A stretch of DNA of 64,000 nucleotides from an uncultured Lachnospiraceae bacterium (GTDB lineage Bacteria > Bacillota > Clostridia > Lachnospirales > Lachnospiraceae), in assembly GCA_947564645.1 (NCBI GenBank), contig CANOCU010000005.1:42427-106426 (forward strand). The letters run 5' to 3'. The first letter of the stretch is position 1. Each line of letters starts with the position of its first letter. The notes beneath the pieces were generated by a model. It did no database searches and was not told the origin of the DNA. It saw only the letters and a program-made list of their open reading frames with translations. The position numbers and the translations under genes are program-made. Positions 1-64,000 of the stretch are shown here, piece after piece.

Positions 1-219
1 AAACCATCTCAGAACGCCATTGTTCTCCCTGTAAAGCATATAGAAAACACCGATACCGCACACAAACCAGTAAAAAAAATCTTCAACAGATACCAGAACT
101 CTGCCATGCGCAAACAGCTTCCTGAAGATCAGGAGCCAGTCATAGGCAAACGTAATGACCAGACCGATGAAGATAGAATGTAAAAAGAATGCGATCTCCT
201 GCACAATGTCCTGACTCAT
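1..219 (-). CDS. yabQ: Spore cortex biosynthesis protein YabQ (partial, 3' end beyond window)
   Basis: I translated the reverse complement from an ATG at 219 to the window edge, giving 73 residues that begin MSQDIVQEIAFFLHS and contain two hydrophobic stretches. This matches the membrane protein YabQ, which in Bacillus is needed for cortex formation in the forespore outer membrane. It follows yabP by about 20 bases on the same strand, which is the usual yabP-yabQ order in spore formers. The C-terminal part lies off the left edge, so its completeness cannot be judged. The SD is a G-rich run just upstream and is not canonical. Confidence 0.8.
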   Translation of the reverse strand, partial: MSQDIVQEIAFFLHSIFIGLVITFAYDWLLIFRKLFAHGRVLVSVEDFFYWFVCGIGVFYMLYRENNGVLRWF

Positions 220-238
220 ATTCGGCAAGGCCCCCACT

Positions 239-529
239 TCACTTAAACAATCTGGCAAGCAGCGACTCTCCCCTGCTGCCAAACCCTGCATTCTCCGAAT
301 AGGTAAAACTGTCGATCCGGCCATCTACATCCACTTCCCCCTTATCCAGGGACAGCCGGCTTACATGCAGCTCGCTGCCTTTGATCATCAACATACCCTG
401 TTCCGTCTCCAGCAGGATCTCATTGACGTCAAAGGACAGCACGTCATTGACACCGCTTATATTACATGTCCTTCTATTGGTAAGCATCAATTTGTGCGGT
501 TTTCTGTTTATACTGTTCAGATCTTCCAT
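239..529 (-). CDS. yabP: Sporulation protein YabP
   Basis: This 96-residue protein has the YabP/YqfC family pattern: a short N-terminal basic stretch, then beta-rich sequence with NISGVNDVLSFD and a central GSELHVSRLSLDKGEVDVDG segment. YabP is a sporulation protein of unknown biochemical activity that acts with YabQ in cortex assembly under mother-cell control. The length is typical. The ATG at 529 has a GGGAGGG SD 6 bases upstream. The gene lies between rqcP and yabQ on the same strand, an arrangement conserved in Clostridia. Confidence 0.9.
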   Translation of the reverse strand: MEDLNSINRKPHKLMLTNRRTCNISGVNDVLSFDVNEILLETEQGMLMIKGSELHVSRLSLDKGEVDVDGRIDSFTYSENAGFGSRGESLLARLFK

Positions 530-594
530 ACATGCCCTCCCATAACAATGATACTTCTTAAATGTATGTCAGACTCTGATCAAATATGCCTGTT

Positions 595-837
595 TTATGG
601 AAGGTAACGGAACAACTCTTTCGCCTCTTCCTTGCGGACAGTTTCCTGTACGTCCAAAACCTCCACTTTCACTTCTTTATTCCCGAACTGGATCGTGATC
701 ACATCCCCGACCTTCACATTGACGGAAGCCTTCGCCGGTTTATCATTCACCAGTACCCTGCCCGCGTCACATGCCTCATTTGCTACGGTACGCCGTTTGA
801 TCAGCCGCGAAACCTTCAAATATTTATCGAGTCTCAT
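595..837 (-). CDS. rqcP: S4-domain RNA-binding protein RqcP (YabO/HslR family)
   Basis: This 80-residue S4 protein begins MRLDKYLKVSRLIKRRTVANE and contains the GRVLVNDKPAKAS loop typical of S4 RNA-binding domains. In Firmicutes RqcP joins RqcH on obstructed 50S subunits and supports C-terminal alanine tailing of stalled nascent chains. An AAAGGAG SD lies about 10 bases before the ATG. The gene sits between hup and yabP, where it is found in many Firmicutes. A hairpin terminator for hup at 869-902 means rqcP may have its own promoter or depend on readthrough. Confidence 0.9.
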   Translation of the reverse strand: MRLDKYLKVSRLIKRRTVANEACDAGRVLVNDKPAKASVNVKVGDVITIQFGNKEVKVEVLDVQETVRKEEAKELFRYLP

Positions 838-868
838 ATTTTACTTACTCCTTTCTGCAAAAACATAC

Positions 869-902
869 AAAAAGCCCATATGCATCTGCATACAGGCTTT
901 TA
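869..902 (-). terminator. Rho-independent terminator downstream of hup
   Basis: On the minus strand the arms AAAAGCC and GGCTTTT enclose a second self-complementary pair, TATGCA and TGCATA, and are followed by a T-rich tail. The hairpin starts about 16 bases after the hup stop codon. Confidence 0.75.
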
Positions 903-917
903 CTTTCTCTCATAAAA

Positions 918-1193
918 CTATGCGTTAAGCATGTCCTTTAATGCCTTGCCAGCTTTGAACTTAGGAGCCTTGGAAGCTGCAATCTTCATAACTTCGCCGC
1001 TCTGAGGATTTCTGCCTTCTCTTGCTGCTCTCTCGGATACCTCAAATGTACCAAAACCAACTAACTGTACCTTGCCGCCCTTCTTCAGTTCATCAGCAAC
1101 AACATCTGTAAAAGCCTTTAATGCCTTCTCTGCGTCCTTTTTGGATAATCCCGCCTGATCAGCCATAGCTGCAACTAATTCTGTTTTGTTCAT
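918..1193 (-). CDS. hup: HU family DNA-binding protein
   Basis: This 91-residue protein begins [28 protein letters not shown] when read across the helical dimerisation region, and it carries the HU signature [22 protein letters not shown] in the DNA-binding arm. HU bends and compacts DNA as a homodimer and is usually essential in Firmicutes. The length is exactly typical. A canonical AAGGAGGAG SD lies before the ATG. A near-consensus promoter is at 1263-1291 and a terminator at 869-902, so it is probably mainly monocistronic. Confidence 0.97.
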
Positions 1194-1262
1194 CTTGAAC
1201 TCCTCCTTAAATGAGTCTTCACTTTATTATTAGATGTTCCTCTTTTGAAACGCCTACACCTA

Positions 1263-1291
1263 TTTATATACGCTTTTCCCTCTGTTGTCAA
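1263..1291 (-). promoter_or_regulatory. Sigma-A type promoter of hup
   Basis: On the minus strand there is a perfect -35 TTGACA (1286-1291), a 17-base spacer and a -10 TATAAA (1263-1268), about 70 bases upstream of the hup start codon. The strength suits an abundant nucleoid protein. Confidence 0.8.
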
Positions 1292-1331
1292 GCGAAAAAA
1301 CTGCTTTTTTTTCGCCATTTTAGGGCATTTT

Positions 1332-2057
1332 CTAAGCTTTTTCCATTTTCTCGTATCGATCGATCATATCCTCTATCCTGTCTGTAAGAATCTGCTCTGG
1401 AGAAAGCCTGACGATTCTGGCAATATCCGACAATCTGATCAGGAGATCCGCCATATTTTGCTCAAATTCCGTATCATATGGCTCATGACTGCATACTTTC
1501 AGTACATCGACTGCCTTCTGCAGCGCCTCCACGTTCTGTTCATAAGAACTTCCCTTCTCATAGATCTTATCTATCTTCTTCAGCACTTTAACTGCCCTGG
1601 TAAGCGCGGGTAGTTCCTGTGGTATTTCCCGCAGCGGAGAGACGATCCAATCCTTGTCCTTCTTCTCTTCCTTCTTGATCTCTTCCCAGTTTTGCAGCGC
1701 TTCCTCCGAAGTATCGGCGCTGCTTGTCCCGAATACATGAGGATGCCGGCGGATCATCTTACGGCAGACTTCATCCACCACGTCTTCCATTGTAAAAAGC
1801 CCTTCCTCCGATGCGATCTGTGCATGCATCACTACCTGCAAAAGCACATCTCCCAACTCTTCCCTCATATTCTCGGGATTACCCGTCCGGTCATAGATAC
1901 GAATGGAGGCCAGCAGCTCTGCCGCTTCCTCCATCATGCAGGGTTTCAGGCTCTCATGAGTCTGCACCCTGTCCCAGGGACATCCGTTATCACTTCTGAG
2001 AGCCTTGATAATTTCCAGAAAATCTTCATATGTATACTTTTTATTCCTGTTTTCCAC
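1332..2057 (-). CDS. mazG: Nucleoside triphosphate pyrophosphohydrolase MazG
   Basis: This 241-residue MazG protein hydrolyses (d)NTPs to NMP and PPi and so cleans the nucleotide pool. The N-terminal domain has the metal-binding pattern EEAAELL (about residue 43) and EELGDVLLQVVMHA; the C-terminal half is a second, weaker MazG-like helical domain. The start is a GTG at 2057, preceded by AGGAAAGAG. It lies 24 bases downstream of the PEGA lipoprotein gene, so the two may be co-transcribed. The length fits the two-domain bacterial form. Confidence 0.93.
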   Translation of the reverse strand: MENRNKKYTYEDFLEIIKALRSDNGCPWDRVQTHESLKPCMMEEAAELLASIRIYDRTGNPENMREELGDVLLQVVMHAQIASEEGLFTMEDVVDEVCRKMIRRHPHVFGTSSADTSEEALQNWEEIKKEEKKDKDWIVSPLREIPQELPALTRAVKVLKKIDKIYEKGSSYEQNVEALQKAVDVLKVCSHEPYDTEFEQNMADLLIRLSDIARIVRLSPEQILTDRIEDMIDRYEKMEKA

Positions 2058-2081
2058 TTCGCTTCTCTTTCCTATCTGCTG

Positions 2082-4001
2082 CTACACTTTCTTCTTTGTC
2101 CCAGGCTTGTTGTTTGCACCGGCCTTGCTGCTGCTCCCACTCTTAAAAATACCGTTCATATTATTGAGCTTCGTCTCGCTGCCCTCGTCCGGATCCGTCC
2201 CCGTACTGCCCTGTGACGAATTCTCTATGCTGCCCTCCGGCGGATTTTCCGTACTGCCGCCCGAAAGATTTCCTGTGCTGTCATCCGATGACGTATCTGT
2301 ACTGCCATCTGAAGGATTCTGCGTGGTGCCGTCCGACGGATTCTGCGTCGTATCATCCGATGGATTCTGGGTTGCACCGTCCGACGGGTTCTGGGTAGTG
2401 CCATCCGACGGATTCTGGGTAGTGCCATCCGACGGATTCTGGGTAGTACCATCCGACGGATTCTGGGTAGTACCGTCCGACGGGTTCTGGGTAGTACCGT
2501 CCGACGGGTTCTGGGTACTGCTGCCCGACGTTTTATCGTCGCCCTCTCCCGGCGGATTCGGTGTACTGTTACTCGACGGATTCTCCGTACTGCCACTTGA
2601 CGGATTTTTGCTGCTCGTAGAACTGGTGGAAGAGATTCCGTTGCCGCTGACCGTTTCGTCTTCTTTCTCCAGATCCACAAAGGAATACGTAATATCCTCC
2701 CCGTCATTGTATAGATAAATGGTATAGCTCTTCGTCTTATAACCGCTCTTTCGCAGTGTAACCGTATGGCTTCCTATATTTTTCTTAAAGCTTACCGGTG
2801 AGATCCCGATATAATTGCTGTCCACATATACTTCCACTTTCTTTGGTGAATCAATGTAGACCTTGTTGCTCTGCGTCGGTGTGATAGTATTCTCACTGAT
2901 GGACGGTACAGGCGCCGGCTGTGCAGGTTCTTTTACATCCAGAGTATTATCACTCACCGTAGGTGTCTCTTCTTCCTTCTTCTCTTCCAGTGTAAAAGCT
3001 ATCTTCGCATATTCCGAACCGACCTGAATATACTTTGTGAGAGAATCATAACCGTCCGCTTCCAGATAAATCTGATGGATTCCATAAGGCAGTTCCACCG
3101 CCTTGCTGATATCTGCGGATTCTCCATCTATGGTAACCCTGGCCTCAGACGGCGTAACAGAGAAAAGAATCTTACCGACCTTATCCTGAACGATCTCAAT
3201 ATCGCCTACGTCCAACACCGTTTCCTTATCCCGCTCGATCACAACATCCTTGGTACTGCTGATACCGCCGTTGGATAATACTACCTGATAACTGCCTTCC
3301 GGCACGACCAACAGCATATCCTCCTTGATCTCCCTGATCACGGCATTACCCACTTCGATCCAACCGCCGAGCAGGGCCTGCTCATTCCGCAGCCGCAGAT
3401 ACCCATGACCTCTTTCCACATTAACGCTGTATATTTTGTGTTCGATACCGCGAATCGTGACCCGGTCCTGCGCTACCACATCCATTACTTCCACACGCTT
3501 TCCTTCCGAGAGCACAACTGCCTCGTCGGGAAGCTGATAAGTGGTAGATCCAATACTGGCCGTCTTATTGATCCCTCCCAGATCATAATTCTCTATATTC
3601 TCATAAACCCATGCACTGGGAGAAACTTTGATATTGGCAATCTGTCTCTTTCCCTTCAGGAAATTCACATCGACAACGTCTCCCGCCCTGATCTGAGAGA
3701 TCGTCATCGGACCGTCATGCTTATCGGTCACATAAGTCGTTCCGTCATAATACAGGGTATATTGCCGGCCCGTATCCATATTCATGAAGACAACGCTGCT
3801 GTTCTCCTGATCCACTGACATGACCACCGCCGTATCCGCCGAGTCATAGCTTCCCACTGCACTCACACTAAACCCGGTATCCACCACATTATTTTCCTTA
3901 TCCTTGGCCATACCGATATTAAACGCCTGCGAAGTGCATCCGGTGATCAATAACGCCATGATCATAATAACCGTTACTGCCTCTGAAATTCTTCCGTGCA
4001 T
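2082..4001 (-). CDS. PEGA-domain lipoprotein with Thr/Asn/Pro/Ser/Asp repeat tail
   Basis: This 639-residue protein has a signal sequence ending in the lipobox LLITGC (about residues 17-22), so it should be a membrane-anchored extracytoplasmic lipoprotein. Two PEGA-like beta domains are visible, near residues 280-330 (TPSEARVTIDGES) and 385-430 (KKVEVYVDSNYIG). PEGA modules are surface or envelope beta domains of unclear ligand. From about residue 450 the protein becomes low-complexity and includes nine tandem octapeptides of the type TQNPSDGT with degenerate copies on both sides. It then ends in a short basic tail. The function is unknown; a surface or spore-envelope spacer role is only a guess. 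Confidence 0.85.
   Translation of the reverse strand: MHGRISEAVTVIMIMALLITGCTSQAFNIGMAKDKENNVVDTGFSVSAVGSYDSADTAVVMSVDQENSSVVFMNMDTGRQYTLYYDGTTYVTDKHDGPMTISQIRAGDVVDVNFLKGKRQIANIKVSPSAWVYENIENYDLGGINKTASIGSTTYQLPDEAVVLSEGKRVEVMDVVAQDRVTIRGIEHKIYSVNVERGHGYLRLRNEQALLGGWIEVGNAVIREIKEDMLLVVPEGSYQVVLSNGGISSTKDVVIERDKETVLDVGDIEIVQDKVGKILFSVTPSEARVTIDGESADISKAVELPYGIHQIYLEADGYDSLTKYIQVGSEYAKIAFTLEEKKEEETPTVSDNTLDVKEPAQPAPVPSISENTITPTQSNKVYIDSPKKVEVYVDSNYIGISPVSFKKNIGSHTVTLRKSGYKTKSYTIYLYNDGEDITYSFVDLEKEDETVSGNGISSTSSTSSKNPSSGSTENPSSNSTPNPPGEGDDKTSGSSTQNPSDGTTQNPSDGTTQNPSDGTTQNPSDGTTQNPSDGTTQNPSDGATQNPSDDTTQNPSDGTTQNPSDGSTDTSSDDSTGNLSGGSTENPPEGSIENSSQGSTGTDPDEGSETKLNNMNGIFKSGSSSKAGANNKPGTKKKV
2305..2524 (-). 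repeat. 24-bp tandem repeat coding for TQNPSDGT octapeptides
   Basis: Nine consecutive in-frame 24-bp units lie inside the PEGA lipoprotein gene. Units differ only at a few third positions and at one A-for-T and one D-for-G substitution. Diverged units continue on both sides. The near-identity of the central units indicates recent unit gain or loss by slippage. The translation is clean in the minus frame, so this is a protein repeat and not a CRISPR. Confidence 0.9.
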
Positions 4002-4041
4002 CCTGTATCCTTATCCTTTCTATTTCTCTTCAACCGCTGCT

Positions 4042-5028
4042 CTATCCCATATTTGTTTTAAATATAGTTTCCAAAAACAGCTGTTTCTCCCGCTCCTGGG
4101 CAAATAATTTCTCAATCTTCTCCATATTTCTGCCGGGGATCCAAGCCTTGCCCGTATTATAATAGAAGTTAACGATCTTCCAGAACTTCTCGGGATAGGC
4201 CAGCCGATAATACAGCTGTCTGTAGTCCCCATCCGTCAACCCCTTTTCCTTATTATAACTCTCCAGAAGAAAATTCCCAAGTGTTTGCGACCAGTTATTT
4301 TTTTCCAACAGTTTTCTGAGAAACAGATACAGATCCCGTACCGGATGATCACGCACACATTTCTCAAAGTTGATCAGCACATTTCCTGTATCTGTCCGCA
4401 GGATATTGTGATACTGATAGTCGCCGTGACATACCACGGTAAACCCACAAGAATCTTCCTCATAGGCATAATACCGCAATTCATCGGTAATTTGCAAGGC
4501 ATTATTCATGAAATAATCATAATGCTTCATCAAATAGATCTCAAAATCCGTTTTCTGACTCTTTTCCTGCAGAAATTTCCTGACTTTTTTTAATTCCCGG
4601 TTATGCTTCTCATATTCATTCTCTATCCGGTACACAGGCTGACTTAAAAGTTCTTCACATGAAGAAAGGTCTGCCGCTTTATGAAGCTTTGCCAGAGTGC
4701 AGACCGCCTGGCTGCATTCGTCAATATCCCTGTAATTGCACTCTCTTCCTTCATAATAAGACTTCACTATATAGGGTGTGCCATCCACATCTGTGGCGAT
4801 CAGCTCCTCTTCTTTCGTCCGCAGGATAGACTCCACCTGCACCATACCGCTTTCATTGATATGTTTCAACAGGAAATCCTGAAAATTTACCTTATCGACC
4901 GGTCCGCCGTATTCCTTCAGAATAAGCAGTCCCTTATCTGACTCGCAAAGGATCGCACCTCTTCCTTTCCAAGTCCGGCTTACTTCTATTTCATAATGAT
5001 CCAATAAACTGACAGCTCTGTCATTCAC
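4042..5028 (-). CDS. CotS-family spore coat protein / aminoglycoside-phosphotransferase-like kinase
   Basis: This 328-residue protein has the APH/choline-kinase fold of CotS, CotI and YutH spore proteins. An N-terminal lobe is followed by the catalytic-loop-like HGDYQYHNIL near residue 201 and a downstream INFEKC segment in place of the usual metal-binding IDFD/IDW motif. Loss of the canonical Asp in that segment suggests the kinase activity may be weak or absent. The start is a GTG at 5028 with a G-rich SD 7 bases upstream. It lies 40 bases upstream of the PEGA lipoprotein gene. The CotS family is known from the inner spore coat; the role here is inferred. Confidence 0.82.
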   Translation of the reverse strand: MNDRAVSLLDHYEIEVSRTWKGRGAILCESDKGLLILKEYGGPVDKVNFQDFLLKHINESGMVQVESILRTKEEELIATDVDGTPYIVKSYYEGRECNYRDIDECSQAVCTLAKLHKAADLSSCEELLSQPVYRIENEYEKHNRELKKVRKFLQEKSQKTDFEIYLMKHYDYFMNNALQITDELRYYAYEEDSCGFTVVCHGDYQYHNILRTDTGNVLINFEKCVRDHPVRDLYLFLRKLLEKNNWSQTLGNFLLESYNKEKGLTDGDYRQLYYRLAYPEKFWKIVNFYYNTGKAWIPGRNMEKIEKLFAQEREKQLFLETIFKTNMG

Positions 5029-5110
5029 ACGAATACCCCCCGCTTTCTCGTCTATCTTATCTTATGAAAGCGGGCCCCAAAGTATGTGTATGAAAAGAGA
5101 GGAAGATTTT

Positions 5111-6451
5111 CTAAGATGTCAAAGAATGCCGTTCCCTGCAGATACGAAAAAGCTCTTCCCGTGTGTTGCGCTGCGGTTCATCCAACACGATATCCAACAA
5201 TTCTCTAAGAAGCCGTCCCATCTCCTTCCCGGGCGGCATACCCAGGGCGATCAGATCAGATCCCGTAATCGCCAGATCTTTCAGACTCATACAATCCTGC
5301 CGCCTGCAGATATCTTCATAAAGCTGCTGTATGTACTCTAGATCGGCAAATTTCTCCTGGCGCAGATAATCACTCTGGGCAATAATATCGGCACGTTTTA
5401 CGGCAAACAGCATTCTGAAGATATCTTCTCCCATCCGGCTGACTGCCCGTCGTACCCCGGCAGGCGTTGTCCCCACCTTCTGATCGTGATACTTCACGAT
5501 TCTGGTCACTTTGTCTATCGTTTCATTATCGAATTTCAACCGGCGAAGGATCTGCATTGTCATCCGTGCACCTGTATCTGCATGTCCTCTGTTATGCGTG
5601 ATCCCCTTCTCATCCGTCGTCTGTGTCTGAGGTTTACCGATATCATGAAAAAGCATCCCCAAACGCAGCGTTTTATCCGGTTCCACTGCCTCCATGGCGT
5701 GCAGGATATGTTCTCCCACACTGTAACAGTGATGCGGATTGTTCTGTAAAGTTTCCATGCAAAGATCAAATTCCGGCAGGATCTGCCTCGTTATTCCCAC
5801 TTCATAGGCCATACGCAGATAATCTGGGTGGTCCGACACCACCAGCTTAACAAGCTCCGTCTGGATCCGTTCCGCACTGATCATATTAAGGTTCGGCGCC
5901 AGTTTGCGGATCGCATCCTTCGTATCTTCTGTGATCTGGTAACCAAGCTGTGCGGAGAAGCGGACAGCCCGCAGCATACGCAGCGCATCCTCCGTAAAAC
6001 GCTCCCTGGCATCGCCCACACAACGTATCACACCCTTTTCTATATCCTGGATCCCCCCGAAAATATCCACCAGACCGGTTTCCTCATTATATGCCATGGC
6101 ATTGATCGTGAAATCCCGGCGCTTTAGGTCTTCCTCAAGGCTGACGGTAAACGTTACTTCCCTTGGATGTCTTTTGTCCTCGTATTCTCCGTCGATACGA
6201 TAAGTAGTTACCTCAAAACTCTCTTTGTCCATCATGACCGTCACCGTGCCATGCTTAATCCCGGTATCGATCGTTCTGGCAAAAAGACGTTTCGTCTCCT
6301 CAGGCTTCGCAGAGGTGGTAATGTCCCAGTCATTGGGGATTCTGCCCAGTATGGAATCCCGAATACAGCCACCCACGGCATAGGCTTCATATCCCGCCAT
6401 CGTCAATGTCTCAATGATCTTATGCACTTTATCGGGAAGCTGTATTTTCAT
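5111..6451 (-). CDS. cca: CCA-adding tRNA nucleotidyltransferase with HD domain
   Basis: This 446-residue enzyme adds or repairs the 3' CCA of tRNAs. The N-terminus has the class II nucleotidyltransferase signature GGCIRDSILGRIPNDWD (residues about 27-43), with the catalytic DxD inside this region, followed by RRDFTINAMAY. The neck is followed by an HD phosphohydrolase-type domain (LFHDIGKP near residue 259, HADTG). The start ATG at 6451 has a GGAAAGG SD. This length and HD tail are typical of Clostridia. It follows a small unknown gene by about 40 bases and is probably co-transcribed with it. Confidence 0.95.
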   Translation of the reverse strand: MKIQLPDKVHKIIETLTMAGYEAYAVGGCIRDSILGRIPNDWDITTSAKPEETKRLFARTIDTGIKHGTVTVMMDKESFEVTTYRIDGEYEDKRHPREVTFTVSLEEDLKRRDFTINAMAYNEETGLVDIFGGIQDIEKGVIRCVGDARERFTEDALRMLRAVRFSAQLGYQITEDTKDAIRKLAPNLNMISAERIQTELVKLVVSDHPDYLRMAYEVGITRQILPEFDLCMETLQNNPHHCYSVGEHILHAMEAVEPDKTLRLGMLFHDIGKPQTQTTDEKGITHNRGHADTGARMTMQILRRLKFDNETIDKVTRIVKYHDQKVGTTPAGVRRAVSRMGEDIFRMLFAVKRADIIAQSDYLRQEKFADLEYIQQLYEDICRRQDCMSLKDLAITGSDLIALGMPPGKEMGRLLRELLDIVLDEPQRNTREELFRICRERHSLTS

Positions 6452-6489
6452 GTGGATTCCTTTCCTTCTCTGTTTTGTTATCAGGCATC

Positions 6490-6729
6490 TCAGCCTATAC
6501 CCGGTCCCTGAAATATTTTGTTGACATCTTCCAGATGAAGATCCGGCTCTTCATCCTCCTTTGCCAGAGAACTGACCAGTTTCTCTATCTCTTTGCCGGA
6601 CATTGCGCCGCGGCTCCGCTCAATAAATTCTTCCTTCTCGTCGTCGGTCATATCAACAAACTGATCCATGGCCGCGCGATTTGTCGTGATCGCAAGTCCC
6701 AGATCCAACGGTAAATTTTGATAATCCAT
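6490..6729 (-). CDS. Small acidic hypothetical protein
   Basis: This ORF encodes 79 residues, begins MDYQNLPLDLGLAITTNRAAM and is rich in Glu and Asp, with one helical stretch (MTDDEKEEFIERSRG). I do not recognise a characterised family. A good GGAGGATG SD precedes the ATG at 6729, and the ORF is directly upstream of cca on the same strand, so I accept it as real. It has no membrane segment or signal peptide. The function is unknown. Confidence 0.7.
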   Translation of the reverse strand: MDYQNLPLDLGLAITTNRAAMDQFVDMTDDEKEEFIERSRGAMSGKEIEKLVSSLAKEDEEPDLHLEDVNKIFQGPGIG

Positions 6730-6856
6730 CTTCTTTTCATCCTCCTGTTAAGTTCAATGCCTTATTGCGAAACAGCCATTGCCGTGAAACTTTCTCACGT
6801 TATTTCAACGGTTCCCGCATAGCATGTGCAGGATGAAAAAAATTATACCAGGCCCT

Positions 6857-8788
6857 TTATTTCTCCGGCAGCCAGACTCTCATCTGGTTCAGGCCGCGGT
6901 TTCCCCACGCATAATAGGGAATCAGCGTAATCTGACAGTCCTCCCCTGTCGGCGCTTCGTAGCTGTACAGCTTATCACTTATCGTTTCCCGATACCCTTC
7001 CGCATACAATTCCTGAATCCCGTACAGCTTATCCGGCAGATATTCGCCCACCGTAACCGCACCACCTTTTTTCAAAGAAAGAGACAGAACATCCCCGTCG
7101 TTATCAACACCTTCCGCACAATAGATCAACGGTCCTCTCTGAACGGCTGCTTTTCCGGTATTGGCAGAAACCCTGTTGCACGTATATACCTTTCTGACAA
7201 TCATCTGAAGTTCCACGGTCAGCACGTCATCCGCCCCGAAATCTCTGTGCACAAACGCATAACCGCTCTCCTCCATCTCATATTGTATGGGCTCACCGTT
7301 CAGACAGATCACCGTCTCTGTGCTCCATGCCGGAATACGGACCGCCAAAGGTACTGACATCGTCTCTCCTTCCGGTTCAAACCGGTAAGTGATCTTATTG
7401 CCATAAGGATATGCCGTCTCCAATCTGATCCTGCCGCCGAACTGATCGCTTACATCGAGTATTCCGCCAACAAACAGATTGGAAAACAGCCTGTCGGGCA
7501 ATATATGCCATGCATACTCTGACAAAGAAGACAAAAGCCTTGCCACATTGGGTGGGCAGCATGCACAGGCAAACCATTTCGGCCGCACGGGCAGCGCGTG
7601 CTTATGAGTCTGCGCCTCCCCGGAAATTCCCGGCAGAGCCTCCAGCGGATTCACATAGAAAAATTTCGTCCCATCCAGCTGCATTCCGGCCAGAACGCAA
7701 TTGTACAGCGCACGTTCCATCTCATCCGCATATTTACGGTCTCTTTCCAGATACAGCATTTTATTGGCAAAAAAGATCAAACCGATGGCGGCACAGGTTT
7801 CTGCGTACGCCGTATCGTTAGGCAGATGATAATCCTTCGTAAAAGCCTCGCCCTCATACGCCGAACCGATCGCGCCTGTTACATACATTCTGCTCTGGGT
7901 AATATTATTCCAGAGAGTCTTACAGGCCTCCGCCAGCGTTGTATCCCCCGTCTCCATGGCAGCATCCGCCATGCCTGTGTAGAGATAGACCGCCCGTACT
8001 GCATGTCCGACCGCCTTCTTCTGCATTCTGACCGGCTCTGCGCACTGATTATATTCCGTATCAACAGTCCTGTTCCCCCAGACTGTCCAGTTGTTCCGTT
8101 TCTTTTCCTTGCTATAATAATCGCTGTCAACACCTCTTACATTGATGAAATGAAGCGCCAGTTCCTTATATCTCTCCTCTTTCGTGCAGCGGAACAGACG
8201 CATCAACGCCAGCTCGATCTCCGGATGCCCGGGATACCCTTCTGCGCCTTCTTCGATAAAATGTCTGTAAATATGATCTGCCATACCACACATAATATCC
8301 AGAAGCCTGGATTTACCGGTACACTCTGCATAAGCCACCGCCGCTTCGATCATATGTCCGGCACAGTAAAGTTCATGAGCTTCATGAAGATTTGTCCATC
8401 TCTTGTCCGGCTCTTTTACCGTAAAATAAGTATTCAGATACCCGTCCTCATGCTGTGCGCTGCCGATCAGTTCTATGATCTCGTCACAGCGTTTCTCCAG
8501 TTCCGGATCCGGATTCTGTGCAAGACAGTAAGCCGCGCCTTCCAGCCACTTTGCTACATCACTGTCCTGGAAGACCATACCGTAAAATTCACCTTCACAT
8601 TTACCGGTATGTAATTTCTCCGCTGCCATGCGGAAATTCTCGATACAATGGCTTTTCTCCGCTCCCTCGATCCGGTCATTTAGCGCATTCTCCTGATAAG
8701 GCAGAACCACATCCTTAACCAGCTTCGCATATCTGCCGAAGAAACCGTCTGTCATTTCAAATTTTTTTACCAATTTCAGATCACCCAT
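6857..8788 (-). CDS. GH127-family beta-L-arabinofuranosidase
   Basis: This 643-residue protein has the hallmarks of GH127 (HypBA1 type), which removes beta-L-arabinofuranose with a cysteine nucleophile. Visible motifs are YAETCAAIG, whose Glu and Cys match known Zn ligands, and CACCPPNVARLL, whose Cys residues match the nucleophile and the remaining Zn ligands. There is no signal peptide, so it should act in the cytoplasm on imported arabino-oligosaccharides. An ATG at 8803 is possible, but the GGAGGG at 8796-8801 sits 7 bases before the ATG at 8788, which I take as the start. It lies downstream of the RpiR regulator and could be a separate unit. Confidence 0.9.
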   Translation of the reverse strand: MGDLKLVKKFEMTDGFFGRYAKLVKDVVLPYQENALNDRIEGAEKSHCIENFRMAAEKLHTGKCEGEFYGMVFQDSDVAKWLEGAAYCLAQNPDPELEKRCDEIIELIGSAQHEDGYLNTYFTVKEPDKRWTNLHEAHELYCAGHMIEAAVAYAECTGKSRLLDIMCGMADHIYRHFIEEGAEGYPGHPEIELALMRLFRCTKEERYKELALHFINVRGVDSDYYSKEKKRNNWTVWGNRTVDTEYNQCAEPVRMQKKAVGHAVRAVYLYTGMADAAMETGDTTLAEACKTLWNNITQSRMYVTGAIGSAYEGEAFTKDYHLPNDTAYAETCAAIGLIFFANKMLYLERDRKYADEMERALYNCVLAGMQLDGTKFFYVNPLEALPGISGEAQTHKHALPVRPKWFACACCPPNVARLLSSLSEYAWHILPDRLFSNLFVGGILDVSDQFGGRIRLETAYPYGNKITYRFEPEGETMSVPLAVRIPAWSTETVICLNGEPIQYEMEESGYAFVHRDFGADDVLTVELQMIVRKVYTCNRVSANTGKAAVQRGPLIYCAEGVDNDGDVLSLSLKKGGAVTVGEYLPDKLYGIQELYAEGYRETISDKLYSYEAPTGEDCQITLIPYYAWGNRGLNQMRVWLPEK

Positions 8789-8928
8789 TTTGAAACCCTC
8801 CATTTTGATTAATTATATGTATTATAATTTTATTTCTATGGATATAAGTAAGCCGCTTCGCATAGGAAGGGCATCGTGTTACATTGAATTTGCAGCAGAT
8901 GTCTGTCCATTATTCCGTCACCGTCTTC

Positions 8929-9786
8929 CTATACCAGCTTGTCCGTCACCGCACCGGACGAAATTCGATTATTGTGCACGGATTCCGTCTCATTTCTCTT
9001 ATAATATTCCCGAAAAAGAATATCCACCAGAAACAGCTGCCCAAGCTTCGTACTCATGGAACCTCCGTCGAGAGGGTCCTCGTCAGAGCCGCTTAACAGT
9101 ACCGCATCCGCGTAAGCCGTCAGCGGCGATTTGATAAATCTGGTAATGGCGACGATCCCGGCGCCGGCTTCCTTGGCTAACTGAGCCACATGAATATTGT
9201 CTTTCGTCGCCCCGGAATAAGATATGATCACGATCAGGTCGGAAGCATCCGCCATGGCCGCAGACATGGCCTGCATATGCGGATCCGTGATACAATGTAC
9301 CTTCCTGGTAATGCGCATAAACCGGTTTGTCGCCTCCTGTGCTGTCAGCAGACTGTTCCCGATCCCGAAGAAATAGATATTGCCGGCATTCTGCATCAGA
9401 GAAAGCGTCTTCTCCAACTGCACCTCACTTAGCAGGGCATTGGTCTCCTTCAATGCCGAAATACTGCTGCACATGATCCTCTCGGCGGACTCCAACACCG
9501 AATTATCACTGCTTTCTTCTCTTTCGCTCTTCTCTTCGGCATTCTGTCTCATATGCAGACTGATGGATATCTTCATCTTAAATTCCTGATATCCTTTCAG
9601 CTTCATCGTCCTGCAGAACCGGTGGACACTGGCATCAGCCACCTTACATGCCTCCGAAAGATCCGTAATGGACATGAAGATCACCTGTTCCGGATGCTTC
9701 AGCACGAAATCGGCCACCTTCTTTTCTACTTTTGTAAACTGATTATATGCGGATTGTATCTCCAATAATAAATTCTGCTGCTCCAT
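8929..9786 (-). CDS. MurR/RpiR-family transcriptional regulator (sialic-acid regulator candidate)
   Basis: This protein has about 285 residues. The N-terminus is an RpiR helix-turn-helix (FTKVEKKVADFVLKHPEQV, then ITDLSEACKVADASVHRFCRTM), and the C-terminal half is a SIS sugar-phosphate-binding domain (IYFFGIGNSLLTAQEA and VIIISYSGATKDN). RpiR-type NanR proteins in Firmicutes sense ManNAc-6-P or related sugars and control sialate operons; that role here is inferred from position, as the last gene of the nan operon. I chose the ATG at 9786 because GGAG lies 6 bases before it. An ATG at 9798 is also possible. Confidence 0.85.
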   Translation of the reverse strand: MEQQNLLLEIQSAYNQFTKVEKKVADFVLKHPEQVIFMSITDLSEACKVADASVHRFCRTMKLKGYQEFKMKISISLHMRQNAEEKSEREESSDNSVLESAERIMCSSISALKETNALLSEVQLEKTLSLMQNAGNIYFFGIGNSLLTAQEATNRFMRITRKVHCITDPHMQAMSAAMADASDLIVIISYSGATKDNIHVAQLAKEAGAGIVAITRFIKSPLTAYADAVLLSGSDEDPLDGGSMSTKLGQLFLVDILFREYYKRNETESVHNNRISSGAVTDKLV

Positions 9787-9818
9787 CCTGATCTCCATAC
9801 CCCTTCCGGTCCGGCATA

Positions 9819-10751
9819 CTAAAGCCTGTCATGGCCATCCGGGCCATCCCCGTATCCCAGACAGGACAGGTTTCCCTCCGCTGCCGCTCCGATCCCGTAC
9901 ATGCCGGCCCTGTTTCCAAGCGCCGCCTTCCTGATATCAACATTCCGGAAGGAAGGCATGATCTTACCGTACACCCGCTCCCGTACGCCGCAAAGCGCGT
10001 AATCCTGCTCCATCACACCGCCGCCCAGAATAACCGCCGCCGGGTTAAAGATATGGATCAAGGTCACGATACCGACCGCGGTCTCACCGATCCATTCATC
10101 GACGATCCTTCTCACATTTTCATGTCCCAGACTGGCAAAAACAGCCCTTCCATCCGTAAGCTGTGGACAGACGCGCCGCGCACGTTCCACCAGTGCGGCG
10201 GCTGATGCAGATTTCTCATAACAGCGCTCATACCTGTCTTCCTCTGCCATCTGCCCTCCGTAATACAGCGCCATCGCTCCGAACTCTCCCGCGGAAAAGC
10301 TGCTGCCCCGATACAGCCTGCCGTCCAGAAAGACCGCGCCGCCGATACCGGTCCCAAATGTCATACACAGAAAATCCCGCTGTCCGATACCGGCGCCAAA
10401 TACGGCTTCTCCGATACCGGCAGCATTTACGTCGTTCTCCACCACGACCGGCAGGCCGAAGGCCTCCTCCATCAGCTGTCGTACACGCATCCCCGTATAT
10501 CCCGGCACATTGTCGTTCGCATAGAGGATCCGGCCCTCCACAGGATCCACCTGACCGGTCGTGCTGATACCGATCTTATCGAAAGAATGCCGCTCCTGAT
10601 AACGCCTGACCAGAGCTTCCACCTTCCGCATCAGACAGCTTCCGCCGCGCCCGGCGTCCGATGCACACTCCTGTACATCCGCCAGTTCTCCGTCCTGGTA
10701 GACTGCCGATTTGATGGACGTGCCGCCGATATCCAATACCATGACCTTCAT
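9819..10751 (-). CDS. nanK: ROK-family kinase, probable N-acetylmannosamine kinase
   Basis: This 310-residue ROK sugar kinase starts MKVMVLDIGGTSIKS with the phosphate-binding DxGGT motif. It also has VVENDVNAAGIGEAV (catalytic Asp region), TFGTGIGGAVF and AAVILGGGV. In the sialate pathway NanK phosphorylates ManNAc to ManNAc-6-P for NanE. The usual ROK zinc signature (His in GHM plus a CxCGxxGC cluster) is absent; the aligned segment reads GEFGAMALYYGG. The true start is the ATG at 10751, which overlaps the stop of the preceding gene as ATGA, so translation is coupled. An upstream in-frame extension is rejected. Confidence 0.88.
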   Translation of the reverse strand: MKVMVLDIGGTSIKSAVYQDGELADVQECASDAGRGGSCLMRKVEALVRRYQERHSFDKIGISTTGQVDPVEGRILYANDNVPGYTGMRVRQLMEEAFGLPVVVENDVNAAGIGEAVFGAGIGQRDFLCMTFGTGIGGAVFLDGRLYRGSSFSAGEFGAMALYYGGQMAEEDRYERCYEKSASAAALVERARRVCPQLTDGRAVFASLGHENVRRIVDEWIGETAVGIVTLIHIFNPAAVILGGGVMEQDYALCGVRERVYGKIMPSFRNVDIRKAALGNRAGMYGIGAAAEGNLSCLGYGDGPDGHDRL

Positions 10752-11209
10752 AGCGCCACCTGCCCGGCAATCTTTATGACCGCTTTCCTCACCGCTTTGC
10801 TGTCGGAACCGTCCGGCGCGATACCCGGCATATGATATTCCCCTGCCCGGTACAGCGCGAAATATCCTCTCTTCAACGTACACTCGGCCACAGAGAGACA
10901 TTGTACCAATCCGATGTCCTGCCGGTATTCCTGAATCTGCGCTGTCACTTCCCCGCCAAGAAAGATCCGCTCCTGTCCTTCTATCCCGATCTGCAGATCC
11001 ATGTACTGCCTGTGATACTCATACTGTCCCTGCGCGATCTTTTTTGTGTACGCATCCGATACCTGCATGTAGACCTGTTCGCCGTCTATCCGGGTTCTTC
11101 CCACAGGCAGGCTGCTTAGATCCGTTTGCATCAGAAATGCGATCGCCTTATCCAGATTTGCATGTATTCCCTTGTAATTTGGTAAATTTTCTATTCTATC
11201 AAATATCAT
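10748..11209 (-). CDS. nanQ: YhcH/YjgK/YiaL family protein (NanQ-like anomerase candidate)
   Basis: This 153-residue cupin-like protein of the DUF386 family begins MIFDRIENLPNYKGIHANLDKA. It has the conserved HRQYMDLQIGIEGQE and AGEYHMPGIAPDG stretches, with His and Glu residues expected to bind metal. In E. coli the relative YhcH/NanQ opens or interconverts sialic acid anomers. Its position between nanE and nanK supports a sialate role here. It starts 7 bases after the nanE stop and overlaps nanK by 4 bases. The assignment to the family is strong; the exact reaction is inferred. Confidence 0.87.
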   Translation of the reverse strand: MIFDRIENLPNYKGIHANLDKAIAFLMQTDLSSLPVGRTRIDGEQVYMQVSDAYTKKIAQGQYEYHRQYMDLQIGIEGQERIFLGGEVTAQIQEYRQDIGLVQCLSVAECTLKRGYFALYRAGEYHMPGIAPDGSDSKAVRKAVIKIAGQVAL

Positions 11210-11216
11210 AATATAC

Positions 11217-11906
11217 TCATCCTAAATTTTCTATACTTTTTACGTAATATTTTGTGATCAGCTGCGGCCTGGTGATCGCCGCACCGATCACCGCACAGAA
11301 GGCGCCGCACCTGAATGTCTGCCGCAGATCTTCTCCGCTCCAGATGCCGCCCTCCGCAATGACCGGCCTTACGGTTTTCTCCCGCAGTTTCTTGATCAGC
11401 TCCAGGTTCGGCAGTTTTATATGTTCCGTATACGGCGTATAGCCGGCCAATGTTGTCCCGATCACATCAAATCCGATCTCTTCCGCATGAATCCCTTCCT
11501 CCAGCGTCGAGCAGTCAGCCATAAAAAGCTGCTGCGGATAGTCTGCGCGGATCTCCTTAAAGAAATCGTCCAGACTGATATTTCCCGGTCTTTTCCTTCC
11601 GGTAGCATCCATGGCAATGATCTCTGCCCCGGCAGCAACCAGATCGTCCACTTCTTTTCTGGTCGGTGTGATAAACACTTCCGTATCCGGATACTGTACC
11701 TTCACGATGCCGATCAGAGGAAGCTTGACATTCTTCTTGATCTCACGGATATCTTCCACAGAGTTGGCCCGAATCCCGACGGCTCCTCCCTCCTGCGCCG
11801 CAACCGCCATCCGCGCCATGATAAAGGAACTGTGCAGCGGCTCATCCTCCAACGCCTGGCAGGATACGATGAGTCCCCCTTTAATCTTCTGTAAAACAGG
11901 ATTCAT
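11217..11906 (-). CDS. nanE: N-acetylmannosamine-6-phosphate 2-epimerase
   Basis: This 229-residue TIM-barrel enzyme converts ManNAc-6-P to GlcNAc-6-P, the last committed step before amino-sugar catabolism. Motifs are the N-terminal GGLIVSCQALEDEPL, a central GIVKVQYPD, DATGRKRPG, TTLAGYTPYT and VIAEGGIWSGEDLRQTFRCGA. The length is standard. The ATG at 11906 has a GGGAG SD. It is 3 bases from the nanA stop, so it is in the same operon and probably translationally coupled. Confidence 0.95.
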   Translation of the reverse strand: MNPVLQKIKGGLIVSCQALEDEPLHSSFIMARMAVAAQEGGAVGIRANSVEDIREIKKNVKLPLIGIVKVQYPDTEVFITPTRKEVDDLVAAGAEIIAMDATGRKRPGNISLDDFFKEIRADYPQQLFMADCSTLEEGIHAEEIGFDVIGTTLAGYTPYTEHIKLPNLELIKKLREKTVRPVIAEGGIWSGEDLRQTFRCGAFCAVIGAAITRPQLITKYYVKSIENLG

Positions 11907-11909
11907 ATT

Positions 11910-12839
11910 CTACTCCCTTCTTTTCCTACAGTATCTGGAAAGCGCTTCTTCGATCTGCGTTACAATGTGGTCGATCGTTTCCATGTCCTGCGCGATGATC
12001 TGCGGCAGAGGTTCCCGCACGCAGCCGATATCCACCCCTTCTCTTCTCCGCAGGATCTCTTTCATCACCGCATAGAGATTTCCGTGACACGCACACATCC
12101 TGTCAATAATGCGGTCAACCGCCGTCTGGATCTCCAAAGCCCTCTGGCAGTCCCCTTCTTTCAACAGTGCATTCATCCTCAGAAACAACTCCGGCATGAC
12201 CCCGTAAGTTCCGCCAATGCCGCCGTCCGCCCCCATAATGCGTCCGGCTATAAACTGTTCGTCTACCCCGTTAAAGACAATAAAATCACTGCCGCCGGTC
12301 ATTTTCTGGATCTGAATGTCCTGAACGGCCATACTGCTGTTCTTCACGCCGACCACTCTTTTGTTGCACAGCATGGTACGAAGCAGATCCTGTGTCAGGG
12401 CCGTTCCCGCCAGCTGCGGAATGTTATAGATGATAAAATCCGTATCCGGCGCCGCATCGGAAATGGTATTCCAGTACGCGGCAATGGCGTGTTCCGGCAG
12501 TTTAAAATAGATCGGCGGAATGGACGCGACGGCATCTGCCCCTGCGGCCTGCGCAAAAGCGGCAAGCCGGCAGCTGTCCCTCGTGTTATTACATGCCACA
12601 TGCACGATCACCGGAATCTGACCGGCCGTCTCCTCCATCACCCACTCTATGGTCTTCTTTCTCTCCTCCACACTCTGATAGATACATTCTCCCGAAGATC
12701 CGCCCACATAGATCCCGTCGATCCCTTTTCCCATCAGATGTCTTACAAACCGCTTTGTGCGCTCTTTTGACACTTCGCCGTTTTTGTCATAACAGGCATA
12801 GAGAGCCGGGATGATTCCTTCGTATTTTCTGTTTTTCAT
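11910..12839 (-). CDS. nanA: N-acetylneuraminate lyase
   Basis: This 309-residue DapA/NAL-family aldolase cleaves Neu5Ac to ManNAc and pyruvate. It has GGSSGECIYQS (the GxxGE carboxylate-binding motif), the catalytic Tyr in IIYNIPQLAGTAL and the Schiff-base Lys in VVGVKNSS. NAL and dihydrodipicolinate synthase are close relatives; the nan operon context decides for nanA. The start ATG at 12839 has GAGGAGA 8 bases upstream and overlaps the stop of the preceding lectin-fold gene by 4 bases (ATGA). The coupling ties that unusual gene firmly to the operon. Confidence 0.94.
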   Translation of the reverse strand: MKNRKYEGIIPALYACYDKNGEVSKERTKRFVRHLMGKGIDGIYVGGSSGECIYQSVEERKKTIEWVMEETAGQIPVIVHVACNNTRDSCRLAAFAQAAGADAVASIPPIYFKLPEHAIAAYWNTISDAAPDTDFIIYNIPQLAGTALTQDLLRTMLCNKRVVGVKNSSMAVQDIQIQKMTGGSDFIVFNGVDEQFIAGRIMGADGGIGGTYGVMPELFLRMNALLKEGDCQRALEIQTAVDRIIDRMCACHGNLYAVMKEILRRREGVDIGCVREPLPQIIAQDMETIDHIVTQIEEALSRYCRKRRE

Positions 12840-13957
12840 ATGCTGTCTCCTCTTAAGTTTACATAGGCGCTGCGAAATCCCACCACGTTACCGCCGTGAT
12901 AATATCTGGGATTATAGAAATGCAGCGCAAACTGTCCTGCCCTGTCGAAACTGTCGAACTTCCCGCCTCTGACCGCAATTCTCTCCCCGTAGTTACGCAC
13001 CACGAAGACGCCGTCCTTCCCGGAATTGTTCTCAGGATAAAGCGCCAGCGCCTTAAGTAACAGCGGGATCCTGATTCCTTTCGCCGCGCGAAGTTCGCTG
13101 AAACGGCAGTCATAATAACCGAAATTGCCGGTGCTGTCTTTTTCGGCAAAAGCATAATTGTCGATCTTGATATCATACTGCGGAACCCCCAGCAGATGAT
13201 CTTCCTCCCTATGGTCGCCCGGCGATACGGAAGAAAGCTTCAATGTGTTCTTCTCCCCATGCGCGGAATACTCTCCTTCCTCGGTGATTGCGTGCCACAA
13301 ATGACTGTCGATCCTGTGGATCTGTCTGTCATGCACTGCCGCCGATCCCTCCCGGATGACCTGCACTTCTCCGTTGAGCAGACGCAGTCCGCTCACCCAC
13401 TCCCACACGTTCCCGGTCATATCCGCGATCCCCGAGACATTATGGTTGTGGAACCAGGTCGCAGGGCCAGTCCCCGTCGCGGTGCGGTTTACCAGATCCC
13501 GGTAGCGGGAAGATGGAACGCCCTTTTCATGGGACGCATAGTAGTTCTCCCCATTGTTTGTGTTGCCCCCGGGGATTGTGCCGTTCTTCTTACTCCAGAG
13601 ACTGATGGCCGCCCACATGGCATTTGTCAGAAGATGCCAGCCCTCCCCCTTATCCAGGCAATAATCAATGGCCTGTTCATAATCAAAATATACCTTTGGG
13701 TCCTGTGCCGGAAGGGAATAGGCTCTGCCGTTTTTCACGATATTGATATATTTGCTGACATAGATCACATCCTTCTCCACACCGTTCACGATCCAGGCCG
13801 GATGCGGAATCCTCGGTGCATCCTCAAGCAGATCCGACAGATACATCTTCGGCATTGCCACCATGATACTGGGGAGTCCCACATCATCCACGATCACCGT
13901 GTTGCTCCCACCGCTGAGCGCCTCGATCGCCAGGCGCAGATCGCTATAATCCTGCAT
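12836..13957 (-). CDS. Formylglycine-enzyme/C-type-lectin-fold protein resembling a DGR variable target
   Basis: This 373-residue protein has no signal peptide. The N-terminal third (LSGGSNTVIVDDVGLPSIMV, then MPKMYLSDLL and YVSKYINIVKNGRAYSLP) resembles phage-type or DGR target proteins of gut Clostridia. The SUMF1/FGE-like C-type lectin core follows (GEGWHLLTNAMWAAISLW, GNVWEWVSGLRLLNGE). The C-terminus runs RGGKFDSFDRAGQ to VVGFRSAYV, the layout of a DGR variable region. It carries no obvious formylglycine-enzyme active-site Cys pair, so I expect a binding rather than a catalytic role. The start is the ATG at 13957 with GGAGG 12 bases upstream. It overlaps nanA and follows a 54-aa ORF. Its function in sialate use is unknown. 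Confidence 0.8.
   Translation of the reverse strand: MQDYSDLRLAIEALSGGSNTVIVDDVGLPSIMVAMPKMYLSDLLEDAPRIPHPAWIVNGVEKDVIYVSKYINIVKNGRAYSLPAQDPKVYFDYEQAIDYCLDKGEGWHLLTNAMWAAISLWSKKNGTIPGGNTNNGENYYASHEKGVPSSRYRDLVNRTATGTGPATWFHNHNVSGIADMTGNVWEWVSGLRLLNGEVQVIREGSAAVHDRQIHRIDSHLWHAITEEGEYSAHGEKNTLKLSSVSPGDHREEDHLLGVPQYDIKIDNYAFAEKDSTGNFGYYDCRFSELRAAKGIRIPLLLKALALYPENNSGKDGVFVVRNYGERIAVRGGKFDSFDRAGQFALHFYNPRYYHGGNVVGFRSAYVNLRGDSI
12887..12958 (-). other. Candidate DGR variable region (VR) with NNY codon signature
   Basis: This covers the codons of the C-terminal segments FDSFD, HFYN and YYHGGN in the lectin-fold protein. All fifteen of these residues are encoded by codons ending in C or T, and every one can be reached from AAC or AAT by changing only the first two bases. 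That is the footprint expected of adenine-specific DGR mutagenesis of AAY template codons. Interspersed framework codons (AGG GCA GGA CAG, CCC AGA) do not show it. No template repeat is visible in the window. Confidence 0.55.
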
Positions 13958-13961
13958 GATC

Positions 13962-14126
13962 TTATCTTGCCTCCTTTTCCATCGCTTCCAAGGCCCTGCG
14001 GATGCCTTCCGCCGCCCCTTCCGCATATTCTCTAATCTGGGCAGGTGCATTCTCCGTGTAGTGATAGGTCTCAAGCACTGCCGCTTCTCTCTGCTTTCTC
14101 TCTTCCGATTTACTGATGATATACAT
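13962..14126 (-). CDS. Small 54-residue ORF in the sialic-acid operon
   Basis: I read this ORF directly from the minus strand: it begins MYIISKSEERKQREAAVLETY and ends in EAMEKEAR followed by TAA. It is charged, probably all-helical, and has no signal or membrane segment. A GAAAGGA SD precedes the ATG at 14126. Its first 17 bases overlap the end of the sialidase gene, and its stop lies 4 bases before the lectin-fold start, so it fills the gap exactly and is likely translated by coupling. I do not recognise the family. It could be a partner or chaperone of the next gene. Confidence 0.6.
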   Translation of the reverse strand: MYIISKSEERKQREAAVLETYHYTENAPAQIREYAEGAAEGIRRALEAMEKEAR

Positions 14127-15528
14127 GATCCGTCTTATCCTTTCTTCTTTCTTGAAAATCTCCGCTCAGTGACAGGAGCCGGAAACGGATCTCCTCCACG
14201 ACCGGCGTCCCGTTATCCACCTCATAGAGAAGGCCCACGGTATCCTCATCCAGCTGTGCCAGACAGGAATACCCAAAACCGCCCTCCGTGACTCTGCATA
14301 CGCTGTCCGCCGTCAGACCGCCGTCTCTGCTGTGCAGCACGGTCCCGTTGATCCTCTCTTTCTTATGCCACGGCCCGGAGAGCAGGATCTGATCGTCTTC
14401 CTTCTGCAGACCGACCGCACTCAGCATACAGACCGGATTGCGCAGATACATCAGCGGCGCCGGCGCCGTCCAGGTGATTCCCCCGTCCGTGCTGTCCGCA
14501 TAGCAGATCACTTCCTCCGGCATCGTATTTCTGATAAAAGCCCGCACCGTGCCGTCTCGCAGTTCTACCAGCTGCATTTCCTGCAGGGAATCCTCCCGGT
14601 CCATGGCCAGCCGGCTCCCTTGCGCGCACCGCACATCATTGGGCGAAGCGCCCATATGCCAGGACGTGCCCCGGTCGTCACTGTAGATCACCGCCGCAGA
14701 CAACAGGCCGTACGCATTGGAATAATAGACCGGGATCAGGTATCTTCCCTGACAGTCACCCCTGCTCTTCACGATCCCTCTGCCAGGTCCCGGCCCGATA
14801 AAGCGCATCCACGGCGCTTTCACCTGGCCGGTCACATCCACCGGCCCGTGCCAGGTCTCTCCCTCGTCGTCGCTGTAGACATACTGCAGATAACAGGTCG
14901 GAAATTCCCGCAGCGCGCCGCCTGGCAGCCGGATATTTCCACACTTCCTGCCGTCTTTCGTAATCCCGCCGTCCCTGTCTGTCAGATAGAAGCATGTACC
15001 GTTCTTCCCGCCTGCTTCCGATACCGGCCACACTTTATGAAACCCGTCCGCATCGTCTGAAACGTCCCCTGACACCGTATCCTGACCGCCATATTCTGTC
15101 GTCGCCTGTTCTTCCATATAATAGAGGTTGTCTTCCCTGTCATACAGAAGCTTTCTTCCGCTCTCGTCAAAGCCTGTGCCCATATTGGCATTCTGCAGGC
15201 CGATCCCTGCCGGCGAGTAACAATAGAACAGGAAGATCCTCTCTGTCTGTTCGTCGTACAACATGCAGGGATCGATCGCCGCACAGCCCCCTCTGCCCTT
15301 ACCCTGCATTTCCAGTGCCATGATCATACCGCTCCAGCTCCTGCCCTTGTCGAAACTTCTGCGGATAACCTTGTCGATCCGGTTGGGATTGTCGCATCCC
15401 TCCTGCACCCTTGCATCCACTGCCGCGATCAGCGTTCCCTTCTTCGTATACAGAAGCGAAGGGATACGAAAACTCCTCACGCCGCTGTAACCGGCATAAA
15501 ATAATTTTCCATCCATATCATTCTTCAT
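14110..15528 (-). CDS. GH33-type exo-sialidase, apparently cytoplasmic
   Basis: This protein has about 472 residues and a six-bladed neuraminidase fold. It shows the FRIP arginine motif (RSFRIPSLL) near the N-terminus, several Asp-boxes (SFDKGRSW, SDDEGETW, SDDRGTSW, STDGGITW), an EMQLVEL glutamate and a C-terminal GFGYSCLAQL segment expected to hold the nucleophilic Tyr. It should release terminal sialic acid. There is no signal peptide, LPXTG motif or CBM, so it probably acts inside the cell on imported sialylated glycans. The start at 15528 is preferred; 15597 (longer) and 15516 (shorter) are alternatives. It lies between the ABC permeases and nanA. Confidence 0.88.
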   Translation of the reverse strand: MKNDMDGKLFYAGYSGVRSFRIPSLLYTKKGTLIAAVDARVQEGCDNPNRIDKVIRRSFDKGRSWSGMIMALEMQGKGRGGCAAIDPCMLYDEQTERIFLFYCYSPAGIGLQNANMGTGFDESGRKLLYDREDNLYYMEEQATTEYGGQDTVSGDVSDDADGFHKVWPVSEAGGKNGTCFYLTDRDGGITKDGRKCGNIRLPGGALREFPTCYLQYVYSDDEGETWHGPVDVTGQVKAPWMRFIGPGPGRGIVKSRGDCQGRYLIPVYYSNAYGLLSAAVIYSDDRGTSWHMGASPNDVRCAQGSRLAMDREDSLQEMQLVELRDGTVRAFIRNTMPEEVICYADSTDGGITWTAPAPLMYLRNPVCMLSAVGLQKEDDQILLSGPWHKKERINGTVLHSRDGGLTADSVCRVTEGGFGYSCLAQLDEDTVGLLYEVDNGTPVVEEIRFRLLSLSGDFQERRKDKTDHVYHQ

Positions 15529-15606
15529 TCCTTCCCGTAACTTTCCTTTGTTACGATCTACAGCTTCCGGCCGCCCACGATAACGGCATCTACGCATTCC
15601 ATGCCG

Positions 15607-16482
15607 CTACCCTTTGACCGATCCCATGATCACACCCTTCACAAAATATTTCTGTAAAAAGGGATAGATGAGCAGCATCGGCAGAGAAGTGAGCACGATC
15701 ACCGCACACTTGATGGACATACCGGGCGGACGCTGCATTCCGCCCACCAATGCGCTCTGCAGGGCATAGACATCCGCGCTCTGCACATATTTTCTCACGA
15801 TCAGCTGTAACGGCCACAGATCCGTGCGCTTATTCAGATAGATCGCCGCGTCAAACCAGCTGTTCCAGTGCGCCACCGCGTAATAAATACTGATCGTTGC
15901 CAATGCCGGCTTCGACAGCGGAAGCACGATCATGCGGAAGATCCGTCCCTGGGATGCCCCGTCAATGGTGGCCGCTTCCTTAAGCTCCTCCGGAATCGTC
16001 ACAAAGAAATTCCGCAGCACGAACACATTCCATACATTGACCAGGTTCGGCAGCAGCATACACCAGATCGTATCCGTAAGTTTCAGATTGGATACGATAA
16101 TGTAATTCGGTATCAGACCGCCGTTAAATATCATGGTGATGAACAGAAGGGTAATAATCAGATTCCTGCCCGGCAGATCCTTCTTCGAGATCCCGTAGGC
16201 CAGCATGGCGCTGACCGAAATATTCATCACCGTGCCTGCCAGCGTCCTGAATACGGAAACCCCATAGGCATCCCAGATCTCTTTACCGGCCAGCAGGATC
16301 CTGTAGGTGTCCGGCGTGGGATGCCGCGGTAGAAATACCATGCCTCTCGCCGCATACTCTCCGGGCGTCAGCAGCGAGGATCCGACCACTAGCAGGAACG
16401 GCAGCAGAAAAGCCGCCGACAAAACCGCCATAATGATCACGATCACGACGCTCACCATTTTATCTCCAAAAGACCATTTCAT
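15607..16482 (-). CDS. Carbohydrate ABC transporter permease (YtcP/CUT1 type)
   Basis: This 291-residue inner-membrane permease has about six hydrophobic segments and the EAA loop EELKEAATIDGASQGRIFRMIVLPLSKPAL that contacts the ATPase. The C-terminal KYFVKGVIMGSVKG is typical of YtcP-like oligosaccharide permeases. It pairs with the LplB-type permease immediately upstream (30-base gap). No ATPase gene is in the operon; in Firmicutes a shared MsmX-type ATPase usually serves such systems. Sialylated glycan or sialic acid import is inferred from context. Confidence 0.9.
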   Translation of the reverse strand: MKWSFGDKMVSVVIVIIMAVLSAAFLLPFLLVVGSSLLTPGEYAARGMVFLPRHPTPDTYRILLAGKEIWDAYGVSVFRTLAGTVMNISVSAMLAYGISKKDLPGRNLIITLLFITMIFNGGLIPNYIIVSNLKLTDTIWCMLLPNLVNVWNVFVLRNFFVTIPEELKEAATIDGASQGRIFRMIVLPLSKPALATISIYYAVAHWNSWFDAAIYLNKRTDLWPLQLIVRKYVQSADVYALQSALVGGMQRPPGMSIKCAVIVLTSLPMLLIYPFLQKYFVKGVIMGSVKG

Positions 16483-16512
16483 TATATTGTCACACTCCTT
16501 TCTCTGCCGCTT

Positions 16513-17418
16513 TTACCACAATCCTTCCCCGCTTACCTTCTTGCTGATGAAGTTCGTGATCAGAACCATGATCGCCGCCAGTACGGACTTAAATAATCCC
16601 ACCGCCGTTGAAAACGAATAGTTCGCCAGCTGCAGGCCTTCCCGGTATACATAGGTATCAATGATATCCGCCACATCATAGACCGCCGGCGAATACAGCA
16701 TTAAGATCTGTTCGAAGCCCGCCTCCAGGATGCCGCCCATCCGCAGGATCAGCGTAATGGCTATCACACTGGAGATCCCCGGCAGCGTGATATGCCAGAT
16801 CTGCTTCAGCTTTCCCGCCCCGTCCATGGCCGCCGCCTCATATAGCGCAGGATCGATCGACATGATCGCCGCCGAATAGATAATGCTGTCCCATCCCGCG
16901 TATTTCCAGACATCCGAAACGATGATGATCTTTAAGAAGCTGCCCGACTGGCTTAAGAAAGAAACCGCCGGACGGCCCAGGGAAGTCAGTACGTTATTGA
17001 CGGCGCCGTCTGTGGAAAAGATGGCAACAATGATACCGCTCACGATCACCCAGGACATAAAATTAGGCATATAGCTGACCGTCTGTGCAAATTTCTTAAA
17101 ATATTTATTCTTCAGGTCATTGAGCATGATCGCGATCAGGATCGGGAACGGAAAGCCCAGAAGAAATTTAGCGAAACTGATAAACAGGGTATTGCGCATG
17201 ATCTCCCCGAAATAATAAGACCCCATAAATTTTCTGAAATGCTTCAATCCCACCCACTTGCTCGTAAAGATCCCGTCAAATCCCATACTGGGCTGATACT
17301 GCTTAAAGGCGATCGTCAGACCCGCAAGGGGCAGATACTTAAACAGAATGAGATAGAGCACTCCCGGCAGGATCAGCAGATAAAAGAAGCCGTATTTTCT
17401 TAAATTTTTACGAATCAA
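16513..17418 (-). CDS. Carbohydrate ABC transporter permease (LplB type)
   Basis: This 301-residue permease begins at IRKNLRKYGFFYLLILPG and has the EAA loop ALYEAAAMDGAGKLKQIWHITLPGI. The longest in-frame ORF opens at 17457, but the AAAGGAGGAG at about 17423-17431 points to a TTG start at 17418, 7 bases downstream. LplB-type permeases work with long (about 550 aa) binding proteins and YtcP partners, exactly as arranged here. It lies about 60 bases downstream of the binding-protein gene. Confidence 0.9.
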   Translation of the reverse strand: MIRKNLRKYGFFYLLILPGVLYLILFKYLPLAGLTIAFKQYQPSMGFDGIFTSKWVGLKHFRKFMGSYYFGEIMRNTLFISFAKFLLGFPFPILIAIMLNDLKNKYFKKFAQTVSYMPNFMSWVIVSGIIVAIFSTDGAVNNVLTSLGRPAVSFLSQSGSFLKIIIVSDVWKYAGWDSIIYSAAIMSIDPALYEAAAMDGAGKLKQIWHITLPGISSVIAITLILRMGGILEAGFEQILMLYSPAVYDVADIIDTYVYREGLQLANYSFSTAVGLFKSVLAAIMVLITNFISKKVSGEGLW

Positions 17419-17481
17419 ATCTTCTCCTCCTTTGCATACTACAGGCGGACGGATCATGTCCGCCCGCCTGTGCAGTACATT

Positions 17482-19113
17482 TTACTGATTCTCATTATAA
17501 AATGTTGTGTATGCCTCCATGTAAGCGTCGAGCCCCGCCTTCTGCAGATCCTCATTGACGAAAGTATCCCACTCGGACAGATCTCTCTGCCCTGTTACGA
17601 ACTTAATGACATTCTCGCTGATCATCTTGTCCACGTCGCTGACATTCGGATTGATCGCATCGATCGCCGCCGCATTCCAGAATACCGATTTGTCGAAGGA
17701 CTGTTTCGTCGTATCATAACGATACTGATCTTCCATCATAAATTTAGAATCCATCCTCAGCTCTCCGGTCTCATTATCTACCTGCCCGATCTGACGGAGG
17801 TTATAATTATTCGGATAGATGTACAATTCTCCGCCGAAGGATTCCGTATTCAGGATCTTATATAAGCCTTTGTCCTTATCCTGCCATTCCCATCCTTCTT
17901 CCTCGATCCCGTACATCATGGTAAGGAAATTAGAGGAATCGGATACCACCCAGTTAAGAAGCTTCATACATGCTTCCGGATGCTCGGACTTGGCCGTTAT
18001 CATCATGCCGCTGTTGGAAGCCTTCTCCCGGGTTTCCATAAACCCTTTCGGTCCCTGGATGCCGTCCGCAAAAACATAGTCGGCCTCGGGATTTAAGCCC
18101 TGCAGGTTCGCCAGGTTATTTGCCGTCACACCGTAAGAACCTATGATCACGCCCACGCGGTCCGCCATAAACAGATCCTCGAAATCAGACCATGTGAGTG
18201 TGAAGGAATCCGGATGGATATAGCCTTTCTCATACCAGCCGCCGACCTGTTCCAGACAGTCCTTGAATCCCGGCTGCAATGCCGCGGGCTTGATCAGGTT
18301 ATCCTGTTCATCCATCCAATACCCATATCCGTACTCTGTAAATCCGGCTGTAATACCATAGTCCAATCCACCTTCCGTGACGATCAGAAGCGGGATCGTC
18401 TGTCCGCCGCCCGCAGGATCGGCCTCCTTAAACGCCGCCAGAACTTCTTCCAGCTCCTCAAAAGTCGTCGGCATGGCTAGACCCAGCTGATCCAGCCAGT
18501 CCTTTCTGATATAAGTCGGATTCGAGGTCGTCTCCAGTGCACGCGGCAGCGCCCAGATATTCCCGTCCGCATCCGTCATCGGATCCATAAGCCATTCCAG
18601 CTCTCCGCTGAAGGCGGCCTTAATGTCCTGTCCGTACTCATCCAGAAGATCGTTGAGCGGAATGATCTGTCCATTCTCCGCCAGTCTGCCCCAACTTTCC
18701 CAGGTAGGATTCATCATGATGATGTCCAACTGTTCTCCTGCATCCGCGATCATCAGATTCAGCTTCTCCTGCTCCGATCCGCTGGGCAGCAGCACCGGAA
18801 CCGGCTTTACACCGCACTGTTCGATCACATAATTCTGAACCTTCTCCATCGCTTCCTCCGTGGAAGCAACCTTCCCTGCGCTCCCGATCCAGGGCATGAA
18901 TCCCTCGAAGTAGATCGTCGGCACATCCGCCGACTCATCCGCCGTTCCTTCTGCTTTCCCTTCCTCCTGTTCTCCTGCCGCACTCTCTTCGCTCTTTACA
19001 GCATTCGTTGTCCCTGTACTGTCATTTCCCGTATTGGACGGCTGGCTTCCACAGCCTGCCAATAGCCCCAGGACCAGCGCGCCGGTCACTGCAATACATT
19101 CCAGTTTCTTCAT
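17482..19113 (-). CDS. Extracellular solute-binding lipoprotein of the sialic-acid operon importer
   Basis: This 543-residue binding protein of ABC family 1 (LplA-like) begins MKKLECIAVTGALVLGLL and has the lipobox LLAGC, so it is lipid-anchored outside the membrane. An acidic, Ser/Thr/Glu-rich linker (about residues 25-65) precedes the mature domain. The length suits oligosaccharide rather than monosaccharide binders. Of three clustered ATGs, the one at 19113 has GGAG 7 bases upstream. It is first in the operon, and its ligand is inferred to be a sialylated glycan or sialic acid. Confidence 0.88.
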   Translation of the reverse strand: MKKLECIAVTGALVLGLLAGCGSQPSNTGNDSTGTTNAVKSEESAAGEQEEGKAEGTADESADVPTIYFEGFMPWIGSAGKVASTEEAMEKVQNYVIEQCGVKPVPVLLPSGSEQEKLNLMIADAGEQLDIIMMNPTWESWGRLAENGQIIPLNDLLDEYGQDIKAAFSGELEWLMDPMTDADGNIWALPRALETTSNPTYIRKDWLDQLGLAMPTTFEELEEVLAAFKEADPAGGGQTIPLLIVTEGGLDYGITAGFTEYGYGYWMDEQDNLIKPAALQPGFKDCLEQVGGWYEKGYIHPDSFTLTWSDFEDLFMADRVGVIIGSYGVTANNLANLQGLNPEADYVFADGIQGPKGFMETREKASNSGMMITAKSEHPEACMKLLNWVVSDSSNFLTMMYGIEEEGWEWQDKDKGLYKILNTESFGGELYIYPNNYNLRQIGQVDNETGELRMDSKFMMEDQYRYDTTKQSFDKSVFWNAAAIDAINPNVSDVDKMISENVIKFVTGQRDLSEWDTFVNEDLQKAGLDAYMEAYTTFYNENQ

Positions 19114-19152
19114 ACTCATTCTCCTTTGCATACTGATTACTGATTACTATTT

Positions 19153-19272
19153 CCACCTCACGTTCGGTGGATTCATTATATCTGATATGTATATTTTTTT
19201 TAATATATTTATTAATAAAAATATTTTTTCCAATAATTTGAAAATTTTACCTTCGATATACAAGATGTATAT
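19153..19272 (-). promoter_or_regulatory. Probable control region of the sialic-acid operon
   Basis: On the minus strand a TATAAT (19175-19180) lies about 60 bases upstream of the binding-protein start; its -35 is poor. A CCACC-N8-GGTGG inverted repeat (19153-19170) follows the -10, and a perfect palindrome ATATAC-N5-GTATAT (19256-19272) lies upstream. Both are candidate operators, for example for the RpiR regulator or a catabolite regulator, but neither matches a site I can name. The rest of this 290-base gap is A+T-rich. Confidence 0.4.
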
Positions 19273-19325
19273 GCAAATATAATTTTGTCTCTTGCATGAG
19301 CAAGCATTGAAACAAAAAAAGACAT

Positions 19326-19378
19326 AAAAAAACGACCCGAAAACACCATCCGTAATAGTGCTTTCGAAATCGTTTTTT
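19326..19378 (-). terminator. Terminator downstream of the iron-type alcohol dehydrogenase
   Basis: On the minus strand AAAAAACGA-type arms with a GAAAGCAC/GTGTTTTC inner stem close an 11-base loop and end in a run of seven T. It lies about 20 bases after the stop codon at 19401. Confidence 0.75.
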
Positions 19379-19400
19379 GAACACCAATTAATCGCTTATC

Positions 19401-20579
19401 TTATAACGCCATCCGGTAAATCTCCAGCATATCCTCCTCGTATAGCTTTCTGGCCGATCCCTTACAACCGCCTGCTGCCAGACTGCACATATGCGCCATT
19501 GTCTTTAACTGCTCCTGCGTGGGCGTGACGCCAAGTTCACGCATATTGGTCGGCATATCTATCTTCCGGTAGAAATCCTCCATGGCTCCGATTCCTTTAA
19601 GCGCGATCTCTTCCTCGCTGCCATCCTCCGCAACACCCATCACGTTTCTGGCAAATTTACAGAATCTCGGCATACAATCCCGCAGCACATATCTGGCCCA
19701 GCTTCCCCAGACCGCCGCCAGTCCGGCACCGTGTGCCACATCAAACATACCGCCAATCTCATGCTCAAGTCCATGGGTCGCAAAATCTCCGCCATCGTTG
19801 CCGCATCCCGTCAGACCGTTGTGAGAAAGACTGCTGGCCCACAGTATCTCCGCCCGGGCATCATAATTGTCCGGCTCCTCCTTCAAGATCAGGGCATTAC
19901 GAATAACCGTACGCATCAGCGCTTCCGCGATCGCATCCGTCAGCTCCATGTTGCCGCCGTTTGTAAAATACCGCTCCATCGTATGCATCAGAATATCGGT
20001 ACATCCGCACGCCGTCTGGTATGCCGGCAATGTCATCGTCAATTCCGGGTTCATCACCGCAAAGACAGGACGGCAGATGTCATTGTTATATCCCCGCTTG
20101 ACCATACCCTCATCCTTAGTGATCACGCTGCTGTTGCTCATCTCGCTTCCTGCCGCCGCAATCGTCAGCACCACGCCGACAGGCATGCAAGCCGAAGCCT
20201 GACGGGTATGCTCGTAGAAATCCCAGACATCCCCCTCATTCGTCATACCATATCCGATCGCCTTACAGGAATCGATGACACTGCCGCCGCCCACTGCCAG
20301 AAGGAAGTCTGCCTTTTCTTGCTTACAAAGCTCTATTCCCTTATAGACAAGGGACAGTCTCGGATTGGGAACCACACCGCCAAGCTCCACATAAGAAATT
20401 CCCTCAGCATCCAAAGATGCCCGAATCCGTCCAAGCAGTCCGGAACGCTCGGCGCTGCCACCGCCATAATGGATAAGAACTTTACTACAGCCGGTTTCCT
20501 TAACAAGTCTTCCGACCTGCTGCTCCGTGTCCTTTCCAAACACTACTCTGGTCGGCGTATGATAATTAAAGTTAAACAT
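19401..20579 (-). CDS. Iron-containing alcohol dehydrogenase (BdhA/YqhD-like)
   Basis: This 392-residue group III dehydrogenase has the NAD(P)-binding GGGSVIDSCKAIGYG motif and the C-terminal metal site HGLEHEIGGMFDVAHGAGLA, plus an upstream Asp/His (HTMERYF), which together hold Fe or Zn. It should interconvert an aldehyde and an alcohol, such as butanal/butanol, using NAD(P)H. The SD is AGGAAGG before the ATG at 20579. It ends in a strong terminator and starts just after the sugar acetyltransferase stop, so the two may be co-transcribed. The substrate is not predictable. Confidence 0.9.
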   Translation of the reverse strand: MFNFNYHTPTRVVFGKDTEQQVGRLVKETGCSKVLIHYGGGSAERSGLLGRIRASLDAEGISYVELGGVVPNPRLSLVYKGIELCKQEKADFLLAVGGGSVIDSCKAIGYGMTNEGDVWDFYEHTRQASACMPVGVVLTIAAAGSEMSNSSVITKDEGMVKRGYNNDICRPVFAVMNPELTMTLPAYQTACGCTDILMHTMERYFTNGGNMELTDAIAEALMRTVIRNALILKEEPDNYDARAEILWASSLSHNGLTGCGNDGGDFATHGLEHEIGGMFDVAHGAGLAAVWGSWARYVLRDCMPRFCKFARNVMGVAEDGSEEEIALKGIGAMEDFYRKIDMPTNMRELGVTPTQEQLKTMAHMCSLAAGGCKGSARKLYEEDMLEIYRMAL

Positions 20580-20601
20580 ACATTATACCTTCCTCTCTCA
20601 C

Positions 20602-21186
20602 TCAGTCATTCGTCCGCATCACCCGACAGGGATTCCCATATGCTACCACATTAGCGGGAATATCCTTCGTCACCACACTTCCGGCGCCGATCACCACATT
20701 GTCACCGATGGTCACACCCGGCATGATGATCACACCGCCACCGATCCAGACATTATTACCGATCACAATAGGCGCCGTCTGCGTCTTACAAAACTCGAAG
20801 GAACCGTCCTGCCTTGGTTCACCGAACCGCTCCGATGCATTCGTCGGATGAAATGCCGTGTACATCTGCACATTTGGCGCGATTAGCGCATTATCCCCGA
20901 TGATAATCTTATTGTCATCCAGAAATGTACAGTTCATATTGACTTCACAATTATTTCCGAAATAAATATTATTACCATAGTCCACAAAAAAAGGCGCCGT
21001 GATCCACAGGTTCTTACCCCTCCCGCCAAGCAGCTGCGTCAAAATACGATCCTTTTCCTGCGCATCTTCGGAATCTGTCCGGTTATAATCGCGCATAAGA
21101 TTCTTCGCCTTATGCCACTGTGTCAGAAGTTCTTCATCTCCGCAATCATAAAGCTGTCCTGCCAGCATCTTCTCTCTTTCTGTCAT
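20602..21186 (-). CDS. Sugar O-acetyltransferase (Maa/LacA family)
   Basis: This protein has about 194 residues. It has the N-terminal Mac domain (MTEREKMLAGQLYD) and left-handed beta-helix hexapeptide repeats (IIIGDNALIAPNVQMYTAFHP, then IVIGNNVWIGGGVIIMPGVT). The conserved His in the HPT motif is the catalytic base of maltose/galactoside acetyltransferases. It transfers acetyl from acetyl-CoA to a sugar hydroxyl. An ATG at 21198 is directly on the GGGG and is too close; the ATG at 21186 is preferred. Neighbours do not define its sugar. Confidence 0.9.
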   Translation of the reverse strand: MTEREKMLAGQLYDCGDEELLTQWHKAKNLMRDYNRTDSEDAQEKDRILTQLLGGRGKNLWITAPFFVDYGNNIYFGNNCEVNMNCTFLDDNKIIIGDNALIAPNVQMYTAFHPTNASERFGEPRQDGSFEFCKTQTAPIVIGNNVWIGGGVIIMPGVTIGDNVVIGAGSVVTKDIPANVVAYGNPCRVMRTND

Positions 21187-21224
21187 GTGAATACTCATCC
21201 CCTTTCATGGAAAATCTCCTCGTG

Positions 21225-22628
21225 CTAACCATGCACAATATTCGTAAACTCTGAGATCTCTCTGTTGATCGTGCACAGATCTTCCACCGACAATCCGTGA
21301 ATATCCTCATGCCCTGTGATCCGTGCAAAAGTCCGCAGTTCCTGTGCGGAACAGGTCAGATAATTGGCTACCCTCTGTGCGGCCGCCTCTCCCTTCAGAC
21401 GCTTTCTAAGTTCCGGATCCTGCGTCGCCATACCCACCGGGCACATGCCTGTCCCACAAATACGGTATTGCTGACAAGCCGCCGCCACCATAGCTGCGGA
21501 AGCGACCGCGACCGCATCAGCGCCCATGGCGATGGCCTTGGCGAAATCGGATGAGACTCGAAGTCCGCCTGTGATCACCAGATCAATATCCGCATCCACA
21601 CTGTCAAGGTATTTCCGGGCGCGATACAGAGCATAGATCGTCGGTACACTGGTGGAATCCCGTATGATCGACGGAGACGCCCCGGTTGCCCCGCCTCTTC
21701 CGTCAATGGTAATGAAATCCGGTTCCGCAAATACACAATATGCCAGATCCTTCTCGATCTTACCGGCCGCGATCTTGATACCGATCGGCCTGCCGCCGCT
21801 GCAGTCGCGCAGATTTTTCACCAGGGTCCGCAAATCCTCTTTCGTATTGATACCCGGGAATTTGGATGGGCTGATCACGTCCTCCCCCAGAGGCTTATTG
21901 CGGATCGCCGCAATCTCCGGCGTCACCTTGCTTCCGGGCAGATGGCCGCCCATACCCGGCTTCGTTCCCTGCCCGATCTTAATCTCAATGGCGTCGGAGG
22001 TCGTCAGATTCTCCGTAGTTACACTATATAAGTTTGGAACATACTCAAATATGTACTTGTGAGCCGCTGCCTTTTCCTCCGGCAGGATTCCGCCCTCTCC
22101 GCTGCACATCGCCGTTCCCGCCATAGCGCTGCCCTTGGCCAGAGCAATTTTCGTCTCCTTCGACAACGCTCCGAAGGACATATGGGAGATATATACCGGC
22201 ATATCGAGAACCATAGGCTTCTTCGCATGTCTGCCGATCACTGTCCGCAGGGACACTTCCGCATGTTCCTCAAGCGGCGGCGGATTCAGCTGCGCTCCCA
22301 GTATAAGGATGTCATCCCAGTCAGGCATCCTCATCTGCGTTCCCATCGCCTCGATCGCCGACCTTCCTGTGACAGCCATCTCATGGATCTCCTTAAAGTA
22401 ACGGTAACTGCTGTCCGTTTTCCGGGTCTCTTTCGGATAATTCAAGTCAGACTCCGCTCCTGTTTCTTCCGGTACCAGATCATCTGCCTGCTCCTCCCTG
22501 TCTGATGAAACCGGCTCAAATTTGTCTGCCGGCTGTTTACACATGGGACATTGCGTCAGTTCCGAAAAGGCCTTTCCCTCCGCCTCTTCATCAAATAGGT
22601 AACCACACACACTGCATTTGTATACCAT
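21225..22628 (-). CDS. Rubredoxin-fused FMN glutamate synthase-like protein
   Basis: This 467-residue protein starts with a rubredoxin-like iron site (CSVCGYLFDEEAEG, then CPMCKQPADKF) and continues with a GltS/archaeal-type GltB FMN barrel. Motifs are HMSFGALSKETKIAL, EGGILPEEK, GQGTKPGMGGHLPG, GGATGASP and a Cys-rich CGTGMCPVGMATQDPEL that should ligate an FeS cluster. The glutaminase domain of full-length GltB is absent, so an external electron and ammonia supply is needed; glutamate synthesis is not proven. The ATG at 22628 is 8 bases from GGAGG. It precedes the sugar acetyltransferase by about 40 bases. Confidence 0.88.
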   Translation of the reverse strand: MVYKCSVCGYLFDEEAEGKAFSELTQCPMCKQPADKFEPVSSDREEQADDLVPEETGAESDLNYPKETRKTDSSYRYFKEIHEMAVTGRSAIEAMGTQMRMPDWDDILILGAQLNPPPLEEHAEVSLRTVIGRHAKKPMVLDMPVYISHMSFGALSKETKIALAKGSAMAGTAMCSGEGGILPEEKAAAHKYIFEYVPNLYSVTTENLTTSDAIEIKIGQGTKPGMGGHLPGSKVTPEIAAIRNKPLGEDVISPSKFPGINTKEDLRTLVKNLRDCSGGRPIGIKIAAGKIEKDLAYCVFAEPDFITIDGRGGATGASPSIIRDSTSVPTIYALYRARKYLDSVDADIDLVITGGLRVSSDFAKAIAMGADAVAVASAAMVAAACQQYRICGTGMCPVGMATQDPELRKRLKGEAAAQRVANYLTCSAQELRTFARITGHEDIHGLSVEDLCTINREISEFTNIVHG

Positions 22629-22651
22629 AGTCATACCCTCCTGTTATTTTT

Positions 22652-23848
22652 TTACCAGGTTTTCTCAAATGTCATATTCCAATCCAGCCGGAATGGATTG
22701 TCGGCAGACGCTTTGATCTCCTCATAGATCTCTCTGCGGTCAGCGCTGCTTTCCTCTGCCCAATATTCATAACCGATAAAATAGCTCTCCATAAATTCGT
22801 CCCATGAGCCAAAACTTCCCTGAATCGTTTCCGCCGCCTCTAAGGATTTATCCAGAGCTTCTTCTTCCGTATAATATCCGGCAAGATAATAATAGCCCAG
22901 AAGAGACATTGCACGGCTATAGTCCCATCCTGCAGCTGCATCCGCTCCATACTGCTCATAGAATGTGAACCAGTCAGCGTAATTGCGCGCTTCTTCTTCA
23001 CTTAATTCGAAATTTTCCAGGATTGCATCCACTCTCTCATCCGCAGAGACATCGGCAAGCCCGACTTCTGCCAGATAAGCCATCTCATCCGCAAAGGAAA
23101 CTCTGTGCCCTTCTCCCAACAACCAGTCCATCGTCTCATCAGCACTAGCTTTATCTGTAACGTCCCACCATTCTTCCAGAAGATTCTGTACGATTCCCTT
23201 ACTGCCCTCATTTGCCGCCGCGCCGCCGAATACTGTATAATCCCATCCGTTCACTGCTGTCAGAACGGCGCACGTATTGTTAAACCACTGGATCGTATCC
23301 GTACTTACCGCCTCTTCAACCTCCGGTGCAGTCTCTTTAAAAGATCCGCATGCCTGATTGAAATATTCTACTCCTGCATCATTTATTCTGTTAGCTACAT
23401 AAAGAATGCTATAATAAGCGTACTCTGTCTCGCCATATAACACACGGCCTTTTCCTGTTACACCGTCAGCAGACATCACACAGCTGTAAGTCTCCTTGAC
23501 ATCCATACCCGAAACAGACGGATTCTCCACAAGTTCCTGATCCGATATCGAATAGGAACTTGTTACGATCTCCTTCACACCGTCTAGATCCACGATATTC
23601 CCACTGTAAAGGCTTTTTGGCAGCTGCATGACGATCATTCCCTGTGATTCATCATCACTGAGCGCAGCGATCCAGCCCTCACTGCCTTCACCCATATCTT
23701 CCACCTTCCATTCCTCATTCATCTGAATGCTGACCGTCTGATCCTCGGAACTAAATTCTTTCATTACCACTTCTTTACTGCCGCACCCGACAAGCGCCAG
23801 CATCAATGCCGTTATAACGATCATCACATTTTTTCTTAAATTTCTCAT
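22652..23848 (-). CDS. DUF1266-containing lipoprotein
   Basis: This 398-residue protein has a signal peptide and lipobox (LALVGCG, about residues 17-23), so it is membrane-anchored outside the cell. The N-terminal half is a PsbP-like beta region (SVQIMNEEWKVEDMG-like sequence). The C-terminal half contains the DUF1266 pattern NGWDYTVFG and AAGWDYSRAMSLLGYYYLAGY with EEALDKSLEAA. DUF1266 function is unknown. The SD AAGGGG precedes the ATG at 23848. It is 23 bases upstream of the rubredoxin-GltS gene. Confidence 0.75.
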   Translation of the reverse strand: MRNLRKNVMIVITALMLALVGCGSKEVVMKEFSSEDQTVSIQMNEEWKVEDMGEGSEGWIAALSDDESQGMIVMQLPKSLYSGNIVDLDGVKEIVTSSYSISDQELVENPSVSGMDVKETYSCVMSADGVTGKGRVLYGETEYAYYSILYVANRINDAGVEYFNQACGSFKETAPEVEEAVSTDTIQWFNNTCAVLTAVNGWDYTVFGGAAANEGSKGIVQNLLEEWWDVTDKASADETMDWLLGEGHRVSFADEMAYLAEVGLADVSADERVDAILENFELSEEEARNYADWFTFYEQYGADAAAGWDYSRAMSLLGYYYLAGYYTEEEALDKSLEAAETIQGSFGSWDEFMESYFIGYEYWAEESSADRREIYEEIKASADNPFRLDWNMTFEKTW

Positions 23849-24117
23849 CCTTATTCCCCTTCTCTGTAAAATTATTTTTGAAAACTTTCCGGTACTCTAT
23901 TACCCGCATCCGTTCCAATTACGAATATTATAATATAAATACATGTCTGTAGCAATGTCTCCCAACGTCCATTTTTACATTCAAACTTCTTTATAATGCG
24001 CTACCCTAATGCATTATTTTGAACAATACTTTCCACCGGCATAGCTTTTATGCCGCGCTTATGCTACTATTTTTGTATGGTAAACCTATAAATAAGCTCA
24101 GAAAGCCGGATCCTCCC

Positions 24118-25026
24118 ATGAAAATAGACAGACTTATTGGCATCCTTTCCATCCTACTGCAAAGAGACACGGTCACTGCGCCTTATCTGGCAGAACATTT
24201 TGAAGTGTCCAGGCGGACCATTAACCGCGATATCGAAAATCTGTGCAAAGCCGGTATTCCCATTGTAACCAGACAGGGAGCAGGCGGCGGTATCTCCATC
24301 ATGGCGGATTATCGCATGGACCGCAAGCTGCTGACTACCCGGGAAATGCAGGATATCCTGGCCGGACTGCGCAGTCTCGACAGTATCAACGGTACTAACC
24401 GCTACGGTCAGCTTATGGAAAAAATATCTGCCGGCTCTTCGAATTTCCTGTCAGGAGGCCAGTCTGTACTCATCGACCTGTCCTCCTGGTACAAAGATGC
24501 TCTTGCTCCCAGGATCGAACTGATCCGCAACGCCATCGACAACTGTCTGGAACTGGACTTTCTCTACTATGGTCCGTCAGGGGAAAGCACAAGAACGATC
24601 GAACCCTATTATCTGATCTTCCGCTGGTCCAGTTGGTATGTCTGGGGGTGGTGCAGGAAACGCGAAGATTTCAGACTGTTTAAGTTAAACCGCATGGATG
24701 CTCTGAAAATAACCGACAATACTTTTAGCAAAAGGCCTGTTCCTCTGCCGGATCTGCACAGCGAACAGATCTTCCCCGGCGGAATCCGGGTCAAGGCGCT
24801 GTTTGATGCAAAATGCAAATGGCGGCTGGTGGAAGATTTCGGAACGGAATGTTTTACCGTACAGGCGGACGGACGGCTCTTGTTCCATGCAGATTACACC
24901 CATAAAGAAAATCTGGTCACATGGCTTCTGACCTTCCGCGACCAGGTGGAACTGCTTGAACCGGTAGAAATTCGGGAAGAATTGCGAGAAGCGCTCACAA
25001 ACACTTTAAAAATATATGAAGAATAG
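24118..25026 (+). CDS. WYL-domain helix-turn-helix transcriptional regulator (YafY family)
   Basis: This 302-residue regulator has an N-terminal DeoR-like winged helix (MKIDRLIGILSILLQRD, VTAPYLAEHFEVSRRTINRDI) and a WYL domain with FLYYGPSGESTRTIEPYYLIFRWSSWYVWGWC near residues 155-195, followed by a C-terminal WCX extension. WYL domains bind nucleic acid or nucleotide ligands and often regulate stress or defence genes. An upstream in-frame extension from 24019 lacks family similarity, so I start at 24118. It heads a plus-strand run with the MmcQ/DUF3795 and GyrI-like genes, which it may control. Confidence 0.87.
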   Translation: MKIDRLIGILSILLQRDTVTAPYLAEHFEVSRRTINRDIENLCKAGIPIVTRQGAGGGISIMADYRMDRKLLTTREMQDILAGLRSLDSINGTNRYGQLMEKISAGSSNFLSGGQSVLIDLSSWYKDALAPRIELIRNAIDNCLELDFLYYGPSGESTRTIEPYYLIFRWSSWYVWGWCRKREDFRLFKLNRMDALKITDNTFSKRPVPLPDLHSEQIFPGGIRVKALFDAKCKWRLVEDFGTECFTVQADGRLLFHADYTHKENLVTWLLTFRDQVELLEPVEIREELREALTNTLKIYEE

Positions 25027-25083
25027 TCCGGCAACACGACATATAGCTGTCATGTTATATATGGTATCGTAAATGCCATAACA

Positions 25084-25130
25084 GATCTATGCTTCCGCCG
25101 CTGCCAAAGCCATTCACGGAAGCATAGATC
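25084..25130 (+). repeat. Perfect 14-bp inverted repeat upstream of the MmcQ/DUF3795 gene
   Basis: The arms GATCTATGCTTCCG (25084-25097) and its exact complement (25117-25130) enclose a 19-base spacer. It lies between the WYL regulator and the MmcQ-type gene, 27 bases before the next start codon. No T-run follows directly, so it may be an operator or an RNA hairpin. Its sequence resembles a second hairpin at 56084-56123. Confidence 0.8.
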
Positions 25131-25157
25131 CACATTAACCTGCAAAGGAGAAGCCGT

Positions 25158-25787
25158 ATGAAATACCCATGGATCGATGAATATCTACTGAACAAACGAA
25201 GTGTTACCAAAGACCTGCAGAGTGACTGGAACTGGATCCGCTATCATATCGGCGGTAAAATGTTCGCCGCAATATGTCTGGATCCGGAAGACAAGCCCTA
25301 CTATATCACCCTGAAGCTGGATCCCGAGGAAGGAAATTTCCTGCGCACACAATATGAAGACATCGTGCCGGGCTATTATATGAATAAGATGCACTGGAAT
25401 TCCATTAAGCCGGACGGCAAAGTTCCCGATGACCTGTTACGGGATCTGCTGGATAAGTCCTACGACCTTGTCCTGAAAAGCTTCAGCGGAAAGAAACAGC
25501 GGGAGATCCTGAACTTGAGCTGCTGCGGAACGGACTGTGAGAAATGCGGCTTTCTTGGCTCCATGTGTAAAGGCTGCAACGCCACAAACGGCAAGGTCTT
25601 CCATGCGCCGGCGGACAAAGCCTGTCCCATCTACAGCTGCTGTGTACAGAAGCACAAATTCGCAAACTGCGCGGCCTGCGACGACCTGCCCTGCGATGTC
25701 TGGCGCGCAACGAAGGACCCGAATCTTACCGACCTGCAGTTTGAAGCTACCATTCAGGAACGTGTCCATAATCTGACAGCAAAATAG
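25158..25787 (+). CDS. MmcQ/YjbR-like domain fused to Cys-rich DUF3795
   Basis: This 209-residue protein has an N-terminal MmcQ/YjbR fold (MKYPWIDEYLLNKRSVTKD, then YITLKLDPEEGNFLRTQYEDI and YMNKMHWNSI), a DNA-binding-like or CyaY-like domain. The C-terminal domain is Cys-rich (SCCGTDCEKCGFLGSMCKGC, CPIYSCCVQK, CAACDDLPCDVW) as in DUF3795, which probably binds metal. AAAGGAG precedes the ATG. The function is unknown; gene order suggests control by the WYL protein. The fusion is known in Clostridia as far as I can recall, but uncharacterised. Confidence 0.8.
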   Translation: MKYPWIDEYLLNKRSVTKDLQSDWNWIRYHIGGKMFAAICLDPEDKPYYITLKLDPEEGNFLRTQYEDIVPGYYMNKMHWNSIKPDGKVPDDLLRDLLDKSYDLVLKSFSGKKQREILNLSCCGTDCEKCGFLGSMCKGCNATNGKVFHAPADKACPIYSCCVQKHKFANCAACDDLPCDVWRATKDPNLTDLQFEATIQERVHNLTAK

Positions 25788-25854
25788 CATAAACACCAGA
25801 ATACCTTTTTCGATCACAGGAAAGCTATGTCAAAAAAGAAAGGAAGGTCCGCAT

Positions 25855-26484
25855 ATGGCATTCGATTATAAAAAGGAATACAAAGAATTCTACTTACCGC
25901 CCAAGACACCCGGTATCATCCGGATCCCGGAAATGAACTATCTTGCCGTCAGAGGCCAGGGCGACCCCAACGAACCCGAAGGCGCCTATAAGACGGCCAT
26001 CGGTCTTCTGTATGCCATCGCCTTCACGATCAAGATGAGCTATAAGGGCAGTCATAAGATCGACGGCTATTTCTCTTACGTCGTTCCGCCGTTAGAAGGA
26101 CTCTGGTGGCAGCCAGGCAGTGACCGCATCGATTATTCTCATAAAGAAGCGTTCCGGTGGATCTCCATGATCCGCCTGCCCGAATTCGTGACCAAAGAAG
26201 AATTTGACTGGGCGATCCAAGAAGCTACGCAGAAGAAACAGAGTGATTTCTCCAAAGTAGAATTCTTCCCCTATCAGGAAGGTCTCTGCGTCCAGTGTAT
26301 GCACATCGGCAGCTACGATAACGAACCTGCCACCATAGAGAGAATGGACCAGTATGCCATCGGGAACGGTTATACTGTCGATATCTCCGACACCCGGTTT
26401 CACCATGAGATCTATCTGAGCGATCCCAGGCGGGCAGCCGCAGAGAAACTGCGGACAGTGATCCGGCACCCGGTCAGGCAATGA
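25855..26484 (+). CDS. GyrI-like small-molecule-binding protein
   Basis: This 209-residue stand-alone GyrI-like/SOUL-type domain begins MAFDYKKEYKEFYLPPKTP and contains NYLAVRGQGDPNEPEGAYKTA and FPYQEGLCVQCMHIGSYDNEP. Such proteins bind, and sometimes hydrolyse, small hydrophobic or electrophilic molecules, and they are frequent next to WYL or MerR regulators. A good SD, AAGGAAGG, lies about 8 bases before the ATG. It is the third gene of the WYL run. The ligand is unknown. Confidence 0.83.
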   Translation: MAFDYKKEYKEFYLPPKTPGIIRIPEMNYLAVRGQGDPNEPEGAYKTAIGLLYAIAFTIKMSYKGSHKIDGYFSYVVPPLEGLWWQPGSDRIDYSHKEAFRWISMIRLPEFVTKEEFDWAIQEATQKKQSDFSKVEFFPYQEGLCVQCMHIGSYDNEPATIERMDQYAIGNGYTVDISDTRFHHEIYLSDPRRAAAEKLRTVIRHPVRQ

Positions 26485-26556
26485 TAGCCGATAAAACCGT
26501 TCTGAAAAACTCTAAAAAAATCGGAAAATATTTCAGAAAATATTTGTCAGAAAACA

Positions 26557-26586
26557 TTGACAACACCCCTGCGAATGTTGTATTAT
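26557..26586 (+). promoter_or_regulatory. Promoter of tRNA-Pro
   Basis: There is a perfect -35 TTGACA (26557-26562), an 18-base spacer and a -10 TATTAT (26581-26586). The tRNA begins 18 bases downstream. Confidence 0.75.
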
Positions 26587-26603
26587 TTTAGTTGTTCGTA
26601 AAT

Positions 26604-26677
26604 CGAAGCGTGGCTCAGCTTGGTAGAGCGCTGCGTTCGGGACGCAGAGGTCGCAGGTTCAAATCCTGTCGCTTCGA
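26604..26677 (+). tRNA. tRNA-Pro (anticodon CGG)
   Basis: The 74-base cloverleaf has a 7-bp acceptor stem CGAAGCG/CGCTTCG with discriminator A. The D arm closes with GCTC/GAGC, the anticodon stem CTGCG/CGCAG closes the loop TTCGGGA (anticodon CGG, reads CCG), and the T arm has loop TTCAAAT. The CCA end is not encoded, so it needs the cca product. It has its own promoter and terminator. Confidence 0.95.
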
Positions 26678-26683
26678 CTACTG

Positions 26684-26712
26684 ACGGAGACTTGTTTTAG
26701 TCTCCGTTTTTG
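26684..26712 (+). terminator. Terminator of tRNA-Pro
   Basis: The arms ACGGAGACT and AGTCTCCGT enclose a TGTTTT loop and are followed by TTTT, 6 bases after the tRNA. It ends just before the antiporter SD. Confidence 0.85.
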
Positions 26713-26733
26713 TATGAGAAGGGAGGAGATATT

Positions 26734-27924
26734 ATGGAATCATACGAAATTTTAAGAGATCTTGCGATCATTCTGCTCTTCGCCAAGTGCTTTGGCATTC
26801 TCGCAAGGAAGTTCAAGGCGCCGCAGGTCGTGGGCCAGATCATTGCCGGACTGTTGGTGGGTCCCTGTGTATTCGGCTGGATCACGCAGACTGATTTCAT
26901 CACGCAGATGGCCGAAGTCGGCGTGATCATATTGATGTTTTCCGTGGGATTGGAATCCGACCTCAAAGAACTGATCAAGACGGGGCCCGTCGCTTTCCTG
27001 ATCGCCTGTGCCGGCGTGTTCGTTCCGCTCGTCTTAGGCGCACTCCTGTACATGGGCTTCTACGGCATGGCGCCCTGGGGCAGTGAGAATTTCTATAAAG
27101 CGGTCTTTATCGGTACGATCATGACCGCCACCAGCGTCAGCATCACCGTCGCCTCGCTGCAGGAACTGGGTAAGATCAAGAGTAAGGTGGGCACCACCAT
27201 CGTCAGCGCCGCTATCATTGACGACGTGATCGGTATCATTGTGCTGACCTTTGTGATCGGCTTTAAGAATCCGGATTCGAACCCCTTAATGGTCATTGTG
27301 AAGACGATCGCTTTCTTCGCAGTGGCGATCGTAGGCGGATTTCTCTTCTATAAGCTGTTCCTCACACTGGATAACCGCTATCCGCATACGAGACGTGTTC
27401 CCATCATCGGCGTGGCCTTCTGTTTTGCGCTGTCTTATATCGCGGAGCGGTATTTCGGCATCGCAGACATCACAGGCGCTTACGTGGCCGGTGTGATCCT
27501 CTGCAGTTTAAGTGATAACGAATACATAAAGCGCAAGGTTGACGTCAGCTCTTACATGTTCTTCGGTCCGGTCTTCTTCGCCAGTATCGGCCTGAAAACG
27601 ACTTTCAGCGGCATGAACGGCAAGCTTATCGTCTTCTCGATCTGCTTCGTGATCGTAGCTTTGCTGGCCAAGATCATCGGCTGCGGGTCAGTCAGCAAAC
27701 TTTGCAAATACAGTGCGCCCGACTGCTTAAAGATCGGCGTCGGCATGATGACCAGAGGCGAAGTCGCCCTGATCGTGGCGCAGAAGGGTCTGGCGGCCGG
27801 GCTGTTGACGGCAGACTACTTTACGGCAGTCATCCTGCTGATCCTCGTATCTTCGATCGCCACACCGATCATTCTCAAGCTGCTGTACAGCAAAGATGAG
27901 AAAAAGGGGATCGTACATACATAA
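26734..27924 (+). CDS. Monovalent cation:proton antiporter, CPA2/KefB type
   Basis: This 396-residue membrane protein has about 12 hydrophobic segments. The core has GQIIAGLLVGPCVFGW, EVGVIILMFSVGLES, a central SAAIIDDVIGIIVLTF with the double Asp of ion-binding CPA2 antiporters, and GVGMMTRGEVALIVAQKG near the C-terminus. It exchanges Na+ or K+ for H+ for pH or salt balance. No cytoplasmic RCK domain is present. The longest ORF starts with a TTG at 26710 inside the terminator; GGGAGGAG before the ATG at 26734 fixes the start. Confidence 0.9.
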   Translation: MESYEILRDLAIILLFAKCFGILARKFKAPQVVGQIIAGLLVGPCVFGWITQTDFITQMAEVGVIILMFSVGLESDLKELIKTGPVAFLIACAGVFVPLVLGALLYMGFYGMAPWGSENFYKAVFIGTIMTATSVSITVASLQELGKIKSKVGTTIVSAAIIDDVIGIIVLTFVIGFKNPDSNPLMVIVKTIAFFAVAIVGGFLFYKLFLTLDNRYPHTRRVPIIGVAFCFALSYIAERYFGIADITGAYVAGVILCSLSDNEYIKRKVDVSSYMFFGPVFFASIGLKTTFSGMNGKLIVFSICFVIVALLAKIIGCGSVSKLCKYSAPDCLKIGVGMMTRGEVALIVAQKGLAAGLLTADYFTAVILLILVSSIATPIILKLLYSKDEKKGIVHT

Positions 27925-27957
27925 AGATATCTGTAGTAAACGACATAATCTATTAAG

Positions 27958-28004
27958 AAAGGGCTTCAGAACCTGCAGCGATCTGCCGGTTCTAAAGCCC
28001 TTTT
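27958..28004. terminator. Bidirectional terminator between the antiporter and trxA
   Basis: The arms AAAGGGCTT plus AGAACC pair with GGTTCT and AAGCCCTTT around a 14-base loop, with T-rich tails on both strands. It serves the convergent genes ending at 27924 and 28030. Confidence 0.85.
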
Positions 28005-28029
28005 CCTTCAATCAAAAATCCTGATCTTA

Positions 28030-28347
28030 CTATAAGACTTTCCTGATCTCCTCCACCAGCTGCTCCTTCTGCACGGCTCCTACGATGGTGGCTACATCCT
28101 TGCCCTTCACAAAGATCTTAAAGGTGGGAATGGACATCACGCGGTACATTCTGGCAAGCCCGTCCTCCTCATCGATATTGCACTTACCGACCTTGACCCT
28201 GCCGTCATACTCCTCCGCAAGCTGTGCCACGATGGGCGCCATCATCTTGCAGGGACCGCACCAGTCCGCATAGAAATCCACCAACACCGGAACGTCGGCC
28301 TCCAATACTTCCTTCTCGAAATCAGCTGTTGTAAATTTGTGTTCCAT
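28030..28347 (-). CDS. trxA: Thioredoxin
   Basis: This 105-residue thioredoxin has the redox site WCGPCK (about residues 29-34), preceded by VLVDFYADWCG, and the cis-Pro region MSIPTFKIF. It reduces disulphides in the cytoplasm with thioredoxin reductase. The GGAGGAAG SD precedes the ATG. It is 50 bases downstream of trmB on the same strand and probably shares its promoter at 29080-29108. Confidence 0.97.
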   Translation of the reverse strand: MEHKFTTADFEKEVLEADVPVLVDFYADWCGPCKMMAPIVAQLAEEYDGRVKVGKCNIDEEDGLARMYRVMSIPTFKIFVKGKDVATIVGAVQKEQLVEEIRKVL

Positions 28348-28396
28348 AGTTCTCTTCCTCCTTCTGAATAAATCTGTCTTTGTATCAGCTCCTGGA

Positions 28397-29035
28397 CTAT
28401 CTGGCGATCACATATTTATAGATCGGATTGCCCAGAGCGGAAAACTTCTCCTCATATTCCGTCATCACATTGCCGGAAAGCATCTGCTCATCATGGTGAA
28501 GGTCCTCCGTCATCTGCAGAAGCCGCCAGCCCGCAGGCTCCAACTCTCCGAGTGCAAACCGGAACAGATCATGGTTGTCCGTCTTGAATTCAATCACACC
28601 ATCCTTACTCAGTATCTCATCATAGCGCTTCAAAAATTCACGTGACGGCAATCTTCTTTTGGCATGTCTGTCTTTCGGCCACGGATCGGAGAAATTCAGA
28701 TAGATCCTGTCCACTTCCTCCCGGCCAAACACATCTGTGATCTCCTCCGCCTCCATACGGATAAAGTAAAGATTCGGCAGAGGATCCGTCTCCATCTTCT
28801 GAATACCACGCAAAAGTACACTGGAATATTTCTCGATCCCCACATAATTGATCTCAGGATGCATCCTCGCCAGATCCATGATGAATCTGCCCTTACCCAT
28901 ACCGATCTCAATCCGCAGCGGATGATCGCTGCCAAACAGTTCTCTCCACTTTCCCTTATATTCCTGCGGTTCGTGCACCACGAATCTGCTCTCTGCGATC
29001 ATCTCTCTCGAACCGGTTATATTACGCAGCCTCAT
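28397..29035 (-). CDS. trmB: tRNA (guanine-N7-)-methyltransferase
   Basis: This 212-residue SAM-dependent enzyme makes m7G46 in tRNAs. It has the SAM-binding segment LRIEIGMGKGRFIMDLA, then YVGIEKYSSVLLRG, the catalytic NFSDPWPKDRHAKRRL and the C-terminal FKTDNHDLF. The length is standard. The GGAGT SD precedes the ATG at 29035. A strong promoter lies 45-75 bases upstream. Confidence 0.96.
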   Translation of the reverse strand: MRLRNITGSREMIAESRFVVHEPQEYKGKWRELFGSDHPLRIEIGMGKGRFIMDLARMHPEINYVGIEKYSSVLLRGIQKMETDPLPNLYFIRMEAEEITDVFGREEVDRIYLNFSDPWPKDRHAKRRLPSREFLKRYDEILSKDGVIEFKTDNHDLFRFALGELEPAGWRLLQMTEDLHHDEQMLSGNVMTEYEEKFSALGNPIYKYVIAR

Positions 29036-29079
29036 ACTCGCACTCCTTATACTGCCTGTTTCCTCTTTGCGATACCAAA

Positions 29080-29108
29080 ATTATACCTATATTTTCTTTT
29101 AGCGTCAA
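29080..29108 (-). promoter_or_regulatory. Promoter of trmB-trxA
   Basis: On the minus strand -35 TTGACG (29103-29108), a 17-base spacer and a perfect -10 TATAAT (29080-29085) lie upstream of the trmB start. Confidence 0.8.
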
Positions 29109-29170
29109 GAAAAGGAGATTTTGTATTTTTTGTGAAAGGGCTACTGTTTTTTTCCAAAATAGGGTATCAT

Positions 29171-29205
29171 ATAAAAGACGAAATTTCTAATGCCGATAAC
29201 GATAG
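29171..29205 (+). repeat. Imperfect-hairpin element, copy C (upstream of dacF)
   Basis: The core GACGAAATTTCTAATG is shared with copies at 41829 and 45988 (minus strand) and in degenerate form at 56132 (plus). Here the right arm reads CCGATAACGATAG and is less perfect. It is sense with dacF, 39 bases before the start codon. Confidence 0.6.
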
Positions 29206-29243
29206 CCATAGTAACAGTTTGATTATAGAAAGGTCTGACATTT

Positions 29244-30746
29244 ATGTTTTCATCATACACCAAGACAGGAGGAAGAAAAGCCGTCTCTTTCCTGCTCACG
29301 ACGGTTATTTTCTGCTGCGGTATCTGCGGCGGCCGGCTCACGGCGCATGCTGCCTCACTGGAGGAAATAGAGCAGGAACAGGAAGCGCAGAGGGCGATCC
29401 CTGTCGAATCCAACGAGATCGATAACTGGCCGGCCGGTCCGGTGACCAGCGCGCAGTCTGCGATCCTCATGAATGTGGATACCGGCTCTATCCTGTATGC
29501 CAAAGATATCCACAGGAAATGCTTTCCGGCCAGCACCACCAAGATCCTCACCTGTCTGATCGCCATGGAGCGGGGCAATCTGGACGACACCGTCTCCTTC
29601 TCCAATGAAGCGGTATTTTCCGTGCCTGCAGACGGCTCCAACATGGGGATGGATGTAGGAGAAGAGATTACCCTGGAACAATGTCTCTACGGTATTCTGG
29701 TAGGTTCCGCCAATGAAGTTGCCAACGCGGTAGGCGAGCACATTGCCGGTTCCATAGACGGGTTCGTGGAACTGATGAATGAGCGTGCCGCCGAACTTGG
29801 ATGTACGGAAAGCCATTTCATGAATACCAACGGCCTGCACGATGAGGATCACTATACATCCGCGCACGACCTGGCATTGATCGCCGCCGCTTTTTTCAGG
29901 AATGATATGCTCTGTAAAATCGGCAACACCGCCCGTTATGAGTTCACGGCCACGCCCACACAGCCGGACGAATTTATTCTCAAGAATAAGCACCGGATGA
30001 TCACCGGGGAGGTAGCCTACGACGGTGTTCTGGGTGGGAAGACGGGATATACGGACGATTCCAGACAGACTCTCGTCACCTGTGCCGAGAGAAACGGTAT
30101 GCGGCTTGTGTGCGTCGTTTTCCGGGAAGAGAAGCCCAACCAGTTTACGGACACGATGGAATTATTCGACTATGGCTTTCACAATTTTCAGATTATGAAT
30201 ATCGCTGAAAATGAGAAGAAATACCGGATCGAGCCTTCCGGCTTCCTGCAGACCGGCAATGACATCTTCGGCAGTTCCAAACCGTTCCTGTCCATTGATG
30301 ACAAGAGCAGCGTGATCGTCCCCAACACGATCACCTTCGACGATCTGGAATCCGCCATCGATTACAATGTCTCCGACGGGAACCGGATCGCACAGATCAG
30401 ATATTCTTATCATGATACTTATGTGGGAAACGCCTACCTGGAACTGGCAGCTGACAGTACATCTACTTATGAATTTGACACGAATCCGAATGCAGCAGGA
30501 GCAGACGGCGAACAGATAGAAGAACCCGGGCCACAGGAAGAACCGGCTCAGGCCAACACGATCTTTATCAATGTAAAGACGGTCCTGACCTGTATCCTTG
30601 CCATTGCCGCCGCCGTCATACTGCTCTTCGTCCTGCGGGCGTTTGCCATCAACAACCGGAATGCCAGACGCCGCCAGAACCGTGTGAAGAGAAAGCAGAG
30701 ACGCAGAGAGCGGATCCGCTCGCAATTAGACGATTTTGATTTTTGA
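29244..30746 (+). CDS. dacF: D-alanyl-D-alanine carboxypeptidase (DacF-like)
   Basis: This 500-residue S11 peptidase has an N-terminal signal sequence ending near AHA. It has the three PBP motifs STTK (nucleophile Ser, around residue 92), SAN and KTG (GKTGYTDDS). It trims the terminal D-Ala from peptidoglycan stem peptides. The C-terminus has a hydrophobic helix (CILAIAAAVILLFVLRAF) followed by a highly basic tail, so it is anchored with the tail inside. AAAGG precedes the ATG. The 3' end overlaps the convergent exonuclease gene by 21 bases. Confidence 0.92.
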   Translation: MFSSYTKTGGRKAVSFLLTTVIFCCGICGGRLTAHAASLEEIEQEQEAQRAIPVESNEIDNWPAGPVTSAQSAILMNVDTGSILYAKDIHRKCFPASTTKILTCLIAMERGNLDDTVSFSNEAVFSVPADGSNMGMDVGEEITLEQCLYGILVGSANEVANAVGEHIAGSIDGFVELMNERAAELGCTESHFMNTNGLHDEDHYTSAHDLALIAAAFFRNDMLCKIGNTARYEFTATPTQPDEFILKNKHRMITGEVAYDGVLGGKTGYTDDSRQTLVTCAERNGMRLVCVVFREEKPNQFTDTMELFDYGFHNFQIMNIAENEKKYRIEPSGFLQTGNDIFGSSKPFLSIDDKSSVIVPNTITFDDLESAIDYNVSDGNRIAQIRYSYHDTYVGNAYLELAADSTSTYEFDTNPNAAGADGEQIEEPGPQEEPAQANTIFINVKTVLTCILAIAAAVILLFVLRAFAINNRNARRRQNRVKRKQRRRERIRSQLDDFDF

Positions 30747-31655
30747 TTTCTTCTGTTTATCACGGATGGCCTCCACCTCTGCCTCCGTGATAAATTTTTC
30801 TGTCTTCACGACATACACCATCTTCTCCTCGGATTTACGCATGCGCACTTTGGACTTCATATAGCCATGCTTATCACAGTAGGACACGCAATAGTAATGC
30901 TTGCCATTGGGCGTAAACCAGCGGATCTTCCTGCGCAGGCTCCTGTGACACAGATAGCATCTGGTGCCGCTTACCGTCCTGTCCGCCATAGCCTCCGTCT
31001 TATCGGCAAACCCTCTTGAGATATACTTGGCATAGGAATCAAACTGCACATGAATCTCCGATCTCTTATCCTTAGGAATATGAAAGACATCGAAAGAATA
31101 GTTCTTAAGCACGTCCTCCTCGATCAGAGCCAGCACCTTCGCGGTATAATAAGCATCGCTGAAAGCGCGGTGAAAGGGAATATCCTTCTCGATCGCAAGA
31201 ACATCGATGGCATGTTCCAGCGTCCTTCTCGACTTCTGGTCCTCGAAACCGATACTGAACAGCTTCTGCACATCCAGAAACCGGAAAGGCCCGTCCGCCA
31301 GCGGCGGCATCCCATAATATCTGAGATTCCTCTGCAGTTCCGTCAGATCCATGGCGCCCCAGGTACAGAAGATATAATCTTCCCCACACCAGTCAAAAAA
31401 TCTCTCCGCCACTTCCACAAAAGGCCGGCCGTGCTCTAACTGCTCCATCTGCAGGTGGATCAGCTTCCTTGTAATATGGTGCATCTCATGATAGACCTGC
31501 GGCTTTATCAGCTCCGAGAACTCATCGATCATCTCCCGGCTGCTGTTTAATTTGATCGCCCCGATCTCAACGATCTCGAAAGGGAGGACTTTCGACTCCT
31601 CCTCTTTGCCGTCGCTGCTCTGGTTCCATTCCAGATCCAAGATAATATAATTCAT
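30726..31655 (-). CDS. DEDDh 3'-5' exonuclease (KapD/ERI-1 type) with zinc-ribbon-like C-terminus
   Basis: This 309-residue protein has the exonuclease I motif YIILDLEWNQ (Asp and Glu ligands), a GAMDLTELQRNL segment containing the second Asp, and FHRAFSDAYYTAKVL (His-x4-Asp of motif III). It should degrade RNA or DNA 3' to 5'; relatives include the sporulation inhibitor KapD. The C-terminal third has CYLCHRSL and a later YCVSYCDKHG, which looks like a zinc ribbon. It is convergent with dacF. The substrate is unknown. Confidence 0.85.
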   Translation of the reverse strand: MNYIILDLEWNQSSDGKEEESKVLPFEIVEIGAIKLNSSREMIDEFSELIKPQVYHEMHHITRKLIHLQMEQLEHGRPFVEVAERFFDWCGEDYIFCTWGAMDLTELQRNLRYYGMPPLADGPFRFLDVQKLFSIGFEDQKSRRTLEHAIDVLAIEKDIPFHRAFSDAYYTAKVLALIEEDVLKNYSFDVFHIPKDKRSEIHVQFDSYAKYISRGFADKTEAMADRTVSGTRCYLCHRSLRRKIRWFTPNGKHYYCVSYCDKHGYMKSKVRMRKSEEKMVYVVKTEKFITEAEVEAIRDKQKKSKIKIV

Positions 31656-31715
31656 ATGATACTTCCTGACTCTTCACTAGATTCTACATCTTAACTCCGC
31701 TCTTTTGATTCCCTG

Positions 31716-34700
31716 TTATGGTTCTTTCTTACTGCCATGAATGATCTCCGAAAGCGTCCGGTACAGCTTATCTACTTCCACCGGCTTGGACAGATGTCCG
31801 TTCATACCGCACTCTACGGACTTCTTCAGGTCATCGTCGAATGCGTTGGCGGACATGGCCACGATCGGTATGGTACGGCAGTCTTCCCGCTCCATGCCGC
31901 GGATCGTGCGCGTCGCTTCCAGGCCGTCCATTACCGGCATCATGATATCCATCAGGATCACGTCATAAGTGCCCGGCGCTGTCGTGCGGATACGCTCCAC
32001 GGCTTCCGAACCGTCATAGACGCAGTCCACCGCGAAGCCTCTTTCCTCTAACAGTGTCAGGGCGATCTCCGCATTCAGCTCATTGTCTTCCACCACCAGA
32101 ATCCGGCAGCCCTCGAAGGTGATCTCCTCCTCCTGTTCCTGCGTCTCCATATTCTCGCCAAGTTCCAGCGGAATGGAGAAGCTGAACAGACTGCCTTCCC
32201 CGGGCTCACTTTCCAAAGCGATATTACTTCCCATCATCTGAATCAAACGGCTGCTGATCGAAAGGCCCAGACCCGTACCCTGCTGCTTGGACGGATTCTT
32301 ATCCACCGCCTGCTCGAAGGAGCGAAATACCCGCTTCTGGTCTTCCTTGGCAATACCGATCCCCGTATCGCGCACTGCAAAATAGATCACCGCTTCGTTC
32401 CCGACCACTTCCGCTTCCCGCACCGTCAGCGTCACTTTCCCTTTTCTGGGCGTAAATTTCACTGCATTGCCAAGAAGATTGATCAGCACCTGGCTGATGC
32501 GCATCCGATCCGCCACGAACCAGTTATGCTCCACCTCAATATCCTGTACAAAATCGATCTCTTTGGCGGCCGCCTGCGTCAGGATCAGTTCCCTGATCGT
32601 ATCCAGCATCTCATAGAGATTGAAGTTAAACGGTTCCAGTTTCATCTTACCGCTCTCGATCTTCGACATATCCAGAATATCGTTGATCAGACCGAGCAGA
32701 TAATTGGAAGAGGACTGTATCTTCTGCAGACAATCCATGATCCTGTCCTGACTCTGCTCCTGCTGCAGCGCGATGGCCGTCATGCCGATGATACCGTTCA
32801 TGGGCGTGCGGATCTCATGGCTCATGCGTGACAGGAAATCAGACTTCGCCTTACTTGCAATATCATGCTGCTGCTGGGTCAGCTGACTCTGGATGACTCT
32901 TCCCAGTTCCGCCAGATTCTGATATTCTTCGGTATTGTTGAGCAGTTCCTGCCCAATTCCGAGAATACAGATATTACCCATATAATTCCCGTTATCATAC
33001 ATGGGCAGCACAATCCCCTGCTTCCCGGGGGATATGCTTAAGAAACGGCAGATCAGTTCATTATGGCTGCCCTCCTCAGAAAAATACCGCAGTTCCTTCT
33101 GTCCCAGCCACCGGAAGAAGATCTCCCGCTCTTCCGGTTTATATTGTCTGACATTCTCCGTTACCGCCCTGCCATCCTTATGCCACTGATAATCCAGATA
33201 ATTGGCATTGAAATCATCCCGCAAAATGGAAATCAGCACATCGTCCGCCCGGTAAAATCTGCCGATCTTGCAGATGATCAGCATCATCTGCGCCGGAAAA
33301 TCGGCTCCCTTGCCAAACAGGTTGAGGGCCAGAGAACCCAGGCTTACATCCTCGCCGTAATCCATCGTACTGATGTCCCGCCCCAACAGCGGCGGCAGGG
33401 CGCCGCGTTTCCTGTCCGGAATATCCTCATAGAACTGATAGCGCTTTGTTACACCCGTAACCACAAGATCCTGCGCCAGTTTCGCCATGCGGATCAGCTC
33501 CTCATTCGCCTGCCCGCTCCGGGCACAAACGATACCTGCGCGCACATCTACGTTAAACATCTCACCTTCAAAACTGGCCGCGATCTTGTCAAGCAGTCTC
33601 TCCACGAAATCCACGGCTTCCTTTCTCGACCGCTCTCCCATCCATACCGTAAATTCATCGCCGTCAAGACGCATGGCTATGATCCGTCTCTCGTCCTGTT
33701 CCTCAAGTTCCCTGCAGCAGCCGGCCGTCAGACCGCCCAGCTCCTCTAAGATCATATCGCCAAATATAATACCGTTTTTCTCGTTGATCTCCTTCAGCCT
33801 GCTTAAGACCAGATTGATCATCACACCGTCAGGCTGTACTTTCCTGCATTCCTGTATGGATTTGATACCGGCGCTGTAACAATAAAGCCCGGTGATCACA
33901 TCTGTCGAATTCTTTCGAAGCTGCTTCTCCTCCCGCTCCTTCTGCTCCTGTATATCGCGGATACTGCTCACGATCTTGCGGCGCACACCGTCAGTGTCAT
34001 AGACCACTTTGCCATAGAAGGCCACCCACCTGTACTCCGCATCGGAAGGCCATTTCATCCGAAATTCCACAAACAGCTGATCGCGCTTGCTCTGCAGTTC
34101 ACGAATGACTGCATCCCGATCCAGATCATAGATATATTCCGGAGCGATAAATCCGCTCTCAAACTCTTCGCACTGCCATTGTCCGCTCATCTTCTCATGA
34201 TTCACAACATCCAGCATATGACTCTGAATATCATAAGAAAAGAATACATCCTTGCTGGACTCCAATGCTACCCGGTAACGCTCCTTTTCCTCCAGAAGAA
34301 TATTCTCCGCTTCCTTCTGCCTGTTCGTCAGTTCCCGTACCACGTCATACAGCGCGTCCACCTCCAGGATATTGGACGGCTTAAACTCCTGCAGTCCCTC
34401 ACTCCCCCTGCTGATACACTGCATCAGATTCTGTACCGGCCTGGTCAGATGCTTTACCAGGAAATAGATGCCCACCACACCGAAGATCAGACCGATCAGG
34501 ATCGCCGCCACCATCCACAGATAGAGCTGACGGCTCATGCCGAACAGATCTTCCTCCGTATTCAGACCGAGAAGCACCCATTCCGTATGTTCATAAGGCA
34601 CATTATTACTGTACAGCTTAAGCGGACAGACGACCGCATGAATCTCCTGCTTATTCAGTCTGACTTCCTGCACCAGTGACAGATAATCATGCCGCGTTTC

Positions 34701-35654
34701 CCGCAGAACGAAGGTATCATCCATGGACCGGACCAGATCATAGAGAACACCTTTTCCCACCAGAGGAATATAGCTGTCATCACCATGCTTTACCGCCAGC
34801 ATATACCCGGACTGCTGGGAGGCGTTCAGCTCCGCCACCGGAAAATAGTCCGCGAAACGCTGTTCGGAAATCTCAACCCCCAGCACGCCGTACACTTCCC
34901 CCTCATGACGCAGCGGCAGGGAATAGGTGATCATCCGGTAAGAATCGGCCAGCTTCTTTTCCAGGGAAAAGGGCATGGACCAATAGCCCAGATTATCGGT
35001 ATCCGTATCCGGATATGCCGCGCCCGCCTTCCACGGCTCATAGAAAAAGCGGTCGGCCTCATTCGCCCCGTCGCCATCCATATGAAAACGTGTTGTCCAC
35101 GCCGTATCTAACGGAATACTCCACTCTCTGGATAAATGCTTGCTTCCACGTTCCAACAGCAGATCCGTATAATTGGCCGGATTGATGTCGGGATCGGAAT
35201 CTCTGATGAAGAAGCCGTTGTAATCCGCCTTCTCCTGCATATCCTCTCCCGTCAGGATCACAAAGATGCCCGTCGTGGTGCTGCCCTGCAGCATATTGAG
35301 GCATTCCGGAAAAAGCTGCTCCAGCAATTCGCTCTGCATCTCATCAGAAGCCAGGAGATCGGTGAGCTCCACATTCTTATCAGTCAAAAACTGTGCCAGT
35401 ATCTTGTCAAGCACCTCTTCCTGGTCACAGACAGCAGCCCAACGCTGGATCATATCATTCTGCAGGATCACTTTCCTGTTCTCTACGAGACGGTTCATCA
35501 TACCGCTGGAATACTCCTGCAGCATCCCCGCAGTCCTTCGAACGATCAGCGTGCCGATCGTGATCATACTCTGCACCAGCATGATCACAATCAGAGGGAT
35601 CAGAAAGATCCTGAATATACTGTTTTTCTTCTTTTTATGGCTTCTGTCTCCCAT
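31716..35654 (-). CDS. Hybrid sensor histidine kinase with Cache, PAS, degenerate GGDEF, GAF-like, HisKA and REC domains
   Basis: This 1312-residue membrane sensor has TM1 near residues 13-35, a large extracytoplasmic Cache-like region, and TM2 near 380-402 with a short HAMP-like stretch. A PAS domain (about 450-560) follows, then a GGDEF domain whose signature reads RLDGDEF near 664, and a GAF-like domain (about 760-920). HisKA has the phospho-acceptor His in FLSRMSHEIRTPMNG (about 945), then the HATPase (NLLGNAVKFTP, DTGIGIAKEDQ) and a receiver with Asp in VILMDIMMP (about 1235). It probably senses a small ligand with the neighbouring binding protein. The altered GGDEF probably lacks cyclase activity. 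Confidence 0.9.
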   Translation of the reverse strand: MGDRSHKKKKNSIFRIFLIPLIVIMLVQSMITIGTLIVRRTAGMLQEYSSGMMNRLVENRKVILQNDMIQRWAAVCDQEEVLDKILAQFLTDKNVELTDLLASDEMQSELLEQLFPECLNMLQGSTTTGIFVILTGEDMQEKADYNGFFIRDSDPDINPANYTDLLLERGSKHLSREWSIPLDTAWTTRFHMDGDGANEADRFFYEPWKAGAAYPDTDTDNLGYWSMPFSLEKKLADSYRMITYSLPLRHEGEVYGVLGVEISEQRFADYFPVAELNASQQSGYMLAVKHGDDSYIPLVGKGVLYDLVRSMDDTFVLRETRHDYLSLVQEVRLNKQEIHAVVCPLKLYSNNVPYEHTEWVLLGLNTEEDLFGMSRQLYLWMVAAILIGLIFGVVGIYFLVKHLTRPVQNLMQCISRGSEGLQEFKPSNILEVDALYDVVRELTNRQKEAENILLEEKERYRVALESSKDVFFSYDIQSHMLDVVNHEKMSGQWQCEEFESGFIAPEYIYDLDRDAVIRELQSKRDQLFVEFRMKWPSDAEYRWVAFYGKVVYDTDGVRRKIVSSIRDIQEQKEREEKQLRKNSTDVITGLYCYSAGIKSIQECRKVQPDGVMINLVLSRLKEINEKNGIIFGDMILEELGGLTAGCCRELEEQDERRIIAMRLDGDEFTVWMGERSRKEAVDFVERLLDKIAASFEGEMFNVDVRAGIVCARSGQANEELIRMAKLAQDLVVTGVTKRYQFYEDIPDRKRGALPPLLGRDISTMDYGEDVSLGSLALNLFGKGADFPAQMMLIICKIGRFYRADDVLISILRDDFNANYLDYQWHKDGRAVTENVRQYKPEEREIFFRWLGQKELRYFSEEGSHNELICRFLSISPGKQGIVLPMYDNGNYMGNICILGIGQELLNNTEEYQNLAELGRVIQSQLTQQQHDIASKAKSDFLSRMSHEIRTPMNGIIGMTAIALQQEQSQDRIMDCLQKIQSSSNYLLGLINDILDMSKIESGKMKLEPFNFNLYEMLDTIRELILTQAAAKEIDFVQDIEVEHNWFVADRMRISQVLINLLGNAVKFTPRKGKVTLTVREAEVVGNEAVIYFAVRDTGIGIAKEDQKRVFRSFEQAVDKNPSKQQGTGLGLSISSRLIQMMGSNIALESEPGEGSLFSFSIPLELGENMETQEQEEEITFEGCRILVVEDNELNAEIALTLLEERGFAVDCVYDGSEAVERIRTTAPGTYDVILMDIMMPVMDGLEATRTIRGMEREDCRTIPIVAMSANAFDDDLKKSVECGMNGHLSKPVEVDKLYRTLSEIIHGSKKEP

Positions 35655-35697
35655 GCTTACCTCTACGTAGATATTGCCGGCTGTGCCTGCAATCCTC

Positions 35698-37152
35698 TTA
35701 TTCCCCGACTGTACTGCTCAATGTATCACAAAAAGCCGTATACCATTTCTCAAAGGCTTCCTCCGTCACATAAGGACCGGCCGCCTCCTCCAGGCTCTTT
35801 CCTTCTGCCAGCGCTGCTTCCACAGACGCCCGATCTGCTGCCGCCTGATCTGCCAGATGATACTCCAACACCTTCCTGGCTGCAGAACCGTTCTCAAAAC
35901 TCTTGTTCGTGTACGGCGTCATATTTCCCATTTCCTCAAAAACAGTAGTCAGACAATCATAGGTCTTGGGCGCCACCTCCAGCTGATGATCCGCGATCAC
36001 CTGATCCAGCTTCTCTGCACTGTTGGCTTCCTTCGTCACCGGCAGATAACCGGAAACGCAGCCAAACTGCAGATTGTTCTCCGCCTCCGTAAACCATTTC
36101 AGAAATTCCACAGCCGCATACTCATGCTGCTCATCGGACTTGCTGACCACCATGCCGGCTCCCTGCTGTACGGCATAGTGCTCACCGCCCTCAAAGATCG
36201 GCGCCGTCATCACAATATACTCAATGGCATAGCTGCCCTCATCCAGTTCCACCTGATCCGGAAAATACATGGCCGACGTGGTGGAACCCGTATAAGCCAG
36301 AAGATCTCCCGTCTTTACATCATCCGAGCGGAAAGAACCATAGGCTCCGAAGTACCCTTTGACCATGGGTACATAATAATTCTCCCAGAGACGGTGCAGC
36401 TCTTCCTTCGGCGTATGTAAAGTCAGCTGTCCGTTATCCACCTGGAAGATCTCTACGCCAAGCTGCTGCATACCAATGATAAAATAATTCGCTACCGCAT
36501 CCCTGCCATAAAAAGCCATACCGTCATCAGCCACATCCGGTGTCTGGCTGTCTGTCCATTCATAGTACATCTGCGCAGTCTCCACCACGCCCTCAATCGT
36601 CTTAAGATCATCCAGGGACGCACCCGTTGCCGCCGCAAAAAGCTCCCAATCCGTCTTGTTGATCATCATGATCTCCGTGGATTTCGCCGTAGGGAAGATC
36701 CGCAGCGTACCGTCCGCGGCAATACGGCCTTCCTCGATATAGGAATCCATATATTTCTGCAGTTCTTCCTCCGTCAGATATTCCGACAGGTCGGCCAGCG
36801 CGCCCGCCTGCTCCACCTCATAGGCCGTATCCGCATAGGAGGAGAAGATATCCGGCATCTCGTCCGCTCCCACCTTACCGTTAATGGAGTCTCTGACCGC
36901 CGTCTCCAGATCGGGAACGGAGCCCTGGCTGTAGCTCTGGACATAGATTCCCTTCTCCCGGCCCACGGTGTCATTAAATTCCTCTACCAGTGCATCGAAC
37001 GCCGCCTGCTGCGATCCATTGTAATAATGCCATATCGTCAGAGACACCGGATCATCCGGATCCAGCGGGCTCTTGTTCCCGCAGCCCGTCAAAGAAGCCG
37101 CCAATATGCCGGCCATACAAAGCGGAGCCGTCAGTTTTCCTATATTTTTCAT
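35698..37152 (-). CDS. Extracellular solute-binding lipoprotein (sensor-associated)
   Basis: This 484-residue family-1 binding protein begins MKNIGKLTAPLCMAGILAAS with lipobox SLTGC. It contains VSLTIWHYYNGSQQAAFDALVEEFN near the mature N-terminus, which is typical of sugar-binding components. No permease or ATPase gene is adjacent. It lies 43 bases upstream of the hybrid kinase, so it may deliver ligand to that sensor rather than to a transporter. The long ORF starts at 37266, but only the ATG at 37152 gives a signal peptide at the terminus, with GGAAGG about 12 bases upstream. Confidence 0.87.
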   Translation of the reverse strand: MKNIGKLTAPLCMAGILAASLTGCGNKSPLDPDDPVSLTIWHYYNGSQQAAFDALVEEFNDTVGREKGIYVQSYSQGSVPDLETAVRDSINGKVGADEMPDIFSSYADTAYEVEQAGALADLSEYLTEEELQKYMDSYIEEGRIAADGTLRIFPTAKSTEIMMINKTDWELFAAATGASLDDLKTIEGVVETAQMYYEWTDSQTPDVADDGMAFYGRDAVANYFIIGMQQLGVEIFQVDNGQLTLHTPKEELHRLWENYYVPMVKGYFGAYGSFRSDDVKTGDLLAYTGSTTSAMYFPDQVELDEGSYAIEYIVMTAPIFEGGEHYAVQQGAGMVVSKSDEQHEYAAVEFLKWFTEAENNLQFGCVSGYLPVTKEANSAEKLDQVIADHQLEVAPKTYDCLTTVFEEMGNMTPYTNKSFENGSAARKVLEYHLADQAAADRASVEAALAEGKSLEEAAGPYVTEEAFEKWYTAFCDTLSSTVGE

Positions 37153-37329
37153 ATGTCGTTTATTCCTTCCACATTTGATCATGATACTGTTACTTATTCG
37201 TTCCATTGTAGCACACGCTCCCCCTCTTTTCAATAAAACTATCCCTTCTGTTTTACGTGAAAACACTGTAACGGCGCCAGTCCATCTTTCTATGGTCTGA
37301 CGCCTGCAAATTTAACATATTCGCTTCTT

Positions 37330-38247
37330 TTATTTCTCGTACAGCTGTCTGATATTCTCATCAGCCCAGATCACCCTGTTACGGCCCATTTTCTTCGCAT
37401 CATATAACATGGCATCCGCTATCTTCAGATAGAAATCATAGGACTTATCGATCTCGGGGACGATGGTGATACCGCCGATGCTGACCGTGACCCATTCAGA
37501 TACAGACGGATTGTGCGGAATATGAAGATCCTCCACCGCCTGTCGGATCGTCTTAATATACTCAAATACTTTCGCAGAGTCATCACCAAGCAGGATCGCC
37601 ACAAACTCCTCTCCCCCATAGCGCGCAAAGAAATCGGTGCTGCGATGCAGATAGGAGGCTACCGTTTTTGCCACGGATGCGATGACTTTATCCCCCGCCG
37701 GATGCCCGAAGGTATCATTGAACGATTTAAAATGGTCAATATCAAACATGCAGATGGAGAAAGGAATCCGCAGGCGGACCGCCTCCTGCCACTTCTCGGT
37801 GCTGTACTCGTCATGACGCCGCCTGTTGGCAACTCCGGTCATCTGGTCCGTTTTGGACTGCTGCTCAACCTGTCTGCGGTAATTATATAATTTGATATGG
37901 GTATCCACCCTTGCCTTGACGATCAACGGACTGAAAGGCTTGCTGATATAATCAACCGCACCCAGCGTAAGCCCGCGCTGCTCATGCTCGATATCCGAAA
38001 GCGCCGTGATCATGATCACGGGAACCGTTTTCGTATTATTCTCTTCCTGTAATATTTTCAGCAGGGTAAATCCATCCATTCCCGGCAGAACTACATCCAG
38101 CAGGATCAGAGAATAGTTGCCGGCGCGCGCCAGCTCAAATCCATCTTCCGCCGTCTGCACGATCGTGATCTCATACTCATCACTTAGTATATCTTTTAAC
38201 TGGTTTGATGAAAGAGGGCTGTCGTCGATGATCAATATCTTTTCCAT
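37330..38247 (-). CDS. Response-regulator diguanylate cyclase (REC-GGDEF)
   Basis: This 305-residue protein has a receiver domain (DDSPLSSNQLKDIL, phospho-acceptor in LILLDVVLPGMDG near residue 53) and a GGDEF domain with an intact RYGGEEF signature near 211. An RxxD (RSTD) I-site lies just before it. It should make c-di-GMP, with product inhibition, when phosphorylated. It is preceded by the tail of a chemotaxis-receptor gene 25 bases upstream and followed by the binding protein and hybrid kinase, forming a signalling cluster. Confidence 0.92.
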   Translation of the reverse strand: MEKILIIDDSPLSSNQLKDILSDEYEITIVQTAEDGFELARAGNYSLILLDVVLPGMDGFTLLKILQEENNTKTVPVIMITALSDIEHEQRGLTLGAVDYISKPFSPLIVKARVDTHIKLYNYRRQVEQQSKTDQMTGVANRRRHDEYSTEKWQEAVRLRIPFSICMFDIDHFKSFNDTFGHPAGDKVIASVAKTVASYLHRSTDFFARYGGEEFVAILLGDDSAKVFEYIKTIRQAVEDLHIPHNPSVSEWVTVSIGGITIVPEIDKSYDFYLKIADAMLYDAKKMGRNRVIWADENIRQLYEK

Positions 38248-38272
38248 AATTTGACCTATTCCTTTCCTTTGT

Positions 38273-38512
38273 TTATTCCAGTGTAAATCCGTTCACAATG
38301 TCTTCCAGACTGTCCGCCATCTCCCTGTTCTCCTCGGCCTGATCCTGGATCTCCATCGCGATACCTTCCGTACTCTCACTCTTTCTGACAATCTCATTGA
38401 TGGCAACGCTGTTCTGCCCGGAAATATTCCTGACATCCATCACATTGTCGAAGATTTGCGCGATCGACGCCTGGAGATCCCTGACAAATGCGCTCAGCTT
38501 CTCGATATCCTG
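38273..38512 (-). pseudogene. C-terminal fragment of a methyl-accepting chemotaxis protein
   Basis: Reading the minus strand gives about 79 residues in frame to a TAA. The sequence is helical and heptad-like (QDIEKLSAFVRDLQASIAQ, NISGQNSVAINEIVRKSEST, MADSLEDIVNGFTLE), which matches the far C-terminal end of an MCP signalling domain. There is no start codon or upstream MCP sequence: it is joined in frame, after a TAG codon, to the araB fragment. It is directly upstream of the diguanylate cyclase, its natural operon partner. It is probably a remnant left by deletion, though an assembly join is possible. Confidence 0.7.
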
Positions 38513-39127
38513 CTAATCGCTTACTTCCATGAAAGTATCGGCAGCTTCATATACATCCGGCGCTTTCCCGGCAATTTCCAGAAGCTTCGGCAGCATCCAC
38601 TCCGCATTCACCTTTCCGCCGCAGCGCATCAGGAAATTCTCCCTACGTTCCTGCGCAAGTGCGGTAATGCGATCCGCCTCCTCCTGCGCGCCATGGTGTT
38701 TCCACAGTTTCAGCTGTGCGTGGGGGTTCCCCCTGTATTGCTCCGTCTTACAAAGCGGTCTGCCGTCTCTATCTAACGGCAGAAAAGTGGAGGACGTGGC
38801 ATCGATCCCGATTCCGATCACATCTTCCGCCTGGCAGCCGGATCTCTCCATGACTTCTCTGATCGTGTGATACATGGCATTCACATAATCATCAATCTCC
38901 TGCAGCGCAAAATCTGCGGGTAATCTCAGGCCTTCACAGGAATGAGCGGTCATCTCCTTCGTCCCGCCTTCCGGCAGGCAGCTTAAGATCCCGTGCGGAT
39001 ATGGACAGACACTCTCAGCGATCACCCTGCCGCTTTCCGTGCAGACAAGCACCGCCCTCGCGGAAAGCGTGCCATAATCCAATCCGATCACATATTTGCC
39101 TGTTTGCACTTTGCAGATATCTTCCAT
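38513..39127 (-). pseudogene. araB: Truncated ribulokinase (N-terminal third)
   Basis: These 204 residues of an araB-type FGGY kinase (normal length about 550) start at the ATG at 39127 with GGAGG 6 bases upstream. Motifs are YVIGLDYGTLSARAVLV (phosphate-binding) and GIGIDATSSTFLPLDRDGRPL (FGGY signature region). Similarity continues to FMEVSD, where canonical enzymes continue with W, and then a TAG stop; the following codons belong to an MCP. The C-terminal ATP-binding half is missing, so it cannot be an active kinase. It follows araM, an arabinose-operon arrangement. Confidence 0.8.
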
Positions 39128-39232
39128 ACTTACCTCCATATCATCTCTGACACAAATACCCATGAAAAATACGGTGCAAGTATAAAGTCACCCCTGCATA
39201 TCTCAAACCGTGCCTGCGATACTGCACCGACA

Positions 39233-40609
39233 TTATGCAGATTCCCGGCAGTATTTCTCCACCAGCAGATCCGCCTCCTCGTCAAGTTTACCGATATCCC
39301 ACATCAACTGCAGGATGGTATACCGGTCACGCAGCTCCTTACCGTAACGTATACTATCAGATACATATTGACGCGGAATACCCACATCGGCCGGCACTTT
39401 GGCGGCTCCCATCTCTTCCAGTACACGGTAGATCTCATCGGCCTTTGGCGCCGTCCCGGCAAGCGCCCGGATCTCATCCCATCTGGCTTCGATGACCGAG
39501 AGACGTTTTAACAGGCCCTCGGGATCGTTCTTCTTTGATTTCTTCTCCAGCTCAATGATACCGTCCGCGCCGTCCCGGTAACAGCGGCGCATCTCCTCTT
39601 CCCAGGCCTGCGTCGTGAGACGATCAGCTATGCTCTCACGGATCGCAGCAAAATCCGGTTTCTCCATCTGCGCCAGCGCATTGTAAAGCTCCAACATCAG
39701 TACGGTACCGATTCCCACCTTCGTACCATGCAGTACAGCCGGAATCCCGTCAAAAAGGAACTGCATTTCCCAATAATGAGACTGGTGATGTTCCGCGCCG
39801 GAAGCCGGACGGGAATTGCCGGAGAAATCCATAGCGATACCGGAAAGCACAAGCGCTTCCGTCAACACCGAAACAGCCTTGTCATCATGCGATGCCAGCC
39901 CCTTCGTGCTCTCCATCGTCTGATCCACCGCCGTTCGCATGATACCGGCAATAATATCACAATAATATTCATCGTTTATGATATGGGAAAGCTTCCAGTC
40001 AAGAAGACAGTTATATTTGCCAAGAATATCCGCGGCGCCTGCCGCCAGCATCTTAAGAGGCGCTGCCGCCATGATCTCCGGATCGCAGATCAACGCCAGA
40101 GGCTCCTGCGTCGAAAAAGTAATCTTCATATTGTGAAAGATCAGAGGCGCCACACCGCTCACGAGTCCGTCCATGGAAGGAGCCGTCGCCACTAACAGAA
40201 AGGGTCTGCCGGTAATATAACTAAAATAACGGCCGAGGTCATTGATCGTACCGGTGCCGATCGAGATGATGATATCCGCATCCTTGTCATTGGCCATGGC
40301 GATACTGCCAAGTGCATTCTCATCCGCCGCCAGATCACTGTTTTCCGGACTCTTCAGCTTATGAGACGTGAAATCCACTCCTGCCTGCCGAAGCACTTCC
40401 TCCGTCCTGCAGCCCGCGATCTCGTGAGTATGAGTGTCAGAAATCAGATAGGGCCTGTTATAACCAAGCTTCGCCAGAAGTTCCGGCAGTTTCCTGATCG
40501 CACCCGGTTCAAAGATATAGTGTGCAAACAAAGATCTGTGCGTCCGTCCGCAGCTGCATTCGAAACTGCAGTTCAAATAAGGTTCGATTGATCTCGATTG
40601 ACCTGGCAT
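39233..40609 (-). CDS. araM: AraM/EgsA-type sn-glycerol-1-phosphate dehydrogenase
   Basis: This 458-residue iron-type dehydrogenase-fold protein resembles AraM/EgsA. It has an NAD-binding segment IIISIGTGTINDLGRYFSY, TAPSMDGLVSG and a metal site region with HHQSHYWEM and LHGTKVGIGT. AraM reduces dihydroxyacetone phosphate to glycerol-1-phosphate and is often encoded in arabinose operons. The N-terminus (about 30 residues with CSFECSCGRTH) is Cys-rich. The SD is GCGGGG before the ATG at 40609. It is followed by the araB fragment about 100 bases downstream. Confidence 0.88.
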   Translation of the reverse strand: MPGQSRSIEPYLNCSFECSCGRTHRSLFAHYIFEPGAIRKLPELLAKLGYNRPYLISDTHTHEIAGCRTEEVLRQAGVDFTSHKLKSPENSDLAADENALGSIAMANDKDADIIISIGTGTINDLGRYFSYITGRPFLLVATAPSMDGLVSGVAPLIFHNMKITFSTQEPLALICDPEIMAAAPLKMLAAGAADILGKYNCLLDWKLSHIINDEYYCDIIAGIMRTAVDQTMESTKGLASHDDKAVSVLTEALVLSGIAMDFSGNSRPASGAEHHQSHYWEMQFLFDGIPAVLHGTKVGIGTVLMLELYNALAQMEKPDFAAIRESIADRLTTQAWEEEMRRCYRDGADGIIELEKKSKKNDPEGLLKRLSVIEARWDEIRALAGTAPKADEIYRVLEEMGAAKVPADVGIPRQYVSDSIRYGKELRDRYTILQLMWDIGKLDEEADLLVEKYCRESA

Positions 40610-40644
40610 AATAGTTACCCCGCTTTCTTTGATGGCCTTATAAT

Positions 40645-40680
40645 AAAAAGCATTGAAAAATCCAATGCTTTCAATGCTTT
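40645..40680 (-). terminator. Terminator of tRNA-Arg
   Basis: On the minus strand AAAGCATTG pairs with CAATGCTTT around a loop, followed by TTATT, just after the tRNA 3' end at 40691. Confidence 0.7.
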
Positions 40681-40690
40681 CCGTTCTTAA

Positions 40691-40762
40691 CGTTCCCTGC
40701 GAGAATCGAACTCACAACTGGGGCTTAGGAGGCTCCTGTTATATCCATTTAACTAAGGGAAC
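40691..40762 (-). tRNA. tRNA-Arg (anticodon CCT)
   Basis: The 72-base cloverleaf on the minus strand has acceptor GTTCCCT/AGGGAAC with discriminator G, loop CTCCTAA with anticodon CCT (reads AGG), and a T arm with TTCGATT. The anticodon stem GGAGC/GCCCC has one mismatch (A-C). The CCA end is not encoded. Confidence 0.93.
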
Positions 40763-40812
40763 TATTTAAAGCGGCTGCACGATCAATGTGCTGCACCAAC
40801 TTTCCAACAACT

Positions 40813-40841
40813 ATTATACATAAATATTCCCAACTTTGCAA
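40813..40841 (-). promoter_or_regulatory. Promoter of tRNA-Arg
   Basis: On the minus strand -35 TTGCAA (40836-40841), a 17-base spacer and a perfect -10 TATAAT (40813-40818) lie about 50 bases upstream of the tRNA. Confidence 0.7.
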
Positions 40842-41726
40842 CTATGCAGTTGGATAATTTATAAATCCCTGCATCCAGATAACGCCTTTAAATCTTCTGC
40901 CTGCCTGCGGTTCTCCGAAAAGATCCTGCTTGTTGATACAGATATCGAATTCCAGGTCATTGCAGCTTAGATGCATGACATAGATTTCCTCTCCGGTGAC
41001 CTTATTCATTCTCAGGCTGACATCCAGAATCTCTCCCAGCACAGAATATTGATCGCACTCGACGCCATAAGGCATGAAATAGGTATCCACCAGACTGAAT
41101 ACATCTTCCGTCAGTATCTTTCTGGAAATGGATGTATAAGTATCCATATCTTCCAGCGTCAGGCTTTCAATAGCGCTCTCGTCGCCCTGTCTGGCGGCAG
41201 CGATCAGCTGATTCCTGTTTAAGGACGCCTTCTGGATCTTCTGCTTCTGTCTGTCATTCTTGCTGATGGGCAGAAGGATCCTGCCGCTTACAGACAGACC
41301 GGACAGGGTGAGCGTCGTTCCCCGGATCGGCAGCAGATTAGTGTGCTGCGCTTTCACATAAGGAACCATATTCTGCAGATAGAAGATCAGGCTCACGCCC
41401 ACTTTGATATCATCACAGATGCCTGCATAGGATTCCTTATCCGCATGACGTTCCACCGTAATATCTTCACAGGAACTGATTCCGCTTCCGCGCAGATAAG
41501 GATAGAAATAATCATACGTAAATCTGTCGTTTGCATCAAACTCTCCGCAGACGGCAATTCCCATATCCTTGGCAAAATCTTCACTAAATTCTGCAAGTAT
41601 GGTCTCTTCTCCGTTAGATGTATAGGCACGATGTGTCGCATTCAATATAATGTCTGTGATCAGCTTCTGTTGCTCGGTTCTGTCAGTCAATTTACCAAAT
41701 CCGATAGCCCGCATAAATTTATGCAA
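40842..41726 (-). CDS. DUF3881 family protein
   Basis: This 294-residue protein of the Lachnospiraceae-type DUF3881 family begins with HKFMRAIGFGKL after the initiator, and has EFDANDRFTYDYFYPYLRGSG-like and VGVSLIFYLQNMV stretches. There is no signal or membrane segment and the function is unknown. The longest ORF opens at 41771; GGGGAGG 8 bases upstream points to a TTG start at 41726, which also restores the family N-terminus. It lies downstream of serS, the usual position in this family. Confidence 0.83.
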   Translation of the reverse strand: MHKFMRAIGFGKLTDRTEQQKLITDIILNATHRAYTSNGEETILAEFSEDFAKDMGIAVCGEFDANDRFTYDYFYPYLRGSGISSCEDITVERHADKESYAGICDDIKVGVSLIFYLQNMVPYVKAQHTNLLPIRGTTLTLSGLSVSGRILLPISKNDRQKQKIQKASLNRNQLIAAARQGDESAIESLTLEDMDTYTSISRKILTEDVFSLVDTYFMPYGVECDQYSVLGEILDVSLRMNKVTGEEIYVMHLSCNDLEFDICINKQDLFGEPQAGRRFKGVIWMQGFINYPTA

Positions 41727-41828
41727 AAATTTCACCTCCCCTTCGTTTATTATAATACTTGATACAGGCATGTGTGCTTCTTAATATTTCCAAATCTTCC
41801 ATACCGTTATTAAATCGTTTTTCCTTTA

Positions 41829-41865
41829 CTATAGTTAACGACATTAGAAATTTCGTCTTCTATAG
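41829..41865 (-). repeat. Imperfect-hairpin element, copy A (serS/DUF3881 gap)
   Basis: On the minus strand the arms CTATAG-AA-GACGA and TCGTT-AA-CTATAG pair as 6 bp plus 5 bp with a 2x2 internal loop around an 11-base loop. It starts 1 base after the serS stop codon. It is the best-formed of four copies in the window. Confidence 0.75.
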
Positions 41866-43143
41866 TTACTTTAATTCAGTCGTACCTCCCATATAGGGAC
41901 GAAGCACTTCCGGAATCCGCACGGAACCGTCAGCCTGCAGATTGTTCTCCAGAAACGCGATCAGCATTCTCGGCGGCGCCACTACCGTATTATTCAGCGT
42001 ATGTGCAAAATACTTGCCGTCTTTGCCGTTTACACGGATCCGCAGTCTTCTGGCCTGGGCGTCTCCCAGATTAGAACAGCTGCCGACCTCGAAATACTTC
42101 TGCTGTCTGGGCGACCATGCTTCCACATCATAGGATTTCACTTTCAGATCGGCCAGATCACCGGAGCAGCATTCGATGGTCCTTACCGGAATATCCATCG
42201 TGCGGAACAGATCCACCGTATTCTGCCATAACCTGTCAAACCACATGGGAGATTCTTCCGGCTTACAGACGACGATCATCTCCTGCTTCTCGAACTGATG
42301 TATACGGTACACACCTCTCTCCTCTATGCCGTGCGCACCTTTTTCCTTACGGAAACAGGGAGAATAACTGGTCAAGGTGTGCGGCAGTTCTTCCTCCGGG
42401 ATGATCGTATCGATAAATTTACCGATCATGGAATGCTCCGAAGTACCGATCAGATACAGATCCTCTCCCTCAATCTTATACATCATGGCATCCATCTCGG
42501 CAAAACTCATGACACCGTCCACCACTGCGCTTCTGATCATAAAAGGCGGCACACAGTAAGTAAATCCTCTTCCGATCATGAAATCTCTCGCATAAGAGAT
42601 CACTGCAGAATGCAGTCTGGCAATATCACCCATCAGATAATAAAAGCCATTGCCTGCCACGCGTCCGGCAGCATCCATATCGATGCCATGAAATCTCTCC
42701 ATGATCTCTGTATGGTACGGAATCTCAAAATCCGGCACGACCGGTTCTCCGTACTTCTGAATCTCCACGTTCTCTGAATCATCCTTACCGATCGGGACCG
42801 TAGGATCGATCATGTTCGGAATCGTCATCATATTCTTCTTAATCTTTTCACGGAGCTCATTTTCTTTCTCTTCCAGCTCTGCGAGACGGGCAGCATTGGC
42901 AGCCACTTCCGCCTTCTTTGCCTCCGCTTCCTCTTTCCTGCCCTGACCCATCAGCGCACCGATCTCTTTGGAGATTTTATTTCTGTTGGCACGGATATGA
43001 TCTGCCTCCTGCTGTGCCTTCCTCACTTCCGCATCCAGTTCAATCACATCATCTACGAGAGGAAGTTTGCTGTCCTGAAATTTCTTCCTGATGTTTTCTT
43101 TTACCGCATCCGGATTCTCTCTTAAAAATTTGATATCTATCAT
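41866..43143 (-). CDS. serS: Seryl-tRNA synthetase
   Basis: This 425-residue class II synthetase has an N-terminal coiled-coil tRNA-binding arm (about residues 25-105, rich in Glu/Lys/Ala). The catalytic core shows motif 2 (FRKEKGAHGIEERGVYRIHQF) and motif 3 (GDAQARRLRIRV). It charges tRNA-Ser in the cytoplasm. AATGGAGG precedes the ATG at 43143. It is downstream of the parAB-DUF4446 block, as in many Clostridia. Hairpin copy A abuts its stop codon. Confidence 0.97.
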   Translation of the reverse strand: MIDIKFLRENPDAVKENIRKKFQDSKLPLVDDVIELDAEVRKAQQEADHIRANRNKISKEIGALMGQGRKEEAEAKKAEVAANAARLAELEEKENELREKIKKNMMTIPNMIDPTVPIGKDDSENVEIQKYGEPVVPDFEIPYHTEIMERFHGIDMDAAGRVAGNGFYYLMGDIARLHSAVISYARDFMIGRGFTYCVPPFMIRSAVVDGVMSFAEMDAMMYKIEGEDLYLIGTSEHSMIGKFIDTIIPEEELPHTLTSYSPCFRKEKGAHGIEERGVYRIHQFEKQEMIVVCKPEESPMWFDRLWQNTVDLFRTMDIPVRTIECCSGDLADLKVKSYDVEAWSPRQQKYFEVGSCSNLGDAQARRLRIRVNGKDGKYFAHTLNNTVVAPPRMLIAFLENNLQADGSVRIPEVLRPYMGGTTELK

Positions 43144-43279
43144 TTTGTGCCTCCATTCTGATCATGCAGTGATTCATGCTGCCGCTGCGGTACGAATCCT
43201 GCATAAAATATTTTCTGATAACATAATATAATAGTAGAATATGAGCATATATCCATGTTCTTATACTTCTTTCACCTTT

Positions 43280-43789
43280 TTATAGATCCATGGCAATATT
43301 CAAAGCTTCTCTCTCTTCATCGCCCAGTGAGATTTCACACATTCCATTCCTGATCTCTTTCGTATAAGAATAGCATCCTTCCGTGCTGTGAACCGAATTT
43401 AATATAAATCCGTTGTCATTTTCATCTAACAGCGCCAGTGAGAAACTTAGCTGTCCTCCCATCTGATTGAATGCATCATATTTTACAATACCGACTTTCT
43501 GAAAAGTACTTTGAAGTTTTTTATACAATGCCCGGATATCGCTTTTGTTTTTTTCTGCTGATGCTTTGATAAACTTGTTATCTTCATAGAGTCCAATGAT
43601 ATCTTTTTCCAGACTCTTGGCGTTTTTACCTGACATAAATTTCTTATACTTCTTTGACAGCTTATTCAATCTTACTGTCTGTACAATCACCAGTATGATC
43701 AATATAAAAATCGAGGCATATGCGGCAATAAACAGATAAGTCAGGTCAAAGCTGCCAAGTCCTGTTTGTTCCAGTAAATTATAATTCAT
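43280..43789 (-). CDS. DUF4446 family membrane protein
   Basis: This 169-residue protein has one N-terminal membrane helix (YLFIAAYASIFILIILVIVQTV), a charged coiled region and a C-terminal globular part (KYDAFNQMGGQLSFSLALLDENDNGFIL) characteristic of DUF4446. The family is a conserved neighbour of parB in Firmicutes and its function is unknown. AAAGG precedes the ATG. It lies about 70 bases downstream of parB on the same strand. Confidence 0.9.
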   Translation of the reverse strand: MNYNLLEQTGLGSFDLTYLFIAAYASIFILIILVIVQTVRLNKLSKKYKKFMSGKNAKSLEKDIIGLYEDNKFIKASAEKNKSDIRALYKKLQSTFQKVGIVKYDAFNQMGGQLSFSLALLDENDNGFILNSVHSTEGCYSYTKEIRNGMCEISLGDEEREALNIAMDL

Positions 43790-43856
43790 CTGCTTGTACC
43801 TTTCTTAAATCTTACAGTAGCGTAACGGTTTATTCTTTGGTCTCTCTGTTACAGAA

Positions 43857-44774
43857 TCAGGATTTTGACAACAATTCAATGATCCTATCCAGATCATCAT
43901 GATTATAGAACTCAATCTCGACCTTGCCGGCTCCGTTTCCCTTAGAAGAGATCACTACCTTCGTGCCAAGAGATTGTTTCAGCTTTTCCTCAATATCCTG
44001 ATAAATGATATCCAGGCTCTTATCTTCCTTATTCTCCTTCTTCGGCTTCTCCGGTTTGTTTAAATTCTTGACCAGCTTCTCCACATCGCGGACGCTCAAT
44101 TTCTCATCGAATATCTTCTGCGCGATCGTGTATTGTTCTTCCGGATCTTCAATGGAGATCAGTGCTCTTGCATGACCGGTGGATAACATATCATCTATGA
44201 TCATCTGCTGCACTTCGTCACACAATTTCAAGAGACGCATCGAATTGGTGACGGCAGTCCTGCTTTTGGATACCCTCTCCGCAACCTCATCCTGTTTCAA
44301 ATGAAACTCCGTCAGAAGCCTCTTATAAGCCTGTGCCTCTTCGATCGGATTCAGGTCCTCTCTCTGGATATTCTCGATCAGGGAAATTTCCACAATTTCC
44401 TGATCCGTATAATCACGGATGATAACCGGAACTTCCTTTAATCCGGCCAGCTTGGCAGCGCGCCAGCGACGCTCACCGGCTATGATCTCATAGTGGCTTT
44501 TTCGATCCTGTACAAGAATAGGCTGTAAAAGGCCAAACTGCTTGATGGAATCTGCCAGTTCCTGCAGCGCATCCTCATCAAAATTCTTTCTCGGCTGTTC
44601 TCTGTTGGGTTCCACCTGTGTGATCTTGACAACCGTTTCAGTCGCTTTACTGTCCTTTTGCGTTTGATTCAAACTTCCTTCTTTGTTGCTTTCAGTTTTC
44701 TTTTCCGGAGATGATCCCATAGGAATCAGGGAATCCAATCCTTTTCCTAAACCCCTTGATACTTTTGCCGCCAT
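43857..44774 (-). CDS. parB: Chromosome-partitioning protein ParB (Spo0J)
   Basis: This 305-residue CTPase clamp binds parS and spreads. It has the N-terminal ParA-stimulating segment (GLGKGLDSLIP), the ParB box with GERRWRAAKLAGL and ENIQREDLNPIEEA, a helix-turn-helix (KQDEVAERVSKSRTAVTNSMRLL) and a C-terminal dimerisation domain. It starts 3 bases after the parA stop. Three parS sites are upstream of parA, consistent with a functional partition locus. Confidence 0.97.
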   Translation of the reverse strand: MAAKVSRGLGKGLDSLIPMGSSPEKKTESNKEGSLNQTQKDSKATETVVKITQVEPNREQPRKNFDEDALQELADSIKQFGLLQPILVQDRKSHYEIIAGERRWRAAKLAGLKEVPVIIRDYTDQEIVEISLIENIQREDLNPIEEAQAYKRLLTEFHLKQDEVAERVSKSRTAVTNSMRLLKLCDEVQQMIIDDMLSTGHARALISIEDPEEQYTIAQKIFDEKLSVRDVEKLVKNLNKPEKPKKENKEDKSLDIIYQDIEEKLKQSLGTKVVISSKGNGAGKVEIEFYNHDDLDRIIELLSKS

Positions 44775-44777
44775 ACA

Positions 44778-45545
44778 CTATACACCCTTTCTATTGATCA
44801 CTTCATCGGCAAGTAACATATAAGCTTCGGCCCCCGCAGATTTCGGATCATACATATTGATTGGCTTGCCATAGCTGGGCGCCTCGGCTAATCTGATATT
44901 TCTCGGTATCACAGTCTTATATACATTTTGCTTTAAATGATTTTTTACATTTTCCACTACCTGCATGGAAAGGTTTGTCCTGGAATCATACATTGTGAAT
45001 ACGACACCCTCCATATCCAGTTCCGGATTCAATCTTTCTTTCACAAGATTAACCGTATGGATCAACTGGCTCAATCCTTCCAATGCATAATACTCGCACT
45101 GAATCGGCACCAATACCGTATCTGCCGTAGTCATGGAATTGATCGTCAGCAGATTCAAGGAAGGAGGACAATCGATGATAATAAAATCAAATACATCCTT
45201 TACCCAATCCACTTCATTCTTTAATATGTATTCTTTCTTATCAATACCGATCAATTCAATTTCGGCCGCCGCCAGGTTGACATTCGATGGAATCACCGAT
45301 ACACCTGGAATTACTTCCTTGATAATACATTCATTAATGGAACATTCTCCTAAGATCAATTCATAGATCGTATTCTCCAGGTCATTCTTCTCAATGCCAA
45401 ATCCACTGGTCGTATTTCCCTGAGGATCGGTATCGATCACCAGAACTTTCTTTCCTTTCTCTGCCAACGAAGCAGATAGATTGATAGAAGTCGTCGTCTT
45501 ACCGACCCCACCTTTTTGATTTGCAATCGCAATCGTTCTTCCCAT
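44778..45545 (-). CDS. parA: Chromosome-partitioning ATPase ParA (Soj)
   Basis: This 255-residue deviant-Walker ATPase begins MGRTIAIANQKGGVGKTTTSI, with KGGVGKTT as the P loop, VLVIDTDPQGNTTSGF and IIIDCPPSLNLLT. It acts with ParB in origin segregation and, in Bacillus, in sporulation control. An in-frame extension to 45605 lacks family similarity; the ATG at 45545 is the family start. A plausible promoter is at 45686-45714. Confidence 0.96.
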   Translation of the reverse strand: MGRTIAIANQKGGVGKTTTSINLSASLAEKGKKVLVIDTDPQGNTTSGFGIEKNDLENTIYELILGECSINECIIKEVIPGVSVIPSNVNLAAAEIELIGIDKKEYILKNEVDWVKDVFDFIIIDCPPSLNLLTINSMTTADTVLVPIQCEYYALEGLSQLIHTVNLVKERLNPELDMEGVVFTMYDSRTNLSMQVVENVKNHLKQNVYKTVIPRNIRLAEAPSYGKPINMYDPKSAGAEAYMLLADEVINRKGV

Positions 45546-45656
45546 AATCGTTTCTACCTTCACCTTTCGTTTTGTATAAAATACGACAAAACGCTTTCTC
45601 TCCAAAAAACTGTTTTCTGTCCGTTTAAGATTATATCACTAAACAGGGGGATAATC

Positions 45657-45714
45657 TATATGTACTTTACATATAATTTTTTCAAATTATACTCTTCTTA
45701 CTGTTTACAGTCAC
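45657..45714 (-). promoter_or_regulatory. Probable promoter and palindrome upstream of parAB
   Basis: On the minus strand -35 GTGACT (45709-45714), a 17-base spacer and a perfect -10 TATAAT (45686-45691). A perfect TATATGTA-N3-TACATATA palindrome follows at 45657-45675 within the leader, a candidate operator or hairpin. Confidence 0.5.
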
Positions 45715-45910
45715 AGTCAGTCTTTGGACCTGTTCTTTTATGAATAGTTTAGCATATGTAACAACGATGTCGGTAGGCTGAATTGTCACGGTGACATTTT
45801 GTTTTCTTCATTTTTGTTTGACATTTTGACTAAAAAGGAATGTTTCACAATAAGATTTCTATACAAAATAAGATGTTTCACGGCTTTGTTTACAAGATAT
45901 TGGGTTGGAT

Positions 45911-45926
45911 TGTTTCACGTGAAACA
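45911..45926. other. parS site 1
   Basis: The 16-bp palindrome TGTTTCACGTGAAACA is an exact match to the ParB-binding consensus. It lies about 365 bases upstream of parA. Confidence 0.95.
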
Positions 45927-45958
45927 TTATCTTGTGTCCATAATCCAAATATAGGAAA

Positions 45959-45974
45959 TGTTTCACGTGAAACA
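45959..45974. other. parS site 2
   Basis: A second exact TGTTTCACGTGAAACA lies 32 bases after site 1. Half sites (TGTTTCAC) also occur at about 45841 and 45873. Apart from these elements, the 45546-46002 gap is A+T-rich with no convincing gene. Confidence 0.95.
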
Positions 45975-45987
45975 TTATAAAAACCTG

Positions 45988-46024
45988 CTATAGTTAACGA
46001 CATTAGAAATTTTGCTTACTATAA
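45988..46024 (-). repeat. Imperfect-hairpin element, copy B (beside parS)
   Basis: The minus strand has the same core, AAATTTCTAATGTCGTTAAC followed by TATAG, as copy A, while the left arm is degenerate (TATAGTAAGCA). It overlaps the last codons and stop of the GNAT gene and lies 14 bases from parS site 2. Confidence 0.65.
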
Positions 46025-46548
46025 TTTTTAAAATATTGTTCTCTGGTTATGATTAACTCCATGATACCATTTTCTTTTCTATATTTTTCAAATCCTGCCG
46101 AGAGATGTAAATGTACAGCAGCACCTCTCCTTTCCTCAAAAGAATTATGAATCATATTCACATTCATTACTTCAAAAGCATATTGAAGCAATAAACATAT
46201 TGCTTCCTTTGCATAACCATTTCCGCGATGCTTAGCCTCCAGAAGAATACCCATCTCATACCAGGAGTCATTCATATTTCTATGTAAATTAACTTCTCCA
46301 ATAAAAGAATCATCATCTTTCCGCGCAATATAAGCATAAAATCGTTGAGGTTCCTGCCCTATAAAATATTTGTACCAATCAGCCCATTTCTGCTCAGGAA
46401 ATGCAATACATCCTGTATTCTGATCATATCCCTCAAAATCTAAAGTATAATTTTTATTATAGCTCATTGTATCAGAGTCCTGCATAAGCTTTTGACGATA
46501 CCAAAGTTCATTGTAACTTGGGACATGTAAATATAATAATTCACCCAT
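46003..46548 (-). CDS. GNAT-family N-acetyltransferase
   Basis: This 181-residue RimJ/RimL-type acetyltransferase has IGEVNLHRNMNDSWYEMGILL and the acetyl-CoA loop HRGNGYAKEAICLLLQYAF, then a HLSAGFEKYRKENG segment. The target is unknown. Codon use is more A+T-rich than that of the neighbours, which suggests later acquisition. GGAG 10 bases before the ATG shares a 17-base leader with the GH2 gene. Its stop and last codons come from the hairpin element copy B. Confidence 0.85.
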   Translation of the reverse strand: MGELLYLHVPSYNELWYRQKLMQDSDTMSYNKNYTLDFEGYDQNTGCIAFPEQKWADWYKYFIGQEPQRFYAYIARKDDDSFIGEVNLHRNMNDSWYEMGILLEAKHRGNGYAKEAICLLLQYAFEVMNVNMIHNSFEERRGAAVHLHLSAGFEKYRKENGIMELIITREQYFKNYSKQNF

Positions 46549-46708
46549 AAATTAAATTCTCCATACCGACAATATCCAATAACAATCAAATACTCCGCAG
46601 CAAGCTAACAGAGCATCCAACTTGCAACGCAGCAAAACTGCGGGGTATCTGGTCTACGCTCTGCTCCGACCTGCGCTAAACATGAAATAATCATTCAAAT
46701 ATTCAAAA

Positions 46709-46724
46709 TGTTTCACGTGTAACA
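46709..46724. other. parS site 3 (one-base variant)
   Basis: TGTTTCACGTGTAACA differs from the perfect palindrome at one base. On the other strand it reads TGTTACACGTGAAACA, which fits the TGTTNCACGTGAAACA consensus. Confidence 0.85.
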
Positions 46725-46752
46725 TTACAAGATTCTGTACCAACCTATCCGA

Positions 46753-46776
46753 TCTTTGTTTTCTAAGGGTAACACA
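46753..46776 (+). repeat. Direct repeat copy 1 flanking the ferredoxin/hydrolase module
   Basis: CTTTGTTTTCTAAGGGTAAC matches CTTTGTTCACTAAGGGTAAC near 48928 at 18 of 20 positions, in the same orientation. Confidence 0.55.
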
Positions 46777-46928
46777 TATACATAATATATATAATAAATC
46801 TAAAAAATGAAAACAATCATAATTGCACACTCTATTATTTAAGTATATAATAATAAATAAGATATAAAAAGTACAAATCATTAAATTTAAACGCAAACAA
46901 TAAGATACTAAGAGAGGACAATAAACTA

Positions 46929-47756
46929 TTGTCAAACAAGAAAAAATATATTCTTCCATTAGCTATGTGGCTGATTTTCGAATCAATAGCCGTTACACTC
47001 TGGCTTACAAAGGATAACCTGTTTTATCTGTTTAATTTCAGTTACATAGGAACTTCCATCTCACTGGGCATTCTTCTCTTTCTGCACGATTATAAGTATG
47101 CCCGCAGGATTGTCCAACTGTTGGTCGGTCTTTATATGTTAATCTATCTTGGACTGATCTGTAATGAAAATATGCAGATAGAGGGTTTCTGGTACTATCT
47201 TTTTACCGGAGTATTCGAGGCCGCGACAATTCACTATGCAGTGGCTAAAATATTCGGTCCTCTTATCTTCGGCAGAGGCTGGTGTGGGTACGCGTGTTGG
47301 ACTGCCATGGTACTTGATTTTCTACCCTATAAAGAACCGAAAGGATCAAGGAAGAAAATCGGCTTTATCAGATACATTACATTTACTGCCTCCCTTATTT
47401 TCGTAGCGGCACTGTTTCTCTGCCACGTTGGCAATCTGGAACAGATCATGTTCTGGACATTCCTGATCGGAAATATCCTGTATTACATCACAGGCATCGT
47501 ATTGGCATTTCTGTTTCAGGATAACAGAGCATTTTGCAAATACATATGTCCTATCACCGTATTCTTAAAGCCGATAAGTTACTTTTCTCTGATCCGTATC
47601 ACATGTGACAAGGATAAATGTATTTCCTGCGGCAAGTGCAAGAGAGTATGCCCGATGGATGTAGATGTCACCGACAATTCGCGCGGAAGAGTAAACGGAA
47701 CGGAATGTATCCTCTGCATGGAATGTGTCAGAAATTGTCCAAAAAAAGCACTTTAG
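46929..47756 (+). CDS. Membrane-bound 4Fe-4S ferredoxin-type protein (NapH/YccM-like)
   Basis: This 275-residue protein has about five membrane segments in its first two thirds, with two conserved Cys pairs on loops (GRGWCGYACWTAM and FCKYICPITVF). Two 4Fe-4S motifs follow at the C-terminus (CISCGKCKRVCP and CILCMECVRNCP). Such proteins move electrons between membrane quinols or flavins and cytosolic partners. The start is a TTG at 46929 with GAGAGGA about 10 bases upstream. It pairs with the hydrolase gene downstream. The redox partner is unknown. Confidence 0.87.
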   Translation: MSNKKKYILPLAMWLIFESIAVTLWLTKDNLFYLFNFSYIGTSISLGILLFLHDYKYARRIVQLLVGLYMLIYLGLICNENMQIEGFWYYLFTGVFEAATIHYAVAKIFGPLIFGRGWCGYACWTAMVLDFLPYKEPKGSRKKIGFIRYITFTASLIFVAALFLCHVGNLEQIMFWTFLIGNILYYITGIVLAFLFQDNRAFCKYICPITVFLKPISYFSLIRITCDKDKCISCGKCKRVCPMDVDVTDNSRGRVNGTECILCMECVRNCPKKAL

Positions 47757-47954
47757 AAATCTTTCACAACTTGTTTGTGCCTCAGAAAGGAATAGTTAAA
47801 AATATGAATAAAAGAATACCTATGGCAACAGCTCTGCGCACTCGCTGCGCTGAGCGTACACGCACCATGCAGCTTGCTGCATGTGTGCATTTACTGAATA
47901 CTTGCACCGTACTTTTCAGCGGTATTTGTGTCAGAGCTGAATGGAGGTGCAAGT

Positions 47955-48899
47955 ATGAATAAAAAAGCAGCCAGCATAATTGCGCTAACAGCATCCTCCA
48001 TCAGTGCAATGCACATTATGAACCGGATCCATACCTCTCTCAGCACCGTCAAAAACCTGCTGACTAATTCGGAAAACCAGTATTATGAATGGCGTTTCGG
48101 TAAGATCAGATACCAGAAGAAAGGCAGCGGTACTCCGCTTCTCTTCATACATGATCTTACGATCGGAAGTTCCAACTATGAATATCACAGACTGATCAAT
48201 AATCTCACAGACCAGCATGAGATTTATTCGATCGATCTGCTTGGGTATGGATTATCTGACAAGCCTTCCATGACCTACACCGGCAATATATACGAACAGC
48301 TGATCAGTGACTTTATTAAGAATGTGATCTGCCGGAAAACATCCGTAATGGTAACAGGAGAATCCGTTCCCTTCGTGATCATGTCCTGTCACAATAATCC
48401 GGAACTGTATCATAAACTGATCTGCATCAACCCGCAGAATCTGTATCTGCAGAATCAGATACCTTCCAGACAAACGAAACTTCTGAAGTTCCTCTTCGAG
48501 ACGCCGATCCTGGGAACTTTTACCTATCATATATTTGCCAATAAATATATGATCCGTAAATCCTTCGAAGAAGAATATTTCTATCAGCCTGGCGAGATCA
48601 AAGAGAAATATATATACAATTATCTGGAAGCGGCACATGTTGGCAGTTACAATTCCAAATTCTCATTTGCCAGTTACATAGCAAAATATATGAATATGAA
48701 TATTCTCCATGAATTAAAGGAGATTGATCACAGTATTCTGATGATCGGTGGAGAGAAGGAAAAAGAAATAAACACGACCATTGAAAACTATAAGTATTAT
48801 AATCCGGCGATCGAGGAAGTATATATCCCCCAGACAAAACATCTTCCTCAACTCGAATCCCCGGACGACATCTTAAGAGAAATAGAGATGTTTCTTTAA
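47955..48899 (+). CDS. Alpha/beta hydrolase
   Basis: This 314-residue protein has an N-terminal hydrophobic/amphipathic stretch, then an alpha/beta-hydrolase core: PLLFIHDLTIGSSNYEY (oxyanion-hole HD in place of HG), IDLLGYGLSDKPS, and a nucleophile-elbow-like VTGESVPFVIM. The elbow reads G-E-S rather than the usual GxSxG, so activity is uncertain. A late H in QTKHLPQLE could be the catalytic His. The GGAGG 7 bases before the ATG at 47955 fixes the start. It lies about 200 bases after the 4Fe-4S gene, separated by a structured region (47829-47893). Confidence 0.8.
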   Translation: MNKKAASIIALTASSISAMHIMNRIHTSLSTVKNLLTNSENQYYEWRFGKIRYQKKGSGTPLLFIHDLTIGSSNYEYHRLINNLTDQHEIYSIDLLGYGLSDKPSMTYTGNIYEQLISDFIKNVICRKTSVMVTGESVPFVIMSCHNNPELYHKLICINPQNLYLQNQIPSRQTKLLKFLFETPILGTFTYHIFANKYMIRKSFEEEYFYQPGEIKEKYIYNYLEAAHVGSYNSKFSFASYIAKYMNMNILHELKEIDHSILMIGGEKEKEINTTIENYKYYNPAIEEVYIPQTKHLPQLESPDDILREIEMFL

Positions 48900-48925
48900 T
48901 GATACCTTCTTCAGTGAACGCGTAT

Positions 48926-48950
48926 TCCTTTGTTCACTAAGGGTAACGCT
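48926..48950 (+). repeat. Direct repeat copy 2 flanking the ferredoxin/hydrolase module
   Basis: CTTTGTTCACTAAGGGTAAC is the partner of the copy at 46753-46776 (two mismatches). It lies just beyond the hydrolase stop codon. Confidence 0.55.
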
Positions 48951-48969
48951 TACAATTTCAGATATGCAG

Positions 48970-49012
48970 AAATACCGAAGAGCAAGATTTCTTCCTGCCT
49001 CTCCGGTATTTT
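48970..49012. terminator. Hairpin between the hydrolase and the small membrane protein gene
   Basis: The arms GAAATACCGAAGAG and CTCTCCGGTATTTTC pair (one bulge), with T/A-rich flanks on both strands. It probably terminates both convergent transcripts. Confidence 0.65.
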
Positions 49013-49051
49013 CATATTCCTCTTATTTTCTTTATTTCTTTTTCTTCTCCA

Positions 49052-49240
49052 CTACTCTGCTGCATGTATCTTCTTTTTCCGTACAACCCTTCCAAGATCC
49101 ATCAAAAAGTAAAAGAACAATGCGCCGATTGAGACTCTGGAGAATATTTCTCCTACGCGATAAGAAAATGCAAACGATAATGTCATCTGTACCGCAATAA
49201 TAACCACCATTGCAACTGCTGCCAAGAATAATTTTTTCAT
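49052..49240 (-). CDS. Small membrane protein
   Basis: This 62-residue protein begins MKKLFLAAVAMVVIIAVQMTL and has two hydrophobic segments ending in a basic KKK tail. AAGGGG lies 8 bases before the ATG, and a terminator hairpin lies downstream, so it is probably a real gene. No family is recognised. It sits alone between converging genes. Confidence 0.5.
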   Translation of the reverse strand: MKKLFLAAVAMVVIIAVQMTLSFAFSYRVGEIFSRVSIGALFFYFLMDLGRVVRKKKIHAAE

Positions 49241-49405
49241 TTTGTCTACCCCTTTTCCTATGTTGTTTTGCTTTCTGATAGTATCATATCAGATCACAGA
49301 TTCTTCTTCCATCGATTCAACTTACAATCCAAAAACTGTATCTTACATTCTTGTAAGTTATCCGATATCTCTTCTGAGAATCCGGCTAACAACAAAATCA
49401 GAAAA

Positions 49406-51223
49406 TCAGCAGTCCGCAACAGGCTTCGTGTACATCTGCCTCCAATATCCGATCTGACGCTCATTGATCTCCTTAATGGTATCCGCATCCACCTTGAAAT
49501 TCCGGTCAATATCCATCAGACCATTGATCTCCTGCTGCACATCCGTCACCTGCGTATAGCAGTAACCGCACACATAAGGAATCTCCTTGACAGCCGTAGT
49601 GATCTTATCAAATCTCTTGATGAAATCTTCTTCCGTATTTACCTTATTGCCATACCCCCATCCGTTGTCATCATTATTGAAAGCGATACCGCCATACTCA
49701 CTGATGATAACAGGTTGACCAATATAGTCATAGCCATTCGCCATAGCTGACTTGAAGAGACTGTGATAAACTTCCGTATTAAAGATTTCTTCCTCGCAAT
49801 CCACATACCGTTTCTTCAGAAGCTTTCCGACTTCCTCATAATCATGCAGCGTCAGAATATCGGAAATCGTATGCTCCCAACCGTCATTGACAATCACGGG
49901 GCGATATTTGTCGATGCTCTTCGTCAGATAATAGATTCCTTCCGTAAAATGCTGCTGCCTTACATCCGTCTCCACCTGGCTGATCCCCCAGGACTCATTG
50001 AAAGGCGTCCACGTGATAATACAGGGGTGATTATAATTCTGCTTCACGATCTCCAACCACTCTCTCGTAAACTCTTCCACCGCATAATCCGAGAAATCAT
50101 AAGCGGATGCCATCTCACTCCAGACCAGCATACCCTTCACGTCACACCAGTATAAGAATCTCTCATCTTCCGTCTTCTGATGCTTCCGCAAACCGTTATA
50201 ACCAAGCTCATGGATCTTATCGATATCCTCGATCAACGCCTCCTCGCTGGGCGGCGTCAGATGGGAATCCTTCCAATAACCCTGATCCAGGATCAGTCTC
50301 TGATAAAGAGGATGTCCGTTTAACAGAATATTTCTCTGCTCAATGCGGATCTCACGCATTGCGAAATAAGAATCGACCGTATCCAATACATCCGTATCTC
50401 TCACCAGCCTAAAACTGATATCATACAGATTCGGTTCTTCCGGGCTCCACATCTTTACAATCCACGCATAACCGCTGTTTTTCTTAGAGATATCGATCCT
50501 TGTATTCACATGCTCGGATACGACTGCCGTACATACCTTATTGATAAACTTCCCGTCAAAAATAACCGTCGCTTCCACACACAAGCTTCCGTCCCACATG
50601 CTGTCCGGCGCATCGACCTGATACTCCACTTCCAATTCACACTCTTCCAGATGCGGTGTCATCTTCACGGCTTTCAGACTTACCTTCGGCACATACTCGG
50701 TCCACACCGTCTTCCAGATTCCCGTAGTCTGTACATACCAACACTGATAATTCTCGTCACACCAACGCTGTTTTCCTCTGGGCTGCTGCATGTCGAAAGT
50801 ATCTTCCACTCTCACCGTCAACAGATTCTCCCCATCCTTCACCAGATCGGTGATGTCAAAAGAAAATCTCGCATAACCGCCTCTGTGGCTGCCTGCCTTC
50901 TGCCCGTTTACCCAGAGTGTCGTCAGGAAATCGCTGCCCTCAAAATGAACAACAAGATTCTCCTGTTCCAGTCTGTCGCCGTCAACCTTGATCTTCCTGC
51001 TGTACCAGATATGGTCATGCCGTCTCTCATCCTGAATGCCGCTCAGCTTCGTCTCATAGGTAAAAGGAACCTGGATCTCATGCTCTCTCTCGAAGCCCTC
51101 ATACCATTTTTCCCGCTCTCCTACATTGTCATCATCGAAACGAAAATCCCACGCTCCGTTCAGATTCTCCCAATTATCCCTCACAAACTGCGGCCTGGGA
51201 TAATCTTTAACATAATGATTCAT
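49406..51223 (-). CDS. GH2-family glycoside hydrolase
   Basis: This 605-residue protein has the GH2 layout: a jelly-roll sugar-binding domain (residues 1-180), an Ig-like domain and a TIM barrel. TPFNESWG near residue 415 holds the acid/base Glu, and VIISEYGGIAF near 510 holds the nucleophile Glu. It should be a beta-galactosidase-, glucuronidase- or mannosidase-type exo-enzyme; the substrate cannot be chosen. There is no signal peptide, so it is cytoplasmic. A CUT1 importer and a regulator lie upstream on the same strand, suggesting a dedicated oligosaccharide system. Confidence 0.9.
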   Translation of the reverse strand: MNHYVKDYPRPQFVRDNWENLNGAWDFRFDDDNVGEREKWYEGFEREHEIQVPFTYETKLSGIQDERRHDHIWYSRKIKVDGDRLEQENLVVHFEGSDFLTTLWVNGQKAGSHRGGYARFSFDITDLVKDGENLLTVRVEDTFDMQQPRGKQRWCDENYQCWYVQTTGIWKTVWTEYVPKVSLKAVKMTPHLEECELEVEYQVDAPDSMWDGSLCVEATVIFDGKFINKVCTAVVSEHVNTRIDISKKNSGYAWIVKMWSPEEPNLYDISFRLVRDTDVLDTVDSYFAMREIRIEQRNILLNGHPLYQRLILDQGYWKDSHLTPPSEEALIEDIDKIHELGYNGLRKHQKTEDERFLYWCDVKGMLVWSEMASAYDFSDYAVEEFTREWLEIVKQNYNHPCIITWTPFNESWGISQVETDVRQQHFTEGIYYLTKSIDKYRPVIVNDGWEHTISDILTLHDYEEVGKLLKKRYVDCEEEIFNTEVYHSLFKSAMANGYDYIGQPVIISEYGGIAFNNDDNGWGYGNKVNTEEDFIKRFDKITTAVKEIPYVCGYCYTQVTDVQQEINGLMDIDRNFKVDADTIKEINERQIGYWRQMYTKPVADC

Positions 51224-51296
51224 AAATTAAATTCTCCTCTCCTTTTTATGATTTTATCATCTTTTTATTTTATACTACTTTTATAAAATAATAGCT

Positions 51297-52295
51297 TCAT
51301 GCCAATCTCTTAAAATATCCTATCACTAATAATATAACAATAAAATAAATATAACCATACCCTACAGAACGAAAACTGAAACTGGAACAATCCAGTGCAA
51401 AGATCATCAGATTACTGAACAGCAGATAATACAGCGACCCAGCACCGGCAGATTCAAAATATCCCGTCACCTTCCTCAAAATGCCGGTCTGCGGCTTCTC
51501 CATAGCACAAGCAAGCAGATAGTACAAATATACAAACAGACATCCGCCAAACAGATACCAGACAGAGACCGGAAAACGCTCCGGCAGATAACCATTCGTC
51601 CTGTAACAATAGAAACAGGGAATCCCCAGACAGATGCTGAGTACTAAGATCTGCCATCTCCACCGTATCCCGTTCCTGCAAAACCAGATGCCGGCCGCAA
51701 AGAAGAAACTGTACTGCAGTATCGGAAAAGTCACATAATGTCTGGAGCCCACGAACAGAGCCAGCCAGGAATTCTGAATCCTGTCATAGGGAAGAAAACA
51801 TAATCCGCCGCTGATCAGAGCCGACAGGAGCAAAATCTTACCGTTCATCCTCTCAAAGACCGGAAAACAGATCATCCCGACCAACAACATCGCCGAAAAG
51901 GATACAAGAAATTCCGACTAGCCCGGATATTTCTTCAAAAACAGCACTTCCTTAATAAAATCCGTTCGAAAGATCTTGCCTTCCACAAGAGCCACGTAAG
52001 CGATTCCGGACAGATAGAAAGCGATCAGGATACGCAGCACATTTTTTCCCATCTTCCGTGCGCCTTGCAGCCATCCTTTTCGAAAATAAGCCGTCTCTGA
52101 CACATAACCGAAACAGAACACGAATCCCGAAAACGTCGTCAGATTGATTACATTCACCAACATGCCCTGCACAGGATCCTGCTCTACACCAAAGAACTGG
52201 ATCGAATGGCATAAAATCATGGTGATCGTCAGGATCCCTTTCAGAATATCAATCTCTCTTCTTCTTCCCGCCGCAGTCTTTATCCCGGCATTCAT
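51297..52295 (-). pseudogene. Acyltransferase-3/fucose-4-O-acetylase-like membrane protein with in-frame amber codon
   Basis: This is one reading frame of about 333 codons broken by a single TAG at 51918-51920. The 5' part (52295 to 51918) has RRREIDILKGILTITMILCHSIQFF, the typical acyltransferase-3 N-terminus with its catalytic-type His. The 3' part continues in frame after TAG with SEFLVSFSAMLLVGM and further membrane segments. There is no frameshift, so a single nonsense change, readthrough or a sequencing error could explain it. It would acetylate a surface sugar if expressed. It lies between the GH2 gene and the importer genes. Confidence 0.75.
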
Positions 52296-52408
52296 AACAA
52301 ATCACTACCTCCTGTCACCCTGCATTTTCAATCCTCAACAGATCAACGTAACAATTCAACATCCGACTTCCCTGTCACGCAAGATCCCGGGCTTTCCCGT
52401 TACTTCAA

Positions 52409-53236
52409 TCAACCCTTCACTGCTCCTGCCGTAATGCCGGCTACGATCTGCTTCTCAAAAATAACATAGATAATGATCATCGGCAGAGAGGCCACCATAC
52501 TTGCAGTCAGCGGGCGCACATAGTCCACGATATAAGTTCCGGCAAAAGTCGGAATACCGATCGGAAGTGTGAAAAGACTCTCGCCCATCGCACACAACAA
52601 CGGCCATAGATAATTGTTCCAACTGCCGATAAAGGAAAAGATACAAACCGTGGAAATGATCGTTTTCGAAAGCGGCAGCGCGATCACGAAAAAGGTTCGC
52701 AACTCATTGGCCCCGTCAATCCTGGCAGCCTCCAGAAGTTCTGTCGGCAGTCCCTTGAAGAAGGACACCATAATAATCAGTGTCATGGACCCCGCAATGG
52801 AAGGCAGTATCATTCCCGCATAACTGTCGATCATATGCATTCCGTTTACCGTTATAAAAAGAGGAACGATCGTCGCCTCGCCAGGTACCATCAGACCGAG
52901 CATAAAATACAAAAAGATAAGATTGCTTCCCTTAAAAGGCAGCTTGGCGATCGCATAGGCAGCCAGTGAGGAGAAGATCACCGTTAAGCCTGTGGTGATC
53001 ACTGCAATGAGCAAACTGTTCTTCAACCAGGTAGGAACAGAAGAGTTCATTATGATCTCCGGATAATTCTGCAGCGTATAGGGCGGTTTAAACCAGTCGA
53101 ATACCGACACGATCTGTTTTCCTTCGATCTGGAAGGATACGGCGATCGCCCAGATGATCGGACCGACAAAAAAAACTGCCAGAATAATAGATATCACATT
53201 CAAAACCCAATAGCCGGGCGTTTTCTTTTTCTTCAT
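52409..53236 (-). CDS. Carbohydrate ABC transporter permease (CUT1, second permease)
   Basis: This 275-residue permease has six membrane segments, the EAA loop LPTELLEAARIDGANELRTFFVIALPLSKTI, and a C-terminal KQIVAGITAGAVKG typical of MalG-type CUT1 permeases. GGGGAGG precedes the ATG at 53236. It lies 3 bases downstream of its partner permease, so the two are co-translated. Together with the binding protein it should import the substrate of the GH2 enzyme. No ATPase is encoded nearby. Confidence 0.92.
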   Translation of the reverse strand: MKKKKTPGYWVLNVISIILAVFFVGPIIWAIAVSFQIEGKQIVSVFDWFKPPYTLQNYPEIIMNSSVPTWLKNSLLIAVITTGLTVIFSSLAAYAIAKLPFKGSNLIFLYFMLGLMVPGEATIVPLFITVNGMHMIDSYAGMILPSIAGSMTLIIMVSFFKGLPTELLEAARIDGANELRTFFVIALPLSKTIISTVCIFSFIGSWNNYLWPLLCAMGESLFTLPIGIPTFAGTYIVDYVRPLTASMVASLPMIIIYVIFEKQIVAGITAGAVKG

Positions 53237-53239
53237 ATT

Positions 53240-54127
53240 CTAATCCTCCCCTCTCCTCTGCAGAGCCTGCTGTACAATGGAAAGAACCAGCAGGATCGCA
53301 AATAATACATAAGACATAGCCGCCGCGTAACCCATGTTGTTCTTACCGAAAGCCGTCTCATAGATATACTGGATCAGCGGACGCGTGGTAGAACCCGGTC
53401 CACCGCCGGTGATCAACTGAATCTGACCGAATACCTTGAAGCAGGCGATCAACTGCAGCAGAGACACCAGCCACAAAGTCGGTTTCAGAAGAGGAATCGT
53501 GACATAGAACAGAAGCTGCTTACTGGAAGCTCCGTCGATCATCGCCGCCTCATAGATATCAAAGGAGATATCCTGCAGCTCGGAAAGAAATAGAAGCATA
53601 CTGAAACCGATCGTCCACCACACCGTCATAATGGAGATCGTGATCCACACAAGATTCGGATCCTGCAGCCACTGCGGTTCCACATCCGGCCCGATCAATC
53701 CGGTAACATGAAGAACACCGTTGACAAGACCCCTGTAAGGTGTAAACACATATTTCGCAATAAAAGACGCAACCGAAACGGAAAGCACACTGGGCAGATA
53801 ATAGATGATCCGCAGACTCTTCTTCATCTTCGTAACACGGTTCGCCAGCATTGCCAGAATCATCGAAAGAATTACTAGCATTGGCGTCGTAATGATCACG
53901 AAGAAGGTAGTCGCCCTCAATGCTTTCCAGAAATTCTTATCCCCAATAAATTTCACATAGTTATCGAAACCGATAAAACTCTGCTTTCCCATCAAACCCC
54001 ATTTATGTAAGCTTACATAGAATCCCTGAATGACCGGCCAGATCGTAAAGACAGTATATAAGATAAAAAAAGGGAGAATAAAGGCTATCGCCGTCAGGAA
54101 AGTTCTTCGTTTTCTTGCTTTACTCAT
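53240..54127 (-). CDS. Carbohydrate ABC transporter permease (CUT1, first permease)
   Basis: This 295-residue MalF-type permease starts MSKARKRRTFLTAIAFILPF and has the EAA loop IYEAAMIDGASSKQLLFYVTIPLLKPTL. About six membrane segments are present. The ORF extends to an ATG at 54148, but GGAAGG 9 bases before the ATG at 54127 supports the shorter form. It lies about 100 bases downstream of the binding-protein gene. Confidence 0.92.
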   Translation of the reverse strand: MSKARKRRTFLTAIAFILPFFILYTVFTIWPVIQGFYVSLHKWGLMGKQSFIGFDNYVKFIGDKNFWKALRATTFFVIITTPMLVILSMILAMLANRVTKMKKSLRIIYYLPSVLSVSVASFIAKYVFTPYRGLVNGVLHVTGLIGPDVEPQWLQDPNLVWITISIMTVWWTIGFSMLLFLSELQDISFDIYEAAMIDGASSKQLLFYVTIPLLKPTLWLVSLLQLIACFKVFGQIQLITGGGPGSTTRPLIQYIYETAFGKNNMGYAAAMSYVLFAILLVLSIVQQALQRRGED

Positions 54128-54224
54128 AGATCGTATCCTTCCTTTCATGCAACTATAGGAACCAACATAACAAATAGAGAAGAAAGGGGAGCAGTCTATG
54201 CTCCCCTCCCAGTTATCGATAAGC

Positions 54225-55664
54225 TTAATCCAAATTGGATTCTAATTCGTCATAAACACCCTGAATCGCAGTGTCCAGATCAGCAACATTAATCCAATAA
54301 GTATTCAGATTCTCAATAATGCCGTCCTTCATCGCATAGAAATGAGGATTCTTAGACGGTAATACTGCTGTCTGCAATGCTGACTTATAGCTGCTTCTGT
54401 ACGGCATATCCAGATATGCCTTGCTCTCCAATACGCTCATATTGGAAGGAATCTGTCCGGAACCTGCCCAGATCGCGCCGCCGTCACCGGATGCTCCGAT
54501 CAGGAACTCTACTGCTGCCAGAGATTCTTCTTCTGTCCTGTCAGGATTTACCGGAAGAATCATCGTATGGGAATCTGCCCAACAGGAATCATTATCGAAC
54601 ATCTTCGGCCAAGCCTGTGCACCAAACTTCAGGTTATCAGTCTTCTCGAATGCGCCTGTCGCCCATGTTCCGCAGGTAGCAAAAGCTGCCTTGCCGCTCT
54701 GGAACAACTGCTGATGATCATCGATACCTTCCATTACATATCCTTCTTCATATAAGGATTTCAGTATCTCTGCCGCCTTCTTCGCAATTTCCATATCCAG
54801 CGTTACTTCTGTTCCGTCATCATTCACGAGAGGTGTTCCGCCCATCTGGAAGTAAGTAGCCCACCAGATACGATAAGGATCGTCACCCTGATTGGTAATG
54901 GAAAGAACTGTCTCACCATCTTCCAAAACAGCCTTACACTGATCCATGACCGCTTTGAACTCATCCCAGCTGTTGATATCCAACTGACCGTCTGCATTCA
55001 GAGCAACACCTGCTCTTTCCAGGATATCCGTGTTATAATAAAGAATCTCTGCGTGCGTATCTAACGGGATCGCATAAATCTGTCCGTCAAAGGTTACGGA
55101 ATCGATCGAATTTGATGCGTATACGGAAGACATATCAAATCCCAGCTGCTCCAGATAAGAATCGATCGGTTCTACGACACCCTGATCTACAAGCTCGGGA
55201 AGCTTGGATACATGGGATACACCGATGTCGGGACCCTTGCCGGCTGCTACCGCAGTCTGCAGCTTCGTATAATAATCACCCCATACCAGCATGATAGACT
55301 GTACTTCCTTGCTCGGTCCTTTAGAATTGTAGTCAGCAATGATATCATCCATAAATCCGCCGTCGCCGCCGCTGAACAGAGACCAGAATACCAGCTTATT
55401 CTCATCCACCTGTACGGCTTCCGGGTTATTTACTGTACCGTCTTCATTCACATCTACTTCACCAACTGCCGCTTCGCCTTCTGCCGGAGCCTCAGCCTCT
55501 TCCGAATTACCCCCCCCCGATTCTTCCTGGGTATCTGCCTCTGCTGCAGGAGTATCCGTAGCTGTTGTGTTCGTCGATCCTGCATTACCGCTGTCACCGC
55601 ATCCGGCTAATAAACCGGCTGTCATTGTCAGAGCCAATAATGCTGCTAACCATTTACGCTTCAT
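54225..55664 (-). CDS. Sugar-binding lipoprotein of the CUT1 importer
   Basis: This 479-residue protein has a signal peptide and lipobox (TAGLLAGCG), followed by a long acidic, Thr/Ala/Glu-rich linker to about residue 85 and a family-1 binding-protein fold (NKLVFWSLFSGGDGGFMDDIIADYN). It is anchored outside the cell and delivers an oligosaccharide to the two permeases. GGAGG is 8 bases before the ATG. It is first in its operon and divergent from the ArsR-type regulator, with a strong promoter at 55815-55843. Confidence 0.92.
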   Translation of the reverse strand: MKRKWLAALLALTMTAGLLAGCGDSGNAGSTNTTATDTPAAEADTQEESGGGNSEEAEAPAEGEAAVGEVDVNEDGTVNNPEAVQVDENKLVFWSLFSGGDGGFMDDIIADYNSKGPSKEVQSIMLVWGDYYTKLQTAVAAGKGPDIGVSHVSKLPELVDQGVVEPIDSYLEQLGFDMSSVYASNSIDSVTFDGQIYAIPLDTHAEILYYNTDILERAGVALNADGQLDINSWDEFKAVMDQCKAVLEDGETVLSITNQGDDPYRIWWATYFQMGGTPLVNDDGTEVTLDMEIAKKAAEILKSLYEEGYVMEGIDDHQQLFQSGKAAFATCGTWATGAFEKTDNLKFGAQAWPKMFDNDSCWADSHTMILPVNPDRTEEESLAAVEFLIGASGDGGAIWAGSGQIPSNMSVLESKAYLDMPYRSSYKSALQTAVLPSKNPHFYAMKDGIIENLNTYWINVADLDTAIQGVYDELESNLD

Positions 55665-55814
55665 AATAAAATCCTCCTTCTGCTTTTCATTTAATCATTA
55701 CATCACATACGCTATTCGGCCGTTGATAGCTTATACATTTTTTTTGTTGTTTTTATGCTGTTCTAAAATGTGCACTTTCATAAAAGAACAATAAAACTGT
55801 TGTTATGTGTTTTT

Positions 55815-55843
55815 AGAATATAATATGTAATGCACAATGTCAA
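55815..55843 (-). promoter_or_regulatory. Promoter of the CUT1 importer operon
   Basis: On the minus strand a perfect -35 TTGACA (55838-55843), a 17-base spacer and a -10 TATTCT (55815-55820) lie about 150 bases upstream of the binding-protein start. A short AACA-N7-TGTT repeat near 55787 follows and could be an operator. The A+T-rich rest of the 55665-56019 gap holds nothing else I can support. Confidence 0.7.
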
Positions 55844-56019
55844 CATATTTTTGTTTTTTATAGCTTTTTTAGCTATTATGTATATTTTTTAAATAATAAA
55901 AACATAAATAATAATTTTGCAATCATGCAATAACTTTGATTATACATAATTTTTGTGATAAATAATAATTACCTTTTCTAAGAGCAATAAAACCATAAAA
56001 TTTTATGTAATGTAACCAT

Positions 56020-56048
56020 TTGACGGTATATCCTGCATATGCTATAGT
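56020..56048 (+). promoter_or_regulatory. Promoter of the ArsR-type regulator
   Basis: There is a -35 TTGACG (56020-56025), a 17-base spacer and a -10 TATAGT (56043-56048). It predicts a leader of about 130 bases before the start codon at 56185. Confidence 0.75.
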
Positions 56049-56083
56049 TTGATTTGATCACAGAATTAACGATCATGAAATTT

Positions 56084-56164
56084 CTGCTTCCGGCTCTTGC
56101 AGAAGCCATATACGGTAGCTTCTACAAGGCTGAAAACGAAATTTTTAATGTCGTTAATTATAAC
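56084..56164 (+). repeat. Structured leader of the ArsR-type regulator (hairpin family 2 plus element copy D)
   Basis: At 56084-56123 the sequence contains AGAAGC/GCTTCT and TTCTGC/GCAGAA pairings and closely resembles the hairpin at 25084-25130. At 56132-56164 a degenerate copy of the four-copy hairpin element follows (ACGAAATTTTTAATGTCGTT). Both lie in the predicted 5' leader. This may be a cis-acting RNA or a repeat insertion. Confidence 0.5.
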
Positions 56165-56184
56165 AGAAATCACGGGGTGACAAG

Positions 56185-57105
56185 ATGGCAAAATTTAAAA
56201 ACTATGAAATCAACGATGAAGAGGAAGTCTGTGCGATCGGACGTGCCTTCTCTTCACCGATCCGTTTAAAGATCCTTCAGCTTCTATATGAAGACTCCCT
56301 GATCATCGGCGATATCGCACGGATCATGGATATTCCCGCTTCCAGCGCTGCTTTTCACCTTAAAATCCTCGAAGAAGCAGGCCTGATCCGCATGGAAGAA
56401 CGTCCCGGCGCCAGAGGATCTTCCAAGCTCTGCAGCAGAAAACTCGATTCCGTCTCTGTCAGACTGATCAGAAAAGATGAAAATGTCAGAGAAGTCTTCA
56501 GCAGCGAAATGCCCGTGGGTATGTATTCGGAATGCGACGTCCACCCGACCTGTGGACTGGTAGGCGTGGATGGCGTGATCGGTAATGAAGACTTAGAGTA
56601 CAGCTTCTATCTGCCGGAAAGGATCAATGCAGGACTTCTCTGGTCCTCTGCCGGATTCGTAGAATATAAGTTTGCCAATGGCCTTTTCAGCAATGATGAC
56701 GTGAAGAGAATCTGTCTGACAATGGAAATATGCTCCGAAGCGCCCGGCTTCCGGGAAGACTGGAAATCTGATATTACCGTCTGGATGAACGGCGTGGACT
56801 GCGGCACCTGGACCAGCCCCGGAGACTTTGGCCACAGACGCGGCAGACTTACCAACGCCATCTGGCCTAACGGCTCCACACAATACGGAATGCTGGTAAA
56901 CTGGGAAGTCAGGAAAGACGGCTGCTATGTAAATGACAGACTCGTAGAGAATGTGACTGTGGATGAACTGAATCTGAATCAAAGATCTTTTGTTACGGTA
57001 CGAATCGGTAACAAACCGGATGCAAAATATGTCGGCGGTTTTAATATCTTCGGCAAGACCTTCGGGGATTATGAGCAGGATATCGTTCTTTCACTGGAAT
57101 GCTGA
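56185..57105 (+). CDS. ArsR-type regulator with long C-terminal sensor-like domain
   Basis: This 306-residue protein has an N-terminal winged helix (residues about 10-95: AFSSPIRLKILQLLYED, IIGDIARIMDIPASSAAFHLKIL, GLIRMEERPGARG). This is followed by about 200 residues of beta-rich sequence with many Trp and Gly residues (GLLWSSAGFVEYKF, DITVWMNGVDCGTWTSPGDFGHRRG). Classical ArsR proteins are only about 100 residues and lack such a domain. There is no CxC metal motif. The C-terminal part may bind a sugar, since the gene is divergent from a CUT1 importer. GGGGTG precedes the ATG. Confidence 0.83.
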   Translation: MAKFKNYEINDEEEVCAIGRAFSSPIRLKILQLLYEDSLIIGDIARIMDIPASSAAFHLKILEEAGLIRMEERPGARGSSKLCSRKLDSVSVRLIRKDENVREVFSSEMPVGMYSECDVHPTCGLVGVDGVIGNEDLEYSFYLPERINAGLLWSSAGFVEYKFANGLFSNDDVKRICLTMEICSEAPGFREDWKSDITVWMNGVDCGTWTSPGDFGHRRGRLTNAIWPNGSTQYGMLVNWEVRKDGCYVNDRLVENVTVDELNLNQRSFVTVRIGNKPDAKYVGGFNIFGKTFGDYEQDIVLSLEC

Positions 57106-57141
57106 CTAAAAACAAATTACAAATACTCTTACAATTTACTA

Positions 57142-57190
57142 TACTTGGTCGTAAATGCGCATTTTATTTTATGCGCATTCCGACTAAGTA
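57142..57190. terminator. Long inverted repeat between the regulator and rsmG
   Basis: The arms AATGCGCAT and ATGCGCATT are exact and extend outward with GTCG/CGAC and ACTT/AAGT, separated by an 8-base T-rich loop. It lies between the convergent ends at 57105 and 57207 and is probably a bidirectional terminator, although the T-run is weak. Confidence 0.6.
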
Positions 57191-57206
57191 CAATAATAAA
57201 ATGATA

Positions 57207-57959
57207 TCATTTTAACTCGTATGTCAACGGCTTCTTACTCGCCATCCCGGCCTTTCGCGGATATTTCGCAGGCGTAGGCACACATTTTTCCACCACAAAC
57301 AAATTACGGAAAAGATCTGAGTCCGGAAGCGTAAAGGAAATCTGCTCTGTGATCCTGCCTCCTAAAGTCATGATCGCATACTCCGCATCCTTCATCTCTT
57401 TCGTAATCTTTTCAGATTTATAAGAGATAAACTTACCGCCAACTTTAACATAAGGAAGACAGTATTCCGAAAGAACAGAAAGATTTGCCACCGCTCTCGA
57501 TACACAGAGATCGTACCGTTCCCGCAACTTACCAGGCTTCGCATGATCCTCCGCCCTGCCATGCACTGCATCGATTCCTTGCAGATCAAGCTCTTCTATC
57601 ACTTCTCTCAAAAAATCAACTCTCTTATGCAGGGAATCCATCAGAGTCACCTTCAGATGAGGAAATGCGATCTTAAGCGGAATCCCCGGAAAACCGCCGC
57701 CTGTTCCTATATCGATCACAGAAATATCACGTACATGAAGATCATAAGCCTTCACAAGAGAAAGACTGTCAATAAAATGTTTCTTCATAACTTCATCAAA
57801 TTCTGTGATGGCAGTAAGATTCATGACTTTATTCTTTTTTGTCAGCATCTCATAATATATAAGAAACTGCTCTACCTGAGCATCTGACAGCACAACATGA
57901 AGTTCTTCCAGATCTTTATAAAATTGGCTAAGATCATACTGATCAAAAATAGTATTCAT
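57207..57959 (-). CDS. rsmG: 16S rRNA (guanine527-N7)-methyltransferase RsmG
   Basis: This enzyme of about 250 residues methylates G527 of 16S rRNA with SAM. It has NLTAITEFDEVMKKHFIDSL, the SAM motif VIDIGTGGGFPGIPLKIAFP, and SRAVANLSVLSEYCLPYVKVGG. The ATG at 57959 is chosen; a TTG at 57968 is an alternative, and both have weak SDs. It follows mnmG by about 120 bases in the standard oriC order. Confidence 0.95.
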   Translation of the reverse strand: MNTIFDQYDLSQFYKDLEELHVVLSDAQVEQFLIYYEMLTKKNKVMNLTAITEFDEVMKKHFIDSLSLVKAYDLHVRDISVIDIGTGGGFPGIPLKIAFPHLKVTLMDSLHKRVDFLREVIEELDLQGIDAVHGRAEDHAKPGKLRERYDLCVSRAVANLSVLSEYCLPYVKVGGKFISYKSEKITKEMKDAEYAIMTLGGRITEQISFTLPDSDLFRNLFVVEKCVPTPAKYPRKAGMASKKPLTYELK

Positions 57960-58079
57960 AGATTCCAAATTTTTTATCTTTCTTAATATTTTTTATATTT
58001 TTTTATTTCATTATACATTTTTATATTTCTATGTATTTCTTTGTATTACTTCCTGTTTCTCTATATTTTATATATTTCT

Positions 58080-60014
58080 TTATGTTCTTTGATAATGCTC
58101 CAGATAGACCAACAACACCGAAATATCCGCCGGAGAGACTCCGGAAATCCTTGATGCCTGTCCCACGGAAACAGGTTTATAACAGATCAGTTTCTGTCTT
58201 GCCTCCAGCCGCAGGGAACTGATGTCATTATAATCCAGATCCGCCGGGATGCGTTTCCTCTCCATCTTCTTATACTGTTCTACCTGCCGCATCTGTCGTT
58301 CGATATATCCTTCATATTTTACTTCAATCTCCACCTGTTCTATTACATCTTCAGGAAGAGGTTTACGTTTTGGATCGATCTCTGCCAGTATTTCATAAGT
58401 AAGCTCCGGACGACACATAAGCTCTGCCAGATTCGTACCGGTTTTTAACAAAGCGCTTTCATGTTTTTCCAGAAAATCCTGATTCTCTTTGGCGGCGCCT
58501 ATCACGGTACTTTTCAGACGGCATATTTCATCTTCTATCATTTTCTTCTTCTGGAGTGTCTTATGATAAATTTCCTCAGAGACAAGTCCGACCTCATAGC
58601 TAATCTCACGAAGCCTCAGATCGGCATTATCCTGTCGAAGCAGCAGTCGGTATTCTGCCCTCGAAGTCATCATACGATAAGGTTCAAGGTTCTCTTTTGT
58701 CACCAGATCGTCTATCAACACCCCGATATACGCCTGAGAACGATCAAGAACGACCGGCTGTTTTCCCAGGATCGTAAGAGCGGCATTGATACCGGCTATC
58801 AGACCCTGTGCCGCAGCCTCCTCATAGCCGCTGCTGCCGTTAAACTGTCCCCCGCTGAATAATCCTTTGATATCCTTAAATTCCAGGGTCGGATACAGCT
58901 GTCTCGGATCAATGCAGTCATATTCGATCGCATAAGCATTTCTCACGATCTTACAGTGTTCCAGTCCCGGTACAGTGCGGTACATGGCAAGCTGGACATC
59001 TTCCGGGAGAGAGGATGACATGCCTCCTACATACATTTCATTGGTATGGACTCCCTCCGGTTCAATAAAAACCTGATGCCGTTCCTTATCCGAGAATTTG
59101 ACTACCTTATCTTCTATGGAAGGACAGTATCTGGGGCCCGTACCTTCGATAATTCCCGCATAGATAGGGGATCTGTCAAGATTTGACCTGATGATATCAT
59201 GCGTCTTCTCGTTCGTATAAGTCAGCCAGCAGGATACCTGATCGATCTGCACATTCTCCGGATTCGTGGAAAAAGAAAAAGGCACTATCTTGTCGTCTCC
59301 AAACTGTTCTTCCATCTTACTGTAATCGATCGTACTGCCATCCATCCTGGCCGGCGTACCCGTCTTAAATCTTCGCATTTCTATACCAAGACTCTCCAAT
59401 GACTCTGTCAGGTGATCGGCAGCCTGCAGACCATTCGGTCCCGTATAAGTAATCGCCTCCCCGCACAGACATCTTGCTTTCAGATAAGTACCCGTACATA
59501 AAATAACCGACTTACACTCATAAACCGCCCCTGTAAAAGTCATTACACCAGTTATTTTTTTAGAAGCAATGCTTTCTTTGTTAGAATAACAACTGTAATT
59601 TTTTGTCAGGATCTTACAGACTTCCGCCTGTTTGATCGTAAGATTCTCCTGATCCTCCAATACCTTACGCATTGCCCTGGAATACTCTGCTTTGTCCGCC
59701 TGCGCGCGCAGGGAATGTACAGCGGGGCCTTTAGACTTATTTAACATCTTAGACTGGATAAAAGTTTTATCGATATTTTTACCCATCTCCCCGCCCAGCG
59801 CGTCGATTTCACGGACCAGATGTCCCTTGGAAGTGCCGCCAATATTCGGATTACATGGCATCAGCGCAATACTGTCCACACTGACCGTAAAGATTACCGT
59901 CTTTAGTCCCAGTCTCGCACAGGCAAGCGCCGCCTCACACCCTGCATGACCGGCGCCGACCACACACACATCCACTCTATCCTGTATAAAAGATCCGTTA
60001 AACATCTCTGACAT
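58080..60014 (-). CDS. mnmG: tRNA uridine 5-carboxymethylaminomethyl modification enzyme MnmG
   Basis: This 644-residue FAD enzyme forms the cmnm5U34 modification with MnmE. It has the FAD-binding [53 protein letters not shown] and [16 protein letters not shown]. The ORF extends to 60056, but GGGGG just before the ATG at 60014 and the family start (M-N-GSF then VCVVGAG) support 60014. It is about 70 bases downstream of mnmE. Confidence 0.96.
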
Positions 60015-60085
60015 ACCAACCCCCATAGTTCCGTTCACAAAATCACAAAATCTCAAAATCCAAAGACAAACAATTTCTTCTCACG

Positions 60086-61531
60086 CTATTTACCCATACA
60101 GAACCTGGAAAAAATCTCATTCACAAGATCATCTCCCACTTCCTCTCCGATGATACTGCCAAGCGAGGCATAAGCGCTCATCAGATCGATAGAATAGAAA
60201 TCTTCCGGCATGTCCATTTCCAGGCTTTTCTCTACCTGCAGCATACTGTCACGGGCATCCCGGATCGCTTCCTTATGCCGCATATTTGTAATATAAATCT
60301 GATCGTTATAAGAAAGTTTCCCATGGAAAAACATTTCTTTCACGGTATTGATCAAATCTTCCATACCGGAATCTGTCTTTGTCGAAGTCCTGATCATACT
60401 GATATTTATATTCATATTTTCATTTATATTTTTATTTATATTTTCACTGACAGCACTTCCGGTTTCTTCTATCAGATTACGGATAGCATCTTCTCCGACT
60501 ACTTCATCCAGATCGGATTTATTTAACAGAATGATCGCATTTTTATTCCGGATCATTTTCATAATCTCATAATCGTTTTCATCCAGAGGAAGAGAGGAAT
60601 CTACAACATAAAGAATCAGATCGGCGCTTTCGGAAATCTTCTTTGCCCTGTCCACTCCTATTTTCTCCACGATATCCTCTGTGCTGCGGATCCCGGCGGT
60701 ATCGACGATATTTAAAGTGATCCCGCCGATCGAAATGACTTCTTCTAACGTATCTCTGGTCGTTCCCGCAATATCGGTTACGATCGCCTTCTCCTCCCCT
60801 ACCAGAATATTGAGAAGGGAAGATTTCCCGGCATTCGGTTTTCCAACGATAACCGTATTGATCCCCTCTTTCAATATCCTGCCATCATCCGCAGAATCCA
60901 ACAACCCGTTTAATTCCCGCATGATATATTCTGTCTTTTCCGACAATCTGTCATGATAACCATCCAGGCTGATATGCTCCGGATCATCCAACGCAGACTC
61001 TATGAAGGCTATCTCATACAGGATATCTTCCCGAAGACTTTTTATTTTATCGGAAACAGAACCTTTCAACTGCTTTACGGACGATTGCAGGGCAAATTCA
61101 TTCCTGGCCTGTATGAGATCCATCACCGCTTCTGCCCTGGAAAGATCTATCCTTCCATTTAAAAAGGCACGCTTCGTAAATTCTCCCGGCTCCGCAATCC
61201 TCGCTCCCGCTTTTAACACGGTGTCGAGAATCTTTCTCATCATAAGAATACCACCGTGACAGTTGATCTCCACCGTATCTTCCGTAGTATAACTCCGCGG
61301 CGCTTTCATGACTGTGACCATGACTTCATCGATCACGGATTCATCCTCTTCTTCTATGATAAATCCGTAATGTATCGTATGCGTGGCATATTTTGTCAAA
61401 ATTCTTTTCTGATCGCTGTTTCTATATATCTTATCAACGATCATGACCGCATCATCTCCACTGACACGTATGATCCCGATCCCTGAATCTGACATGGCTG
61501 TTGCAATAGCCGCGATCGTATCCGTTTTCAT
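60086..61531 (-). CDS. mnmE: tRNA modification GTPase MnmE
   Basis: This 481-residue GTPase has the N-terminal tetrahydrofolate-binding domain, a helical domain and a G domain (G1 GKPNAGKSSLLN, DTAGIRSTED, LNKSD), ending in the catalytic Cys motif CMGK. It pairs with MnmG for U34 modification. Between the NKSD region and the later ISMIRTSTKTDSG is an Asn/Ile-rich stretch (ENINKNINENMNIN-like), which looks like a microsatellite-type insertion. GGAG lies 9 bases before the ATG at 61531; an ATG at 61546 is less likely. Confidence 0.96.
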   Translation of the reverse strand: MKTDTIAAIATAMSDSGIGIIRVSGDDAVMIVDKIYRNSDQKRILTKYATHTIHYGFIIEEEDESVIDEVMVTVMKAPRSYTTEDTVEINCHGGILMMRKILDTVLKAGARIAEPGEFTKRAFLNGRIDLSRAEAVMDLIQARNEFALQSSVKQLKGSVSDKIKSLREDILYEIAFIESALDDPEHISLDGYHDRLSEKTEYIMRELNGLLDSADDGRILKEGINTVIVGKPNAGKSSLLNILVGEEKAIVTDIAGTTRDTLEEVISIGGITLNIVDTAGIRSTEDIVEKIGVDRAKKISESADLILYVVDSSLPLDENDYEIMKMIRNKNAIILLNKSDLDEVVGEDAIRNLIEETGSAVSENINKNINENMNINISMIRTSTKTDSGMEDLINTVKEMFFHGKLSYNDQIYITNMRHKEAIRDARDSMLQVEKSLEMDMPEDFYSIDLMSAYASLGSIIGEEVGDDLVNEIFSRFCMGK

Positions 61532-61602
61532 AAAGCTAAACTCCACCTAAGATAAAACGGCAAGATTGTAATATCCTGCCGTTTAATTCATTGTTACGAA
61601 AT

Positions 61603-62241
61603 CTATCTGTTCCTGTCATACTTCTTCAAAACGACGACCACATGCCTGAACGGTTCATCCCCTTCACTGTGTGTCGTAACATACTTATCATTCTGAAGCG
61701 CGGAATGTATGATCCTTCTCTCATAAGGATTCATAGGCTCAAGAGATACAGGCCGCTTCGTTCTCTTTACCTTATAGGAAATATTCTTTGCCAGATTTTC
61801 CAGCGTTTCTTTCCTTCTCTGACGGTAATTTTCCGTATCAACCTTTACTCTGATATAATTCTCCACATTCTTATTCACTACCAGAGATACAAGATACTGC
61901 AGGGAATCCAGTGTCTGTCCCCGTTTACCGATCAGGACTCCCATATCGTCACCATTTAAGTCAATCTCCATATAATTCTCGAGCTCATCATATTTTACAT
62001 CAACGACCACCGTCATATCCATGGCATCAAAGACGTCTCTTAAGAAATCCTTTGCGGTGTCCTGTACGGAAGATTTCACTCTTGCCTTGATAATGGCAGG
62101 TTTGGCGCCTATTCCAAGAAATCCGGAAGAGCCTTCTTCTACAACCTCATATTCCAGCTTATCACTGGTCACAGTAAACTTCTGACATGCTTCCGTGATC
62201 GCATCATTCACTGTCTTTGCAGAAATCTCAATAAATTCCAT
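61603..62241 (-). CDS. khpB: RNA-binding protein Jag/KhpB (SpoIIIJ-associated)
   Basis: This 212-residue protein has an N-terminal Jag_N domain (MEFIEISAKTVNDAITEACQ), a type II KH domain (NGDDMGVLIGKRGQTLDSLQYLVSL) and a C-terminal R3H domain (EPMNPYERRIIHSALQND, VTTHSEGDEPFRHVVV). It binds RNA and is encoded next to yidC (spoIIIJ), as in most Firmicutes. GGAGG precedes the ATG. The start is 60 bases downstream of the yidC stop. Confidence 0.95.
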   Translation of the reverse strand: MEFIEISAKTVNDAITEACQKFTVTSDKLEYEVVEEGSSGFLGIGAKPAIIKARVKSSVQDTAKDFLRDVFDAMDMTVVVDVKYDELENYMEIDLNGDDMGVLIGKRGQTLDSLQYLVSLVVNKNVENYIRVKVDTENYRQRRKETLENLAKNISYKVKRTKRPVSLEPMNPYERRIIHSALQNDKYVTTHSEGDEPFRHVVVVLKKYDRNR

Positions 62242-62304
62242 AAATATTCAATCCTCCATTCCCATATAAAATTAGTCTGATCAATTTAAGAAACCATGGC
62301 AATC

Positions 62305-63618
62305 CTATTTATTATTTTTCTCGTTATACTGCTTTACCATATTAGCCTTGGACATCATACTGCCGGGTTTGGCATTTTTATTATAATACTCCGTGGATTT
62401 TCTCACTGCCTCCGCCTTCTCCTCAGCCGTCATGGAACTGGTGGAAGTCTTTTTCGGAGCGGCAGCATTCACTTTCTTCGTATTCATATTCGCGTAAGCC
62501 GCCATCTGCTCGGCTTTCACACCGGCCTTTTCCATCTTCTTCTTCGCTTTTACTTCATTCTTCTTGATGATCTCATCCAGATCTAACTTATCAATATGTT
62601 TGTTGATCACAACCTGCTGGATACTTCTCACGACAGCGCCGGCCACCCAGTAAAGTCCAAGACCTGCAGGCAGTGTATAACAGAAGATCGCGGACATAAT
62701 TGGCATCATCATGTTCATTGTCTTCATGGACTGCATCATGGTATTCTGGGTATCGTTCTTATTGTCCGACTGTGTCTCCTGCTGAGGCATCAGTTTCACA
62801 TTGATCCACTGCGTCACAGCCGACAGGACCGGAATCGCCAGAGCCGCTACCACCATCAGATAAGAACCTGCGCTGATCGCTTCTTTTACAATATAAGAGG
62901 GAGAATTACCGATATTCAACCCCAGGAAATTGTTGTACTGATTCAAAAGACCAAGCGTCTGGTCCACATCTCCGGACAGATTCGGAAACTTGTCCTTGAT
63001 ACTGAGCCACTCCGCTGTGGAAGCCTTGTTCAGGACATCGATAAAAGTATTCTGTACATAAGTCGTAACGCCGCTTACAAAAGACTCATTCTCAAACTGC
63101 TTCCCATAATAACCGGCCTGGGAAAAGGTCTTAATAAAGTCCGAACTTCCTGCCTGCGCGATCAGATTATCCACCAGGGGAAAGAAAGCTTCCTTGATCT
63201 TACCTACGTAAGCAGGCATATTGTTGATCACACGATATAAGGCAAACAGGATCGGCATCTGAATGATCAGCTGAACACAGCTGCCGGTAGGAGAAACGCC
63301 GTACTTTGCATAGATGGCTTTCGTCTCCATATTCATCGCCATCATGGCGTCATTATCTTTTCTGTTCTTATATTTCGCCTGAACAGCCTGCAGTTCCGGA
63401 TTCATCTTCGCAGACAGCTTGGAGAACTTCTGCTGTTTGATCGTAAGAGGCATCATGAGTAGATAGATTACGATCGTAAACAAAATAATAGCAAGTCCAA
63501 TATTAGGGATACCGATCTTATCAATGATAAAAAAGATACCTTCCATAATATAACCCAATAACTTTGCGATAGGACCGAGTATCTTACCAGGATCCTTAGT
63601 CAACAAAATATCTGACAC
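62305..63618 (-). CDS. yidC: Membrane protein insertase YidC (SpoIIIJ type)
   Basis: This 437-residue insertase has five membrane segments. IGLAIILFTIVIYLLMMPLT and TIKQQKFSKLSAKMNPELQAVQ carry the cytoplasmic loop after TM1, and a conserved positively charged groove region is likely. A long Lys/Ala-rich tail ends the protein. It inserts membrane proteins and, in spore formers, supports SpoIIIA channel assembly. The start is a GTG at 63618 with AGGAGG about 10 bases upstream. It is longer than Bacillus SpoIIIJ because of a large periplasmic-type loop and tail. Confidence 0.95.
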   Translation of the reverse strand: MSDILLTKDPGKILGPIAKLLGYIMEGIFFIIDKIGIPNIGLAIILFTIVIYLLMMPLTIKQQKFSKLSAKMNPELQAVQAKYKNRKDNDAMMAMNMETKAIYAKYGVSPTGSCVQLIIQMPILFALYRVINNMPAYVGKIKEAFFPLVDNLIAQAGSSDFIKTFSQAGYYGKQFENESFVSGVTTYVQNTFIDVLNKASTAEWLSIKDKFPNLSGDVDQTLGLLNQYNNFLGLNIGNSPSYIVKEAISAGSYLMVVAALAIPVLSAVTQWINVKLMPQQETQSDNKNDTQNTMMQSMKTMNMMMPIMSAIFCYTLPAGLGLYWVAGAVVRSIQQVVINKHIDKLDLDEIIKKNEVKAKKKMEKAGVKAEQMAAYANMNTKKVNAAAPKKTSTSSMTAEEKAEAVRKSTEYYNKNAKPGSMMSKANMVKQYNEKNNK

Positions 63619-63648
63619 TATCGATTTACCTCCTTGAAATCAAAATTT

Positions 63649-63858
63649 TTATGGAACGGGATCATAACCACCTTTCGAAAAAGGATTACATCTGCATATT
63701 CTCCAAAGCGCCAACAGACCGCCCTTGAAAGCGCCGTATTTCTCAACCGCTTCTAATCCGTACTCGGAACAGGTCGGAAAATAAGGGCATTTCGTACTTT
63801 TCATCGGAGAAATATAGCTTCTATAGAATTTAATAAGATAAATAAATAATTTTTTCAT
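63649..63858 (-). CDS. yidD: Membrane protein insertion efficiency factor YidD
   Basis: This 69-residue protein begins [20 protein letters not shown] and has the conserved [19 protein letters not shown] and [15 protein letters not shown] motifs. It assists YidC at the inner membrane. It lies between rnpA and yidC, 30 bases upstream of yidC, in the usual order. Confidence 0.96.
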
Positions 63859-63872
63859 ATCAATTTCTAACT

Positions 63873-64000
63873 CTACGCTTCGTCACAGAGAATGTGATGA
63901 AGGCCCGAAAGATGTAATAACGCGCTTTCGATCTCATGATAACCGACCGAAGCCGCACTTTTTCTTGCAACGACTACTATATCTAAACCACTATTAAATA
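63873..64000 (-). CDS. rnpA: Ribonuclease P protein component RnpA (partial, 5' end beyond window)
   Basis: The last 41 residues on the minus strand read [18 protein letters not shown], then [16 protein letters not shown], before TAG. This is the C-terminal signature of RnpA, which binds the RNase P RNA for 5' tRNA maturation. The N-terminal part lies off the right edge, where rpmH, dnaA and oriC are expected. It overlaps the leader of yidD by a short gap. Confidence 0.92.

Follow-up and report, generated by a model that had tools for sequence, protein, structure and literature searches.

A DGR target homologue lies within a sialate operon

The window (the whole 64-kb stretch of DNA analysed here) contains a minus-strand operon in which the genes for a solute-binding protein, two permeases, a sialidase, a 54-aa ORF, a DGR variable-protein homologue (VP), nanA, nanE, a YhcH-type protein, a ROK kinase and an RpiR regulator follow one another in that order (Table 1), and sequence matches place nanA, nanE, the kinase, the regulator and the importer all together at this locus. 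An importer, a sialidase, NanA, NanE, a YhcH-type protein, a ROK kinase and an RpiR regulator are features that the locus has in common with bacterial nan operons; it differs from them in that a phage-type pair, the 54-aa ORF and VP, is inserted between the sialidase gene and nanA. An earlier note on this DNA had described the VP gene as overlapping nanA by 4 bp, following a sialidase gene and being translationally tied to sialate use. The overlap (12836-12839) and the upstream sialidase are both there, and the operonic arrangement holds in the two close orthologues as well, since the order sialidase, 54-aa ORF, VP, nanA is conserved at L037 (in genome G051) and L038 (in genome G023). Apart from the pair, nothing in the operon was recognised as a phage gene, and an Rfam scan of window positions 5000-25000 returned no match. 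Just downstream of the operon, a minus-strand ORF of 648 aa (6857-8803) matches an aceric acid hydrolase model (E 2.1e-123, below the cut-off).

Table 1. Features of the nan operon and of the VP gene in the window.
Feature	Position	Strand	Remark
RpiR-family regulator	8929..9798	-	
ROK-family kinase ORF, nanK-like	9819..10901	-	
YhcH/YjgK/YiaL family, sialate anomerase type	10748..11209	-	
nanE, N-acetylmannosamine-6-phosphate epimerase	11217..11906	-	
nanA, N-acetylneuraminate lyase family	11910..12839	-	Match below NCBIfam equivalog cut-offs
VP, 373 aa	12836..13957	-	DGR variable-protein homologue, FGE-type C-type-lectin family, phrog_2889
VR-like stretch, codons 326-371	12845..12982	-	Protein identical in three nan-operon species
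Codons 335-357	12887..12955	-	Eight columns AAY in 7/7 related TRs
54-aa ORF, small prophage protein homologue	13962..14126	-	Ends 4 bases before VP start; overlaps sialidase ORF end
Sialidase, BNR repeats	14110..15597	-	No N-terminal hydrophobic stretch seen
ABC importer, two permeases and solute-binding protein	15607..19131	-	

VP is homologous to the TaqVP-type/phrog_2889 family over nearly its full length. It aligns through residues 6-366 with PDB 5VF4 (phmmer, E 9e-58), the structure of TaqVP from Thermus aquaticus, where TaqVP is the variable protein of a DGR in a prophage, and it matches phrog_2889 in PHROGs (E 1e-109) and FGE-sulfatase in Pfam (E 6.5e-10). These matches bear out the claim that VP is a DGR-target-like protein, and the RGG...AGQFAL...GFRSAYV framework on which that claim had been built is indeed present at the C-terminus. 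Passages of the TaqVP paper (PMC6328139) describe a C-terminal VR, an FGE-type C-type-lectin fold and nine solvent-exposed variable residues; VP has the C-terminal framework and the FGE-type C-type-lectin family in common with TaqVP and, by homology to 5VF4, would adopt a C-type-lectin fold. According to the same passages the TaqVP DGR has avd, TR and RT, whereas for VP none of these was found and the corresponding stretch is fixed (see below).

Given the Pfam match, and because enzymes also use this fold, VP could be an FGE-type enzyme that acts on a sialate-pathway substrate or protein. The catalytic triad of FGE is Ser333, Cys336 and Cys341 in these passages (PMC6328139), whereas VP has cysteines at positions 100 and 284 only; with no cysteine counterpart to the triad, we reject FGE activity itself. 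The missing cysteines leave room for another chemistry; we regard an enzyme of the FGE type as very unlikely. By hydropathy, none of VP, the 54-aa protein and the sialidase has an N-terminal signal resembling that of the solute-binding protein.

The host genome (G000; 4.15 Mb in 140 contigs, 91% complete) contains a single copy of VP. Six of 77 genomes of the genus have any VP homologue, and three, including that of the window, have a close one (G051, 93% identical; G023, 89%). A contig scan gave three loci, namely L037, L038 and a third, L039, at 78% identity. nanA matches at E 1e-60 were present in 10 of the 77 genomes, and at seven of these ten loci neither a sialidase nor a VP or 54-aa homologue was found in the 15-17 kb around nanA. 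Other nan loci of the genus (L098-L104) are arranged in two or more ways; their importers have low identity to the importer of the window, and no sialidase homologue is present. At L039 the gene pair sits behind a NUDIX-domain gene, and its 19.4 kb yielded no nan or importer gene of the window, all of which were found in the L038 control. The tie to sialate use is therefore not general, and the copy at L039 favours the view that the module is portable over that of a sialate-specific invention.

No RT or matching template repeat was found for VP

The earlier note had seen no RT gene or template repeat in 64 kb and had proposed that VP is a remote or orphan target. Our scan of the window likewise found no RT motif and no TR-like repeat, with a best TR score of 17 compared to 90-105 for seven real TR/VR pairs. 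The same is true genome-wide: the host genome has no RVT_1 match and, besides the VR-like stretch itself, its DNA contains nothing that matches this stretch at more than 31 bits, which is well below the 115-164 bits scored by the seven real TRs of related loci (blastn). When the G023 stretch was compared with G051 and G023, matches other than the two orthologues reached only 32.8 bits. As far as the host genome shows, VP is an orphan. Because the host genome is incomplete, absence of an RT and a TR is not absolute, and the frozen sequence described below is the stronger argument.

RVT_1 matches occur in five of the seven homologue-bearing genomes, the two without any being G000 and G051, and RTs adjoin homologous targets in G042 and G059. 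At the G042 locus (L072) the RT lies beside the target, yet no TR was detected. G023 (6.1 Mb) has ten RVT_1 matches (L020, L024, L027, L029 and L031-L036), and despite these it contains no TR-like match for VP. Four homologues of an outlying clade (L080 and L082-L084) also have no local TR in the stretches examined, so that a missing local TR is not telling by itself. Their C-termini are typically DGR-like and they may be remote targets of DGRs located elsewhere in the respective genomes; G259 and G143 carry a DGR of the same family.

Codons of the VR-like stretch compared with related TRs

Seven of the nine related loci tested have a TR (L072 and L079 gave none and are outside the seven; L040 also has one). 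In the seven, 92 of 95 TR/VR mismatches fall at TR adenines, a kind of mismatch for which the scan itself sets no penalty. When the TRs are aligned to VP, every one of the seven has AAY at eight columns (D335, S336, H346, Y348, N349, Y353, G355 and N357), and all eight are NNY codons in VP; six of the eight residues are encoded by NNY codons only, so the pattern is largely automatic. Two positions are not NNY in VP though AAY in TRs, namely R339 (AGG in VP; AAY in 6/7 TRs) and K333 (AAG; 3/7), and conversely no TR of the seven has AAY at F334, F337, D338, F347, P350, Y352 or H354, and two have it at G356. Residues 333-357 have 17 NNY codons out of 25, compared to 201 of 373 for the gene as a whole. 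The earlier note had counted fifteen NNY codons at presumed variable positions; as we reconstruct the count, fifteen can be picked from these 17, but only eight correspond to AAY in every TR. The residues at the eight columns (D, S, H, Y, N, Y, G and N) could have been produced by a DGR, which fits, and does not prove, descent of VP from a diversified variant.

The protein sequence of the VR-like stretch is identical in three nan-operon species

The earlier note suggested that VP may diversify a binding surface, and proposed a comparison across strains for clustering of substitutions at the NNY codons. Comparison between species gave the reverse: residues 321-371 are identical in all three nan-operon species. 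Over codons 326-371 the window differs from G051 by 10 synonymous and no non-synonymous codon changes and from G023 by 21 and none, whereas the synonymous/non-synonymous counts for the rest of VP (without codons 372-373) are 85/25 and 113/39, respectively. By Fisher test, the stretch differs from the rest for G023 (p 0.0045) and not significantly for G051 (p 0.12), with the caveat that its end at codon 371 was chosen post hoc (codon 372 differs in both orthologues and codon 373 in G023). NG86 estimates for the stretch are a dN of 0 with a dS of 0.44 (G051) and 2.69 (G023). Nor are NNY codons kept in every homologue, as L039 has AGG at position 337. Together with the lack of RVT_1 matches in G000 and G051, these are in substance the observations that the earlier note had named as refuting its reading.

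Could VP be a remote target in which an RT and TR at another site of the genome continue to generate diversity? Its homology to DGR targets and the NNY codons at all eight fully AAY columns would be expected in that case, the host genome is incomplete, and G023 has its ten RVT_1 matches. However, active diversification is difficult to reconcile with a stretch that has accumulated silent changes only, with the lack of RVT_1 matches in G000 and G051 and of a TR-like match, and with AGG at R339. Moreover, as excerpted, Roux et al. (PMC8144416) report pN/pS above 1 within populations in over 80% of the VR loci that contain SNVs, and VP shows the opposite pattern, although our replacement counts are between-species comparisons. 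We therefore reject active diversification and consider a remote target highly improbable.

Whole-gene omega values for VP are 0.058 (G051) and 0.045 (G023). Those of nanA (0.079 and 0.102) and the sialidase gene (0.100 and 0.155) are higher, whereas VP is not lower than the second permease gene (0.027 and 0.030) or, for G051, the genes for the solute-binding protein (0.038) and RpiR (0.051). Since other operon genes are equally or more conserved, VP is not exceptional. These values, together with VP reading frames that are intact in four genomes, refute by their selection pattern the idea that VP is a functionless, decaying prophage remnant, for which the lack of any further recognised phage gene in the operon might have spoken; we find that idea barely credible. 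The L039 stretch has diverged about as much as the rest of its gene (dN 0.148, compared to 0.141 for the whole gene), and within codons 333-359 it differs from the window by F334H, F337R, N357S, V358A and V359I.

The gene pair is homologous to prophage tail DGR modules

The 54-aa ORF had escaped the earlier note. It is conserved, with copies at L037, L038 and L039 that are 85%, 78% and 74% identical, and within the genus the genomes that carry it are precisely the 3 of 77 with a close VP. A comparison of a 54-aa alignment with viral contigs gave 113 stretches that fitted the pattern, none of which was confirmed; the phage copies were picked up by a profile run on the ORFs that precede the targets. 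Of 86 phage and prophage loci, 51 encode the small protein upstream of the DGR target, with its start about 500 to 580 bases ahead. A profile made solely of phage and prophage copies puts the four 54-aa ORFs at the top of the 1295 ORFs of the window and L037-L039 (E 2.2e-12 to 2.9e-10), with the window copy at E 9.6e-11 and the next-best ORF at 0.17. In PHROGs, the window protein matches phrog_24202 at E 2.3e-4 and a phage copy does so at 1.6e-17. Among 397 genomes of the family, five match the 54-aa profile at E <=0.01, including the window's own; outside the host genome the strongest is that of G395 (E 1.1e-5), located in a prophage and ahead of its DGR target, and the other three (E 0.006-0.008) lie inside longer frames and were taken as chance.

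Prophages with this layout encode, in order, proteins of ~164 aa, ~55 aa and 116 aa (the last phrog_8734) and then the DGR target, followed by a further small ORF, TR and RT, and at L069 Baseplate_J and Tail_P2_I genes lie further upstream of the DGR module. Both genes of the window pair are homologous to genes of such modules in Lachnospiraceae and in phages of the gut (L069 and L077 among them; phrog_2889 and phrog_24202), and their order and strand are conserved. The best identity to VP in a search of the family is 49%. Unlike in these modules, the 116-aa gene, the accessory gene, TR, RT and tail genes are all missing beside the pair, which lies in a nan operon. Homology of the 54-aa protein and of VP, taken together, indicates that the pair most likely came from a prophage tail DGR module. 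A further possibility, that VP belongs to a contractile tail whose genes lie at another locus, was rejected: G023 has one Baseplate_J match, whereas G000 and G051 have none, which makes such a use of VP unlikely in these two genomes.

Because both proteins are tail-module homologues, the pair might instead act as a phage-derived decoy, in which a host-made tail lectin and its small partner would hinder related phages in assembling their tails or in adsorbing. Competition between a fixed tail protein and the phage copies is conceivable, and the presence of the pair outside a nan operon at L039 agrees with such a role. Tight coupling to nan genes in three species is, however, unexpected for a defence gene, and conservation of the binding stretch suits a fixed ligand better than an arms race. 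We consider a decoy unlikely.

Among the best 80 of 262 viral relatives of VP, 62 have an adenine-type TR and 64 have a TR or an RT motif, although one RT motif among the 64 (L161) is on the other strand and doubtful. Sixteen of the best 80 have neither, and 13 of those 16 have at most 1,080 bases of downstream DNA; in the 58 of the best 80 with at least 2 kb downstream, a TR was found in 55. The other three of the 16, phage contigs with VP homologues, have no TR or RT motif in 6.0 kb (L191), 1.9 kb (L137) and 2.6 kb (L138) of downstream DNA. Relatives on plasmids amount to 12 records. G267 has two homologues without a local TR (L076:5881-7209 and L044, about 820-2080, both on the minus strand), one located between two periplasmic-binding-protein genes and the other beside a tRNA cluster, that possibly represent a second RT-less cellular lineage.

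In a tree of 91 rows built without the VR, the window, L037, L038 and L039 form one clade (support 100, stem 1.01) that is placed inside the TR-bearing family, with support of 83 for the fork above and 89 for the sister group. L081 and nine viral sequences were left out, the latter comprising five that are cut short (L122, L142, L146, L161 and L166), three with a broken or odd end (L162, L195 and L198) and one with a stop (L153). Transfer in the reverse direction would mean that a cellular lectin family had members taken up by phages as DGR targets and that the nan protein was never diversified. RT-less members in cellular settings (L044 and L076) and a nesting support of only 83 leave room for this, but the 54-aa gene is standard in phage tail modules and nearly all viral relatives with sufficient downstream DNA have a TR. 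A cellular origin is therefore clearly improbable in our judgement, and transfer would have run from phage to cell.

Discussion

Our data suggest that a prophage tail-module pair was captured by a nan operon, that its diversifying parts were lost and one binding variant was fixed, and that the pair now has a cytoplasmic role with a fixed ligand; we give this account as a whole a probability of roughly 0.6. The ancestral module would have encoded a small protein followed by a DGR-diversified, receptor-binding lectin. A two-gene piece, the 54-aa ORF and VP, would have entered a Lachnospiraceae nan operon, with the 116-aa middle gene, the accessory gene, TR and RT being lost, and a single binding-site variant would have been fixed and then maintained by purifying selection. 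The result would be a non-secreted C-type-lectin protein for a fixed ligand that serves sialoglycan catabolism. Prophage origin and freezing of VP are very probable; the limits on the origin account are the support of 83 at the fork, the long stem and a host genome that is 91% complete. What VP does is a more tentative matter: together with its 54-aa partner, cytoplasmic VP may serve as a lectin or scaffold whose ligand is fixed, either for sialoglycans after their import or at the sialidase/NanA step.

Target genes left without RT and TR have been described in Treponema denticola, and these remnants, as presented in passages of PMC4891356, resemble VP in being DGR target homologues without core DGR parts. 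In comparison with what those passages describe, the case reported here involves a catabolic operon, three species, a phage partner gene and a frozen VR that was measured. Our searches of open-licence PubMed Central brought up no paper on a protein of the DGR family whose variable region is frozen and whose gene lies in an operon for sialate or other catabolism.

It is possible, though doubtful, that a DGR served here as the source of a ready-made binding protein, with the frozen pair forming a cytoplasmic module of the nan system for sialoglycan recognition or enzyme scaffolding, and with the L039 copy, whose pocket differs at five positions within codons 333-359, put to a further use on a different ligand. 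The system is small and testable, as it consists of a single gene pair, a single pathway and a single predicted pocket. If our account is correct, hypermutated phage lectins can supply their hosts with fixed binding proteins.
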